DNA from: Harmothoe impar
Taxonomy: Eukaryota > Annelida > Polychaeta > Phyllodocida > Polynoidae
NCBI GenBank assembly: GCA_947462335.1
Contig: OX381704.1
Coordinates: forward strand, 121,578,065 to 121,642,064
Direction: 5' to 3'
DNA: 64,000 bases
Under the pieces are notes generated by a model that ran no database searches, had not been told where the DNA came from, and saw only the letters and a list, made by a program, of their open reading frames with translations. This document shows positions 1 to 64,000 of the stretch, one piece after another (within the stretch, counting starts at the first letter, position 1; every line of letters begins with the position of its first letter). A program made the position numbers and the translations under genes.

Positions 1-1041
1 AACAGGTAATGTATGCACTTTCTGTAACAGGTAATGTGTGCACTTTCTGTAACAGTAATGTATGCACTTTCTGTAACAGCAACAGGTAATGTATGCACTT
101 TCTGTAACAGGTAATGTGTGCACTTTCTGTAACAGCAACAGGTAATGTATGCACTTTCTGTAACAGGTAATGTGTGCACTTTCTGTAACAGCACCAGGTA
201 ATGTATGCACTTTCTGTAACAGTAACAGGTAATGTATGCACTTTCTGTAACAGCAACAGGTAATGTATGCACTTTCTGTAACAGCAACAGGTAATGTATG
301 CACTTTCTGTAACAGCAACAGGTAATGTATGCACTTTCTGTAACAGCAACAGGTAATGTATGCACTTTCTGTAACAGGTAATGTATGCACTTTCTGTAAC
401 AGTAATGTGTGCACTTTCTGTAACAGTAATGTATGCACTTTCTGTAACAGTAACAGGTAATGTATGCACTTTCTGTAAGAAGAACAGGTAATGTATGCAC
501 TTTCTGTAACAGCAACAGGTAATGTATGCACTTTCTGTAACAGTAACAGGTAATGTATGCACTTTCTGTAACAGCAACAGGTAATGTATGCACTTTCTGT
601 AACAGTAACAGGTAATGTATGCACTCTCTGTAACAGCAACAGGTAATGTATGCACTTTCTGTAACAGTAATGTATGCACTTTCTGTAACAGGTAATGTAT
701 GCACTTTCTGTAACAGTAATGTGTGCACTTTCTGTAACAGTAATGTATGCACTTTCTGTAACAGTAACAGGTAATGTATGCACTTTCTGTAAGAAGAACA
801 GGTAATGTATGCACTTTCTGTAACAGCAACAGGTAATGTATGCACTTTCTGTAACAGTAACAGGTAATGTATGCACTTTCTGTAACAGCAACAGGTAATG
901 TATGCACTTTCTGTAACAGTAACAGGTAATGTATGCACTTTCTGTAACAGTAACATGTAATGTATGCACTTTCTGTAACAGTAACAGGTAATGTATGCAC
1001 TCTCTGTAACAGTAACAGGTAATGTATGCACTTTCTGTAAG
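1..1041. repeat. Minisatellite, unit about 25-32 bp, in a COG2 intron
   Basis: About 1 kb of tandem units built on AGGTAATGTATGCACTTT followed by CTGTAACAG, with short and long variants. It runs off the left edge. On the minus strand (COG2 sense) each unit contains a CTGTTACAG acceptor-like string, the form taken by the splice-junction arrays elsewhere in the window. No exon is visible beside it here. Confidence 0.95.
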
Positions 1042-1179
1042 AATACTGCCCCTTATCAGTGGCAGCAGCCACTGCGGGGGGTGAGCGGAATACTAATCAA
1101 TATACACATGTTAATCCCCGATGACAGTCAATTAAAAAGTTAAAAGTAAGCACTCCCTTGGTAAGGCCCCCCCACTCAC

Positions 1180-4100
1180 CATGACTTCGTCCCTGAGCTG
1201 CACCAGCGGAGACGTCAGGCTGTTGATAGCTTTGTCCACGCCAACCTGAAGATGGAAAACGGTATATCGTAAAACCTTGCGTACCGGTATACGCCTAACT
1301 CCCGTATGAGCCACTCCCTGACTTTGGGCTGATTCTATAAGCTGCAATGGCGATCTGATTATAGTGTCAGACTTTTCTACTGTACTAGAGGACCTAAAAC
1401 TCGCACATAAGCCACATCCGGAGTCTGCCAATCCTATAAGCTGCACTAGGAATTTGACTCGCATACTGGTCACCGCTTATACAATGTACCCGAGGTTTTA
1501 AGGTAAATATTTAATAAAACAATATGTACATGTAGATCTACACCAGTACAAGGAAATTGAATAATTATATTCCAATATCAATATCTTTTAAGTTGTCCCT
1601 TTATCTCATTATGATCCATGAATGCAGCCCTGGCGAGTCTACTCTGTAATTAGTGATTTAGTCTGTAAAGGCGAGTTTTCTGTAAAGGCCGGTTATCAAA
1701 GTTATCAACAAGAGGTATCCTTACCAGGTTAGTGGACAGGTTGACAAAGTCTGCGTAGTCCTTGTTGATGAGTTCTATCATGGCCGACTGCAGGATCTTG
1801 AGGTAGACGTTGAGGTCGTTACGGAGGTTCTCCAGCGGCACCCGGCGCCGACACTCCACCACGAACTGGTCCACGTTAAAGTCATCCTGAAACACAACAA
1901 CCATATGTACAGTTAATCATGCTTAGGCCACTTAAAGTCGATATCAGCTTTGCGGACACCGCCCGCACCCTCTAAAAGGGGCCGCATTGGTACTTTTTTT
2001 CATGCTTTTAGAAAAAAAATTGACCAAAAATAGCGCATGGAGGAAAACACCAGCAATACATTTGCAATAGTATCAATATCTCAGCTGTTAATTGGGGTAG
2101 CAACCTAATTTAAAAGGTATTTTAGACCTTATTTCCACATCCAGACATTAAAGTTCTAAATAAAAATAAAAAAAGGCCCTCCCGCACCTCCAGAAAATAG
2201 GAAAACAAAATAAAATAAAAGGCGCCCTCCCGCACCCTGTTTTTCTAAAAAGCGTCCGCAAAGCTAATAATTGACTTTAAGTGCCCTTATTTGATAATAA
2301 TAATATTCGACATACCCCAAATTTCTGCAGGTAGTATGCAAACCAAATTGCCAATGCGGGTAATAGGATTCTCCTATAAAGTCGGGGTGCAGGTAATACA
2401 TGAGATGCGGGTAGTAGGCAAGAATTTACGGTAATTAGTAAGAGTTATTACATCGAAGATCTTAACACCCACACACTGATATGTTACATGGTAGTGCTTT
2501 GATGTACTAGGGTAGATTCACCTTGAGTATGACAAATATACATGTAGTCAATTGAGCTTTCTCAACCTACCGTAAATTCCCGCGTACTACCCGCGGGTTG
2601 TACGCGAAACAAACCCAGCTTTCATTTGATACCAAACATGCCTATATAGGGTGCGGGTTATACGAGGGTTTTTATTACTATAGAACAGTACTAAAATTGA
2701 AATTATTAAACAACAACAGGGAAACCGGGAGCCTACCCAAGGATGCATTTCGTTTGCTCACTCTCCATCCTACTCTCTGCGTTCAAGTATAGGAATCTAC
2801 AGTCCTAATATCTGCTGGGAGAATGATTTTTCACGACATTACTGAGTCTATTTGTGATAGGCTAAGGCATTCCCGCCATGCAGTATAGTAGGTCAGACGA
2901 ACGCTGTCTCCACGATTTTCCCGCGCCAGCATCTCCGGCAGCGGAGCTGCTGGTCAAATTCAAAAACGGGTTATAGAATTCCCCTGAGTTGGGGGTGCGG
3001 GTTATACGCGAGATGCGGGTAGTACGCGGGAATTTACGGTACTAGTTCTACCCGGTAGCGGTACTCTGTGATGGTTGGGCCGCTGCTGCATAGCAACGAC
3101 TCAAAGAGAACAATAGAAATTGCCATCAAGCGCCAGCGGAACCCACAGGCAATCAGTGGGTTTCTTGTGAACTACTCATACCGTACCAGGCATGACTTGT
3201 CGAGGAGACTCCATTCACGATAGTTCATTGGACAGGCTGTAAGGCCCGTAGGGTAGTGAAGGCTGATCAGCTGATGAGGGGAACGGCAATGACTAGGCAT
3301 GACATGAGATGGACACTCAAACTTGTGTTTATTCAATCACTCTAATCTCTTTATTTGTGAATAATGACAAGGTTTATTTACCGCATAGAACTACTAGGAG
3401 TTTCATTTTACTTTTAGGAACTGGCAGGGAACTTGGGTGTGTGTGATCTACTCTGTCTGACTCTGAGTCTCTGAGAGTCAGACTCTCTTCCACTAGCCAC
3501 TTTCGTACCCCTACTAAGCCTCCCGATCCTCTCACGTCAGTAGGGCTACTGGGCGACCCCCCTTCATTTGGTGGGGGAATTTTTGAAAAGGGCGGTTTAC
3601 ATTAAAAACGTCTTTTATGCATGTTCTAAAATAGATAACTAGATAGATTAATGTCTTGGCTATGCGGTTTACATCAATCCAGATGCAATCACATCTTTCT
3701 AAATTAATTATGAGGTCCTTTTCAAACCGTATCAACCCTCAAAAAGCAGCGGCCGCCATTTTGACGTCCATCTGAAGTACCATGTTGTCATGGTAATATG
3801 GAGCCAGTGCCCGCAAAACTTAGCTACGATGCAGTCAGTCTGTAATTCCTCCGGATACAGACGAAACTCAGTCTACTCTTCCATCCCCTGACAGCCCTGT
3901 GCCCCCCCCCCGGGACCTGTGAAAAGTCGACGGTATCCCAGGTGAACTGAGCAAGACCGAGTGCGTGAGTGAGTGAGTGAGTGAGCGAGTCGCACACTTG
4001 TGTAATACAAAATACACTTGTGCAATATAAAATATATCAAGTGCCCCCCCCCCTCTCCACCCCCGGCCGGGTAGTCACAGAACGAGACTCTAGAGAGCAC

Positions 4101-4692
4101 CCATCAGCTTCTAAGCGATCACTTGTTTTGAGCCAGTTCAACTAGGGCCGGGGTGCCACACCAACACTACCTAGTTCCGACGTAACCCACTGCGGCTACG
4201 CCTGTGGGTTACGCTGGGGCGGCATGGGAATTATTAGGGTCTCTTTGAGCAATCAAAAATTGCCGCTAGATGGCGCCACCGTCTATGACGGTCCCGTGAT
4301 TTGCGACCCAGCCTGGGTCGCATTCACTCCCAGCCTTTGGCTTTGCTATGCAGTGGCAGCCCAACCTACACGGAGTAGTAGGTTGGGGAAGCTCAACTAA
4401 CACTACCAGACAGTAACAATGACAATGTAAGTGTTGACTGTTTAATATTGTTAGTGAGTGAGTGAGTGAGTGAGTGAGTGAGTGAGTGAGTGAGTGAGTG
4501 AGTGAGTGAGTGAGTGAGTGAGTGAGTGAGTGAGTGAGCGAGTGACTGAGTAAGTCAGTGAAGACTGAAGTGAGTGTTGAGACTGTTGAGTGTTGTGTTG
4601 GCCGGGCGCCTCACCTTCATAAACTCCTCCTTGTTGAAGCTCAGGTTGACCGGACTTGGCGGCAGCGTCCTCTTCAGCGACTCGGAGATCAT
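1180..4692 (-). CDS. COG2: COG2, conserved oligomeric Golgi complex subunit 2 (5' part, three exons)
   Basis: COG2 is a lobe A subunit of the COG tether, which acts in retrograde vesicle traffic at the Golgi. Coding exons in gene order: 4692-4615 (26 codons, start MISESLKRTLPPSP, ending FNKEEFMK), 1886-1725 (54 codons, containing VDQFV, CRRRVPLENLR and the hallmark ELINKDYADFVNLSTNL) and 1245-1180 (22 codons, GVDKAINSLTSPLVQLRDEV). All three end in phase 0 at GT donors (gtgagg, gtaagg, gtgagt), and both visible acceptors are good (ttcag, cttcag). Order and spacing match the N-terminus of animal COG2. The ATG at 4692 is chosen because it is in frame just upstream of the conserved block. The remaining exons lie left of the window. 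Intron 1 (1887-4614) holds two short elements and a GTGA microsatellite. Confidence 0.93.
1929..2283. mobile_element. Short non-autonomous element with about 29-bp inverted ends
   Basis: The ends CACTTAAAGTCGATATCAG and, inverted, CACTTAAAGTCAATTATTAG both lead into AGCTTTGCGGAC. GCC stands next to both ends and may be a 3-bp target duplication. The inside is C-rich and A-rich with no reading frame. A relative with the same AGCTTTGC core lies at 49802-50325, and a fragment lies near 41450-41500. Confidence 0.7.
2568..3041. mobile_element. MITE with TACCGTAAATTCCCGCG inverted ends
   Basis: The left end TACCGTAAATTCCCGCG is mirrored on the right by CGCGGGAATTTACGGTA. Inside are variants of 'gcgggttatacgag'. 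It belongs to the TA-flanked CCGTAAA family seen at 30702, 51795, 52429 and 60773. The 64-codon frame inside is not a gene. Confidence 0.8.
3042..4452. other. COG2 intron 1, no gene seen
   Basis: This stretch contains C-runs near 3900 and 4045, a short GAGT run near 3968 and unique-looking sequence. I see no exon, RNA gene or complete element. Confidence 0.6.
4453..4538. repeat. (GTGA)n microsatellite
   Basis: Pure tetranucleotide run of about 21 copies in COG2 intron 1, about 75 bp downstream (in gene sense) of the exon 1 donor at 4614, with imperfect copies at its right end. Confidence 0.97.
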
Positions 4693-6147
4693 CCTGCTGC
4701 TGAACGCATCGAGTTTACTCACAAATTAACTTTAATTCAGTTTTATTTCACTTGACTGCTTTACTTCGCCAACACGGCACAGGAAGTACTCGGCAGGAAG
4801 TCTCTGTTTCTACCTCCGTGCGCTTTGACTGAAGAGCTCTAATTAGTTTCCTTGCGTCTCACCAGAGGACGCACATTGTCGTTTGCCGCGCTCGATATGC
4901 TCAACTTGGCTCAACGTAGCTCAGGCGACCTGAACTCTATTTTCTCCGTTCCTTCGTAATAGGAAGACCAGCGGCTTCGCCGCCTGGATACTGATAGGCC
5001 TACATGTACTTTACCAGTAAAATTTTCTTGAAAATAAAACAAATTTCCAAACAAAATGCGTGAGGGTTGACAACCCTAGGCGCACTCAACCCAGGACCTA
5101 ACCCTGCCGAGTTTTGTACGCAAATGACGTTGTGGGTTCAGTGCGCATTTAAACCTTGAAAGAAAGAACGGAGGGGGGGGGGGTTAACAAACTCGGTAGA
5201 ATGTCACACGCGGGAAAATCAATGTGGCTCGGGCTGCGACGTCCGGGCGTCTTGGTGACCTACATACGCAGATGGCCGTGCCGTGTCCCATACCGTTTTA
5301 TGGATGTATGTAGGTACGATGAATGTTTATAAATAGAAGTAGTTTATATGCTGAGATATGTTATATATCCTTTGCAATATTCACAGAGGATATGTAGAAG
5401 TAGAAAATAACGTGCTCAGCATGAAGGAAGACGAGAAATCAATTTATAAGAACACAGGTACATTGGGAAAATATTTGACTGAGACAACTGCAGAGATCAC
5501 CATATGCCAGGCGATCGCCGACCAAAAGTAAATAAGGAGGTAATCATTTTGTATCTTAATGAGGACCTAAAAAAAAAAAAAAAAAAAAAAAGAGCTCATG
5601 ATACCAGCACTTTGAGAGTGGAGGAATGGGTGCGCGCAGGTGCTTGCCCGCACATTTTCGGCCATAAATATTTGGAATTTCTTTATTTTCTCTTTTACCT
5701 AGACAAGTTTCAGATTTTTCTTAGCGCTAAAAATGTATCAAAAACTAAATTTAAAAGAAAATGGTACAACATTGTAGGAGATTTTGTGATATTGATTCAA
5801 TTATTTTCATTTCCATGACACTTGACAAATTTTCAAAATTCCGTGACATTGCAGATATCTTTCAAATTCCATGACATGTGGGAATCCCGTAAGAGAGATA
5901 TTTGGTTCTATTAGACACACGCTGTGTTTACAAGGTCACAGATATGTTCACTGAGTACAACACTATACATGTTACACACATTGGGGGTCGGCTTAAAAGC
6001 AGGCCGGCTTATCACACTGTTTTAATACGGTATTCACTATTACATTGACATTTCCCGATGGAACACTGATCAGTCTGTTCCTTCACTAACTATACCAGTT
6101 TACACGTTGGTGTCAACATGAAATACGACCAGCCTGAGGAACGACCT
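4693..6147. other. COG2 5' flank and intergenic DNA
   Basis: This interval must contain the COG2 5' UTR and promoter, reading leftwards. I see no TATA box or start that fixes the transcription start. A pure A tract near 5570 and G-runs near 5170 are the only low-complexity features. The 104-codon frame at 5504 owes its lysines to the A tract and is rejected. The right boundary is the ACCT at 6144-6147 beside the palindrome. Confidence 0.6.
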
Positions 6148-6208
6148 CAGTAGTATAGTATGTATCGGAACGGGACTATAGTTAAGTACTGTTTATTACT
6201 CAATCGAC

Positions 6209-6521
6209 CTGCAGCCAATCAGAGGCCTCCATTTGGTCACGTGACCGGAAGTGACCTACTTAGGGGATTAGTGGTGCATTCTGGGTAACCCTGCAGCCAA
6301 TCAGAGGCCTCCATTTGGTCACGTGACCGGAAGTGACCTACTTAGGGGATTAGTGGGGCATTCTGGGTAACCTACTGACCTACTTAGAAGCTCTCAGCCA
6401 ATCAGAGGCCGGCATTCTGGTAACCATGGTAACGTGACTTACTTACGTCACGTGACCTACTTAGGCTCAGCCAATCAGAAGCCGGCATTCTGGTAACTAG
6501 GGTAACGTGACCTACTTAGGG
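6209..6521. promoter_or_regulatory. Subterminal repeats with CCAAT, E-box and ETS-like motifs (left end)
   Basis: Two direct 82-bp units (6209-6290, 6291-6372), then shorter relatives to 6521. The units carry CAGCCAATCAG (CCAAT box), GTCACGTGACC (E-box palindrome), CCGGAAGTGACC (ETS-like) and CCTACTTAGG. The same set is mirrored at 14585-14897. They could be transposase-binding subterminal repeats, promoters, or both. Confidence 0.6.
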
Positions 6522-8535
6522 TTTGTTTGTAAACAACACCACGTGGCTCTCTTGTTTGTAAACAACACCACGTGACACATGACTGTTTGTAAACAAACAA
6601 TTCGACTTAGTCTGACATTTTCAGCTGTCGCATGCTGACCTGCTGCTATCATAAGAGAAACAAAAGCCCTAATCACGCTTTTCAGCTGGATCCTTCCACC
6701 CACCAGACATGGATCCAGATGGGAGGGTGGTTTAAAATTAATCCGTGTACCGACTGTCATACAATAGTGTAATTAGTTGAACACGTGTTACCTGTATAAA
6801 GGATTAGCAGGTCATGGGCTTAGAGTGTGTATAGAAAAACAACTACAGGTAGCGTGAACAAAGCGACCCCCTCCCTTTCTGTCACTCTGTCTGTGACTAG
6901 AGGGCGCGCGTGTGGTAAGCGGCTTAAATCTAAAGAAAAAAAATCACCCTCTCCTGTCGTCAGCAGTCAGCTGGCCGGCGGCTGGAAAATGCGATTAGAG
7001 GGATGATGAGCGCGGTTTTTTATATTCAATATATTAGAAGTGTGCTTTGTTGCTTATATAGTTCATTATGCGTTTAAAATGTTCGCGAGTATCGTAGAAA
7101 TGTACAAAAATCCTATTGTGGCGCCATCTGACGAAAAGAGCGGAGAACTATACTAGGGTATGGCGAGCTAGACTAGAGCATGTAATCACCAGGCGGCAGA
7201 GTGGTCAAAAGACAATCTCGTAGTAGTAGGTCTACTTGGATCTTGAGTAGCCACCCTTGTGGTTGCAATTACCTAGACTAGTTGACCCTGCCAGCCTGGT
7301 CAAGTGAAATTAGTAAGGAGACCGCACATTAACGCGCTCCACAGTCTTTAGACAGTTAAGACTATAGTACCGTAGATTCTACTGTGTACTCACACTAACT
7401 ATTTACAGTGCTACATATTCATACCCGTGTTCTAAGTGTTTTTTTAGAAAAAAGCGATCTACTCACCCATTTTTTTTAGACAAACTCCTATTAGCAGGTA
7501 ACCCCTGTATAAACCATACTGCAAAGATCTGCTACTTCGAGCGTCTGCCTCGTGACTGATAGTGTACAACAAGACGAAGTGGGCAGAGGTGAAGTACTGT
7601 TCCAAGAAAAATTGAGGCTCTTTATATAGCTGAGAGAGCGGCTAATCCGGATGTTCTAAGCTTGTTTTCACCTAGAGCCCCACCCTCTTCCAGAGAGGAA
7701 TCAAATTGCTTTTCACCTGGACCCTTCCACCCCTCATCCATCAGCATGAAAAGAGGGATAACAAGTGTAACGTGCGCTACATGTATATGGGATTATAGCT
7801 GGTGAAGAGATAAAGCCAGGTCAACTGTGTATACAAAGACTACAGGAGGTGATTAACGACAGGTGTGACGCGCCAGCCCGTGGACGGATTATCTTCTAAG
7901 CTGACGCTTATTCAACTAGCCAGCTGCCGTCCGCTCCACTCACCACGGCAAGAGGAGGTGCTTTTGTTTTACACTTAAGTCGCTTACCACATGTACTCGT
8001 CTCTACCTCACAGACAGACACCCTCTCGCTTGCTTCACGACCCCTGTAGCTTTTTTTGTATACACACTCTAATCTCATAACCCCCTGATCCGTTATACAG
8101 GTAACGGGTATTCTCTTTTAAATAGCTGCCAGTCAGCCTGCGGCAGCTGAAAACGACGGTAAGTAGCTTAGCTCTAGAAGCAAGAAGGCGCATATAAGGA
8201 GGCTGACACGTGTATAGGCGCCTTATAAGTCGGCAGGGGGTAAATACTAGTGAAAAAGGAAGGCAGGTGTGCAGGTAGCTTTCTAACAGACACGTGTGTG
8301 CACTAAGCTGCTTAAGTCTAAACCCACCTGCAGTAGTCAGGTAGCATGTGAAAACTTACTTAACAGATCTCTTAATTGAGTAGAGACTCTGTACTGAGAG
8401 AGTCTTTTCAGCCGTTTAAGAGGATTATCTAGGACAGGGTACATAAGGAGTGAAACGACGCTCTCACCCATCACACTTTCTCGACCCGCCCTTCATCATC
8501 GTAGCATCGTCCACTCTACGCTCGCTCAGAATGTT

Positions 8536-9402
8536 ATGATGGTTAGTTCTGCTATTTTCAGCTACTTTTCTTATCGAAGTGTTGACGCTACAGAGCATCG
8601 AAACTCTCTCCAAATGAGTCCAAGAAAGAAAAAGCAACTTCCACTTGAAGCAGGAAGAGAAACAGTGCCCTATGATGCATGTGAGGTAAAGAAACATTGG
8701 AAGGACGTCACCAAGGAGCAATGGATAGAAGCATGCTTCAACTTCATCGGAACGGAAGTAGTTTCATTTGGACAGAGGGAGAAGATTTTGTTGGAGCTAT
8801 TTTTCTTAGCTCCGTATACTTGGCCTGACTGTGGTGAAATTCCTTCAGGTATTTGTTCAGTCTTCGCCATAGAAGTTATCAGGTCTTTGAAGGAGCTTCG
8901 ATATATGCAAGGCACTCACGAGGAGATTGTTCAGAAAATGACGGAATTCGAAACAGGAGAAGACACAATATGGTGCGAGGAGACGACATATACGGACGAT
9001 GATCTGGAGTACATCATTTGTAGCCCGTTGGAACATTATGTTAAAGACTTTGAGGACATGCTAGACAGCACTGAGATGAACCCGAAAGAGAGATCCCTTA
9101 CTGCACAGAAAGAGGCCAAAGCTGTGTTGGAAAAGCTCAAGTTTGGTCAAGGATTCACTCTTCAAAGCAGCTGTGTGAGTGTGATAAAAGGCCTTGTGTT
9201 GAAACATCCAGACATGAAGTTTTCGCGTGCTGTCGACACACTTCCTTTGCCTGAACTGATGATGAACATGATCGATCCCATCGTACCAACATGTTTCGAC
9301 TCTGCCAATTGTCCCATGTATAAAATGGTTTCAAGTTTCGCCCGTGGCCGATGGCTAAACAATCCACTGAAGTCAGAAAACCTCCTTGATTTAATCAACT
9401 GA
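8536..9402 (+). CDS. Unrecognised 288-aa protein, left-arm copy
   Basis: An intact single-exon frame from MMVSSAIF to DLIN and TGA. A second in-frame Met (MSPRKKKQLPL, near 8614) has a good start context and may be the real start. A basic patch near the N-terminus is followed by an acidic, helical, cysteine-containing body; no signal peptide or membrane span is seen. By eye, two stretches recall the order of hydrophobic positions in the CLAMP / flagellar C1a-32 domain (CFAP119/CCDC189): ILLELFFLAP with the following helix, and KGLVLKHPDMKFSRAV ending in MYKMVSSF. This is pattern-level only and could be chance. It is not a transposase or polymerase that I know. AATAAA follows at 10420. The twin copy is at 12570-11704 and differs at one residue that I can see (Asn here, Asp there). 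Confidence 0.6.
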   Translation: MMVSSAIFSYFSYRSVDATEHRNSLQMSPRKKKQLPLEAGRETVPYDACEVKKHWKDVTKEQWIEACFNFIGTEVVSFGQREKILLELFFLAPYTWPDCGEIPSGICSVFAIEVIRSLKELRYMQGTHEEIVQKMTEFETGEDTIWCEETTYTDDDLEYIICSPLEHYVKDFEDMLDSTEMNPKERSLTAQKEAKAVLEKLKFGQGFTLQSSCVSVIKGLVLKHPDMKFSRAVDTLPLPELMMNMIDPIVPTCFDSANCPMYKMVSSFARGRWLNNPLKSENLLDLIN

Positions 9403-9462
9403 CTAAATGTATTTTCTCATACTAGTATTAGTAGCATTAGTAATAGCAGCTACTCAGTCTCG

Positions 9463-9717
9463 TGCAGCACAAGCAGCAGCATCTGTCAGCAGCATCCGTG
9501 ACATCGTCAGCAGCAGCAGCAGCTGCACGAGCAGCACAAGCAGCAGCATCTGTCAACAGCATCCGTGACATCGTCAGCAACTGCAGCAGCTGCACGAGCA
9601 GCACAAGCAGCAGCAGCTGTCAGCAGGTGCAGCAGCTGCACGAGCAGCACAAGCAGCAGCACCAACAGCAGCAGCAACAGCAAATCAGCAGCAGCAGCAG
9701 CAGCAGCAGCAGCGGCG
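9463..9717. repeat. CAG/GCA-rich tract, left arm
   Basis: Interrupted CAG repeats mixed with a 'gcagctgcacgagcagcacaa' type unit, ending in a purer CAG run before GGCGG. Several frames stay open (poly-Ala, Gln, Ser, Leu) and are by-products. The right-arm copy has about two more CAGs. Confidence 0.9.
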
Positions 9718-10419
9718 GTGTGGACCACTAAATTCGAGATGGCGACATGTCTGTTTCTTAGAATCGACATTCGACATGAGGCCTAGTGACATTTGACATG
9801 AAGCTTGAAAAACATAGTGACAGGTGACATGAGCAATTCTTAAAATCGACATGAGATATGAGCATAATTAAGCGACATCGACATGTGCCATGGCTATTTT
9901 TTTTTAAGACAAACGCCATAGACTCCTCATTCAAACCCCCACTAGTAGTGCTCTATAAGCGCAAGCTTTGCCTTAAGAGAGCTGTGGCTGTGAACCCTCT
10001 CCTCCCCCCGTACACACAGGTAAATATCAGAGTCAGCCAATGTCGCCAATACTACTCTCATACAAGGGTCAGGCACTGCTGGACTATAATAGATGGGTCA
10101 AGGACCATTCTACTGAGGGTCAGGCTAGGCTGGACATTCAATAACAGGCTGGACTTTGGCAAACTTGCTTGAAAGTCTGGCCAGCAAGAGTCCGTTGAAG
10201 GACTATACGGTAAAAAGGCTGCTGTTACAGTCAAGATACTCATATTTCAAGCCCAGAAAACTGTAATTAGCTTTCCAAGTTGTTTATTTAACAATATCCT
10301 GGCCTAGCAAGAAGCTGTCAGATGACATCTAAGAAAAATGGGGCTGTTAATTGATCAAGAGAGCTACATTGTTACAGAGTCCTATTCCTCTTTTGAGGTG
10401 GGACCAAATTTGAAAAAAG

Positions 10420-10425
10420 AATAAA
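10420..10425 (+). terminator. Candidate poly(A) signal of the left-arm gene
   Basis: AATAAA about 1 kb after the stop of the 288-codon gene and about 130 bp before the palindrome centre. Transcripts that fail to stop here would fold on themselves. Confidence 0.4.
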
Positions 10426-10672
10426 CTCAAAAAAAAAGCCTTAAGATTGAAACAGTTGTAGATGACAAATTTAATGAGGAAGTCGTATTAATTAGTTTAC
10501 AAATAGCCGCTGCACGAGCAGCACAAGCAGCTCGTGCAGCTGCTGCAGCTGACACTAGTGTCAGCTGCTGCTTGTGCTGCTCGTGCAGCGGCTATTTGTA
10601 AACTAATTAATACGACTTCCTCATCAAATTTGTCATCTACAACTGTTTCAATCTTAAGGCTTCTTTTTTGAG

Positions 10673-10678
10673 TTTATT
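10673..10678 (-). terminator. Candidate poly(A) signal of the right-arm gene
   Basis: TTTATT on the plus strand, the mirror of the AATAAA at 10420. Confidence 0.4.
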
Positions 10679-11382
10679 CTTTTTTCAAATTTGGTCCCAC
10701 CTCAAAAGAGGAATAGGACTCTGTAACAATGTAGCTCTCTTGATCAATTAACAGCCCCATTTTTCTTAGATGTCATCTGACAGCTTCTTGCTAGGCCAGG
10801 ATATTGTTAAATAAACAACTTGGAAAGCTAATTACAGTTTTCTGGGCTTGAAATATGAGTATCTTGACTGTAACAGCAGCCTTTTTACCGTATAGTCCTT
10901 CAACGGACTCTTGCTGGCCAGACTTTCAAGCAAGTTTGCCAAAGTCCAGCCTGTTATTGAATGTCCAGCCTAGCCTGACCCTCAGTAGAATGGTCCTTGA
11001 CCCATCTATTATAGTCCAGCAGTGCCTGACCCTTGTATGAGAGTAGTATTGGCGACATTAGCTGACTCTGATATTTACCTGTGTGTACGGGGGGAGGAGA
11101 GGGTTCACAGCCACAGCTCTCTTAAGGCAAAGCTTGCGCTTATAGAGCACTACTAGTGGGGGTTTGAATGAGGAGTCTATGGCGTTTGTCTTAAAAAAAA
11201 TAGCCATGGCACATGTCGATGTCGCTTAATTATGCTCATATCTCATGTCGATTTTAAGAATTGCTCATGTCACCTGTCACTATGTTTTTCAAGCTTCATG
11301 TCAAATGTCACTAGGCCTCATGTCGAATGTCGATTCTAAGAAACAGACATGTCGCCATCTCGAATTTAGTGGTCCACACCGC

Positions 11383-11388
<6 letters not shown>

Positions 11389-11420
<32 letters not shown>

Positions 11421-11646
11421 ATTTGCTGTTGCTGCTGCTGTTGGTGCTGCTGCTTGTGCTGCTCGTGCAGCTGCTGCAGCTGCTGACAGCTGCTGCTGCT
11501 TGTGCTGCTCGTGCAGCTGCTGCAGTTGCTGACGATGTCACGGATGCTGTTGACAGATGCTGCTGCTTGTGCTGCTCGTGCAGCTGCTGCTGCTGCTGAC
11601 GATGTCACGGATGCTGCTGACAGATGCTGCTGCTTGTGCTGCACGA
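11389..11646. repeat. CAG/CTG-rich tract, right arm
   Basis: Mirror of the tract at 9463-9717 (reads CTG on the plus strand), with a slightly longer pure run near 11389-11420. Confidence 0.9.
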
Positions 11647-11703
11647 GACTGAGTAGCTGCTATTACTAATGCTACTAATACTAGTATGAGAAAATACATT
11701 TAG

Positions 11704-12570
11704 TCAGTTGATTAAATCAAGGAGGTTTTCTGACTTCAGTGGATCGTTTAGCCATCGGCCACGGGCGAAACTTGAAACCATTTTATACATGGGACAATTG
11801 GCAGAGTCGAAACATGTTGGTACGATGGGATCGATCATGTTCATCATCAGTTCAGGCAAAGGAAGTGTGTCGACAGCACGCGAAAACTTCATGTCTGGAT
11901 GTTTCAACACAAGGCCTTTTATCACACTCACACAGCTGCTTTGAAGAGTGAATCCTTGACCAAACTTGAGCTTTTCCAACACAGCTTTGGCCTCTTTCTG
12001 TGCAGTAAGGGATCTCTCTTTCGGGTTCATCTCAGTGCTGTCTAGCATGTCCTCAAAGTCTTTAACATAATGTTCCAACGGGCTACAAATGATGTACTCC
12101 AGATCATCGTCCGTATATGTCGTCTCCTCGCACCATATTGTGTCTTCTCCTGTTTCGAATTCCGTCATTTTCTGAACAATCTCCTCGTGAGTGCCTTGCA
12201 TATATCGAAGCTCCTTCAAAGACCTGATAACTTCTATGGCGAAGACTGAACAAATACCTGAAGGAATTTCACCACAGTCAGGCCAAGTATACGGAGCTAA
12301 GAAAAATAGCTCCAACAAAATCTTCTCCCTCTGTCCAAATGAAACTACTTCCGTTCCGATGAAGTTGAAGCATGCTTCTATCCATTGCTCCTTGGTGACG
12401 TCCTTCCAATGTTTCTTTACCTCACATGCATCATAGGGCACTGTTTCTCTTCCTGCTTCAAGTGGAAGTTGCTTTTTCTTTCTTGGACTCATTTGGAGAG
12501 AGTTTCGATGCTCTGTAGCGTCAACACTTCGATAAGAAAAGTAGCTGAAAATAGCAGAACTAACCATCAT
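11704..12570 (-). CDS. Unrecognised 288-aa protein, right-arm copy
   Basis: Mirror copy of the gene at 8536-9402: same length, same two possible starts, same stop, and one visible residue change (WLNDPLK here, WLNNPLK in the left copy). Both frames are intact, which means either recent duplication of the arm or continuing arm-to-arm gene conversion. The two genes converge on the palindrome centre. Function not recognised; the CLAMP-like resemblance noted for the left copy applies equally. Confidence 0.6.
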   Translation of the reverse strand: MMVSSAIFSYFSYRSVDATEHRNSLQMSPRKKKQLPLEAGRETVPYDACEVKKHWKDVTKEQWIEACFNFIGTEVVSFGQREKILLELFFLAPYTWPDCGEIPSGICSVFAIEVIRSLKELRYMQGTHEEIVQKMTEFETGEDTIWCEETTYTDDDLEYIICSPLEHYVKDFEDMLDSTEMNPKERSLTAQKEAKAVLEKLKFGQGFTLQSSCVSVIKGLVLKHPDMKFSRAVDTLPLPELMMNMIDPIVPTCFDSANCPMYKMVSSFARGRWLNDPLKSENLLDLIN

Positions 12571-14584
12571 AACATTCTGAGCGAGCGTAGAGTGGACGAT
12601 GCTACGATGATGAAGGGCGGGTCGAGAAAGTGTGATGGGTGAGAGCGTCGTTTCACTCCTTATGTACCCTGTCCTAGATAATCCTCTTAAACGGCTGAAA
12701 AGACTCTCTCAGTACAGAGTCTCTACTCAATTAAGAGATCTGTTAAGTAAGTTTTCACATGCTACCTGACTACTGCAGGTGGGTTTAGACTTAAGCAGCT
12801 TAGTGCACACACGTGTCTGTTAGAAAGCTACCTGCACACCTGCCTTCCTTTTTCACTAGTATTTACCCCCTGCCGACTTATAAGGCGCCTATACACGTGT
12901 CAGCCTCCTTATATACGCCTTCTTGCTTCTAGAGCTAAGCTACTTACCGTCGTTTTCAGCTGCCGCAGGCTGACTGGCAGCTATTTAAAAGAGAATACCC
13001 GTTACCTGTATAACGGATCAGGGGGTTATGAGATTAGAGTGTGTATACAAAAAAAGCTACAGGGGTCGTGAAGCAAGCGAGAGGGTGTCTGTCTGTGAGG
13101 TAGAGACGAGTACATGTGGTAAGCGACTTAAGTGTAAAACAAAAGCACCTCCTCTTGCCGTGGTGAGTGGAGCGGACGGCAGCTGGCTAGTTGAATAAGC
13201 GTCAGCTTAGAAGATAATCCGTCCACGGGCTGGCGCGTCACACCTGTCGTTAATCACCTCCTGTAGTCTTTGTATACACAGTTGACCTGGCTTTATCTCT
13301 TCACCAGCTATAATCCCATATACATGTAGCGCACGTTACACTTGTTATCCCTCTTTTCATGCTGATGGATGAGGGGTGGAAGGGTCCAGGTGAAAAGCAA
13401 TTTGATTCCTCTCTGGAAGAGGGTGGGGCTCTAGGTGAAAACAAGCTTAGAACATCCGGATTAGCCGCTCTCTCAGCTATATAAAGAGCCTCAATTTTTC
13501 TTGGAACAGTACTTCACCTCTGCCCACTTCGTCTTGTTGTACACTATCAGTCACGAGGCAGACGCTCGAAGTAGCAGATCTTTGCAGTATGGTTTATACA
13601 GGGGTTACCTGCTAATAGGAGTTTGTCTAAAAAAAATGGGTGAGTAGATCGCTTTTTTCTAAAAAAACACTTAGAACACGGGTATGAATATGTAGCACTG
13701 TAAATAGTTAGTGTGAGTACACAGTAGAATCTACGGTACTATAGTCTTAACTGTCTAAAGACTGTGGAGCGCGTTAATGTGCGGTCTCCTTACTAATTTC
13801 ACTTGACCAGGCTGGCAGGGTCAACTAGTCTAGGTAATTGCAACCACAAGGGTGGCTACTCAAGATCCAAGTAGACCTACTACTACGAGATTGTCTTTTG
13901 ACCACTCTGCCGCCTGGTGATTACATGCTCTAGTCTAGCTCGCCATACCCTAGTATAGTTCTCCGCTCTTTTCGTCAGATGGCGCCACAATAGGATTTTT
14001 GTACATTTCTACGATACTCGCGAACATTTTAAACGCATAATGAACTATATAAGCAACAAAGCACACTTCTAATATATTGAATATAAAAAACCGCGCTCAT
14101 CATCCCTCTAATCGCATTTTCCAGCCGCCGGCCAGCTGACTGCTGACGACAGGAGAGGGTGATTTTTTTTCTTTAGATTTAAGCCGCTTACCACACGCGC
14201 GCCCTCTAGTCACAGACAGAGTGACAGAAAGGGAGGGGGTCGCTTTGTTCACGCTACCTGTAGTTGTTTTTCTATACACACTCTAAGCCCATGACCTGCT
14301 AATCCTTTATACAGGTAACACGTGTTCAACTAATTACACTATTGTATGACAGTCGGTACACGGATTAATTTTAAACCACCCTCCCATCTGGATCCATGTC
14401 TGGTGGGTGGAAGGATCCAGCTGAAAAGCGTGATTAGGGCTTTTGTTTCTCTTATGATAGCAGCAGGTCAGCATGCGACAGCTGAAAATGTCAGACTAAG
14501 TCGAATTGTTTGTTTACAAACAGTCATGTGTCACGTGGTGTTGTTTACAAACAAGAGAGCCACGTGGTGTTGTTTACAAACAAA

Positions 14585-14897
14585 CCCTAAGTAGGTCACG
14601 TTACCCTAGTTACCAGAATGCCGGCTTCTGATTGGCTGAGCCTAAGTAGGTCACGTGACGTAAGTAAGTCACGTTACCATGGTTACCAGAATGCCGGCCT
14701 CTGATTGGCTGAGAGCTTCTAAGTAGGTCAGTAGGTTACCCAGAATGCCCCACTAATCCCCTAAGTAGGTCACTTCCGGTCACGTGACCAAATGGAGGCC
14801 TCTGATTGGCTGCAGGGTTACCCAGAATGCACCACTAATCCCCTAAGTAGGTCACTTCCGGTCACGTGACCAAATGGAGGCCTCTGATTGGCTGCAG
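14585..14897. promoter_or_regulatory. Subterminal repeats with CCAAT, E-box and ETS-like motifs (right end)
   Basis: Mirror copy of the block at 6209-6521, in inverted orientation. Between it and the gene lie the GTTTGTAAACAA / CACGTG repeats of 14510-14585. Confidence 0.6.
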
Positions 14898-14962
14898 GTC
14901 GATTGAGTAATAAACAGTACTTAACTATAGTCCCGTTCCGATACATACAATACTACTGACCT

Positions 14963-17479
14963 CAGATACCCAAAAATGTCAATGGAATAGCAATTCTATT
15001 AGCCAATGATCATAATACATGTATGTGTGTATATCTAGACGAGGGAGGGGGGGGGGTCTGGCATGACCCCCAGTTTTATTCTTGCATTCTACAAACACTC
15101 TGCTGCATTTTCATGTAGGTCTAAGCTTGTTGAGTCCGGGTTATCTACTTGAATATTTAGGTGGATTCTGAAACTAAACATAAACATGCACGAATCTTGT
15201 CCTAGAGAGTCCCCTCTACACTTTACCCCACCAGAACCATTCCGAAGTTGCTACACCACCTGCCCCCTCCTGAAAGCGGGTAGAATATTTTTTATCCCCT
15301 CCCCCCTCGACACGGCGGTTTTAAAAATCGACACGGGCGACACGGCCGTTTTTAAAATCGACGGGCATGCTAAGATTGAGTAGAAAGTATAGCTATGTAT
15401 GGAATAAAAATCGACAGTGACACAGCCCTTTTGCTTAAATCCAACACGGTGACACTGCCAAAATTCTGGGTACCAATGTAATAATGTAGAGGCAAATATA
15501 TTACGCACGCCCGTGCTAGCTCTCCTAGGTGCACGTACACACGTTAAGAGCGCAATCTTAACCTAAGAATTAAGACTATCTTAATTGTCTTAAAATTAAT
15601 TCTGACACTACTCCCTAGAGGGTGCCACACTCTTAACACAGAATTAAGACCGTCTTAATTATCTTAACCTATCTCAAATTATCTTAAAAATGTTTCTAAG
15701 CAAATGAAGGTCTTGACCCCCAACCTGACCCTACCAAAAAAGTGTTTTAAAACAGATTTTGATTCTTTTATTCAATTGAAATACCATGTGCCATTGGTAT
15801 AGCAAGTATACTTAACGTGAAGATGGTTTGTAAGGCATTAAAATTGAGTAAAATTACTGTCTAAGTTTTCATACTTTTCTATACCATTAAATCTCAAATA
15901 TCCTTTGACAAAACCCCGCCTATAAGCCGAATGTGAGTTTGAAGGAAAAGATTCGGCTTATAGCAAATAAAAACGCCAAAATAAATTCGGCTTATAGGCG
16001 GGGTTTTACGGTAGTTCACTCCAGTGATACTTTCTGTACCATTTGTGGCCAGTTTTGATCACTAGAATATATTATATGGCTATCTGAAGCACAAAATTCA
16101 AATTAGTGGCCTTTTTGAGCTTGAATCTGGGGACAGCATAACCTGGGAAATTGATACTATCCATCATAATTGAAAAAGCACTGGAATATGGTCATTTTTT
16201 TATGGATTTTGAAAAATTACCTTTAAATAAATAGCATATGATCAGTTTACAAAAATGTCACATATTTCATATTTTTATCATTTTCTGGCAGTTTGAAAAA
16301 CCCAAAGAAAATGGCCAAAAGACTGTATTTCCCCCCAATACCCGTATTTTCACATATTTATGGTAGCAGCCTAAATAAATAGCCTATTCACGTGAATATG
16401 TTTCTTTAAATGTCAATTTCTGTAGTCCTCAGCCCTCAAGGCTTCTCTCCAGTCTGTATTCTTGCATAAGATAAGTTTTTGAAAGACTGGAATCTGAATT
16501 GTAACTCCAAACATCTCCAATATGTAGTTAGTAAGGCATCAGTCCGCTATATGCCTGTCGGACCTGCAGGGGGGAGGGTCAACATTTTTCGTGCCAAATC
16601 TTACCATTACATGGGAGGCCTTTGAAGCATGTGGCTCCAGAGAGGTCAAAAGTGACCTGGCGACCTGGGCTGTTTTCCAGGCGACCTGGTACAATAATAA
16701 AAGCGACCTTGCGACTTTTTGAAAAAATTGACTATAGCATTAAAATGGTCTAAAAAACGACTTTGTGACCTGGGGCCCTTAATTTCGGCGACTTTCAGAC
16801 CTCGGGGGGGGGGGGGGGGGGGACCCCTCTGCACCCCCAAGCATAGTAGGATGCAGCTTTTTTTCTGCCCCCCCCCCCCCAAAAAAAAAAGAGGAGTCCA
16901 AATTTCTTACACCCCCCCTCTCGCCAAGGGATCCAAATTCTTTCCCCCTGCCCCCTGTGCCTGTATGAGCACTCCCTATGGGAAATATTGTCGCCCCTCC
17001 GCGCGAAATCTCGCCATCCCCCCCCCCCCCCCCCCCCCTGTGACTCATAAATAAACCCTCCCTAAATTCGAATCATTTCCATTCTGTGAGAGCTGCAGGC
17101 CGGCCCTGCTTGGCTGTTCACAACCAAAGTTTTCCGTCCGACAACACTGACCTACAAACCTACGTCATAGACACCCCCACCTCCCCGGCGCACCTCCCCC
17201 ACTAGACTAGTTCCAATCCCGACGCTCCGCTTTGCCTAAGTGAGGGCGAGCGGTAGCCGTAGGAGCGCATGGGATTGGAACGAGTCTACTCCCCCACCTC
17301 CTCCGCAACTCATGAATATTCAAATCCTATTTCAAACCCCGCCAGTCCTGGAAAAGTCATGGGCACGTCATACACAAGTAATCAACAACCAAAAATACAA
17401 TTCAGCCACGCACATTAAACATCCAGGAGCGCTCAGAGACCTCCATACCGAGGTTTCTGCGAGAATTGTGCACGATATG
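14963..17479. other. Intergenic DNA between the palindrome and ARID4
   Basis: No gene seen. It holds ATCGACACGG-type repeats (15300-15480), a stretch rich in 'cttaattatctta' (15550-15690), a CCGTAAAA-family fragment with one clear end (15910-16014, ending GGGGTTTTACGGTA), 'gcgacctgg' repeats (16640-16800) and long G- and C-runs typical of the GGGAGTG element family (16800-17070). Confidence 0.6.
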
Positions 17480-17789
17480 AGGGTAAACAAGGCGAGGGCG
17501 TCAGCACATTTGCTGTCTACTGGGGGCCGCCATGTTGGATGTGAGTGCGGCTGCGCGGCGCGGTGCGTGCTGGGAGCCGGGGCTGACCACGTGACGCGGG
17601 CAGCCAATCAGCGGCCAGAACCCCTCACAGGTTGTTGTTTCATCGATGGTAGAGTGGACAGGAACGTCCAAGTCCCACCTTTCAATGGGTGTTTCTACCT
17701 ATTTCTCTTAAAATCAAGTCGACATTTTTTCACCAATTGACGCCCGGGCCCTGTGGACACCGCCGTGACTCGACAGAGGCGATTTGATC
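17480..17789 (+). promoter_or_regulatory. Likely ARID4 promoter and 5' UTR
   Basis: CpG-rich stretch with a YY1-like GCCGCCATGTTG at 17526-17537, an E-box CACGTG at 17588-17593 and a CCAAT box in CAGCCAATCAGCGG near 17601. YY1 and CCAAT motifs of this form are common just around animal transcription starts. The stretch lies immediately before the proposed ATG|gtaaag donor. The exact start site is not determined. Confidence 0.5.
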
Positions 17790-20700
17790 ATGGTAAAGTA
17801 TAGTTTTTGAGTCATTTTCTCTGCGCACGGTTTGAGCGCGTATGGCGAATGTCATGTTTTCCAACGTAGTGAGAGTGTGACATGTTTTGAGGACAACATT
17901 TCGCCGAGATAGATCGGTGATTTGAAGTCAGATGGTCTTGGGTTTTCTAGGAACCAATGGCTATTCACAGAAAGACGGTGATTGTGTATTTGTGTGACTG
18001 TTTGGGGCTGGGAGAAGGCGGAGACTGCGGCTGTGCGTTCATTGTTCGTGATGGGCCTCGCCGCCATGTTCGCCAACATCCCCGGCCCAGCTGACTGGGT
18101 CAGCACCTACCCACACTTCACAGGGGGAAAGGGGATCTAGGCCGCCTCCCCTCCTGCCAAAACCTCACCACACAACAGGGATGGGTGCTAGCGGGTCTCT
18201 GCCATACAAACCACAGTAAAAGTACTCACAGAAGTCGCTGAGATTGTGAGGGAGGGGAGTGTAAGATGACGGGTATGTGTATTCAGTTGGGAAGACATGT
18301 TGCGTTGTGGATTGGGGGGAGGGGGTGGAGTGAAGTGCGTCACAATTTGACAGCTGAATCACCAGCATTCATTTACTATTTTTACTGTCCTGGGCAAAAC
18401 CAGAAGATGAAGGCAAACATCAATTGGCACTGGTCACATTACCTACAGACATGCATATCTATATTTGATGGAAAATAAGAAAAACTACCAGTTGATGTTA
18501 GAACAAATTGAACACCCCAGCCCCCCCCCCTCCCCTGCCGACACACATCTGAGAAATCAACTTCCATGGTTTGATCATGTCATCCAAGAAGATGGCTTTT
18601 GAAAATCGACCATTGAACTAGCCAGTCCTTTTTTAAAGTGAGCCTAGGCGAAGCCTAGCCTGAAGCCACGCAAGCACTTTATGCAGTGGTCAAAATTCAT
18701 GGGCGATTTGCAGCATTCCATGGTCAGATTCAATGGTTAATTTCTAGAGAGTTCAAGACCATTAATACTTTAAAAGGTCTCAAACGATCTCCAATCATGA
18801 AAATCTTTCAGTTACCTTCATATAATAATGTAAATAAATTAGTAAGGGGGGCCTATTTATGTTGACTTTCTGCACAATGCTGTAAAATCTTTGAAGAGGG
18901 ACAAAATGGCCGACATTATGTGTATTTTCACATTCTCCTAGCACATTCAAATACATCAGTACATTCTCAATGCAACTCGACTAAACATCTGGATGGAGAG
19001 TGTACAGTGAGTGACGTCACAGTAGCAGTGACGTCACAGTTTTAGCGACGTCGCGACGTTACCAAGCAACGTCGCTATGTTACCTAGCAACGTCACTATG
19101 TTACCTAGCAGTGACGTCATGCAGTCCATGTTGTTTTGATTTGTGTTTATGGTCAGATTCGGCAGCAGTTTGCTGTTAGAGTCGACAGTAGTTTGCTGCC
19201 CGGGGTTTGCTGTCAGAGTCGGCAGTAGTTTGCTGTCAGAGTCGGCAGTAGTTTGCTGTCAGAGTCGGCAGTAGTTTGCTGTCAGAGTCGGCAGTAGTTT
19301 GCTGCCAGAGTCGGGAGTAGTTTGCTGCCAGAGTCGGCAGAAGTTTGCTGTCAGAGTCGGCAGTAGTTTGCTGCCAGAGTCGGCAGTAGTTTGCTGCCAG
19401 AGTCGGCAGTAGTTTGCTGCCAGAGTCGGGAGTAGTTTCAGGGCTCGACAAATCGTTTCAGCACATGTGTGTCCACTGGGCACAGAGACAAAAATATGTT
19501 GTGTCCAGTCGATGGAATCTGTGCCCGACGGGGCCATGAAAATGTTGATAAATACTTTCTCTTTAACAAAAGGATAATTTACAGGATCTTGTATCGATAT
19601 ATTGACTTCCATATCTAGGATCCTGATACTACCAGCTTTCCAACAGTGCATAAAACTCGTTATTTGCCTGGTGGTTTTGCTCATGGAAATATGGTGCAAA
19701 ATGTTCTCAGTTTGAGTTGTGTCCACTGGGCACAACTTTCAAATTTGTTTGTGTCCAGTTAAATATTTCTGTGTCACGGGCACTGGACACAGCGATTTGT
19801 CGAGCCCTGAGTTTGCTGTCAGAGTCGGCAGTAGTTTGCTGTTAGAGTCGGCAGTAGTTTGCTGCCAGAGTCGGGAGTAGTTTGCTGCCAGAGTCGGCAG
19901 TAGTTTGCTGTCAGAGTCGGCAGTAGTTTGCTGTCAGAGTCGGCAATAGCTTGCTGTCAGTGTCGGCAATAGCTTGCTGTCAGAGTCGGCAGTAGTTTGC
20001 TGTCAGAGTCGGCAATAGCTTGCTGTCAGAGTCGGGAGTAGTTTGCTGTCAGAGTCGGCAATAGCTTGCTGTCAGTGTCGGCAATAGCTTGCTGTCAGAG
20101 TCGGCATCAGACTGAGTAGTTTGCTGTCTGAGTTGGCCGAAGTCGTTAACTGTCAGAATCGGCAGTAGTTTGTGGTCAGAGTCGGTAGTAGTTTCCTGTC
20201 AGAGTCAGCAGTAGTTTAAGGGGCTCACTTTTTTCCAGGGAAGCTTCCAATTTTAATTCATAAACTCGTTAGCACTACTTTCTTCTCGCAAACTTGAGTG
20301 CTCATAAATCCCCTGTGAAAGGCAGCTTGACTAGAGTTATGTTCCATGCTCCACGGTGTCCAGTCCACAAGCATGTAACACTGAGCATTCAGTCTCATGG
20401 CGACCTTAAGTCACACAGACAGAGTACCGGTGGCCAATACAGGAGCATTTAAGCTGGTGGCACACTGCTGCAATTTTGCTGCAAATTGCCTGTGACTGAG
20501 ACTCGTGCACGTACACACCGACGAAATGCCCCAGCAGTGGAAAAGCTGCTGCGAGTCCCTGCAACAATCATACGCGAGAGACGTGCGACTACTCACAGAA
20601 ATCTAAAAGTTTTAATTACTGCGAGTGTAGTAGCAATTGTCCTCCGTGCCAGTACATTTGTAACGAAGTTGCGACAGTGGATGACCGGCTTTAGTTATCC

Positions 20701-23700
20701 TGCCTGTGGGGGGGGGGGGGGGCGGTCATCCTGCCTGTGAGGGGGAGGGGCGGTCATCCTGCCTGTGAGGGGGGGGGGGGGTCATCCTACCTGGGGGGGG
20801 GGGTACAGTATAAACTGGAGCTAACTTTGTCTTGTGTTGTGTCTTACATGTGGGGGGGGGTACAGTATAAACTGGAGCTAACTTTGTCTTGTGTTGTGTC
20901 TTACATGTGGGGGGGGGGGGGGGTACAGTATAAACTGGAGCTAACTTTGTCTTGTGATGTGTCTTACATGTGGGGGGGGGGTACAGTATAAACTGGAGCT
21001 AACTTTGTCTTGTGATGTGTCTTACATGTGGGGGGGGGGGGGAACAGTATAAACTGGAGCTAACTTTGTCTTGTGTTTTGTCTTACAGGCGGGGGAGGAG
21101 CCAGTTATCCTTCCGGTCGGCACGGAGGTCAGCGCCAAGTACCGTGGTGCATTCTGTGAGGCCAAAGTCAAGAAGATTGTCAAATTAGTGAAGTGCAAGG
21201 TATGTCGAACAACTTCACTACCTCAAGATGTTAACGTTTTAAAGACAGCAGTGATGCACTATGAAACTTGTCTCGCATAATGCATCAGTTTAGTGCGGGA
21301 GAGGAACTTGCCAGCATTGCATCAGCGTCTCATGTGGAACCTTCAGGAGTGTGTCAACCCGATATTACGTTAGTGGGTAGAATGATTTAAAATGTATATG
21401 TATTACAGGAAAGTATCACCAAATGTTTTACAGTAAAACAGGTACCACTTTTAGTTCTATGTGACACAGTTCTAACACTTCTCTACTGCTCCCGATGTGT
21501 AACTTGACTTGTGGTTGGCTGTAGGTGACGCTGTTAGAGCCGCGACAACAGATCGTGGTGACAGACGAAGAAGTACGCGGCACTCTCAAGGTAAGGTCAA
21601 GGTCATCACATAGCGCTGTGGTGTATGGCCATTACACTCACTCTAGAATCTAAAGCAGAAACTACTGTCATTAACAGGGGTGTGAAATCTCCGCAGATAT
21701 ACGGACTTCCGCATTTTCGATGTCCCAGGGGATCACTCCTGTGATTCATCTAAATTCACTGAGAGTCATTTATAAGGGGGGTGGGGGTATGGACTCTGAC
21801 ATTTTTGTACTCTATGAATTTCCACAGATTCTTTTCAAATTATGCATTTAGATACAGAAATTTAATGTACCTGTGAGTGAAACATAGGTTTGCACCTTAC
21901 TTGCAAAACTTATTGAAAGAAAAACATTGATTGTAAGGCTACCCGGAGACGCATGATGATCTTCAGATGATACTGTTTTCGGCATTTCACACCCCTGCAT
22001 TAATGGTTGATGTGACAGGTTGAAATTGCTGTTACTAACTTCATATAACTCTTCACACTGTCGTAAAAATGCATGACTGCAGCCCTCGTGAGTTATGTCG
22101 CGAGGACTGCATTCATGCATCAGGCCTATCAGCCCATTGTCTTCACCGTTTAGTTTTAAGGACGGCATGTTGACATTTGCCCTTGTGATGCCAATACCAC
22201 CCCGGCGAGTAACTTGCTGGTGATGCATGTATGCAGCACGGACAAGTTACTCGCCAGGTCTGAATTCATGCAACATGACGACCAGCGCATTATGCCATAC
22301 TTAACCTGTATACTGTCTAACAGGGCATGTATACCGTGTCTGTATACTGCCTATACTTAAAGGGAAATCTCACCACTCACACTTAACCACACAGTACTAG
22401 AATTGTGAGTGGGATACGCTCGGTGATTGTACCATACTTAAAGGGTTAACTTTGTCTGTATACTGTGTAACTGTGTCTGTTTGCTGTGTAACTGTGCTGT
22501 ATACTGTGTAACTGTATGCCGTGTTTGCTGCAGCCGGGTGCCAAGGTGGAGGTGAAGCACCCAGAGAGCGGCGTCTACGTGGAGGCTACACTCAACAAGC
22601 TCACAGACTGTAGCATGTACACCGTCGGTATGTACCCCACCTTGTAGCCTTATGTATGTCTATTATGTAACATGGCCCAAAAAATTGGGTGGGTAGGTCG
22701 ATTTTTCTCTTTTTTACCCATTTTTTTTAGGATTTTGAGACAAAATTCCTCCCATTTTCAGGTAATTTTCAGTATGTTTCAAAATATTTCTGCAAAAAAA
22801 ATGTGTTTTTTTTTGTAAAAAAGAACCCACAAAAATGCCTTCCAAAAAGAAATTTAAAAAAAAATTTGGTAGGGCCAAAAAAATTGGGTCGCTAGGGATA
22901 CCTGAACACAACTTTTTTTTGGCCTAAGTACTAGTTCAGTCTTTTACATCCTCACATAGATTTGAACAGTGAATTCTCGCGTATAGGTCGCCTGTGCACT
23001 TATAGGATCACGACAAAGTCAGGGTGTGGCTTATACGCAAGTTTTAAGATGTACCGTATTGTTGCACATAGATGCCCGGGCAGCTATTTATTTAGACACA
23101 CTTGTACCCCCAGTGTTGCCGAAATAACGCCAGCTTTTGCCGGCGTAGAATCTCAATGGCCGGCGTAGGGCCTTAGAATGCAGGCCATAATGGCCTGCCA
23201 TGATCTCAGCTCCCTAATGGTGAAAGAATTTTTCAAGTCGGCCAATTATAAGCGAAGATAGGGCCATATTTGTGAAATTGAATATTTTTTTTAATTTCTT
23301 GGAAGTTTTTGCATAGTATAAAACAAGTTATAATGGGCACCTTGAAATACCAAAATTCACATGGCCTGCATGAGAAGGAAATGGCCTGCGTGAGATGGCA
23401 AGACGCAGGCCACCTTGGCCTGCATTAAGAAAAGGTTTTCAGCAACACTGTACCCCCGGCTCCTAATCAAGGCAGGCAGCTATTGTTTTAGACCCCCTGG
23501 GTGAGGAGAAGACAGCCAAAGAGCTGTTATATTGTACTATAAACAAGTTGGTAATCAAGCCATTTCAGCGTCCTCCTACTAAAATGGTTACAGTCATTCA
23601 GTGTATGCAGCATTTAGGATAATCCCCCGGCACCTATTCAAGGCCCGGCACCTATTGATTTCAAAGTCCTATTAGTGCTATTCAAGGGAGGCACCTATTC

Positions 23701-26700
23701 AAAACCCGGCACCTATAATGCGACGATACGTTATACTACATAACTTAGGTCTCCATAATCAGGCCCCTTATGAGGCTTATATATGTACAATATTCCCAAA
23801 GTCTAAGTGAAGTTCATACACGAGTTAGGCTTATGCGTGAGAATTTACAGTAAACTAAATTTTGATGACAATTATGTAAAATTGACGTTGTGTTTGTTTC
23901 AGTGTTTGACGACAGTGATGAGAACACGTTGAGAAGGACACAGTTATGTCTGAAGGGAGAGAAGCATTTTGTGAAGAGCGAGGTGAGTGTCCGTTTGTCA
24001 CTTTGTCATTGTGAAGCAACAAGGCTGCACAGTGCAAAAACATGCAGGACAGTGGCAATGTCCTCCTAAAATGCCACCGGTCCAGCAGTTTGACAAGGGT
24101 AGCAGGACCAAATGTCCAGTCACATGTTGAGCTTTTCTGAACTAAAATAATTGACCCAGGGAAACCTGGGTCTTAGGGAGACGGTTCTGTCTAAAATGAG
24201 TAGATTTGCAGTCAAACTTTGATGCATCTGTATAAATTTCCTGTTGCATATTTTGAATAAAGAATTGCACTGCAACTAACTTACAACCTATGTCTGTCTA
24301 CCCCTTCATCCAAAGATTTGAAAAAAAAAATCTTTCCGAGTGAAAAAGGTGGGAGAAAAAGTCAATTTGATCCCAAACTACACCTCTCTGTGAACTAATG
24401 CTAAAGAATAGCAGAGTGACCTTGAATCCACCCTTTAAAAGAGTCACGTTCACACAGACACCCATAGAGCTCAGTGTTAAAGAGAAGGTGAGACTGTTAA
24501 GTGAGACGCTTTTGGTGCAATTTCAACTCTAAAGAAAGGTCAGTGGGGACCAGGTGATCTCTAAAGGCCAAATGACCTGTACAGACATGGATTGCTTAGA
24601 ACAGTACACAGACTTTAGGCACCTGGTCTTTAGGCACCCTGCCTTCAGGCCCCCCTGACCACAGGCACCCTGCCACCATTACCACTTCCTCACGTACACT
24701 ACCACTTCCTAACGTCCACCACCTCTTCTTCACGTCCACCACCTTCTCGTCACGCCCACTACCACTTCCTCACGTACACTACCACTTCCTCACGTACACT
24801 ACCATTTCCTCACGTCCACCACCTTCTCGTCACGCCCACTACCACTTCCTCACGTACACTACCATTTCCTCACGTCCACCACCAAGGGGTTGGACGTGAG
24901 GGAAAGAGTTGGACGTGTGGGAATGGGTTGGACGTGAGAAGGGGTTGGACGTGAGGGAGGGGGTTGGACATGAGGAAGGGGGTTGGACTTGAGAGAAGGG
25001 GTTGGATGTGAGGGAGGGGGTTGGACGTGAGGGAGGGGGCTGGACGTGAGAGAAGGGGTTTGATGTGAGGGAAGAGTTGGATGTGAGGGAGGGGGTTGGA
25101 CGTGAGAGAAGGGGTTGGATGTGAGGGAAGGGGTTGGATGTGAGGGAAGGGGTTGGACATCTGATGATTTATTACAGAGGGTTACACGTATGATATATGG
25201 ACGTGAGATTTGCGCCTACAGGCCGGGGGCCTATAGTCAGGGTGGCCTAAAGGCAGGGAGCCTCAGATCCGGAGGGCCTGTGGGCTGGGGGCCTACAGTC
25301 AGGAGGGCCTGTATACCGCTTAGAACAACTATTGAAAGTGTGTGATGGGTGGTCCATGATGGAAGTCTGTGATGGTGGTCCGTGATGGAAGTCTGTGGTG
25401 GAGGTCCGTGATGGAAGTCTGTGATGGAGGTCCGTGATGGAAGTCTGTGGTGGAGGTCCGTGATGGAAGTCTGTGATGGAGGTCCGTGATGGAAGTCTGT
25501 GGTGGAGGTCCGTGATGGAAGTCTGTGGTGGAGGTCCGTGATGGAAGTCTGTGATGGAGGTCCGTGATGGAAGTCTGTGGTGGAGGTCCGTGATGGAAGT
25601 CTGTGATGGAGGTCCGTGATGGAAGTCTGTGATGGAGGTCCGTGATGGAAGTCTGTGGTGGAGGTCCGTGATGGAAGTCTGTGATGGAGGTCCGTGATGG
25701 AAGTCTGTGATGGAGGTCCGTGATGGAAGTCTGTGATGGAGGTCCGTGATGGAAGTCTGTGGTGGAGGTCCGTGATGGAAGTCTGTGATGGAGGTCCGTG
25801 ATGGAAGTCTGTGGTGGAGGTCCGTGATGGAAGTCTGTGATGGAGGTCCGTGATGGAAGTCTGTGGTGGAGGTCCGTGATGGAAGTCTGTGGTGGAGGTC
25901 CGTGATGGAAGTCTGTGATGGAGGTCCGTGATGGAAGTCTGTGGTGGAGGTCCGTGATGGGTTATTAGAGCCCTGGGTCACATGTGATGTTCATCACACA
26001 ATCAATCTTTTAGTTGGGTTTCTTAACCTGAAATATGTTTGTCAATATACTGTGCAAAAAACTATGTATTTATTCTAATTTGGCCATAACATTATTACAA
26101 ACATAATGTACATACTATTTTGTAGTTAAAATGCCTAAATCATCAGATATGTTGGTATCCGGTCCTTCAAAAATGTAGCCGGTCCTGCAGCATTGAAAAT
26201 CTGCAGGACCAAATGTCCTGTTTGATGAAAAAGGTTTCGCAGAGACTGCTGCACTGGCGAGTAACTCGCCGGTACTGCCATGCTGCATCATGCCAAGTAG
26301 CCTGTGCTGCAACTTCTGGTCACACAGCTTTTGAATCAATTCAATATATTCAACATGTATCCATAACTCATGCCCTGGGTTACCTGTCATCTGAATCACA
26401 CCATCAATCTTTCAGACATTAGACCAGCTGCCCCTCACCCACCCGGAGCACTTCGGTACCCCCGTCATGAAGGGCTACAAGGGGACCAAGCGCCGCCGCA
26501 CCCCGACCGGTGCCGGCGTGTCTGACTCGGAGTCTGAGAGTGAGACGTCCGAGTGCAGCTCTCCCCGTAAGCGGATCTACACGGGGAGACTGCGGGACCT
26601 GCTGGGGCGCGTCCTGTGTATGGAGATTGATGACCGTAAGAAGACCACCTGGGTACCCGTTCTCGCCATCATACCCAGCGCTGCCGACATGGAGCTAAAG

Positions 26701-29700
26701 ACACGCGACCACCTGCTGGTCAAGTCCTTCAAGGACAGCCGCATGTAAGTACAGCCTGCTGGTCACATGACCGCCTGCTGGTCACATGACCACCTACTGG
26801 TCACATGACCACCCACTGGTCACATGACCGCCTCCTGGTCGCATGACCACCTCCTGGTCGCATGACCACCTCCTGGTCGCATGACCACCTGCTGGTCAAG
26901 TCATTCAAGGACAGCTGCATGTAAGTCTGTTATAGTGTGTCGACCACCCGATCACATGACCACCGCCGTTGGTCACATGACCACCTCCGTTTGTCTCATG
27001 ACTACCCGCTGGTCACAGTCTCATACATACCATTTACAATGTGGTTGTAATTTTCTCAAACATATTCTAGTTATATTACAATAGTATATGTATGTCTATT
27101 TCATCAACACTGTTTCACAGATGAAGTAGTTGTATGCTACATGACACCGTCTGACCTCCTGACCCTGTCTGTTTCTAGTCACACGGTGGCACGTAGTAGT
27201 TGTATGCTGCATGACATGACTCCCTGTCTGACCTCCTGACCCCGTCTGTTTCTAGTCACACGGTGGCACGTAGTAGTTGTATGCTACATAACACCGTCTG
27301 ACTCCCTGTCTGACCTCCTGACCCTGTCTGTTTCTAGTCACACGGTGGCACGTAGTAGTTGTATGCTACATAACACTGTCTGACTCCCTGTCTGACTCCC
27401 TCCTGACTCCCTCCTGACCCTGTCTGTTTCTAGTCACACGGTGGCACGTAGTAGTTGTATGCTACATAACACTGTCTGACTCCCTCCTGACTCCCTCCTG
27501 ACCCTGTCTGTTTCTAGTCACACGGTGGCACGTAGTAGTTGTATGCTACATGACACCGTCTGACTCCCTGTCTGACCTCCTGACCCTGTCTGTTTCTAGT
27601 CACACGGTGGCACGTAGTAGTTGTATGCTACATGACACAGTCCGACTCCCTCCTGACCCTGTCTGACTCCCTCCTGACCCCGTCTGTTTCTAGTCACACG
27701 GTGGCACGTAGTAGTTGTATGCTGCATGACACAGTCCCTGTCTGACTCCCTGTCTGACCTCCTGACCCTGTCTGTTTCTAGTCACACGGTGGCACGTAGT
27801 AGTTGTATGCTGCATGACACCGTCTGACTCCCTGTCTGACCTCCTGACCCCGTCTGTTTCTAGTCACACGGTGGCACGTAGTAGTTGTATGCTACATAAC
27901 ACTGTCTGACTCCTTGTCTGACCTCCTGACCCTGTCTGACTCCCTCCTGACCCCGTCTGTTTCTAGTCACACGGTGGCACGTAGTAGTTGTATGCTACAT
28001 GACACAGCCTGACTCCCTGTCTGACCTCCTGACCCTGTCTGACTCCCTCCTGACCCTGTCTGTTTCTAGTCACACGGTGGCACGTAGTAGTTGTATGCTG
28101 CATGACACCGTCTGACTCCCTGTCTGACTCCCTCCTGACCCCGTCTGTTTCTAGTCACACGGTGGCACGTAAAGACACCAAGGACTTCACACGTGACATG
28201 GCCATAAAGAACGAAGACAAGACGTTAAAACCCGCCATGGAGAAGGCACTCGCCTACTACGACAGTCGCGACCTGCCGAGTAACTGGGACCGGGAGGAAC
28301 TGCTGGGGGAAGACAGTGAGGACGAGGAGGAAAGTGATGTAAGTGTTGTGTCCAATGATGCCAGTAATCTCCCTGCTCGGCCACGTCCAGCCGCCTTGTA
28401 CCATGAATTCTTATAAGCCGGAAAGGGCGTCTGAGAATTGCTAATATAGTACTGTTCTATACTAGCTGCACCCTATTCTACGTGAACATTTACAGTATAT
28501 GTATTTGTAAAACCGTTAAGATTTAATCAGTACCATATTGTCGCAATAATGCGGCGGGGGCCAATTAGGCGTATCTGTTCCCTCACTCAAGAACCTGTCT
28601 CAATGTGGCATGTCGCGCTGGTACGGTAAACTAAAGCATACTTGTGTTGTTGCTTCAGACATCAGACGACGTGCCGACGGAAGAGAAGGACCACTTTGTG
28701 GCACAACTCTACAAGTTCATGGACGACAGAGGTGAGACACGCGGACGAAACATTTTAACCTGTGATTAACCTCTTTAAACAGCTAAATATATGAAGCCGT
28801 TGTGCTTCGACATTTCATGTTCACAAAAAAATACTGAAAGCCTAACTAAGCTTGAGACACAGCATATATGTAAGAGAACTTCCCACAAAATGGACAATGC
28901 TGTTATGAGAAAAGAAGATCCATGAACTATACCGTAGGGCTTAATAATTTACAGAAGCGTATAAAAGGGATTAAGGCATACGGTTTGTCAAGATAAATGA
29001 TTTACCCAGTTTTACTTCTCTTACAGACACCCCCATCAACAAGCCGCCTGCTGTAGGAGCACACGACCTTAACCTGTACCGGCTCTTCATGCTGGTACGC
29101 AACCTGGGCGGCTACAACAAGGTAAGTCACCCTAACCTCACCCCACCTCATCCTCAATACCCTCACCTCACCTAACCTCACCTCACCCTCAATACCCTAA
29201 TCTAACCTGGGAGGTTACAACAAGGTCAGTGTCTACCACAACAGTTCATCCTACACATAATCTAATACAAAGAAATTGCAGATTTTAAATTCCCGCGAAA
29301 ATACCTTGCAACATTACTTAACCTCTACTTGACCTTCAGGTGACTAACTTGATGAAGTGGAAGATGGTTTACTCCAAGATGAACCTGCCTCCCTCCACCA
29401 ACGCCTACAACCAGGTCAAAACTGCCTACAAGAAGTGAGTAATGTTAAACCCGCAGCCAATTATTTGGAGAGACAATTTTCCTTTTAGACTTTTTTCTCT
29501 CGAGATGGGGTCGTCTTAATTGATGGATGGATGGACATGTGCCGTAAAACCCCACCTTTGAGACGACGCTGCCTTTTTAAGACGACCCCCCACTTTGAGA
29601 AAAAAATCCGTCTTGTATAATCTCATGTATAAAAACCCGACCTTTAAGACGGCCATCCAATTTTGAAAGAAAATCCATCTTGTAGGAAAAATAAATCCCA

Positions 29701-32700
29701 AATAAAATTAGTCTTAAAGCAGGGGTCTTACGGTATTCAAAATTGTATAAAAATCTAAATAATAAAGTTCCCCGATGATTGAAATTGAGTAAGATTGAAA
29801 TGAACATCTTGTCCCTACCAAAGGTACCTGCATGCGTATGAGGACTTCTACCGTAAGCTGGGCAGCACGATGGGGAACCGGCCGGGGCGCACACGACACT
29901 CGTCCGGCCGCAGTCTGCTGTCGTTCAGGGAGCGGGAGGGAGGCCAGCCCAAGTCTCCACGCGCTGAACGGAAGAAGGACGACAAGATAGTAGAGGAAGA
30001 GAAGGAGGAGGAGAAGGCTGCGGACGACAAGAAAGACGAGGACAAGGTACTGTACCAGCCCCATCTCTGATGTATAAAGTACCCACTACCACCTGTACTG
30101 GAGGGGCAGTAAATTTTGGTAACATATGACCAATCCATCAAATAGAATTTGTAGTGGTTCGACTCGACTTGTATCACTACCAAGATTTTATAGACAAAGA
30201 TTAATCTTTTGTGAGGCACCAATGAGGAGTTTTGTGAATTAGAATTGATCATAAGAATTTTTTTTATAGCCCACATCTCTTTTTAAGTTTCATGTAAATT
30301 TCGAAAACAAAAATATCAAAAAAACGAACAAATTTTGATGATAGCAATTCTGTTTTGTTTTAGGCTAAAGTAAAGGAGCCGGAGAAGAAGGACACAGAAG
30401 GGAAGGGGAAGAAAACAGACGAGCGTAAATCCCTCGTTAAAGAAGACCTGGACGTTGATGTGGACAGTCCTAGAAAAAGGCGGAGTCGTAACGCCGCTCC
30501 GGGGTCCGAGAAGAAACCTGAGGAGAAGTCTGACGAGAAGACGAGTAAACGTGTGACGCGGGAAGACGCGGCTAAGATGAAGGAGGAGCCCCGTAAGGAG
30601 GATGCGGAGCGGAGCCGGCGCAGCAAGCGGGCCGAGGAGGCCGACGACACTAAGGACGAACCTGGGCACAAACGCCGCAGCGTGGTCAGTACTAAAGATA
30701 CTACCGTAAAACCTCGCTTATAGGTCCATTTTTATTTGGAATTAATTTTTGCTATAAGTCGACCTATAGGTGGGGTTTTGAAAAATGGTAAACCATTTAA
30801 AGAGCCAAAAAGAATTTCATTCTTAATACTGGAAAACATACCCTTTTTTCTGAGATTATTATCCCTGTAAACCCAAATCTCTTTGTGCAAGAAGTTGGGG
30901 GTTGTCTAAAGTGCAAGATACCAGAAATAATAGTCATTTTGGCCTCGGGAAAAGCTGCTCTAGGGGGGTTTAGGGTGGGGTTTGCCCCCCAAAAAAACTC
31001 CAATTCGACCTATAAGTGGGGTTTTCCTAAAGTTCAATGTATTTTGCTATAGGTCGATTTTTTTACCTCAAAATTCCAATTGGACCTATAAGTGAGGTCG
31101 ACTTATAGGCAGGGTTTTACGGTACTACTGTAAATGGAGATGTTAAATGTGTAAATTTCCGGCAATTTGCTGGAAAAAAGAAGTGCTATTTCGCCTGTAT
31201 TTGGACTCCCAGATTCCCAGATGTAACTATACTGCATAAATATTTTCGTTGTACATATTTTCACAGATTTTAATTTCCCCAAATTGCGCAGAAATATCTA
31301 CAGCGTAAAATAAAAGACTGTATTCGACGTAATAAGCGCACAACCCCTGTTTTTGGCCGATATTTAGACTGCAAATAACCAAAAAATCTTAATTTTTGAC
31401 CCCAATTAAACTCTCAACTACTAAATGGTGTCCATGATCATTTTTTAAGAGCACTGTGCGCTTATTAGGTGGAGTACAGTATGTATATATAGGATAGAAA
31501 AATTGGCTTGTATGAAAAAAATTGCCAAAATAAATGCGGGTTTACAGTCGGTCAAATTGCAGCAGAAATTGTCACAGCGTATTTATTGATGTTGTGTGTG
31601 TCTCGTTGAAGCCGCTGCGTAAGAAGGTTAAGGTGGAGGAGAAGGAGGAAGTGAAGAAGAAGCAGGAGGAGGCCATCAGCGACGGGGGACCCGACGACGA
31701 CTCAGACGACGGGTGGGTACCCGTTAATTTTCAAGAATAAGCCAGATCATGTATAAGCTGCAAGCCATAAAAGCTACAAGCCATACGGGCTCATTTAGTA
31801 CTTGGTAACCTTTGTATAGGCCACACCTTATGTATAGGCCACACCTTAAGGCTTATGTAGCCGTGTAAAACCTGGCGTATAAGTCTAACTCGTGTATAAG
31901 CTGCACCCCGACTATGGGCCTATCCTATAAGCCGCACCATCAATCTGCTGATCTGACTTCTACGCGAGGTTTTGCGGTACTACTGGTAATCACTCATCAT
32001 CCGACACCAGGAGACCCAAGCAGGGTGTTGAGTGTAAGGGGTCCTCATACTGCTTACTCTATAAGCTAGAAGTGACCTAGACCTACCTACAGGTTCCTTT
32101 ACCATAGCCTGTGTGATCTATCAATCAGGGACTTGTTTAATGACTTTCTGTACCTCTGGTTTCAGTGAGGATGAGGAGGAGGATGAACCGCCGCCGCCGC
32201 CACCAGAACCCAAGAAGGGTCGCATGAAGGAGCTGTCTCTGGGCACCAAGCTGAAAGTACGCTACGGGAGGGGACGTAACCAGAAGATATACGAGGCCAA
32301 GGTAACGTGTAATAACAGTAAACTGTCACAGTAAACTGTTACAGTAAACTGTCACATAAACTATAGGGTAAACTCAAGTAAGGTACGGGAGGGGACGTAA
32401 CCAGAAGATATACGAGGCCAAGGTAACGTGTAATAACAGTAAACTGTCACAGTAAACTATAGGGTAAACTCAGAGTACACTACGGGAGGGGGAGGGGGGG
32501 AACCAGAAGATATACGAGGCCAAGGTAACTTGTAATAACAGTAAACTGTCACAGTAAACTATAGGGTAAACTCAGAGTACACTACGGGAGGGGGCGCAAA
32601 CAGAATCTATACGAGGCCAAGGTAACTTGTAATAACAGTAAACTGTCACAGTAAACTATAGGGTAAACTCAAGTACGCTACGGGAGGGGGCGCAAACAGA

Positions 32701-35700
32701 AGGTATACGAGGCCAAGGTAACTTGTAATAACAGTAAACTGTCACAGTAAACTATAGGGTAAACTCCAAGCACGCTACGAGAGGGGGGGGGGGGGGGGCA
32801 ACCAGAAGATATACGAGGCCAAGGTAAGGTTAAACTGTAAGGTAAAGGGGCATAATGCGTGTCATGTTTAACATGACCCATGTTTAACGCATCTCATATT
32901 TAATGTATCTCAGGTTCAACATGTTTCCCGTGTAACTTGTGGTGTTAAACGCATCTGGCATGTAACATGTCTCATGTGTAACATCCCTGAATGTGGTGGA
33001 GGCGGAGCAGGAGAGAGGAACTACACACTACCTGGTGCACTCTGTGTCTCAGGTTTAAGGTCTCATGTTTAACCTGTCTCATGTTTAACGTCTCAGGTTT
33101 AACGTTACAGGTGGTGGAGGCAGAACAGGAAGGAGGCAGCACACACTACCTGGTGCACTACATGTCTCATGTTTAACCTGTCTCATGTTTAACATCTCAT
33201 GTTTAACGTTACAGGTGGTGGAGGCAGAACAGGAAGGAGGCAGTACACACTACCTGGTGCACTACATGTCTCATGTTTAACCTGTCTCATGTTTAACGTT
33301 ACAGGTGGTGGAGGCAGAACAGGAAGGAGGCAGCACCCACTACCTGGTGCACTACATGTCTCATGTTTAACCTGTCTCATGTTTAACGTCTCATGTTTAA
33401 CGTTACAGGTGGTGGAGGCAGAACAGGAGAGAGGAAGTACACACTACCTGGTGCACTCTGTGTCTCATGTTTAACGTCTCAGGTTTAACATCTCATGTTT
33501 AACGTCTCATGTTTAACGTTACAGGTAGTAGAGGCAGAACAGGAAGGAGGCAGTACACACTACCTGGTGCACTCTGTGTCTCATGTTTAACGTCTCAGGT
33601 TTAACGTCTCATGTTTAACGTCTCATGTTTAACGTTACAGGTGGTAGAGGCAGAACAGGAAGGAGGCAGTACACACTACCTGGTGCACTCTGTGTCTCAT
33701 GTTTAACCTGTCTCATGTTTAACGTCTCATGTTTAATGTTACAGGTGGTGGAGGCAGAGCAGGAAGGAGGCAGTACACACTACCTGGTGCACTACGCCGG
33801 CTGGAACAACCGTTACGACGAGTGGGTGCAGCGAGACCGCATCGTGGCCGTGGTCAGCGAGGGCACCGAGAGCGACAAGAGGATGATCGTCGCCAAGAAA
33901 CTCATATCACCCAAAGTATGTATTAGTCACCTAAAGTATGTATTACAAAGAAGAGATGTTTCAGTTGTTGAAAGAGAGGGACATTTTATTCGTCAAATTA
34001 TATTTTGAAACTTTATTTTTAGCTACGGATAATTTGATAATATGCAATCTGTTTTATAATTTTTTAATCGAGTTTCATATCATCTTGAGATCCGTTTAGA
34101 AAACAAATCTCAGTTTGGTGTATTAATTATTAAAACTTAAAGTTGCTTTGTTTTTATACACAATAATTATTATAACACTTTCCATCCTGCAGACGGGAGT
34201 GATCAAGAAGATCAAACGGCCGACGAGCGGTGGCAGTCCCAGCCCCAGTAACGTGAAGACTGAAGTAAAGCCGACCAAACCCAAACTGCAGTCCCCCACG
34301 CCACCCCCCAGCAGCAGCAAGGCCCGTCCCACACGGTCCTCGGGGCCAGACCTACCTACACCCATACTACGTGAGTACTGCTAAACACGGTTATACCATT
34401 AACTAAACACCCACCCCTATACTGCACGAGTACTGCTGACTAAACACACCCGTCCAGGAGCTATATTTAAAAAAAAAATTGCTATGTGTCATGGAATGTC
34501 ATGGAATTTGAAAATTATAAAATTAATATTACAAAATCTCTGAGAATGTACCATATGTTTCTAGATTTTAGAAATTTTCTCAAGGGCCAAGCCTTATGGC
34601 CCCACACAAGAATTTTATAAATGTCATGGAAATTGAGATTTTTGTCATGGAGTGTCATGGAAATGTCATGGAATTTTGATCTGAAATTTTTGTGGGAACC
34701 CTGATATAAACCACATTACGGTACTGGAGGTGTGATGTATGACACTGGTGTATAACACACATTACGAAGCCTTGTTCATGTTGTGTTGCAGCCACGCGGA
34801 GAAGTCGCCGCGGGTCGGGCGTCGGAGACAACGTATCAGACCTCACCTCACACAGTCAGTACTCTACCTCTACTACACTCTACTCTCATCAAACTAGAGC
34901 AATCCTCAATCTCTGTAAAACTACAGTCTTCTACTGCATCAAACTCTCAAGTTGAATGTAATAGCCCAGCCTTTACAGAGATGCACTTTCCTCTAGAAAT
35001 TCCTAAATTTTGGCTAGGATTTCTGTATTAGATTATGTTAATTTCCTACAGAATTTTGACCAAAAGTGTAAAAAAAAAATCCTACTTTTAGCCGACGACT
35101 CAGTGGCATCTCTGTCTTTGACACAGAAAGTATTTTCATTATTTGAGTTATTTTGTATACAATGGTTTGCCCTGTTGTCAAGATATAAGCAGATTTGTCT
35201 AACTGACTTATTTGTTGTTGTTGCAGTGTCTGACAGTGAGAGTGATGAGGACGAGTCCGGGACAGATGACAAGCGCATGGACACGGACGACACAGACTCA
35301 CTCAAAATGAGGTCAGACAAATCGGACACCAAGTCCCGGTTACAAACCAGAACCAAAACCATGCGGAGGGACCCCAAAGACATGTCAGACTCCGAGTCAG
35401 ACACCTCCGAACCAACCACCGCCAAGGACGTCAAGTCCAAGGGGAAGTACGACGTCAAAGGTCAAGGTCAGAGCCGGGCTAAGGCAGAGGTCAAACCAGA
35501 GTCAGACGAGCAGAGGTCGGAGGAGGAGGAGGAGGAGAGTACGGAGGTGGACACACCCAAGAAACCCGCCGGTAAATCTACCCCCACCCGGCAGGCGGCC
35601 AAGGGGAAGGGGGAGGAGGCGGCCCCGTCCCCAGGCACCCCGTCCCAGGGGCCCCCCCACCCGGCCCCCCACACCCAGGGGGGGTCAGGGGGGGCTGCAG

Positions 35701-38700
35701 GGGGGGAGGAGCTGGACGCTGGCGGCATGGAGAAGAAGGCCAACCTGCTGCTGAACAAGGAGGAGGACGGCCAGAGTGAGGACGACATCCTCAAAGACCT
35801 CAAGGTGAACCACCACATTGACATGGGCGACATCCTCGTCTACCCCGACAGTGACATGTCCATAGCACCCCCCAAACCCAAGACCTCCAAGGACACCCGC
35901 GGGGGCAAGAGGCGCAAGTCTACCGACAGTCTAGACGAGGTGTCTCGGCAGGACTCCCTCGACACGGTCGCCTACGGGTACGACATCCAGGACGCTGTAC
36001 AGAACATCCTGGACCAGCTGGACGACGGAGACGACGACTCGGACGACCTCCCATTCCTGACCCAGCCCAAGGAGCAGAAACTCTTCTCTGTGGACGCTGA
36101 CAAGGACAAGGTCAAGGTCAAGAAGGGGCAAGACAAGGACAAGCCCAAGGATAAACCCACCCCCGACAAACCCAAGACCAAGGTCGTCAAGAAGGTTGAG
36201 AAACCGGCCGTGGAGGACGTGAAACCAGAGTCGGACTCGGAAAAGAAACCACCACAAGAAGCTGACAAAAAGAAGAAAGCCAAGAAGAAGAAGGTGAAGA
36301 AGAAGGCAGAGGTGAAGGAGGGGGAGAAGGAAGGAGAGAAGGAGGGGGAGGGGAGCTTACTGCAGACCCCAGAGAAGGTGGGTCAGGTGGAGCCGGTCTC
36401 TACTCCCCCCGCCGCCCCCCACACCTCCCCGACCCCCGCCCGGGGGGTACCACCGCCCGATGACGTCATCAATCCGCCCCAACTAGCGGCCGTCACTCCT
36501 AATAAGGACAAGGACCACCTCACCAAGACGGACCTGGCCCGGTTAGAGCTGAATGTACAGCCGCCCAAACTGCAGGCCGAGCGGCTGGTGGGCCCCCCGA
36601 CCCTGCAGCCTAAAGGGGGCAGTACCCTGCCGGTAGGTGTGGTGGTAGCACCCCCCGCCGGGATCCCCACCCTCACCACTGCCATACCCCCTGCTACTAC
36701 TACCACCACCAAGGTACTCACACAGTCACCGCCCCCCAAACTACACACCATGACACAACCCTCACTGCCTGCCTCCTCACTCCCTGCCTGCACCCCCACA
36801 CCACCACCACCCCCCGCCGCCGCACCCAGCCTCACCGCCACCACCCCCACCCCCACCCCCACCACTACCAGTACGGTACCCAAGGTACCCGTACCCCCCT
36901 CCTCCCCGTCCCTGCCTGCAGCCTCATCCTCCACCACCACAGCCCCCCCCTCCTCCCCCAGTACCACCAGTACCAGTACTACGCCTGTCAACCCCCCGCC
37001 GGCCCCCACCCCTGCAGCACCGGTAGCAGCAGCAGTAGCGGCCCCGGTGGTCCTGCCTCCCACCTCCACCCCCCCTGCCTCCCCCACCCACCACCAACCA
37101 GCGGGACTCTTTGACAACACGCCGCCCGAGACCCCCGAGGGTTCTCCAGCGGCGGCCCCTCCGCCCCCCGATCATGACACCAAATCCCCGTGTGGTACAG
37201 AGGAGCCTGCCGCCCCGGCCGCCCTCCCCCCCTCCTCCTCCGCCTCCTCCTCGGCTGCCCCGGCCCTGCCCGTCACCCCGCAGCAGGCGGCTAAGACGGA
37301 GGGCTGTGAGACGAGTGCGGCCCTGCTACTGCTGGGAGGGGAGTCGCCCGGCGCGTGCGACACCAGCACGATATCTAACGGCAGTGAGGGCAGCAGCGGC
37401 AACATGCCCAGCTCTGAGGACAGCACGGAGGGCAGCTCGCTCATGACGCACCACGCCGCCGTCTCCAAACGCAAACTGGCACCGGAGGAGAACCAGCAGC
37501 AACCCGCCCCCAAGAAACGCAAACGCAGCTCCAAACGCAGCGCCGGCACCGACAAGGGCAAGGCCACCCCCAAACACACCAGTAAGTGCCTGCCTCTTCT
37601 CTTCTCATTATCTCAGAGAAATTTAAAATAGTAAGGGATGTACACATGAATGAGCCTGCACGAGGGCTGCTTATCCATGGCCACAGGAGGAGGCAAAGTT
37701 TAAGTAGAGTGCCTTAGGGAGTGGTCATTTTTTAACAACAGGGGGGGTTGGTGGATTGGGGGGGGACCAAAAAAATTTGGACCCCTCTTGAGGGGGGGAC
37801 CAAAAAAATTACACCCCTTTTTAGCGAAAAAGCCTGCGCGTTACTATAGCTCAAAGGGGTCGGCCGCGCTCATTTTCAACCTGCCTAGGGGGGGGACCGA
37901 AAAAAATTTGACCCCTTCCGCGGGGGGGGGGGACGAAAATTTTTTTGGCCCGCTTTGACCGACCCCCCCCTGTTGTTAAAAAATGACCACTCCCTTAGTC
38001 ATCGATAAACAGGACTGGATTATTATTCCATTCATACTAGTTTTAACTTTTGACACATTTCGGGATATAAACTTGAGCGTTTACAATGTTAACTTTTATA
38101 ATGTAAACAAACAGCCGCCATTTTGTGACATCATAGCAGTGCAGTGGTTATCCAGTTGGCACTGTTTTGAGTGCCTAAAGTGGATAACCGTTGTATAACT
38201 CAATGTAAACCTGGAAACTGGTATACAAGTAAAGTATATTTGAGGTAAAGCATTCCTTACGTAACCTGCACGTTGCCTGTTTCAGTGAGTGACAGTGACG
38301 AGGGACCAGACGCAGGCTCCACCAGCCCCAAAGGTAGCGCTGAGCCTCACGCCCTGACGCCGTCTAAGGGCCCCACGCCCCACAGCCTCACCCCGGCTAA
38401 GGGCACCCCCAGTAAGGGTAAGACCCCCGTGGTACCCGGCCCCTCACCCGCCGCACCCGGCTCATCTGGGAGCAGTCCTAACCGTGACGAGCCACGCCCA
38501 CCCAGACCGTCCAAGTACAACTTTAACTTAGGTGAGTGATTCGGGTGACCTGTATTTCTGGTGTAAGACTGTTTTATGAGCAGCCAGATGAAACTCCAGT
38601 TTATGAGCTGCCCACTAAAACTCCAGTTTATGAGCTGCCCAGTAAAACTCCAGTTTATGAGCTGCCCAGTAAAACTCCAGTTTACTCAGTAAAACTCCAG

Positions 38701-41390
38701 TTTATGAGCTGCCAGGTAAAACTCCAGTTTATGAGCTGCCCACTAAAACTCCAGTTTATAAGCTGCCCACTAAAACTCCAGTTTATGAGCTGCCCACTAA
38801 AACTCCAGTTTACTCAGTAAAACTCCAGTTTATGAGCTGCCAGGTAAAACTCCAGTTTATGAGCTGCCAGGTAAAACTCCAGTTTATGAGCTGCCCAGTA
38901 AAACTCCAGTTTATGAGCTGCCCAGTAAAACTCCAGTTTATGAGCTGCCCAGTAAAACTCCAGTCTATGAGCTGCCCAGTAAAACTCCAGTTTAGGAGCT
39001 GCCCGGTAAAACTCCAGTTTAGGAGCTGCCAGGTTAAACTCCAGTTTAGGAGCTGCCCACTAAAACTCCAGTTTATGAGCTGCCCAGTAAAACTCCAGTT
39101 TACTCAGTAAAACTCCAGTTTAGGAGCTGCCCACTAAAACTCCAGTTTATAAGCTGCCCACTAAAACTCCAGTTTATGAGCTGCCCACTAAAACTCCAGT
39201 TTATGAGCTGCCAGGTAAAACTCCAGTTTACTCAGTAAAACTCCAGTTTACTCAGTAAAACTCCAGTTAAGGAGCTGCCCACTAAAACTCCAGTTTATAA
39301 GCTGCCCACTAAAACTCCAGTTTATGAGCTGCCCAGTAAAACTCCAGTTTACTCAGTAAAACTCCAGTTTAGGAGCTGCCCACTAAAACTCCAGTTTATA
39401 AGCTGCCCACTAAAACTCCAGTTTATGAGCTGCCCACTAAAACTCCAGTTTATGAGCTGCCAGGTAAAACTCCAGTTTACTCAGTAAAACTCCAGTTTAC
39501 TCAGTAAAACTCCAGTTAAGGAGCTGCCCACTAAAACTCCAGTTTATAAGCTGCCCACTAAAACTACAGTTTATGAGCTGCCCACTAAAACTCCAGTTTA
39601 TGAGCTGCCCACTAAAACTCCAGTTTACTCAGTAAAACTCCAGTTTATGAGCTGCCCACTAAAACTCCAGTTTATGAGCTGCCAGGTAAAACTCCAGTTT
39701 ATGAGCTGCCCACTAAAACTCCAGTTTATGAGCTGCCAGGTAAAACTCCAGTTTATGAGCTGCCCACTAAAACTCCAGTTTATGAGCTGCCCACTAAAAC
39801 TCCAGTTTATGAGCTGCCAGGTAAAACTCCAGTTTATGAGCTGCCCAGTAAGACTCCAGTTTACTCAGTAAAACTCCAGTTTAGGAGCTGCCCACTAAAA
39901 CTCCAGTTTATAAGCTGCCCGCTAAAACTCCAGTTTATGAGCTGCCCACTAAAACTCCAGTTTATGAGCTGCCCACTAAAACTCCAGTTTACTCAGTAAA
40001 ACTCCAGTTTACTCAGTAAAACTCCAGTTTATGAGCTGCCCACTAAAACTCCAGTTTATGAGCTGCCCACTAAAACTCCAGTTTATGAGCTGCCCGGTAA
40101 AACTCCAGTTTATGAGCTGCCAGGTAAAACTCCAGTTTATGAGCTGCCCACTAAAACTCCAGTTTAGGAGCTGCCCGGTAAAACTCCAGTTTATGAGCTG
40201 CCCACTAAAACTCCAGTTTATGAGCTGCCCACTAAAACTCCAGTTTATGAGCTGCCCACTAAAACTACAGTTTATGAGCTGCCCACTAAAACTACAGTTT
40301 ATGAGCTGCCCACTAAAACTACAGTTTATGAGCTGCCCACTAAAACTACAGTTTACTCAGTAAAACTCCAGTTTATGAGCTGCCCACTAAAACTCCAGTT
40401 TATGAGCTGCCCACTAAAACTCCAGTTTACTCAGTAAAACTCCAGTTTATGAGGGGAGGAAAACTACCTGGAGGGTTTCAGGAGCTGTTCAGTAAAACTC
40501 GAGTTGTGTTGTAAGACTGCTTGATGAGCAGCTCCTGTATTCACAGAGAAGGGTAACTTCCTGGGGTTGTGTATGTACCGGTAACAGTTTTATGAGCTGC
40601 TCAGTGACACTTGTTTTATATGCTTCCAGAGGAGGGTAACTACTTGTAGTTGTGTTTTATGTTATATGTATATATATAAACCAGAGGAGGGTGCCTCCTT
40701 GTTGTATATTGTAACAGTTTAATGAGCTGCTCCCCTTGTTGCTTCCAGAGGAGGGTACCTACCTGTAGTTGTGTTGTGTGTTATATATGTATATTTACAC
40801 CACAGTTGGCTGAGAGAACAAAAGAAATGGCCTGACTGTATTTTACATACATGGCTCTATGTTGATGTGGTCCACTGAGCACACTCTCCTACTGTGGGTG
40901 TAAGTTGGATATGATATGTGTGACTAGCTGCATGAGTTTTATAAGCCTTGGACAATGGTAATTATCCGCGGCTGACACCTTGGACAATTACCCTGTCCTT
41001 GGCTTATATCACTCATACAGCAAAACACTTGTATCATATCTACCACTTACATTACAGAGGAGGGTACCTACCTGGAGGGCAACCAGCGCATCTTCTTCAT
41101 AACCAAGTTGTGTATGTAACTTATGAGCTGTTCGTAATACCCCCCCCCCCTGTGGTTGTGTTTTTAACACACTTTAATGAGCTGCCTCCCCTTGCTATAT
41201 TCCAGAGGAGGGTAACTACTTGGAGGGCGACCAGCGCATCTTCTTCATCATGGAGAAGCTGCAGGACATCCGTAAGATCTACATGTCTCTCAAGGCGGAG
41301 GTGGCCTGCATCGACCGGCGCCGTAAGCGGGCCAAGCGCCGCGAGAAGGAGGGTACGGCCATGGCACTCGCCTCGCTCGCCAACTCATAG
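17790..41390 (+). CDS. ARID4: ARID4A/B-like chromatin protein (20-exon model)
   Basis: ARID4 proteins (RBBP1 family) are nuclear subunits of SIN3-HDAC corepressor complexes. Coding exons: 17790-17792, 21089-21199, 21525-21590, 22534-22627, 23903-23982, 26416-26744, 28155-28338, 28659-28731, 29027-29121, 29340-29434, 29824-30046, 30364-30684, 31612-31712, 32166-32301, 33745-33915, 34193-34370, 34792-34854, 35227-37581, 38286-38531, 41206-41390. The lengths sum to 5109, a multiple of three, and every junction keeps phase (about 1702 aa; vertebrate ARID4A/B are roughly 1250-1310). Domain order is N-terminal Tudor, RBB1NT, ARID, chromo-barrel, long disordered region and conserved C-terminal coiled coil, as in ARID4A/B. 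The first exon is the weakest part: ATG as the last codon before gtaaag, joining GCG GGG GAG to read [19 protein letters not shown]. Donors at 30685 and 34855 are gtcagt. I find no LxCxE RB-binding motif. Confidence 0.9.
19012..19119. promoter_or_regulatory. CRE and RFX X-box cluster in ARID4 intron 1
   Basis: TGACGTCA occurs at 19012-19019, 19029-19036 and 19112-19119 (consensus CREB/ATF site). Between them are GTTACCAAGCAAC (19058-19070) and GTTACCTAGCAAC (19079-19091), good RFX X-box half-site pairs, and a weaker third at 19100-19112. Such packing in about 110 bp suggests an intronic enhancer or alternative promoter. Confidence 0.5.
19150..20217. repeat. 23-bp minisatellite in ARID4 intron 1
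   Basis: Unit close to TTTGCTGTCAGAGTCGGCAG plus TAG, about 30 copies with T/C and A/G variants. It is interrupted by a 371-bp element at 19439-19809. Open frames through it are artefacts. Confidence 0.95.
19439..19809. mobile_element. hAT-like non-autonomous element inside the 23-bp array
   Basis: Ends CAGGGCTCGACAAATCG and inverted CGATTTGTCGAGCCCTG. AGTTT stands on both sides (19434-19438, 19810-19814), whereas the uninterrupted array has it once, so the insertion made a 5-bp duplication. CAGGG ends suit hAT elements, and a hAT subgroup with 5-bp duplications is known. The inside has two GTGTCCACTGGGCAC blocks and no transposase. Confidence 0.8.
20699..21084. repeat. G-run minisatellite abutting the ARID4 exon 2 acceptor
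   Basis: Units of about 62 bp: G-run, TACAGTATAAACTGGAG, CTAACTTTGTCTTGTG, then GTCTTACATG. The last unit reads GTCTTACAG and is the true acceptor (exon starts at 21089). In the upstream copies ACAG has become ACATG, so the AG is lost. Confidence 0.85.
21089..28338 (+). CDS. ARID4: ARID4: Tudor domain and RBB1NT block
   Basis: Exons 21089-21199, 21525-21590, 22534-22627 and 23903-23982 encode the N-terminal Tudor-type region ([17 protein letters not shown], then a [16 protein letters not shown] strand, then [20 protein letters not shown]). This matches the human order [17 protein letters not shown] to LRRTSLCLKGE. Exons 26416-26744 and 28155-28338 encode [16 protein letters not shown], an acidic linker, and the RBB1NT domain ([37 protein letters not shown], then [12 protein letters not shown] across the 26744/28155 junction in phase 2). 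Tudor-type folds bind histone tails or DNA. Both edges of the last intron are buried in tandem copies of themselves. Confidence 0.92.
22669..22927. mobile_element. Dispersed element, 'GGGTAGGTCGATTTTT' family
   Basis: Begins near ACATGGCCCAAAAAATTGGG and ends CTGAACACAACTTTTTTTTGG. Copies lie at 63056-63306 and, inverted, about 45876-46252, with a fragment near 62720-62960. No coding capacity; class unknown. Confidence 0.65.
22960..23850. other. ARID4 intron with CCGTAAA-like element remnants
   Basis: Starts near GAATTCTCGCGTATAGG and ends near GCGTGAGAATTTACAGTAA, a decayed inverted pair of the MITE family, with repeated 'ccggcacctatt' and 'ggcctgc' words between. No exon is seen. Confidence 0.5.
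24655..25160. repeat. Two adjacent minisatellites in an ARID4 intron
   Basis: 24655-24885: units around CACTACCACTTCCTCACGTA. 24885-25160: units around GGGGTTGGACGTGAGGGA. The shared CACGTC/GACGTG word suggests the second is an inverted, diverged offshoot of the first. Confidence 0.85.
25345..25960. repeat. 26-bp minisatellite in an ARID4 intron
   Basis: About 23 units of two 13-bp halves (GTCCGTGATGGAA and GTCTGTGGTGGAG type). The unit is not a multiple of three, yet the minus strand stays open for 244 codons. This is an array artefact, not a protein. Confidence 0.95.
26745..26930. repeat. Array repeating the end of ARID4 exon 5 and its donor
   Basis: Exon 5 ends CTGCTGGTCAAGTCC...GCAT|gtaagt at 26744. 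After about eight 'ctggtcacatgaccac' units, the same exon end and donor recur (26889-26928: CTGCTGGTCAAGTCATT...TGCAT|gtaagt). The array unit resembles the exon's own GACCACCTGCTGGTCA. Confidence 0.85.
27121..28154. repeat. Array of 11 extra copies of the ARID4 exon 6 acceptor
   Basis: Each 75-105-bp unit carries a polypyrimidine tract, GTTTCTAG, and then TCACACGGTGGCACGTA, the first bases of exon 6. Copies start at about 27179, 27255, 27338, 27433, 27518, 27600, 27693, 27782, 27863, 27966 and 28070; the real exon starts at 28155. Decoys then read AGTAGTTGTATGCT instead of coding sequence and soon hit a stop. Confidence 0.9.
28659..29901 (+). CDS. ARID4: ARID4: ARID (AT-rich interaction) domain
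   Basis: Exons 28659-28731, 29027-29121, 29340-29434 and the first part of 29824-30046. They read [73 protein letters not shown] in order, which is the full six-helix ARID pattern with the conserved TPINKPP and GG turns. ARID4 domains bind DNA with little sequence preference. The exon at 29027 ends AACAAG|gtaagt, and a degenerate copy of that edge lies at 29206-29227 (AACCTGGGAGGTTACAACAA followed by ggtcagt). The rest of the fourth exon is a charged Lys/Glu/Asp tail. Confidence 0.95.
29525..29737. mobile_element. CCGTAAAA-family MITE, 'AAGACGACCCC' type
   Basis: Starts GCCGTAAAACCCCACC and ends GGGGTCTTACGGTA, with repeats of TTTAAGACGACC inside. It lies in an ARID4 intron. A relative is at 58391-58617. 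Confidence 0.7.
30364..31712 (+). CDS. ARID4: ARID4: charged linker exons
   Basis: Exons 30364-30684 (107 codons) and 31612-31712 encode Lys/Glu/Arg-rich sequence ([38 protein letters not shown], then [13 protein letters not shown] and an acidic DDDSDDG end). Human ARID4A is similarly charged between ARID and chromo-barrel. The donor at 30685 is gtcagt, weaker than usual; the phase fits and the next acceptor is TTGAAG. A 423-bp MITE lies in the intron. Confidence 0.8.
30702..31124. mobile_element. CCGTAAAA-family MITE, 'TATAGGTCGATTTTT' type
   Basis: Ends TACCGTAAAACCTCGCTTATAG and, inverted, CTTATAGGCAGGGTTTTACGGTA in part. It starts 17 bp after the donor of the preceding exon. A near relative is at 52429-52871. 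Confidence 0.8.
32166..33915 (+). CDS. ARID4: ARID4: chromo-barrel (Tudor-knot) domain
   Basis: Exons 32166-32301 and 33745-33915. The first reads ...[23 protein letters not shown], the second [30 protein letters not shown]. This is the MSL3/MRG-type barrel with the conserved GTKLKVRYG and [13 protein letters not shown] blocks, matching human GTKVKVKYGRGKTQKIYEA and HYYGWNVRYDEWV. The family binds methylated histone tails. The intron splits the barrel, and both its edges are array copies: six copies of the donor and about eight of the acceptor. Confidence 0.95.
32302..32823. repeat. Array of extra copies of the ARID4 barrel-exon donor
   Basis: Five further copies of CAGAAGATATACGAGGCCAA|G gtaa, each about 100 bp apart, with 'taataacagtaaactgtcac' filler. 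Donors end near 32422, 32524, 32621, 32716 and 32823, and all keep GT. Use of any but the first would bring in TAA stops from the filler. Confidence 0.9.
32988..33744. repeat. Array of extra copies of the ARID4 barrel-exon acceptor
   Basis: About seven copies of GTTACAG|GTGGTGGAGGCAGA through CACTACCTGGTGCACT, separated by 'tctcatgtttaacg' filler. Copies begin near 33111, 33215, 33305, 33409, 33525 and 33642, with a first degenerate one near 32990. The true exon starts at 33745 and alone continues into GCCGGCTGGAAC. Confidence 0.9.
34193..34854 (+). CDS. ARID4: ARID4: basic linker exons
   Basis: Exons 34193-34370 ([19 protein letters not shown]..., Pro/Ser-rich) and 34792-34854 ([20 protein letters not shown]). 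Phases 0 to 1 to 1 agree with the neighbours. The second donor is taken as CACA|gtcagt at 34854 because it alone keeps the frame into the next exon. Confidence 0.75.
35227..37581 (+). CDS. ARID4: ARID4: giant 785-codon disordered exon
   Basis: Begins in phase 1 as [14 protein letters not shown]. In order it has a Ser/Asp/Glu/Lys region, a more conserved-looking stretch ([53 protein letters not shown]), a Lys-rich run, then about 350 residues dominated by Pro, Thr, Ala and Ser. It ends with a nuclear-localisation-like [18 protein letters not shown] that matches the basic patch before the C-terminus of human ARID4A. The frame stays open upstream of the acceptor (35010-35226), but that part is intron: TTGTTGTTGCAG precedes 35227. 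This exon explains most of the extra length over vertebrate ARID4. Confidence 0.88.
37717..37994. mobile_element. GGGAGTG-family MITE with TTA duplications
   Basis: Ends GGGAGTGGTCATTTTTTAA and, inverted, TTAAAAAATGACCACTCCC. TTA flanks both sides (37714-37716, 37995-37997), as in PIF/Harbinger-type insertions. The interior is G-runs and C-runs around GCGCGTTACTATAG-like text. Relatives: 44740-44940, 45509-45778, 54649-54978. Confidence 0.8.
38286..41390 (+). CDS. ARID4: ARID4: C-terminal exons with coiled coil and stop
   Basis: Exon 38286-38531 is Ser/Pro/Lys-rich and ends [10 protein letters not shown]. The last coding exon, 41206-41390, reads [39 protein letters not shown], then [10 protein letters not shown] and LASLANS-stop (TAG 41388-41390). 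Human ARID4A has the matching [24 protein letters not shown] near its end, so the C-terminus is complete. A degraded copy of the last exon's start at about 41059-41120 could be spliced instead and would stop after FFITKLCM. Confidence 0.93.
38560..40460. repeat. 1.9-kb 27-bp minisatellite in the last ARID4 coding intron
   Basis: About 65 units of CTCCAGTTTATGAGCTGCC plus CACTAAAA, mixed with a shorter CTCAGTAAAACTCCAGTTTA form. The 27-bp unit is divisible by three, so short frames (MSCPLKLQF repeats) appear; no splice signals support them. Confidence 0.95.
40541..41205. repeat. Degenerate copies of the last ARID4 exon's acceptor
   Basis: CCAGAGGAGGGTAACTACTTG-like strings near 40545, 40626, 40682, 40745 and 41055. 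The last continues GAGGGCAACCAGCGCATC TTCTTCAT, clearly a copy of coding sequence. The real acceptor is TATTCCAG at 41205. Confidence 0.85.
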
Positions 41391-41410
41391 CAGCACGTGC
41401 CCTGTCACAG

Positions 41411-42657
41411 GTGGGTGTCTTTAACCTTTAACCTTTAATATTAAAAAAAAGAGCCTCCCTCCCTCACCGTTTTATTCCGAAAAGTGTCCACAAAGCCCAA
41501 TAAAAAACCCTTGTATAACCCGCACCCTATATAGGCATGTTTGGTGAAAGCTAGGTTTGGTTCGTGTACAACCCGCGGGTAGTACGCAGGAATTTATGGT
41601 ACTACAAATGTATAAATGATCACGTTTGAAGACCACATCCGGAGGTTTTTAATTGGCAATTTTGCGATTGTAATCAGGTACCTAGGTATGTTAACTGACT
41701 TCCTATCTAAAGGTAATTCTTGTAGAGCTATATTTATTCATTTATTACTTGGTTTAGTTGGGGGCCAATCCATGAGACCTCATATCCTAAATATCAGTGA
41801 TTGTGCTGTCCCCAGTGAGAAGCACATGAACTACAGCCCAAATACCCAATGTGATCTCATATTGGGTGACAACCAACCCAATGGGGAGGCCACCCCATAT
41901 ATTTTCTATAGAAACTACATGCATGTGCAAATATCACTTCAAACCTGGTACTCTTATTACAAGAGGTAAATCAACAAACTAGCACTAATTTGATGAGAAA
42001 CCCCTCCTAATCCCTATCTATAAAGGGCCCCAGAAAGTACCCTTTCCCTTGGAATCATGGTCACATATGCTAGCCAATACTGAGGGAGTGGCCCCCTGGG
42101 CCCCTGCAGTGGTCAGTCTGCCTGAAGCACTTACCTCCCACTGGCCGTCCCTCCCTCCCCCACCCAATCACTGAGCACTGGCCCTGATCACTCACCATAC
42201 TTCAATACAGAGTGTAACAACGGGCAATCCATAGGGTAGTTAACAGTTGTTAGTTTCCCTGCAAGCAGGTGGGGGGGGGGGGGGGGGGGGGGGGTATGTG
42301 GGTACAACTACACCCCCCCCCCCCACACACACACACACACACACACTCTCTCTCACACATGTCCTTAGCAACGGCCTCTCACAGCAGAGCATGTACAGCA
42401 GTGCCCCCTTGTGCAAAGTGAGGAAAGCACACATTGACCAATTCAGTATTTGGAGGGATTTACTATTTTTGCTAAAAACACCACTTTATTCACATATCTA
42501 TGTCACATATACTAAAGGATTATTCAAAACTGTATGTCTGCAGTGGTATATTCTGGTTTTCTCATATTATTCAAAACCTCCGGATATGGTCTTCAAGTGT
42601 GTATTATATATCATCGTTATGCGTGATATTAATTGTTTGTGTGGTTTGTATTTTCAG
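41411..42657. other. Proposed 3' UTR intron of ARID4
   Basis: CACAG|gtgggt at 41410/41411 and TTTTCAG at 42657 are good splice signals; the junction is 20 nt after the stop, too close to trigger nonsense-mediated decay by the usual rule. Inside are a G-run and (CA)n near 42270-42350 and no exon. If the intron is not used, the same sequence is plain 3' UTR. Confidence 0.45.
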
Positions 42658-42689
42658 TTAGCGGGTGACGAGGCTAGGGGAGGTGCATA

Positions 42690-43229
42690 TCTGGCGGCTG
42701 TGTGCGGCGTACAACCAAGTTGTGGCGGCTGTGTGCGGCGTACAACCAAGTTGTGGCGGCTGTGTGCGGCGTACAACCAAGTTGTGGCGGCTGTGTGCGG
42801 CGTACAACCAAGTTGTGGCGGCTGTGTGCGGCGTACAACCAAGTTGTGGCGGCTGTGTGCGGCGTACAACCAAGTTGTGGCGGCTGTGTGCGGCGTACAA
42901 CCAAGTTGTGGCGGCTGTGTGCGGCGTACAACCAAGTTGTGGCGGCTGTGTGCGGCGTACAACCAAGTTGTGGCGGCTGTGTGCGGACGTACAACCAAGT
43001 TGTGGCGGCTGTGTGCGGCGTACAACCAAGTTGTGGCGGCTGTGCGCGGCGTACAACCAAGTTGTGGCGGCTGTGCGCGGCGTACAACCAAGTTGTGGCG
43101 GCTGTGTGCGGCGTACAACCAAGTTGTGGCGGCTGTGCGCGGCGTACAACCAAGTTGTGGCGGCTGTGTGCGGCGTACAACCAAGTTGTGGCGGCTGCGT
43201 GCGGCGTACAACCAAGTTGTGGCGGCTGG
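42690..43229. repeat. 31-bp minisatellite, about 17 copies
   Basis: Unit GTGTGCGGCGTACAACCAAG plus TTGTGGCGGCT, nearly perfect, with one extra A near 42987. Because 31 is not a multiple of three and no phase holds a stop, frames of 185-361 codons open on both strands. None is supported as a gene. Confidence 0.96.
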
Positions 43230-43958
43230 AGGAGGCTGCAGCAGCCAGTGTATATATAACTCATCATGTCGTGTACAAAGGTTTTATAAATCCATGAGTG
43301 AGGCTGACCATGTGTGGGAGTGTAAGTGGTGACCGCAGAGAGGAGAGACTGTATAGAGACGTGTTAGATGGGCGTGTTTCCTGCAGCCCAGTTCTCAGAG
43401 TTAGAGAGGAGTATTTTGTCTACTTTTGTATCCGTAATCTCGGCACGTGTACAGTGAGGGGGGGGGGGAAGACAAACAGGGCATTGTAAGAAAGGAAATG
43501 ACGTTATTTATTGCCGAGCCGCTCGGCCACTTTTGTTTGTTTGGGTCAGAATTTCTCACAATGATGAATTGTTACGGAGAGTGAATTGTTGTCACAAGAA
43601 GGGTGCATGTTGATGTGTAAATGAAGGGTCGGCCGGTGCAGTCCGAGTAAATCACTGTAATGTCTGTAGCAGCAACTAATGCAACTAGCTCTCACCTCGT
43701 GTACCGAGCAACTTATGTCTACACGGCCACGCGATGATGATGACGACAATAATGAAGATGATCGATGATAATGATGATGATGATAATGATGATGACGGCC
43801 CGGCCGGGGCTGTATTGTGTAAATGAAGTTGTAGAAGCGGATCGGTCGTCGTTGGTCGTCATGGGTTCCCGTTATAGGGAGACGTTAGGTAGTCTTGTTG
43901 CTATGGTTACCACACACCACAGGGGGGTGCGCATGGTCGCACCCTCCACGCTTAGAAC

Positions 43959-43964
43959 AATAAA
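43959..43964 (+). terminator. Poly(A) signal of ARID4
   Basis: AATAAA followed by AT-rich and then GT-rich sequence (GTTCTGTTGTTGTTGG), a normal cleavage context. First good signal downstream of the ARID4 stop. Confidence 0.5.
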
Positions 43965-44114
43965 ACCATATTTTATGATGCAAATAATATACATTGTTCT
44001 GTTGTTGTTGGTATTGCATGACTGCTGTTTATTGATACAGACCACGGAAAGTTATGACATGTCAGCTACATTTTAGTACATTTGAGGCAAAATAACTATA
44101 TATAGACTAAGGTT

Positions 44115-44195
44115 CACGAGTATAGTTCCCCACTGAGGGTTATTTCATGAGGCCGACCCGAGTGAAATAACCCTCAGTGGGGAACTATACTCGTG
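44115..44195. repeat. Perfect 33-bp inverted repeat with 15-nt loop
   Basis: Arms 44115-44147 and 44163-44195 (CACGAGTATAGTTCCCC at the outside) pair without mismatch. It lies in the intergenic DNA between ARID4 and STIP1. Confidence 0.9.
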
Positions 44196-46253
44196 CTCCT
44201 TTGTGTTTATTTCATGTTATTATTAACTATATTCATCAAGATTCTACTCAATTGATCTGAAAAAGCTATTTTATAGTGTTTAAATCATCAATTTTAATGA
44301 TTTATAAAGGCCGTGAAATACGGGAGAGGGTTATTTCACCGGGGGTGTTAAATACGGCCTCCCTTTGTTAAGTCAATGGGAGTGTCATATTCACCATGAA
44401 ATTTCAGTACATTTGAGGCAAAATAACTTAGTGTCTAGCTGCAAATTAAGTGTTGAATTCTAAAATATATTAAGTTTTAAAATGCATTTGCTCTGGGTCA
44501 CAATCCCTTGGAAGCAAATCAAGCAAAAAATTGTTATGAATGAATTTTTCTGGAGATTGTTTCTTGTGTTGGAATTTAATAGCGGTCTTATAGGTCACAC
44601 TGAAAATCTCCAGCCTCTTTTTGAATACTAGTAGTGACTTAATGTAGAACAGCAGCGTTGATGTGATAATTCCCTCTGTCAGCAGGAGACCAGCGTCCAG
44701 GGTTACTGCATGGAGGAATCTCCACATTTGTTGCCACTTGAGGGGGGGGGGGCGTAAAAAAGTTAGCCCCTTTTTAGCAAAAAAGCCTGCGTGTTACTGT
44801 AGTTCAAAGGGGGGTGGTCGCCACTTTGGCGAGGGAGGGGCGCAAAACATTCCATGCACTCTTGAGGGTGGGGGCGTGAAAAATGTTGGCCCCTCCGCGC
44901 GGAATCTCACCACCCCCCCTGTAATTAGTAAATAAACACTCCCTAAATACTCCATACCGTTATGTTTAAGCTGTAAGGGAACTGTTAAATATGTTGATTA
45001 TCAGCTTTGTGGATACTTTTTAGGTCACTTCGCACCTTTTTTCCATTTTTAGCCCTTTAAGGACGGCATGATGCCTTATGGTGAGTCGATCCCAGTGAAT
45101 CAAAGTCATCAGAATTTCCCGATTTCTTTTTCTGTGAGTACCCTGTATTATTTGAAAACAGGAAATGAAAAGAACGTTGGGGTTGCCATGCTACTTTGCA
45201 AAATATGGGGTATTGACAAATTAAAATATTTTAATTTTACTCTTAAAAAAAACGGAAACAACATCAAAATTTGTCCGATTTTATTTCCTATCAACCAAAT
45301 CCCGTAGAATTTTGAGACCCCACACAATAAACACATGGTTATTTACCTTTATTCTAAAAATAATTTTGTAATTTTATCACTTTGCATTTGGGGAAATTTT
45401 TTTAGATTTATGGTAAGAGTAGGAAAAAATTGTCATTATTTTTTTGAATGATGAAGGAAAATTAGTAGTAAAAGTCATCCCCCCCAAAAAAACTTAAATA
45501 GTCTTTTAGGGAGTGATCATTTTTTAACAACAGGGGGGGTGTGGTGGGTTTCCGCGCAGAGTGCGCAAAATTTTTTACCCCCCCCCCCCGGTCAAGGGGT
45601 CAACATTTCCCCCCCCCCCCCCTTAGGGTCGAAAATCGGCTCGCGCGCGGGCCCTTTGAAGCATAGTAACGCGCGGGCTTTTTGGCTCAAATCAGGTTAA
45701 ATTTTTTTGCCCCCCCCCCCCCCAAGAGGGGTCCAAATTTTTTTGCCCCCCCCCTGTTGATAATAAACGATCACTCTCTTTAACAGGTAAGAGTAATTTT
45801 GATATGGCTTGCCGCACATAATTTGAGGATTTTGGCCCTTTGAAATAAAAAAGTAATGCACAAACGGACTAGGCCAAACAAAAAAAAAAGTTGTGTTCAG
45901 GTAATTTTGGCCCGACCCTAATCTTTTTAGATTTTTTTTTTAGACTTTTCCTGACTAGGTTATCACCAAAGGGGAAAGGAGTACCTAATGACCTTCAACT
46001 ATCCTAATTGTCATCATTTGAAAGATAACAAGGGAGGAAATCCTTTCTTTGACAAAAACAGTACTGATAATGGCTTAATTAGACAGATATTGGTTCTACA
46101 TTATCAAATAACAACTCTATACAATGTGATTCTCCCATACAACTCATCTCAAAACCCTAAAAATAAATCCTAAAAAAAAAATAAAAATCGACCGACCTAC
46201 CCTAATTTTTTGGGCCATGTTACCTGAACACGGATCATTTTTTTGTTTGGCCC
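44196..46253. other. Intergenic DNA between convergent ARID4 and STIP1
   Basis: No gene seen. It contains 'gggttatttca' relatives of the hairpin (near 44330), a decayed GGGAGTG element (44740-44940), an AT-rich stretch (45070-45480), a GGGAGTG element (45509-45778) and an inverted copy of the GGGTAGGTCG family (about 45876-46252). Confidence 0.6.
45509..45778. mobile_element. GGGAGTG-family MITE
   Basis: Left end GGGAGTGATCATTTTTTAAC after TTA; right end ATAAACGATCACTCTC before TTTA. The interior has long C- and G-runs and GCGCGCGGGCCC. Older than the copy at 37717, judging by end mismatches. Confidence 0.7.
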
Positions 46254-46420
46254 TACCGTATTCGACGTAATAAGCGCACACCCCCTGTTTTGGGGCGATT
46301 TTTAAACTAGAAATAACCAAAAATATCTAAATTTTTTACCCCAATTAAACTCTTAACTACTAAAAGGTGTCCAGAATATTTTTTTAAGTGCACTGTGCGC
46401 TTATTATGTCGAATACCGTA
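46254..46420. mobile_element. CCGTA-family MITE, 'AATAAGCGCAC' type
   Basis: Ends TACCGTATTCGACGTAATAAG and inverted CTTATTATGTCGAATACCGTA. A decayed copy lies in an ARID4 intron around 31314-31484. Confidence 0.7.
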
Positions 46421-46799
46421 GATCAAATTTTGAAGCATTGCACTATGGGTAAGTTCCCAACAATCTGCATATAAAACGATCTCGTCATGTAGGTTTGGAT
46501 ATATTAAGAAATTTATTCACTTTTATGCTCGTTCCAATGCCATTTATTACTATAAATGAAAGCTCATGAAGAATCATGAAAAATGCCCAAAATACCTATA
46601 ATCTTCATATCAAAATATAAAGTGCTCTAAAATGCTCAATTTTGCGTATAGAAAACTGTTCTGATTATATGCCCACCAAAAATGGCATTATTCTGGTATG
46701 TTGAAGGGCGCTTATCCACGACAGTACGGTAAGTCCATACATCAGCTATTCAGACAATAGAAATAGAAAAGCCAAGTTTCAATATAGTCTGACAAATGG

Positions 46800-46805
46800 T
46801 TTATT
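46800..46805 (-). terminator. Candidate poly(A) signal of STIP1-like gene
   Basis: TTTATT on the plus strand (AATAAA in gene sense), about 1.3 kb after the stop at 48077. The stretch between has no coding signal and would be the 3' UTR (C-runs near 47310 and 47475). Confidence 0.4.
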
Positions 46806-48076
46806 CAACAAAAATGTACATGTATATATTGACAGCCCGAGCTATGTCCTCACTCTATTCACGTCGCGTTCTGTGTTATAATGTCCATGCAGGGTCCAGG
46901 GTCCAAGGCAACACTCCAGACAGAGTTACAAAGTTCAAGCGCAGAGAGCACCGCACTATAGCGGCGCGGTGTGATTGTTCTAACTGTTATGAGTCGTGTG
47001 TGCTGGCGAGTCGCTCGTTGGATGACGGTTGTGTGATGCTTCATAATGGCAGGGTCTTTAAGTACAGGCTATATCATCATTCTGACCAAGGGCTACTTGT
47101 GTATTCAATGAGGTGTAAAGGAGTTTTGATACAGGGCTATCACATTTAAATCAAGGACGTACACTCATAATTATCTACCGTTTACAAACGTTGGCATGAT
47201 ATCTGACATTTTGGCGGCTGTCCCGTGTGATGTTAGCACAACGCGGTGAAGGCAGCTGGCTCAAACAGGTCTCGCAGACATTCACTCCTCAATCAGCAAC
47301 ACAAACTTACCCCCCCCCCCCCGCCCGCTAGTATACAGGGGTCAATGTCATCAAATACAGGAGACTCCGTGGAAAGCGCTGAATTACGAAAAAAGGGAAA
47401 AGCGGTTGTGGTATGTCGAAGTGCACACAGGGTATGTGCTGGGTGAGGGTCCTGGACGCTGTTCACTCTCCTACCCCCCCCCCCCCCCCCGCCCCCATCC
47501 GTTAAAGGCCACTTTAAATAACTAAATGGTTTCTCATCACCACGAGCCTCATGAAAATGGTCATTTGGGGAAATTTTTCTTTTGTCGCTTTAGATCTTTA
47601 ATGTGAAATAGTTCAAAATGGACAAATATTGGCATATTTGATAAATTGGCATATTTGATAAATTGGCATATTTGATATCAAATTTAAGCTTATATTGTCA
47701 GTAATGCAGTGAGCTAGGAATAAATTGCATTAATTTGTGAGAACTTTTGCGGATCAATAAACCTTTTAATCACAAAAATGTGAAAATCGTTTGCAAAAAG
47801 TCTTAATTTCCCCATATATTTTAGCCCGAAGTAAAAGACAGAAAAAAGAGAAGCCCTCGCCATATTTTCCACTGTCAGGTGATGAGATACAACTTTGTCT
47901 TTTTCCTGGGTGGCCTCACAGAGTGCTCGTTGTATCAGTGTGGGTTCATGTTGGGGGGTCCAGTCTTCTCCTACAGGCACGGGGGTCACACTCAGGGCGG
48001 CAGGGAGTCCCCGTCTCCTCCTTTCACACCGTCTTCACACCTACCAGCGCTTACATAGATTGTCAACACTTGGCGC

Positions 48077-48869
48077 TTACATCGCTTGCATCCGTATTAA
48101 GCCACAGTCTATTAATTTCTGAATCTTTGCTGCGATTTCAGGGTTTTTCAAATGTCTGCAAAGAAAGGAAAGGAGAAATATTATAAGCTGTGGGAAAACA
48201 TTTCAGGTTTGCCCTAATATAATATAGAATTTATGTTGTAGCGTTATGGATTACAGTGTACATGGAGACAGTCATCAACCAATCAACACTTCTCTAACAT
48301 GAGATAGGCGGGGAGAAACCCGCTAGATAACATTTACTACTCGGTTAGGGACCAACACAAAAACCATGGGAATCCGACTGACTGACTGAGTAGCAGGGTT
48401 GCTACTATTTTTTTCAGTTATAGTTTTAAATGACACTTTTAGTATTGCGGGTAACTCCCAAATAGTGTGTAACGCTACACTTTTTTTTTTTTTGAAATCT
48501 TAAGTTTTAAAAATGGTGCATTCTATGAATTTTGCTAAAAACGTTAACTGACATTTTCTCAAAAATCTAGAAATGGACAGAGGAATTTTTTTTTTTTGAA
48601 AACATTTAACTTTTAAAGAGAATAAAGTAAGAGTATTATGTGATGGCTGGCATATAGAGGGGTCTAGATAATCCCCCGCCCCCTCCCCCTGTAAGAAGCG
48701 GCACTCACTCTCTGACTGCGGAGGTGTCTTGCTGCATCTGACTGAGGATGGTCTGCATGCCAGGGTCCTGCAGGATTTTACGGATCTCCGGGTCGTTCAT
48801 GACACGCTGCTGCACTGCCTCGGGGTCGTTCTCCTCCGCACTGCACCGCCGGAACCCGTCCAGCGCCTC
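48077..48869 (-). CDS. STIP1: STIP1: DP2 domain and C-terminus
   Basis: Exon 48869-48709 reads [41 protein letters not shown], ending in phase 2 at GA|gtgagt. The last exon, 48155-48077, reads [20 protein letters not shown] then RMQAM-stop. The NDPE..ILQDP..QTILSQ helices and HLKNP.IA.KIQKL are the classic Sti1 DP2 signature. The last exon is only 79 bp with acceptor TTCTTTGCAG. Confidence 0.95.
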
Positions 48870-51800
48870 CTGTAAACACAAACAGGACATTGTACCAGAC
48901 CCTCCTGTAAACACAAACAGGACATTGTACCAGACCCTCCTGTAAACACAAACAGGACATTGTACCAGACCCTCCTGTAAACACAAACAGGACATTGTAC
49001 CAGACCCTCCTGTAAACACAAACAGGACATTGTACCAGACCCTCCTGTAAACACAAACAGGACATTGTACCAGACCCTCCTGTAAACACAAACAGGACAT
49101 TGTACCAGACCCGCATTGCACCTCCGGCACCCATCTAGCAGTTTCATACAGATGAGAAAACATGTATGAAAACAGGGATCTCGTTTACCTGGACCACTTG
49201 AAGCCCCATCTAGTGTAGAACAAATCTCGGGCCCTCATTAGTTAACCATGGAGACATGGAGTCCCTAAAGGGTCTGGTATACTTATAAAAACCCTTGTAT
49301 ATATATGCTGCACCCTATATACCGTACTGTCGCGTTTCAGCCCCGGGTATTGAATAAGCGCCGGTCTCGTATAAGCGCCGGGGGTATGAGGGCCTTGAAA
49401 TTACTCTTAAGCACTAAAACTGGATCTTGAATAAGCGCCTGTCTTGTATAAGCGCCGGGGGTAAACACCCCTCCAAAGTTATAAGCGCCGGGGCGCTTAA
49501 ACACGACGGTACAGTAGGCATGTTTGGTATCAAATGAACGCATGGTTTGAGAGTTTGGTTCCCACACAACCCGTGGGTAGTACACGGGAATTTACGGTAG
49601 TTAATAATGATAAGTCGACACGCACCTGACAGTGTTGGTCCAGCTCCATGGCTTTTTGGTAGGCGGCTTTAGCTTTGTTGTAGTCCTTCATGGCAAGTAA
49701 ACACCCCGCCTTCCGCAGGTAGCCTTTTACTGAAATAAGATGAGTAACATTATCACACTGTTTCATTGTACATGATGAGTGCGCTTTAAAAGGGTCATTT
49801 AGGCTGCATACATTTTTTTATCAGCTTTGCAGGCACCGCCCACACCCTCTAAAAGAGGCCACATTGAAGCTTTTTTTCATCATTTTACAAAAAATATCAA
49901 AAACCCCACATCCCTGAAATTTTATAATAAAAAACACATTTAAATTTCCGCCTCTTTTTAAAAGCATTTTCTGTGGCAACCAATTGATCAATTTTATACA
50001 TTTTACAGTTTTGGAATCCCCAAAAAGTACTCTATCATGCCATAGATGTACTAGAGAATCCCATAAGTACCTGGAATACTGTTGTCACATATCTGAATCT
50101 TAGGAATATTAATGTTTCAAATAATGTTTACATATAGCATATGGGGTATATGAGATAGCGAAAAATAAAAGACACCTCCCTCATCACTTGAAATGTAAAA
50201 AAAAGAAGAAAAAGTCACCTCCCTCATGGCCTTGAAAATTGATAACAAAATAAAATAAAAGCCCCCTCCTGCACCATATCTTTTTTTATACTGTCCGCAA
50301 AGCTGATTATCAATTTTATGCAGCCTTATATTATAACATTGAGCCTATTTGGGCTTTGTGCTGGTGCTATTGCATGTATCAAATATCATGTACCGAATGG
50401 CACTTAACCACACTGATCTCATGGAGTAAGGCTACTCCGTACTCCATGGGGGCATGGAGTACGCAGTTCCTATAGGTTTAAAGGCGCAGGTCTCGGTACC
50501 CCTCCACCGACAGTTGGAGTGGACTTAGTGTGCAACTGGGACAGGTACTCAGCCCTATATATATGAGTGCTGGTGGTTTACACAGAGAGGTGGATGCATT
50601 CTGAATCAACGTACCAAACATGGGGTGGCAGATAAACTCACCCAACTTGGGGTGGAGGCGGACACACCACTCACCCAACTTGTAGGGGGGGGGGGGGGGG
50701 GGGGGGAGGGGGTGGCAGATAAGCTAACCAAACCTGGCATCGAGTCGGATACACTGGGTACTCACCAAACCTGGCATCGAGTCGGATACACTCGGTACTC
50801 ACCAAACTTGGGGTGGAGTCGGATACACTGGGTACTCACCAAACTTGGGGTGGAGTCGGATACACTGGGTACTCACCAAACTTGGGGTGGAGTCGGATAC
50901 ACTGGGTACTCACCAAACTTGGGGTGGAGTCGGATACACTGGATACTCACCAAACTTGGGGTGGAGTCGGATACACTGGATACTCACCAAACTTGGGGTG
51001 GAGTCGGATACACTGGGTACTCACCAAACTTGGGGTGGAGTCGGATACACTGGGTACTCACCAAACTTGGGGTGGAGTCGGATACACTGGGTACTCACCA
51101 AACTTGGGGTGGAGTCGGATACACTGGATACTCACCAAACTTGGGGTGGAGTCGGATACACTGGGTACTCACCAAACTTGGGGTGGAGGCGGATACACTC
51201 GCTACTCACCCAACTTGGGGTGGAGGCGGATACACTGGGTACTCACCAAACTTGGGGTGGAGGCGGATACACTGGGTACTCACCCAACTTGGGGTGGAGG
51301 CGGATACACTCGCTACTCACCCAACTTGGGGTGGAGGCGGATACACTGGGTACTCACCAAACTCGGCATCGAGTCGGATAAACTGGGTACCCACCAAACT
51401 TGGGGTGGAGGCGGATACACTGGGTACTCACCAAACTTGGCATCAAGTCGGATACACTGGGTACTCATCAAACTCAGGGTGGAGTCGGATACACTGGGTA
51501 CTCATCAAACTCGGGGTGGAGTCGGATACACTGGGTACTCATCAAACTTGGGGTGGAGGCGGATACACTGGGTACTCACCAAACTTGGGGTGGAGGCGGA
51601 TACACTGGGTACTCACCAAACTTGGGGTGGAGGCGGATACACTGGGTACTCACCAAACTTGGGGTGGAGGCGGATACACTGGGTACTCACCAAACTTGGG
51701 GTGGAGGCGGATACACTGGGTACTCACCAAACTTGGGGTGGAGGCGGATACACTGGGTACTCACCAAACTTGGGGTGGAGGCGGATACACTGGGTACCGT

Positions 51801-54800
51801 AAATTCTCGCGTATAAGCCTAACTCCCGTATAAGCCGCACCCCTAACTTTGACAAATTATATTAGCTGCAGAGGGGGTCTGAATATTCCGATTTTGGTAC
51901 TGTAGTATACTAATAAAAACTCTCGTATAAGCCGCACCCTATATAGGCATGTTTGGTATCAAAAGAAAGCTGAGTCTGACTCGCGCACAAGCGGCTTCTA
52001 CGCGAGAATTTACGGTACTCACCAAACTTGGGGTCGAGTCGGATACACTGGGTACTCACCCAACTTGGGGTGGAGGTGGATACACTCGGTACTCACCAAA
52101 CCTGGCATCAAGTCGGATACACTACTCACCAAACTTGGGGTCGAGGCGGATACACTCGTCGGCGTCCTTGACGGCCATGCTGAACTCGGCCAGCTTGGTG
52201 TAGCAGGCGGCGCGGTTAGAGAAGAGCTTGGCGTCCTCGGGGTTCCGCTTGATGGCCTCGTTGTAGTTCTTGATGGCGGTGGGGTAGTCCCCCTTGGTGA
52301 AGGCCTCGTTGCCCAACTTCTTGGCCTCCAGAGACAGGGCTGGGTCCACGTACTGTAACCGCTCCTTGTCTTTGATGGCCTTCTTAGTCTGAAACACAAC
52401 CAACACTTATTAGACAATGTGCACCAGTTACCGTAAAATCTCTCTTATAAGTCGATTTTTATTAGGAATTTTATTTTGCTATAAGTCGGTTTTTCTCCTC
52501 AAAAGTCCAATTCAACCTGTAAGTGAGGTTTTGAAAAAATATAAACTTTTTAGGCACCCAAAATTAATAATTCCAAATACTGTAAAATACACTTTTTTTC
52601 GAGGACTTTTTCCCCCTATATAACATGTTTGTTTCTCTACAATTAAGGGGCTGTCGTAATAAGGGCAGGATATCATAAGTAATGCTCAATTTGGCTGGGC
52701 AAAAGGTGCTTTAGGGGGGTCTGGGGTGGGGTCTAGCCCCCAAAACTCCAGTTCGACCTATAAGTGGGGTTTTCCAAAAGTTCAATGTATCTTGCTAGAG
52801 GTCGATTTTTTCCCTCAAAATTCCAATTCGACCTATAACTGAGGTCGACTTCTAGGCGAGGTTTTACGGTAGCTTTCCTGATGTGTCGTCAGACGTTTAT
52901 AGGCCAGACCAATACTGCAAACGTACATATTTCCGCGCATGTATATTTTCTCGATTTGGCTATAAAGTATCATTTCGCAGATTTAAATTTGGGGATTTAG
53001 GAAAATAGTATTTACATTTTTAATTTACATAACTACACAGGATAAATTTTCATGCTGTATACATTTTCGCATATTTTCATTTCCTCGAAAATCCTGAAAA
53101 TATAATACAACGCGAAATAAATTTTTTGTAGTATACAATGTTGGTCAATGGATTTCGCACACCTTATTTCCAAAATTTTATTTTTTATTTTTTGAAAAAG
53201 AGAAATCTTAATGGATTTCACTCGCCTCATTAAAAAGAGAAAAGGAGAGATTCTTCTTAATTCTGCTTAATTCTCTTTGTTACCTACAGGTCAAGGAAAA
53301 TATTTGTTCATGTGGTTTACTAAAAACTTATGTCAGAGGTTCCGCAAAAAATGAGTTGCTCGCCCCACTTTTCCAAAAACAAAATCCATTGACAAAAAAA
53401 AATTAAATTCTTTTTTAAACAATGTGCACAATCTATTAGTGGGTTAGTGTCGTGTTTGTAGGGACATCTACTTACTTCTGCGATCCGTTTGACAACGTCC
53501 GGTGTTCTGTGTTCTGATGCTGATTTTTCAAAATATTTTAATGCGTTTTCCAAGTCTGCTTTCTTGTGGTAAGCGTTTCCTATACGTGAGAAGGCCCTGG
53601 AGGAGAGGAGGGGAGTCATGTAGCAGAGACACAATTCCATTTTCAGTTCTGGGCAACTTATCAGATAAGAGCTATGAAACGGTTTCATCTGAAGAGTATA
53701 ATCATATGATTATGCGTCTCCGGGCAACATATCAATAAATGCTTTTCATTCAATAAGTTTTGCTATTAAGGTTGCTTAATCTCTTAAAACCAATCCTTTG
53801 TTCTCTTTTATTCACAGGTAGATTCAAATAAATCTAACTTACTTTGCTATGAGTTTGAAGTCTGCGCGGTTTTCCCGCCCGATCTCGATGGCCGATTCAC
53901 ACTCCTTGATACATGAGTCATATTCAGCTTGTTCAAAGTATACCGCTGTAAGTATAAACAGGTCATACATTGTAAGTATAAACAGGTCATACATTAATCC
54001 CCATTGTAAGTACTAAACTACCCAATAGTAATGTTACCGCTCCCAAATTAGGAACTTCCACTATTAGGGTTCCCGCAAAAATTTCAGATAGAAATTGCAT
54101 GACATTTCCATGACAAATATCTCGATTTTCCATGACATTTAGTATATGACTATGCTTGATATTTTTGTCGCATAGACCCGTTTTATCTTCATTGAGACAT
54201 CAGAAGCCGACCTCCCAGTTTTTCAAGAAAATTGTCTTTTAAAGTTGAATTGCGTTCTTTTAAAAGATTTTTTTTAAAAGAATTTTGAACTGCATTATAC
54301 TAGAAAGAGTACCCCACTATGAGGAAAATGAAGAGGCAGATTTTGGCTTAATCTCACGTAAATGCATTATCAGGCCTACTAAAAAAATTTTGCAGAACTT
54401 TTGCTCACAATAATTTTTAAATTGAGACTCTTATGGTAATTTTGGCAAGTTTTACCTGCTCTGTTGGTCCTGAAGGTAATGTTGATGGGATCTAGCTCTA
54501 TAGCCTTGGTGTAGTGTTCTATGGCCGTCTCAAACTGCTTCAGCTTGTACGCCGCATTGCCCTTGTTCTTCTCCTCCAACGCCTGAAACATGAAAACTAC
54601 ACATGAAGCAGACCATGTCAGCAGTTCAAAGCACTTTAACCCTTTAAGGGAGTGATCATTTATAAAAAAAAAAGAGAGGGGGAGGCAAACAAAGTTGGAC
54701 CCCTTGACCGGGGGGGATGAAAAATGGGGTCTTGCCCCCCCCCCCCCTGTTGGGGGGGGGGGCAAAACAATTTAACCTGTTTTGAGCCAAAAAAGCCTGC

Positions 54801-57800
54801 GCATTACTATGCCTCAAAGGGCCCACGTGCGCCCCAATTTTCGACCCGTATGGGGGTGGGGGGGAGGGGGGGAATTTCGACCCCTTGACAGGAGGGGGGG
54901 GGTGTAAAACATTTTCGCGCCCTCTGCGCAGAAACCCACCATCCCCCCTGTTATTGAAAAATGAGCACTCCCTCAGGACAACATGTCACTGAGGACAACA
55001 CGTATCGTCATAATCCACCAATACAGTCCTGGTGAGTAACTCGCTGGTGCTGCATTGGTGCATCATGCCGACCCTTCAGGGTCCACCCCATAGGGTCGGC
55101 ATGATGCTTGAATGCAGCACTGGTGAGTTACCTGTTAGGCCTGCATTCATGCATCATGCCGGGCACGTTCGTGATGCATTAAAAGGGTTGGCATGATGCA
55201 GTCCTGCAGTAGTGGTGAGTAGAATCGCCAGGGCTGCATAACTGCATCATGACGACAAGAACTTGGTATCATTTATAAACAATAGTTAAAGTGCTCAGCA
55301 GTGATTGAGGGTGGTGCGGACGTTTCTATCAAATAGACCCGAAACTCATGTCACAGAATTATCTCCCCACTAAAAAGAAAACTGAAACAAAAACAAAAAA
55401 ACAACCACAGAATTATCACAGACCCTTCCAGCAAGCACTCACCAGCCCCCCCCCCCCCCTACATTAGGGCCCCAGACAGGTAAAATCGACAAATCGACAT
55501 GACCCTAGTAACAAGGGACAAGACCCATTTCTTAAAATCGACAAGTGACATAGACATTCCTTAAAATCGACAAGTGACATGAGGGCTAGTGACATTTTTA
55601 CACTGTTAGTGCCAAGGGACAAGACACTTTTCTCAAATCGACAAGTGACACAGCAACCCCCCGTTTAGGGCCCGTACACTAGAGGGGTTAACCCTTTAAG
55701 GGCCGCAACGTGCACGATGCAGCCCTCGGTCGTTGTAAGCAGTGCTTAGGTGTCGTCCTGACCAGTCTCCGTGACGGGTCTGTTTGAATGCAGCCCTGGC
55801 GAGTTACTCACCAGGGCGAGTTACTCACCAGGGCTACTTTCACGTATTATACCGATAAGGCATCATGCATTATAACGCGGGTTAACAATACCAGAGATGC
55901 CACTCCCTTGACTACAAAATGTAGGAAATCCCAAGATTTTTGACAGTTTTCTGCAGGAGATTAGTCTAATTCAATCCAAAAGTTCCAACAAAAAAGAAGG
56001 ATTTCCTGCAAAAGTAGGAAAAGTGGCATCTCTGCAATACAAATTGTGTCCTAGTGGGGAAATGTCTAAATGTACATTTTGCTCGTTTGTCTTTCAACAT
56101 TCGACCATAACTTGGGTAGGTAACATCACTAACACTGATGTAGACTATTATGGTTAGTTATTAAACACATTTCGTTTCCATGGTAACATTGGCGTTTTGA
56201 TGCAGTTTCCATAGCAACTTCTTCCTACATCCATCATGATCTCGTTTCCGTGGATACATCCTTCACGTGACTCGGCTTTGCACCCCCCCCCCCCCCACAC
56301 ACACGTTGCTGCACGTGCACGTGTGTGTGTGGTCTTTGAATTGTCGTCTTACTCTGAAGAGGGTTCTAGAATGGTATTCTTTTTTATACAGAGAGCTCAT
56401 AAGGTGGTCGCCCCCACGTCTGTATCATCCTCTAGAAGCTTCTCCACACATGGTCTGTGCCTGGTAACTGGGTGCCGGGTTAGACACGGGGGGGGGGGGG
56501 GGGTACACTAGAAGCTTCTCCACACGTTAGAATAGCCCGCAATACCCATGGACACTAAGCGTTGTGGGCATAGGATCCAGGTGTCAAGAAAGCTTTGGAA
56601 ATATAGTACCATTTGTGAGGTGACTTTGCTTCGCATTCCCCTGGCTTTGATATGTACTATACAAACTTAAAAATGAATGTGTAGTATCTTACATATGTGT
56701 ACTATAATTGATGCATAAATTGAATTATGGGTGTTATTTCATTTTCACACATTGGGCACTTTGATGGAGGTAATCTGTAGAGGCAAACGATCTACAGCCT
56801 CTTGGACCCCCTGTTGATTGGTCTAGACATGACTATAATTACTAATTTGTACATTTCACCTCATCCAATTAAGGCCCAAAGTAGCATAACAGCCACTGAT
56901 AGCATGTTTTGATTGGGTGGAGAAATCGATATGATTGGTCGACACAAAGACAATCAGTAGAAAACTGACCCTTCTGTTCGTAACTCTCAGACAGCCCATG
57001 GCCCATGAGAGTTACAGGCGTAACTACCACACATGGTCTGTCCCAGGTTACTGGGTGCCGGGTTTGTTGGGGGGGGGGGGGGGGGGGGGGGGGGCGTCTA
57101 CTCTGACAGCTTGGTGGAGGCTGGTTGGACATGGCCACACCATGCAGGCAGGGCACCAACAGTTAGTCTCATCAGCTTTTGTTACCAACCATCCACCGGT
57201 AATCCACACGGGCGCACCTTTAACCGTTTATGCTCTATGAGTTGTCGTGTCATACATTCAGGTTTTTTAAAAGGGTAGCAAAACTCACACTGCATGCTAC
57301 ATGTCTAGGCCTAAGTTAGTTTTTTCTTGTGGTATTTTTCTTGTTCTTTCTTTTTTAGATTCCTTGTGTTAATGTGCCCTTGGTGGGACTGCCACAGGGT
57401 GATACTTCAAACAGCTCTTTACCAGGAAGACAAGGGTGTAAACGTCCTGTACTTTTTTTTCTGAGAATCTTTGACATGGCATTGAGGACTTGAATCTGGC
57501 ACAAGTGAGTGCTTTTATTCCCTAAAGGTACTTGAGGTTCTGCATGCTATACACTGACAGCAGGTTTCTGCCACACGTGCGCTAGTAGCGGGTACCTCGG
57601 GGGTCACTCGGGGGTCACTCAGGGGTCAGGCAGGGGTCATGCACACGCCCGTCTACCTGCAGCTCGTTGCCTGTTCTCGGGGCGGCTTCTTTCCGCGGGG
57701 CGACGTTCTGCTCTGCTGTAGACGCAGCCTTGTTGTCTGGGGAGCTGGGTGCTCCCTTGCTGACAGACCCGGCGGCCATATTGGATTCTGCGGCGGCCAT

Positions 57801-60800
57801 ATTGGATTCCCCGGCGGCCATATTGGATTCCCCGGTGGCCATATTGGATTCCCCGGCGGCCATATTGGATTGCCCGGCGGCCATATTGGATTCCCCGGCG
57901 GCCATATTGGATTCCCCGGCGGCCATATTGGATTCCCCGGTGGGCCCCCTAGCGGCGGCTGCTGCCTTCCTGGCTGACTTGTTCTTGCGGTTCTTCCTCG
58001 ACTTCTTGGCCTCCCCCGGCGCCTCCTCATAGTCGTCAGGCAGCTCCGTCACAGTGGCTCCCCCGGTGGTGGGCGGCAGAACTACCTCATCTATCTCGTC
58101 CATCTCTGTCAGGGTGGGGCCTCTCCGCGGGGCTGTGTGGGGGAATCCCCCACCTCCAGCGGGGAATCCCCCACCTCCAGCGGGGAATCCCCCACCTCCA
58201 GCGGGGAATCCCCCCAAGCTGGCGGGGAGCACCTCGTGTACCTCTCCCTGCGCCCCGGTGCCCCCCGAGGCCTCCATCGGGGAATCGATCTCAACATCCA
58301 ACAACACGCCCACCGTGGTCATGATACGGGCGTCCTCCATGTAGTTACTGTAACCGGAAAACAGGACATGGATTACTACAGTCACAGCAGTATACCGTAA
58401 AACCACGGCTTTCAGACAGATTTTATTTGCTGTATTTTTTCTCTACAAGACAGATTTTTTCCTAGAATTAGGGGGTCGTCTTAAAGGTGGGGTTTTTATG
58501 TAATAGATGATAGTGAAATCGATTTTCAAACGTTTTTTGTACAAGATGGATTTTTTGCCCAAAGTTGGGGGGTCGTCTTAAAGCTGGGGTCGTCTTAAAG
58601 CCAGGGTTTCACGGTAGTCAATACTAGAATCTAACCCTTAAAGGGCAACACAGTGCTTTAAGGTAGTATACCTCTAGCCATCATGATGCATGAATGCAGG
58701 CCTGGCACTAGGGCTACATTCATGCCTTATGTGTATCAATCCCATATAATCTACATTATGGTTGAAATCAATGCAGCGCTGGCGAGTTACTTATGCAGAA
58801 TATCATATGGTTTGACCTAAACTTCCCCTTGACTCAAGTCCATTTTGGTAAAATATACTAGAAATATGTACTGATATTTTTAACAGCTCACATACACTAA
58901 ACCCCAGATTTGAGGCTGAACGCCTTTTCATGTTTTGGCATTCTTTCTCACCAAATATATATTAACTGTATATGTGGATAGTTGGCTTGTAGGCTTATTG
59001 GCTTATGATTGATAGAACAGCTTACTTGAGTAGTTTGGGATCCTTCTGGAGGCCCTTGACCAGGTCGCAGTAGTCCGGTTGGTTCAGGTACTGACGCGTG
59101 ATCGGGTGCTTCTCAATCTTCTCCCACAACTTGATGTCTGCAAACGGACTCACGATCGGCCGGTCCCCCCCCATGGGGCCTACAACAGGGAACAAGGTGA
59201 ATTATAAGTTAGGGTAGTAGTAGAGGAACTGCCGAGTATTCATTGTGAATTATAAGTTAGGGTAGTAGTAGAGGAACTGCCGAGTATTCATTGTGAATTA
59301 TAAGTTAGGGTAGTAGAAGAGGAACTGCCGAGTATTCATTGTCCAGTGAATTGACCATTAATGTAAGGGCTTAATACGTTGTGTCCGTCATCGTCATGAT
59401 GCACAAACTCAGTCCTGACAACAACTCGCCATGGCTGCATTTATACAATATTCCAACCATTTGGGTGTATATCAACCTCGTTATGTTTGGAATAGTATGC
59501 AATAGTATGGTCTCGATTTTTCGATTGTATCGATTTATTTTGATCTGAGATAACTGGTTAAAATATGCATGAAAATAAATATTTTCACTTGTTTATTACA
59601 ATAAGTAGCTCATACTATGTCAAGAGTGGAAATATATGGGCCTTATTTCATGGTGAATACGGACTGACAAGGTTAAAGCAATAGGAGAGCCGTTCCTCAG
59701 TGCAGCATGAAATAACCCTAGGTCGTATTTCACGCTGTGGCCGTATTTCACGCTGCCGAGGGTTACGTGACCTGCGCGAAATTCAAAATGGCGATCTCAC
59801 GGACGTAAACAAAGTGTTGCACGTATTTAAAGTCATATTTGCTCAATATTTAGATAGATATCATGAAATAAATACAGAGCGTCACTTTAAAGTGCCCTCT
59901 TCACTGGTTACTGCACTCACGGTTCTTGGGCCGTATTGCACTAGGCCTACGGCCAGCGTGCAATACGGCCCAAGAACCGTGAGTGCAGTAACCAGTGACT
60001 CGGTCACTTTAGCGTGCAGCTCTGTCTATTTATTCAGAACTTCTGTTCAATTTTGATGCACATTCGGAAGATACTTTACCAAAATATTAGGGCTTTTAAG
60101 GGCAACATTTTCAAGTTAACAAATAAGTCAGTTCTAGTTGGAATTTTTACACAATTATTTCAGTTTTGGAAAGGTAAATTCCTTGACAATCTGGGTTATA
60201 AGGTGTATCGATATAATGCTTTTGTCGATGCGATAATCGGAAATCCGTAAATGTCGATGTATCGATTAGGGGGGTATCGATGACAGTCCTAGCTTATAGG
60301 AGAGTTTTTGCTACTATGGTACAGAACTGAAGGCACCACAATCAGATGGTCAGTGCAGTTTATAGGATCGGCCCAAAGTCGGGCTGCGACTAATATAAGG
60401 TTTTACGGTAATTCATAACCTTTGTTGCATTGGCTAGCCTGTCTAGAGCTGACCTACCTGTGATGTGTTTGCGGCACTCCATGATGGTTTTCCGTACTCC
60501 GGGGTCCTTGGGGTCGATGTCGAGCCCCTGGAGGAGCGTCATCATGGCCTCCTCGTGTCGGCCCAGGGCTCCCAGCGCCTGCCCCTTACGTACATAGCCC
60601 TGGAATGGTACAACGTTAACCCTGTAAGGATGGATGTCGCTAAAAGATGACATTTGTCGTGTTACTCCTTAGGAGAATAAAGGGTTAATGCACAAACTAC
60701 AAGGTCTTACATTATACTCGTTTATAGTCGGATTCTTTCGGAGCAAAAACAGAGTATGTTTTGGTTAGAAACTACCGTAAAACCTCGCGTATAAGCCTAA

Positions 60801-63800
60801 CTCGCGTATAAGCCGCACCCCTAACTTTGACAGTTTATATAAGCCGCCGAGGGGGTCTGAAAATTGTTAATTTGGTACTTTAGTATACTTATAAAAACTC
60901 TCGTATAAGCCGCACCCTATATAGGCACGTTTGGTATCAAAAGAAAGCTGAGTCTGACTCGCGTACTAGCCGCGGCTTATACGCGAGGTTTTACGGTAGG
61001 TAAAATTTTACTACTTAAAAAGAACTTTTCCTCCATTTTATACAGCCAATAGGATCTGGAAAATAAGAGGATTAAACAAGAGAAACTTTGCATTAAAATC
61101 TATCCTTGCGTCCCCTCTCTTTTCTACTAAAACGCCCCCCCCCATCATGCCGTCCATATAGGGTTAAACAACCTTTAAGGATGGCATGATACCTTAATGC
61201 ATCCCTGGCGAGTAACTCGCCAGGGCTGCATTCAAGTATCATACAGGCCTTACGGGTTGATATAAACACGAAGGGTCGGCATGATGCACCAATGCAGCAC
61301 CGGCGAGTTACTCACCGGGGCTCCATTGGTGCATCTTGACGACAAATGTCATCCTTTAGTGGCATCCGTCCTTACAGCGTTAAACAAACTTTAAGGTAAC
61401 ACACAGTAGACTCACCTTGACCCAGTTCTTCTTGAGCTCGATGACTCTCTCTGCATCGGCCAGAGCCTCCTCAAAGTGGTTGGTGCGCACGTAGGCCAGG
61501 GAGCGGGCGTTGAACACCATCTCGTTGTCAGGGGCCAGGGCGGCCGCCCGGGAGAAGAGCGCCACCGCCTGGGGCAGGTAGCCCTTCTTGTAGGCTGCCG
61601 ACCCCTCCAGCATCATGGCTGCTACCTGTTACATACCTCACATGTGTAGTGTAGGGTAGGGTAGGGAAGGGTAGTGTAGGGTAGGGTAGTGTGTGTAGGG
61701 TAGTGTAGGGTAGGGTAGGGTAGGGGTAGTGTAGGGTAGTGTAGGGTAGTGTGTGTAGGGTAGGGTAGGGTAGGGTAGTGTGTGTAGGGTAGTGTAAGGT
61801 AGGGTAGGGTAGTGTAGTGTGTGTAGGATAGGGTAGGGTAGTGTAGGGTAGGGTAGGGTAGTGTGTGTAGGGTAGGGTAGGGTAGTGTAGGGTAGGGTAG
61901 GGTAGGGTAGTGTAGTGTAGGGTAGGGTAGTGTAGGGTAGGGTAGGGTAGGGAAGGGTAGTGTGTGTAGGGTAGGGTAGGGTAGTGTAGGGTAGGGTAGG
62001 GTAGTGTAGGGTAGTGTGTGTAGGATAGGGTAGGGCAGGGTAGGGTAGGGTAGTGTGTGTAGGGTAGGGTAGTGTAGGGTAGTGTAGGGTAGGGTAGTGT
62101 AGGGTAGGGTAGTGTAGGGTAGTGTAGGGTAGGGTAGGTAGGGTAGGGTAGGGTAGTGTAGGGTAGTGTAGGGTAGGGTAGGGTAGTGTAGTGTAGGGTA
62201 GTGTAGGGTAGGGTAGTGTAGGGTAGTGTAGGGTAGGGTAGTGTAGGGTAGGGTAGGGTAGGGTAGTGTAGGGTAGTGTAGGGTAGTGTAGGGTAGTGTA
62301 GGGTAGGGTAGTGTAGGGTAGTGTAGGGTAGGGTAGGGTAGGGTAGGGTAGGGTAGTGTAGGGTAGTGTAGGGTAGGGTAGTGTAGGGTAGTGTAGGGTA
62401 GGGTAGGGTAGTGTAGGGTAGGGTAGTGTAGGGTAGGGTAGGGTAGGGTAGGGTAGGGTAGTGTAGGGTAGTGTAGGGTAGGGTAGTGTAGGGTAGTGTA
62501 GGGTAGGGTTGGGTAGGGTAGGGTAGTGTAGGGTAGTGTAGGGTAGGGTAGGGTAGGGTAGGGTAGGGTAGGTAGGGTAGGGTAGGGTAGGGTAGGGTAG
62601 TGTAGGGTAGTGTGTGTAGGGTAGTGTAGTGTAGTGTAGTGTGTGTAGGGTAGGGTAGGGTAGGCTACCTGTTACATACCTCACATGTGTAGTGTAGGGG
62701 ACGGGGGACGCATCATATTAGGGGCCAGAAAAACATGTTCTGTTCAGGTATTCCACCCAAGCATTTTTTTTGAGCCTGTCCTCATGGAAGGCAATTTTGC
62801 GATTTCACTACTAAATTTTAAAAATGTCATGAGAAATTTTCTCTCCTAATCCTTCAAAAAAAAAAAGGATTTTTTAAAAAACAAAAAATTGACCCTATTT
62901 TTTGGGGGGCTGTTACCTGAACACAACGGGCTCTTTTTTCTCCTTTTTTCATGCCTAGTAGTAGTTACTGTTAGGCACGGCCAGGCTGTGGGCCTCCCGA
63001 CTACTGGTGGCTGCACCTTCATGCAGGGTAAGGCCAAAAAAAATTAATTGTTGAGTAACATGGCCCGGAAAAAAAAGGGTGGGTAGGTCGATTTTTTTTT
63101 TTACCGATTTTTTTCATAGGATTTTGAGACAAAATTCCTCCTATTTTCGTATAATTTTCAGAAAAAATATATTTCAGTTAAAAAAAAGTGGTATTTGGTA
63201 GAAAAAACATAAAAATGCCTCCCCCCCATAAAAATAATTTGGGTAGGACCAAAAAAATGGGGTCGCTAGGGATACCTGAACACAACTTTCTTTTTTTTTG
63301 CCTAAGGTGGTTGGTGGGAATCACTTGCACTTCTCTTCCTTTACATAACATCGCATGCTCACTTGAACAAGGGTCAGGTGCAAATTAAACTCTGAAAACC
63401 ATGCAGTTGTTTTAAAGACCTATAGCGGCCTATTGGGGGTCCAAACTGGGATATCACGGTTAGGTTGTCCACATGAGGCTGGCAGCTCAAGCGTAGACCT
63501 ATCACGATGGAATGATTCTTTTTCCTTTTGGGCCTGGCGTACACCTACAAGGGTAAAAGCCTAAACTGGGTTCCAGATATGTATTTGGGCAAAAGTCAGC
63601 GTATTTCTGGATATCAAATCTCTGCCCATCTTTTAGGTCTGATGCCGATAATTCTTCGAGAGTCCAGAAGGCCCAATCATGTGCTGTGACTTAGCTGTCC
63701 TATGGAGGGTCAACGCACCGGTCTGGAATCACGTCTTTACCAACGCACATCAAGTATCCAGCCGAGGTCTACGTTTCTTGATGTAATCCGTGTCCCAATA

Positions 63801-64000
63801 GACTGTGCCTACCAAACATACAGGTAGAGATCCTGCGACTCTTCGAGCTTTCCGAACTCCAAGTACTGAAAGCCGGAGTGAGGGGGTGAGCCGAAGACAT
63901 TAATCCTGCTTCTTCAACATGTGCTGCAGCAAGGGTTCTTTCACTTGCCGCACTCAATGACCCTGTCAGTGGACGTACCTTGGTGCCGCCTTTGTTGCTT
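48077..64000 (-). CDS. STIP1: STIP1/Hop-like Hsp70-Hsp90 co-chaperone
   Basis: Cytosolic adaptor that passes clients from Hsp70 to Hsp90. Exons in gene order: (64000)-63979 tentative and partial, 61625-61416, 60599-60458, 59179-59026, 58347-57657, 54582-54456, 53945-53843, 53596-53476, 52388-52130, 49729-49626, 48869-48709, 48155-48077. All phases agree; exons after the first give 716 codons plus TAA (human STIP1 543 aa). Domain order is TPR1, DP1, linker, TPR2A, TPR2B, DP2, as in Hop. Extra length is in the DP1-TPR2A linker. The clamp residues of TPR2A and TPR2B are kept, those of TPR1 partly lost. The start codon was not found: the TPR1 exon opens in frame as VAAMMLEG from a GTAACAG acceptor, and an upstream SNKGGTK|gtacg donor at 63979 could feed it. 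It may be the STIP1 orthologue or a diverged paralogue. Confidence 0.9.
48870..49113. repeat. 35-bp array repeating the STIP1 DP2-exon acceptor
   Basis: Seven units. In gene sense each ends TTTGTGTTTACAGGAGG, and the true acceptor is TTTACAG|GAGGCGCTGGACGG at 48869. Decoys keep the AG and the exon's first bases (GAGG) and then diverge (GTCTGGTACAATG). Confidence 0.92.
49626..52388 (-). CDS. STIP1: STIP1: TPR2B domain
   Basis: Exons 52388-52130 and 49729-49626. They read [69 protein letters not shown], then [28 protein letters not shown]. The carboxylate-clamp positions (Lys and Asn of KKLGN, Asn of FSNRA, Lys and Arg of KGYLRK) are all present, so binding of an EEVD peptide is plausible. The intron is 2.4 kb and mostly one array that repeats the upstream exon's end. 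Confidence 0.95.
49802..50325. mobile_element. Relative of the AGCTTTGCGGAC element
   Basis: Ends GGCTGCATACATTTTTTTATC and inverted GATTATCAATTTTATGCAGCC lead into CAGCTTTGC; interior 'cctcctgcacc' words as at 1929-2283. Intronic, non-coding. Confidence 0.65.
50635..52129. repeat. 37-bp array repeating the STIP1 TPR2B-exon donor
   Basis: Roughly 30 units. In gene sense each reads GTGTATCCGCCTCCACCCC, AAGTTTG|gtgagtacccagt, which is the end of the true exon (GAGTGTATCCGCCTCGACCC, CAAGTTTG at 52130) plus its donor. Variants alternate GGAGTC and GGAGGC (plus strand). The array is interrupted by a MITE at 51795-52016. Frames of up to 402 codons through it are artefacts. Confidence 0.95.
51795..52016. 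mobile_element. CCGTAAA-family MITE inserted in the 37-bp array
   Basis: Ends TACCGTAAATTCTCGCGTATA and inverted TACGCGAGAATTTACGGTA. The neighbouring array units read GGGTACTCACC; here GGGTA precedes CCGTAAA and TACTCACC follows TTTACGG, so TA was duplicated and the element proper is 51797-52014. Confidence 0.9.
52429..52871. mobile_element. CCGTAAAA-family MITE, 'TATAAGTCGATTTTT' type
   Basis: Ends TACCGTAAAATCTCTCTTATA and inverted GGCGAGGTTTTACGGTA; interior like the copy at 30702-31124. It starts 41 bp upstream (in gene sense) of the 52388 acceptor. Confidence 0.8.
53476..54582 (-). CDS. STIP1: STIP1: TPR2A domain
   Basis: Exons 54582-54456, 53945-53843 and 53596-53476: [100 protein letters not shown]. 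The clamp residues that bind the Hsp90 MEEVD tail (Lys and Asn of KNKGN, Asn of RTNRA, Lys and Arg of AKAFSR) are all present. The acceptor of the second exon (53945) sits in a two-copy repeat of GTATAAACAGGTCATACATT. Confidence 0.95.
54649..54978. mobile_element. GGGAGTG-family MITE
   Basis: Left GGGAGTGATCATTTATAAA, right ATTGAAAAATGAGCACTCCCT; interior G/C-runs with GCGCATTACTATGCCTC. In the STIP1 intron. Confidence 0.7.
54990..56500. other. STIP1 intron: dispersed 'cgagttactcgccagggctgcat' words and ATCGACAAGTGACATG repeats
   Basis: 55010-55260 and 55790-55860 carry inverted copies of GGCGAGTTACTCGCC with GCATCATGCCGACC; the same family occurs near 22200, 26250, 58690 and 61160-61340. 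55480-55680 repeats AAAATCGACAAGTGACATG, also found near the palindrome centre (9756-9890). No exon is seen. Confidence 0.6.
56501..57656. other. STIP1 intron, no gene seen
   Basis: Contains a second copy of 'acatggtctgtcccaggtta' with a G-run near 57070 (first copy near 56450-56505), so a short dispersed repeat. Otherwise unremarkable. Confidence 0.5.
57657..58347 (-). CDS. STIP1: STIP1: end of DP1 and long repeat-bearing linker
   Basis: One 691-bp exon. It opens [21 protein letters not shown], the last helices of DP1 (human LQDPRIMTTLSVLLGVDL). Then follow a Gly/Phe/Pro repeat (AGGGFP, four times), an acidic stretch ([13 protein letters not shown]), a Lys/Arg patch ([14 protein letters not shown]), about nine seven-residue ESNMAAG repeats, and a basic end [12 protein letters not shown] before gtagac. 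The linker between DP1 and TPR2A is much longer than in human Hop. Both repeats are coding minisatellites with 21-bp units. The frame beyond 57657 (VDGRVHDPC...) is intron. Confidence 0.9.
58391..58617. mobile_element. CCGTAAAA-family MITE, 'CGTCTTAAAG' type
   Basis: Begins TATACCGTAAAACCACGG and ends CAGGGTTTCACGGTAG, with GGGGTCGTCTTAAAG repeats inside. Starts 44 bp upstream (gene sense) of the 58347 acceptor. Confidence 0.7.
59026..59179 (-). CDS. STIP1: STIP1: DP1 domain, first part
   Basis: Reads [50 protein letters not shown], matching the human NPFNMPNLYQKLESDPRTR to LIEQL segment. Phase 1 in, phase 2 out (AA|gtaagc). DP domains bind clients and help pass them between the TPR sites. 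A 52-bp repeat with GAATTATAAGTTAGGGTAG (three copies, 59203-59340) starts about 24 bp upstream of its acceptor in gene sense. Confidence 0.92.
59901..59998. repeat. Perfect 41-bp inverted repeat with 16-nt loop
   Basis: Arms 59901-59941 and 59958-59998 (TCACTGGTTACTGCACTCAC at the outside) pair without mismatch. In the STIP1 intron next to CGTATTTCACGCTG repeats (59725-59757) that also resemble the flank of the hairpin at 44115. Confidence 0.92.
60458..61625 (-). CDS. STIP1: STIP1: TPR1 domain
   Basis: Exons 61625-61416 and 60599-60458: [52 protein letters not shown], then [40 protein letters not shown]. The three-TPR pattern with a capping helix is clear. Against human TPR1 (K8, N12, N43, K73, R77), K73 and R77 are kept (VKGYVRK), but K8 aligns with Met, N12 with Ser (EGSAAY for KGNKAL) and N43 with Ala (FNARS for YSNRS). 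Such a domain may not hold the Hsp70 EEVD tail in the usual way. Confidence 0.9.
60773..60998. mobile_element. CCGTAAAA-family MITE, 'CGTATAAGCCGCACCC' type
   Basis: Ends TACCGTAAAACCTCGCGTATA and inverted TATACGCGAGGTTTTACGGTA, 226 bp, nearly perfect. TA on both sides is the target duplication. The interior is nearly the same as in the MITE at 51795. Confidence 0.88.
61640..62695. repeat. 1-kb GGGTA/GTGTA pentanucleotide array
   Basis: Mixed GGGTA and GTGTA units, next to the acceptor of the first visible STIP1 TPR exon. The sequence CTACCTGTTACATACCTCAC occurs at both ends (61623 and 62667): the acceptor itself on the left and its copy on the right. It resembles but is not the TTAGGG telomere repeat. 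The 348-codon minus-strand frame (YPTLP) is an artefact. Confidence 0.95.
62720..63978. other. Upstream STIP1 intron or flank
   Basis: Two GGGTAGGTCG-family element copies (fragment 62720-62960; 63056-63306), then 63310-63978 without recognisable features. The only splice-like signal is the AAG|gtacg donor at 63979 in minus sense. Confidence 0.5.

Follow-up and report, generated by a model that had tools for sequence, protein, structure and literature searches.

A many-copy, near-perfect palindrome in the genome of Harmothoe impar belongs to the Polinton/Maverick family and is probably one segment of a split system

The window analysed here, a 64,000-nucleotide stretch of Harmothoe impar DNA, contains an almost perfect palindrome that is a young, many-copy member of the virus-like mobile DNA family Polinton/Maverick. 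We think it probable that this palindrome, which is non-autonomous, forms one segment of a Polinton/Maverick-type system split over several types of element with the same ends and similar sizes. The same-end types divide among them the polymerase gene, the integrase and capsid genes, and the 262-aa gene that the palindrome carries. Somewhat better than an even bet, in our judgement, is the fuller reading of a segmented Polinton: a germline, virus-like double-stranded DNA system whose polymerase, integrase plus virion, and host-directed genes lie on separate same-end elements of nearly equal, capsid-limited size, one segment being a near-perfect palindrome with two facing ubiquitin-ligase adaptor genes and arms that are kept alike.

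Comparison of the window with itself gave an inverted match at 6147-14959 with 99.4% identity across 8,826 columns. The two arms, 4.4 kb each, meet at an axis between 10556 and 10557, and each holds one intact 262-codon gene, on opposite strands. Aligning arm against arm gave 12 differences in all, of which 2 are edge effects of the cut (the first base and the axis); the real ones are 7 substitutions plus a single-base indel, a 9-bp difference in the CAG tract and, close to the centre, an insertion of 15 bp. The preliminary description of this DNA, an approximately 8.8-kb near-perfect palindrome with two facing gene copies and arms that truly are two, is thus borne out, down to the single amino acid that separates the two gene products. 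Its statement that the arms meet without a spacer was nearly right, the exception being the one-sided insertion in the central 97 bp. The 262-aa gene is the single type of long frame in the palindrome, which contains no polymerase, integrase or capsid frame. We found no match to an RNA family in the palindrome and no tRNA in a scan with the bacterial code. An inverted, more diverged copy of the 7962-8199 blocks lies around 6787-6856.

Table 1. Features of the palindromic element and its flanks (window positions).
Feature	Position	Strand	Remark
Target site duplication GACCTC, left copy	6143..6148	.	6 bp; flanks compared with 20 other stretches
Palindromic element	6149..14957	.	8,809 bp; ends AGTAGTAT..ATACTACT
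Left terminal repeat	6149..6387	+	common to polymerase element L032
Outer arm blocks, mirrored in right arm	6370..7014	+	6370-6600 and 6609-7014 match L036
Two blocks, 7962-8021 and 8111-8199	7962..8199	+	85-90% to region upstream of L032 PC4-like gene
Left-arm gene, 262 aa	8614..9402	+	SOCS-box-like C-terminus (TLQSSCVSVI and LPLP)
CAG-rich tandem region 3' of gene	9464..9713	+	mirrored at 11384-11642
Centre	10501..10597	.	conserved 97 bp with 15-bp one-sided insertion
Right-arm copy of same gene, 262 aa	11704..12492	-	ORF call
Right terminal repeat	14719..14957	-	mirror of 6149-6387
Target site duplication GACCTC, right copy	14958..14963	.	6 bp

The palindrome ends in AGTAGT//ACTACT and so has a doubled AGT-type motif at both ends. 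We found a perfect 6-bp duplication at such ends in the window and in 18 of 20 further stretches, which were chosen by their match to the left end of the window element; of the exceptions, L009 has discordant flanks and L013 has no right end. Because the sampled elements were ranked by that match, we did not accept that the C preceding AGT, or the A at position nine of the left end, is invariant; the C was unmatched in 7 of 40 full-length matches. A duplication of ACCT had been proposed earlier. The duplication exists, but its true length is 6 bp (GACCTC), of which ACCT is a part. Chapaev/Academ-like elements make duplications of 3-4 bp, and these and the other 4-bp superfamilies are ruled out because the duplication here is 6 bp. 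A site lacking the palindrome, which the preliminary description had suggested seeking, was found for the copy in L023: there GATATA repeats flank the palindrome, which lies inside another element (about 9.36 kb), and at the homologous position of L032 GATATA occurs once. Vertebrate Mavericks are described with the same (AGT)2//(ACT)2 end motif and a 6-bp duplication (PMC8097293).

All genome counts come from one host assembly of 1.51 Gb. The 25-base end pattern (at most 1 mismatch) had 14,260 matches, with 0 for the reversed control, far above chance, and a 52-mer from the palindrome centre (at most 2 mismatches) had 324, which rules out a single recent event as the source. The 262-aa gene had 2,293 matches. 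As this is far above twice 324, and many single matches are among those listed, the gene is not confined to palindromes. The ends, gene matches and integrase matches listed are exact matches, the first 100 of each kind, and so represent elements whose ends or genes are unchanged. Among the 46 adjacent end pairs listed, 44 are spaced 8.7-10.5 kb apart; pairs of 13.2 and 15.9 kb also occur among them. By gene content, the elements with AGTAGT//ACTACT ends sort into several types.

The first type encodes a protein-primed polymerase (L029, L032). In L032 the element spans 114-9455 (9.34 kb), is flanked by the duplication CATAAG and has a 1,380-aa frame; in L029 a 1,021-aa polymerase part matches DNA_pol_B_2 above the cut-off (E 1e-7). 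Forty-four further copies at 98-99% were found among 45 scored of 7,124 candidates, and sizes vary, samples at 95-96% coming from pairs of 8,967, 9,547 and 9,747 bp. The left terminal repeat of the palindrome matches the right end of L032 over 239 bp at 98.7% and its left end over 189 bp at 92.6%, and this 239-bp end flanks protein-primed polymerase elements at 97-99% identity. The polymerase gene is absent from the palindrome itself and sits on other elements with its ends. The L032 counterpart of the 7962-8021 and 8111-8199 blocks is the intergenic region upstream of a PC4-like gene, and from this likeness the blocks are probably a promoter common to both.

The second type, 10.4-10.5 kb, carries genes for an integrase, capsid-like proteins, a protease and a packaging ATPase. 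Its representative L036 lies within the end pair C1:68939-79384, with the end pattern at both ends; we read 9,600 of its 10,446 bp, the outermost 161 and 685 bp lying outside, and found no polymerase gene in these 9.6 kb. The integrase core (E 3.8e-13) and an IVa2-type ATPase (E 1.6e-5) matched their profiles above the cut-off, and a chromodomain and an adenovirus-type protease (E 3e-4) fell just or somewhat below it. The integrase, the major- and minor-capsid-like proteins, the protease and the ATPase each have a counterpart in a complete Polinton from this genome (L030/L031), which they match at 26-35% identity (E 9e-8 to 1e-60). Two separate stretches of L036 match palindrome positions 6370-6600 at 99.1% (231 bp) and 6609-7014 at 96.6%. 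An integrase 40-mer had 1,578 matches genome-wide, with 0 for the control; among the 10 listed in C1:1-4.36 Mb, 8 lie between adjacent ends 10,419-10,537 bp apart, and no other adjacent pair contains one. The integrase and capsid genes, absent from the palindrome itself, are present on L036, and the palindrome has terminal sequence in common with both polymerase and integrase elements (L032, L036). The two gene sets were thus read on separate same-end elements.

A third type (9.8-10.0 kb) has a single copy of the 262-aa gene and is known from 500-bp pieces, match positions and an old relative that is interrupted (L033). Six single gene matches listed lie in pairs of 9,773-10,007 bp, 1,729-1,794 bp from the end that the gene faces, and the one double match listed lies in an 8,934-bp palindrome. 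In L033 homology to the arm stops at arm base 4358, and the element continues for 715 bp to a normal end. A snap-back origin from a third-type element is most likely: with its single gene facing the near end, such an element would have lost that end, and the broken strand would have folded back and been copied, so that a head-to-head dimer arose in which the surviving end lies at either side. The resulting palindrome would then have spread as a unit, using the enzymes of its partners.

The gene frame measures 334 codons from stop to stop and is intact in all 40 arms of 20 elements. The window's protein had no match in Pfam; among 9 relatives that were scanned, 3 matched SOCS_box below the threshold (best E 0.0011). 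A BC-box motif followed by a Cul5-box motif 15-40 residues on occurs in 11 of 15 family members and in 0 of 30,000 shuffles; in the window's protein TLQSSCVSVI and LPLP are the candidate motifs. Judged by its sequence, the product resembles SOCS-box ubiquitin-ligase adaptors, and it would probably act as an adaptor that presents a host protein to a ubiquitin ligase of the Elongin B/C-Cullin 5 kind. This predicted role, which would oppose a host defence, is the weakest step of the explanation. We found no convincing solved relative; in viral_contigs, 77 stretches fit a pattern in the protein search and 0 were confirmed as relatives, and the end-pattern search found no relative.

The arms are homogenised within copies. 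We found 39 private variants that each occupy both arms of the element concerned; 18 of 20 elements also have private variants in one arm, and, among 7 multi-element variants, 3 occupy both arms in one element and one arm in another. Such homogenisation is also expected from ordinary gene conversion.

If the types form one system, the polymerase of the first would use the AGTAGT ends of all types as protein-primed starting points, so that the types would replicate together, and the integrase of the second would integrate the resulting linear DNA, duplicating 6 bp at each target. Through its capsid-like, protease and ATPase genes the integrase type may also package the segments, which would account for the narrow 8.7-10.5 kb size range. 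The earlier suggestion that palindromic extrachromosomal DNA had inserted fits if the inserted DNA is taken to be a linear replicon of Polinton type that is itself palindromic.

The genome also holds a Polinton that is complete in one piece (L030/L031), so the split types could instead be complementing leftovers and not parts of a single replicon. On that view, the palindrome and its companion types would be defective, internally rearranged derivatives that borrow the enzymes of the complete Polinton, with no obligate division of labour and no packaging. Non-autonomous elements are found in every transposon class, and 28 of the polymerase matches listed cover the same full profile range (12-462) as the L030/L031 polymerase. 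However, blastn of the palindrome against the L030/L031 Polinton sequence read gave no match, nor was a terminal repeat of the complete Polinton found in that sequence. None of the 46 adjacent pairs listed measures 17-20 kb, the one 20-kb outer span enclosing a whole inner element, and the integrase type is itself numerous, with its frames open in the copy read. We consider this explanation unlikely and favour a split system.

Very long inverted repeats and no transposase are foldback traits that the palindrome displays, and it had first been described as foldback-type, with cargo but no transposase. Mobile, palindromic, cargo-bearing and without its own transposase it is, but it is no orphan, since same-end elements encode a polymerase and an integrase. 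An ordinary foldback or long-TIR transposon, moved by a host or unknown cut-and-paste transposase and with convergent Polinton-like ends, is contradicted already by the terminal repeat that also flanks polymerase elements, by the 99.1% subterminal match to the integrase-bearing L036 and by the Maverick-like 6-bp duplication and AGT doublet, and we regard it as highly improbable. Missed adapters in long-read libraries can yield long palindromes, but an assembly artefact from hairpin reads or a mis-joined copy is scarcely credible and was rejected on the 324 centre matches in one assembly, the copies' own duplications, the one-arm variants and the empty GATATA site.

Polintons are thought to stand near the root of many eukaryotic DNA viruses and, in published descriptions, each consist of one piece of about 15-20 kb (PMC4046053, PMC8097293). 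Here the polymerase genes and the capsid and integration genes appear to lie on separate same-end pieces of similar size, an arrangement that we did not find reported for Polinton/Maverick; our literature search, of titles and abstract openings, found no report of a segmented or palindromic Polinton. If true, a split Polinton with about 14,000 ends would be a model for how a self-synthesising transposon becomes a multipartite virus or a helper-satellite community, and its division of labour would be directly testable within one organism. The palindrome would likewise preserve, in heritable form, the trace of snap-back replication in a protein-primed genome, and would offer a natural experiment on the upkeep of alike 4-kb arms.

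As described in the sources cited, Polinton/Maverick elements resemble the present system in their (AGT)2//(ACT)2 ends, their 6-bp duplication, terminal repeats of a few hundred bp like those of the polymerase type, and a gene family of protein-primed polymerase, retroviral-type integrase, protease, ATPase and capsid-like genes (PMC8097293). Intact vertebrate Mavericks are reported to measure about 17 kb and to keep their core genes together (PMC8097293), whereas here the polymerase (9.3 kb) and the integrase/capsid genes (10.4 kb) were read on different elements, and a further type, lacking both sets, is palindromic throughout. Bidnaviruses are described with a segmented genome, a common terminal structure and a protein-primed polymerase derived from Polintons, the reported number of segments reaching twelve in some, but with single-stranded DNA and a parvovirus-type capsid (PMC4061559, PMC11071296). 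The likeness would be a gene set divided over pieces with common ends; unlike bidnaviruses as described, the present system has integrase, Polinton-type capsid-like and ATPase genes, thousands of integrated copies and one palindromic type. Palindromic defective adenovirus genomes are head-to-head duplicates of one genome end, for which our literature search found no paper. Snap-back defective genomes of AAV are likewise described as head-to-head duplicates of one end of a linear DNA genome (PMC8235507). Both, as described, are infection products, whereas the palindrome is inherited and present in many copies, integrated between target duplications. Foldback transposons such as Tetris and Galileo are described with inverted repeats of great length that enclose hardly any sequence, as here, but the ends and duplication of the palindrome belong to a polymerase/integrase system.

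We found that the window matches itself in inverted orientation over positions 6147-14959 at 99.4% identity and that the same 262-codon frame is present in each arm, which bears out the preliminary description of a large near-perfect palindrome with the same gene in both arms. Aligned with each other, the arms show 7 substitutions, an indel of one base, a 9-bp CAG-tract change and, close to the centre, an insertion of 15 bp. The target duplication had been taken as the four bases ACCT; the actual flanking duplication is GACCTC, 6 bp. The host DNA of the window abounds in tandem arrays whose units are short, mostly 5-37 bp. A host frame at 48705-49184, which we take to resemble the end of a STIP1/Hop-type co-chaperone, runs into a 35-bp tandem repeat.

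Positions of the elements, death-domain proteins and host tandem arrays (L0xx, stretches fetched from the window's own genome)
Feature	Position	Size	Remarks
Palindromic element proper	window 6149-14957	8,809 bp	ends AGTAGTAT..ATACTACT
Complete polymerase element	L032 114-9455	9.34 kb	duplication CATAAG
Death-domain protein	L029:501-1340		Pfam
Death-domain protein	L032:1191-2021		blastp, 27% vs L031
Death-domain protein	L031:8981-9694		
Death-domain proteins	L040-L042		by eye
Tandem arrays, host DNA	window 51-1040, 19205-20217, 25336-25960, 38573-40453, 50727-51797, 61646-62664		

The window's own genome (1,511,831,793 bp, 736 contigs), the one assembly on which all results rest, was searched with 301 bases from window position 6148 and 40 of 385 candidates were scored. 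Full-length matches (300 or 301 bases, listed at 100%) numbered 40, two of them being the window's own ends, and 5 short matches were also obtained. Twenty stretches of 9.8 kb each were fetched for comparison. Because similarity to the window's left end decided which ones were taken, the nucleotide before AGT and the ninth base of that end are subject to selection bias and are given no weight here. Palindromes of 8.1-9.0 kb, about 99% identical to the window arm, were present in 19 of the 20; the palindrome in L013 is broken and has no right end. A perfect 6-bp duplication was found in 18 of the 20, and the flanks of L009 are discordant. The centre matched 324 places in the genome. The palindromes form a large, young family. 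L020 has about 200 extra bases near its right tip (oriented positions ~9196-9434) with the 6-bp duplication intact. Two pairs of centres lie only 510 bp (contig C3:75971545 and 75972055) and 82 bp (C6:78841258 and 78841340) apart; these would be duplicated or rearranged centres.

A site lacking the insertion, also suggested as a check, was found for the copy in L023. There the palindrome is inserted in another element with GATATA on both flanks, and L032, an element of the same type without the palindrome, has a single GATATA at the homologous place. The element carrying the L023 palindrome (L023/L029) measures about 9.36 kb without it and has the duplication ACTGGC. The terminal 239 bp of the palindrome are 97.5% and 98.7% identical to one end of the L023/L029 and L032 elements; their opposite ends match the palindrome end over 189-190 bp at about 93%. 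In L032 the polymerase frame is 1,380 aa long, the PC4-like gene is divided between two frames, and a death-domain protein is encoded on the opposite strand. L029 has an undivided PC4-like frame, and its polymerase is broken into three frames. A Pfam scan of the L029 frames gave DNA_pol_B_2 (1e-7) and Death (5e-8) above the cut-off and PC4 (1e-4) below it. No integrase-like or capsid-like frame was found among L032 frames of at least 120 codons. Searching the genome with a 1,021-aa part of the polymerase returned 7,124 candidates, and the 45 scored comprise the query and 44 copies at 98-99%, mostly frames of 1,377-1,380 aa.

A 25-base end pattern, with up to 1 mismatch, had 7,115 forward and 7,145 reverse matches in the genome (control, 0 and 0). 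Pairing drew on the 100 exact matches listed, all on contig C1 between 0.07 and 4.36 Mb. Among these, 46 adjacent inward-facing pairs were formed and 8 ends stayed unpaired. Forty-four of the pairs span 8.7-10.54 kb (10 at 10.40-10.54 kb, 17 at 9.39-9.60, 11 at 9.69-10.07 and 6 below 9.39), and the remaining two span 13.2 and 15.9 kb. Pieces of 500 bp were sampled from 18 of the 46 pairs. The palindrome was matched by one of these, and the polymerase type by three, at 95-96%; since those three come from pairs of 8,967, 9,547 and 9,747 bp, this type has no single size. Another three, all carriers of the palindrome's gene, were 85-86% identical to the polymerase type around its promoter region, and three gave short arm matches only. 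The other eight, three of them further gene carriers, matched none of the three known types, so there are further types. Samples L043, L047, L050 and L054, L049, L052, and L044 and L051 come from elements with the same ends and matched the known types briefly or not at all; they represent such further types.

The integrase/capsid type is represented by L036, which covers 9,600 bp of a 10,446-bp end pair. Its genes comprise an integrase, for which the chromodomain hit was weak, an adenovirus-type protease and an IVa2-type ATPase; further frames are MCP-like and minor-capsid-like, and no polymerase was found in the 9,600 bp read. The same genome holds a complete, single-piece Polinton-like element (L030/L031, C1:44041000-44060999). 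It has open frames for the integrase, the protease, the ATPase, an MCP-like protein and a polymerase of 1,189 aa, besides a tandem death-domain-like gene; no terminal repeat was detected in the 28 kb read. Death-domain proteins are encoded by several Polinton types of this genome. Compared with L030/L031, the L036 proteins are 35% (integrase, 1e-60), 27% (MCP, 4e-47), 33% (ATPase, 6e-40), 35% (protease, 3e-25) and 26% identical (minor capsid, over 87 residues, 9e-8), and the polymerases of L032 and L030 are 23-25% identical over parts only (1e-8). A 40-mer of the integrase had 1,578 genome matches with up to 2 mismatches (control, 0). Among the matches listed, 10 exact hits fall where ends are known, and 8 of these lie inside adjacent pairs of 10,419-10,537 bp. 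The hit at 1173071 adjoins an unpaired left end. That at 3037926 is outside an inner pair and inside outer ends 3023555 and 3043628, a span of about 10.5 kb once the inner element is subtracted; these nested pairs (C1:3023555-3043628), as in L023, probably reflect an element inserted into the 10.5-kb type.

In 20 elements, the window's own and 19 fetched ones, all 40 arms keep the 262 codons open, and 29 of the 40 proteins share one sequence. A profile search found 14 homologues, 8 of them also by single sequence, with identity down to 38%; none of the 14 has been named, and none carries a precomputed domain. The motifs [ST]L...C...[ILVA] and LPxP are typical of SOCS boxes. With 15-40 residues allowed between them, the pair is present in 11 of the 15 members of the family, against none of 30,000 shuffled sequences. 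P0011 does not have the first motif in this exact form, P0007 has the two motifs at a spacing below the permitted one, and both are absent from P0005 and P0014. The Pfam SOCS_box hits, in 3 of 9 relatives scanned, are sub-threshold (0.0011, 0.076, 0.13). On this evidence we call the predicted product SOCS-box-like, as distinct from a SOCS-box protein.

Allowing up to 2 mismatches, a 40-mer of this gene was found 2,293 times in the genome (control, 0). Set against the 324 centres, this indicates many gene copies outside palindromes, even allowing for rearranged centres. Among the 100 exact places listed, facing pairs and single hits occur side by side. Within the 4.36 Mb with known ends, the listed hits fall in 7 of the 46 pairs: two facing hits in one 8,934-bp palindrome, and one hit in each of six elements of 9,773-10,007 bp, always 1,729-1,794 bp from the end to which the gene points. 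By eye, 500-bp pieces of these six form two groups of three, 99-100% identical within a group, which a single type lying in both orientations would produce; in one of the groups a death-domain-like frame was seen, again by eye. These single-copy carriers are the probable parent of the palindrome. The parent would have lost one end, and fold-back copying would then have produced the palindrome. L033 holds an older, interrupted relative of the gene-side end. There the homology to the arm extends piecewise as far as arm base 4358 (TTAGTTTACAAATAG), and the element continues for another 715 bp to a normal end. In the palindrome this base is followed by CCGCTGCACGAGCAGC, a duplicate of sequence from its own CAG region, and then by the axis. 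Such a departure would be the trace expected from end loss and fold-back copying. The arm is a mosaic, since blocks in its outer 870 bp are 99.1% and 96.6% identical to the integrase type. A fainter inverted repeat within the arm (about bases 471-813 and 1798-2006, 74-81%) suggests earlier palindrome formation in this lineage.

Arm variants were compared over the 20 elements, excluding the CAG tract and the 75 bases next to the axis. Of the private variants, 39 occur in the two arms of a single element and 64 in just one arm. Seven sites are variable in two or more elements. At sites 1042 and 2057 all carriers (4 and 7, respectively) have the change in both arms. At site 9, at the tip, all 11 carriers have it in one arm only, as do 9 of 10 at site 4325 near the centre; sites 209, 596 and 3757 are mixed, with both arms changed in one element and one arm in another. 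Within a copy, then, the two arms are homogenised, to a lesser degree at the tip and close to the centre, and afterwards they acquire one-arm changes. Gene conversion would account for this, as would repair of a hairpin intermediate. Most copies have the same centre, one-sided insertion included; the palindrome therefore multiplies as a unit and is not formed afresh with each copy. Seven of 20 centres are rearranged (L009, L016, L017, L023, L025, L026, L028), and that of L022 lacks 3 bp.

No report of a split Polinton was found in the literature searched, which covered few subscription journals and included PMC4046053, PMC6431247 and PMC8235507. Bidnaviruses, according to PMC4061559 and PMC11071296, include segmented viruses with a Polinton-type polymerase; their capsids are of other kinds and their DNA is single-stranded. 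Intact vertebrate Mavericks, as described in PMC8097293, average about 17 kb, carry two core-gene modules on one element, end in (AGT)2//(ACT)2 and have 6-bp duplications, and the role given there to the doubled end motif is jumping-back. Measured against that description, the palindrome has the ends and the duplication but lacks the gene content, and we therefore file it as a non-autonomous relative.
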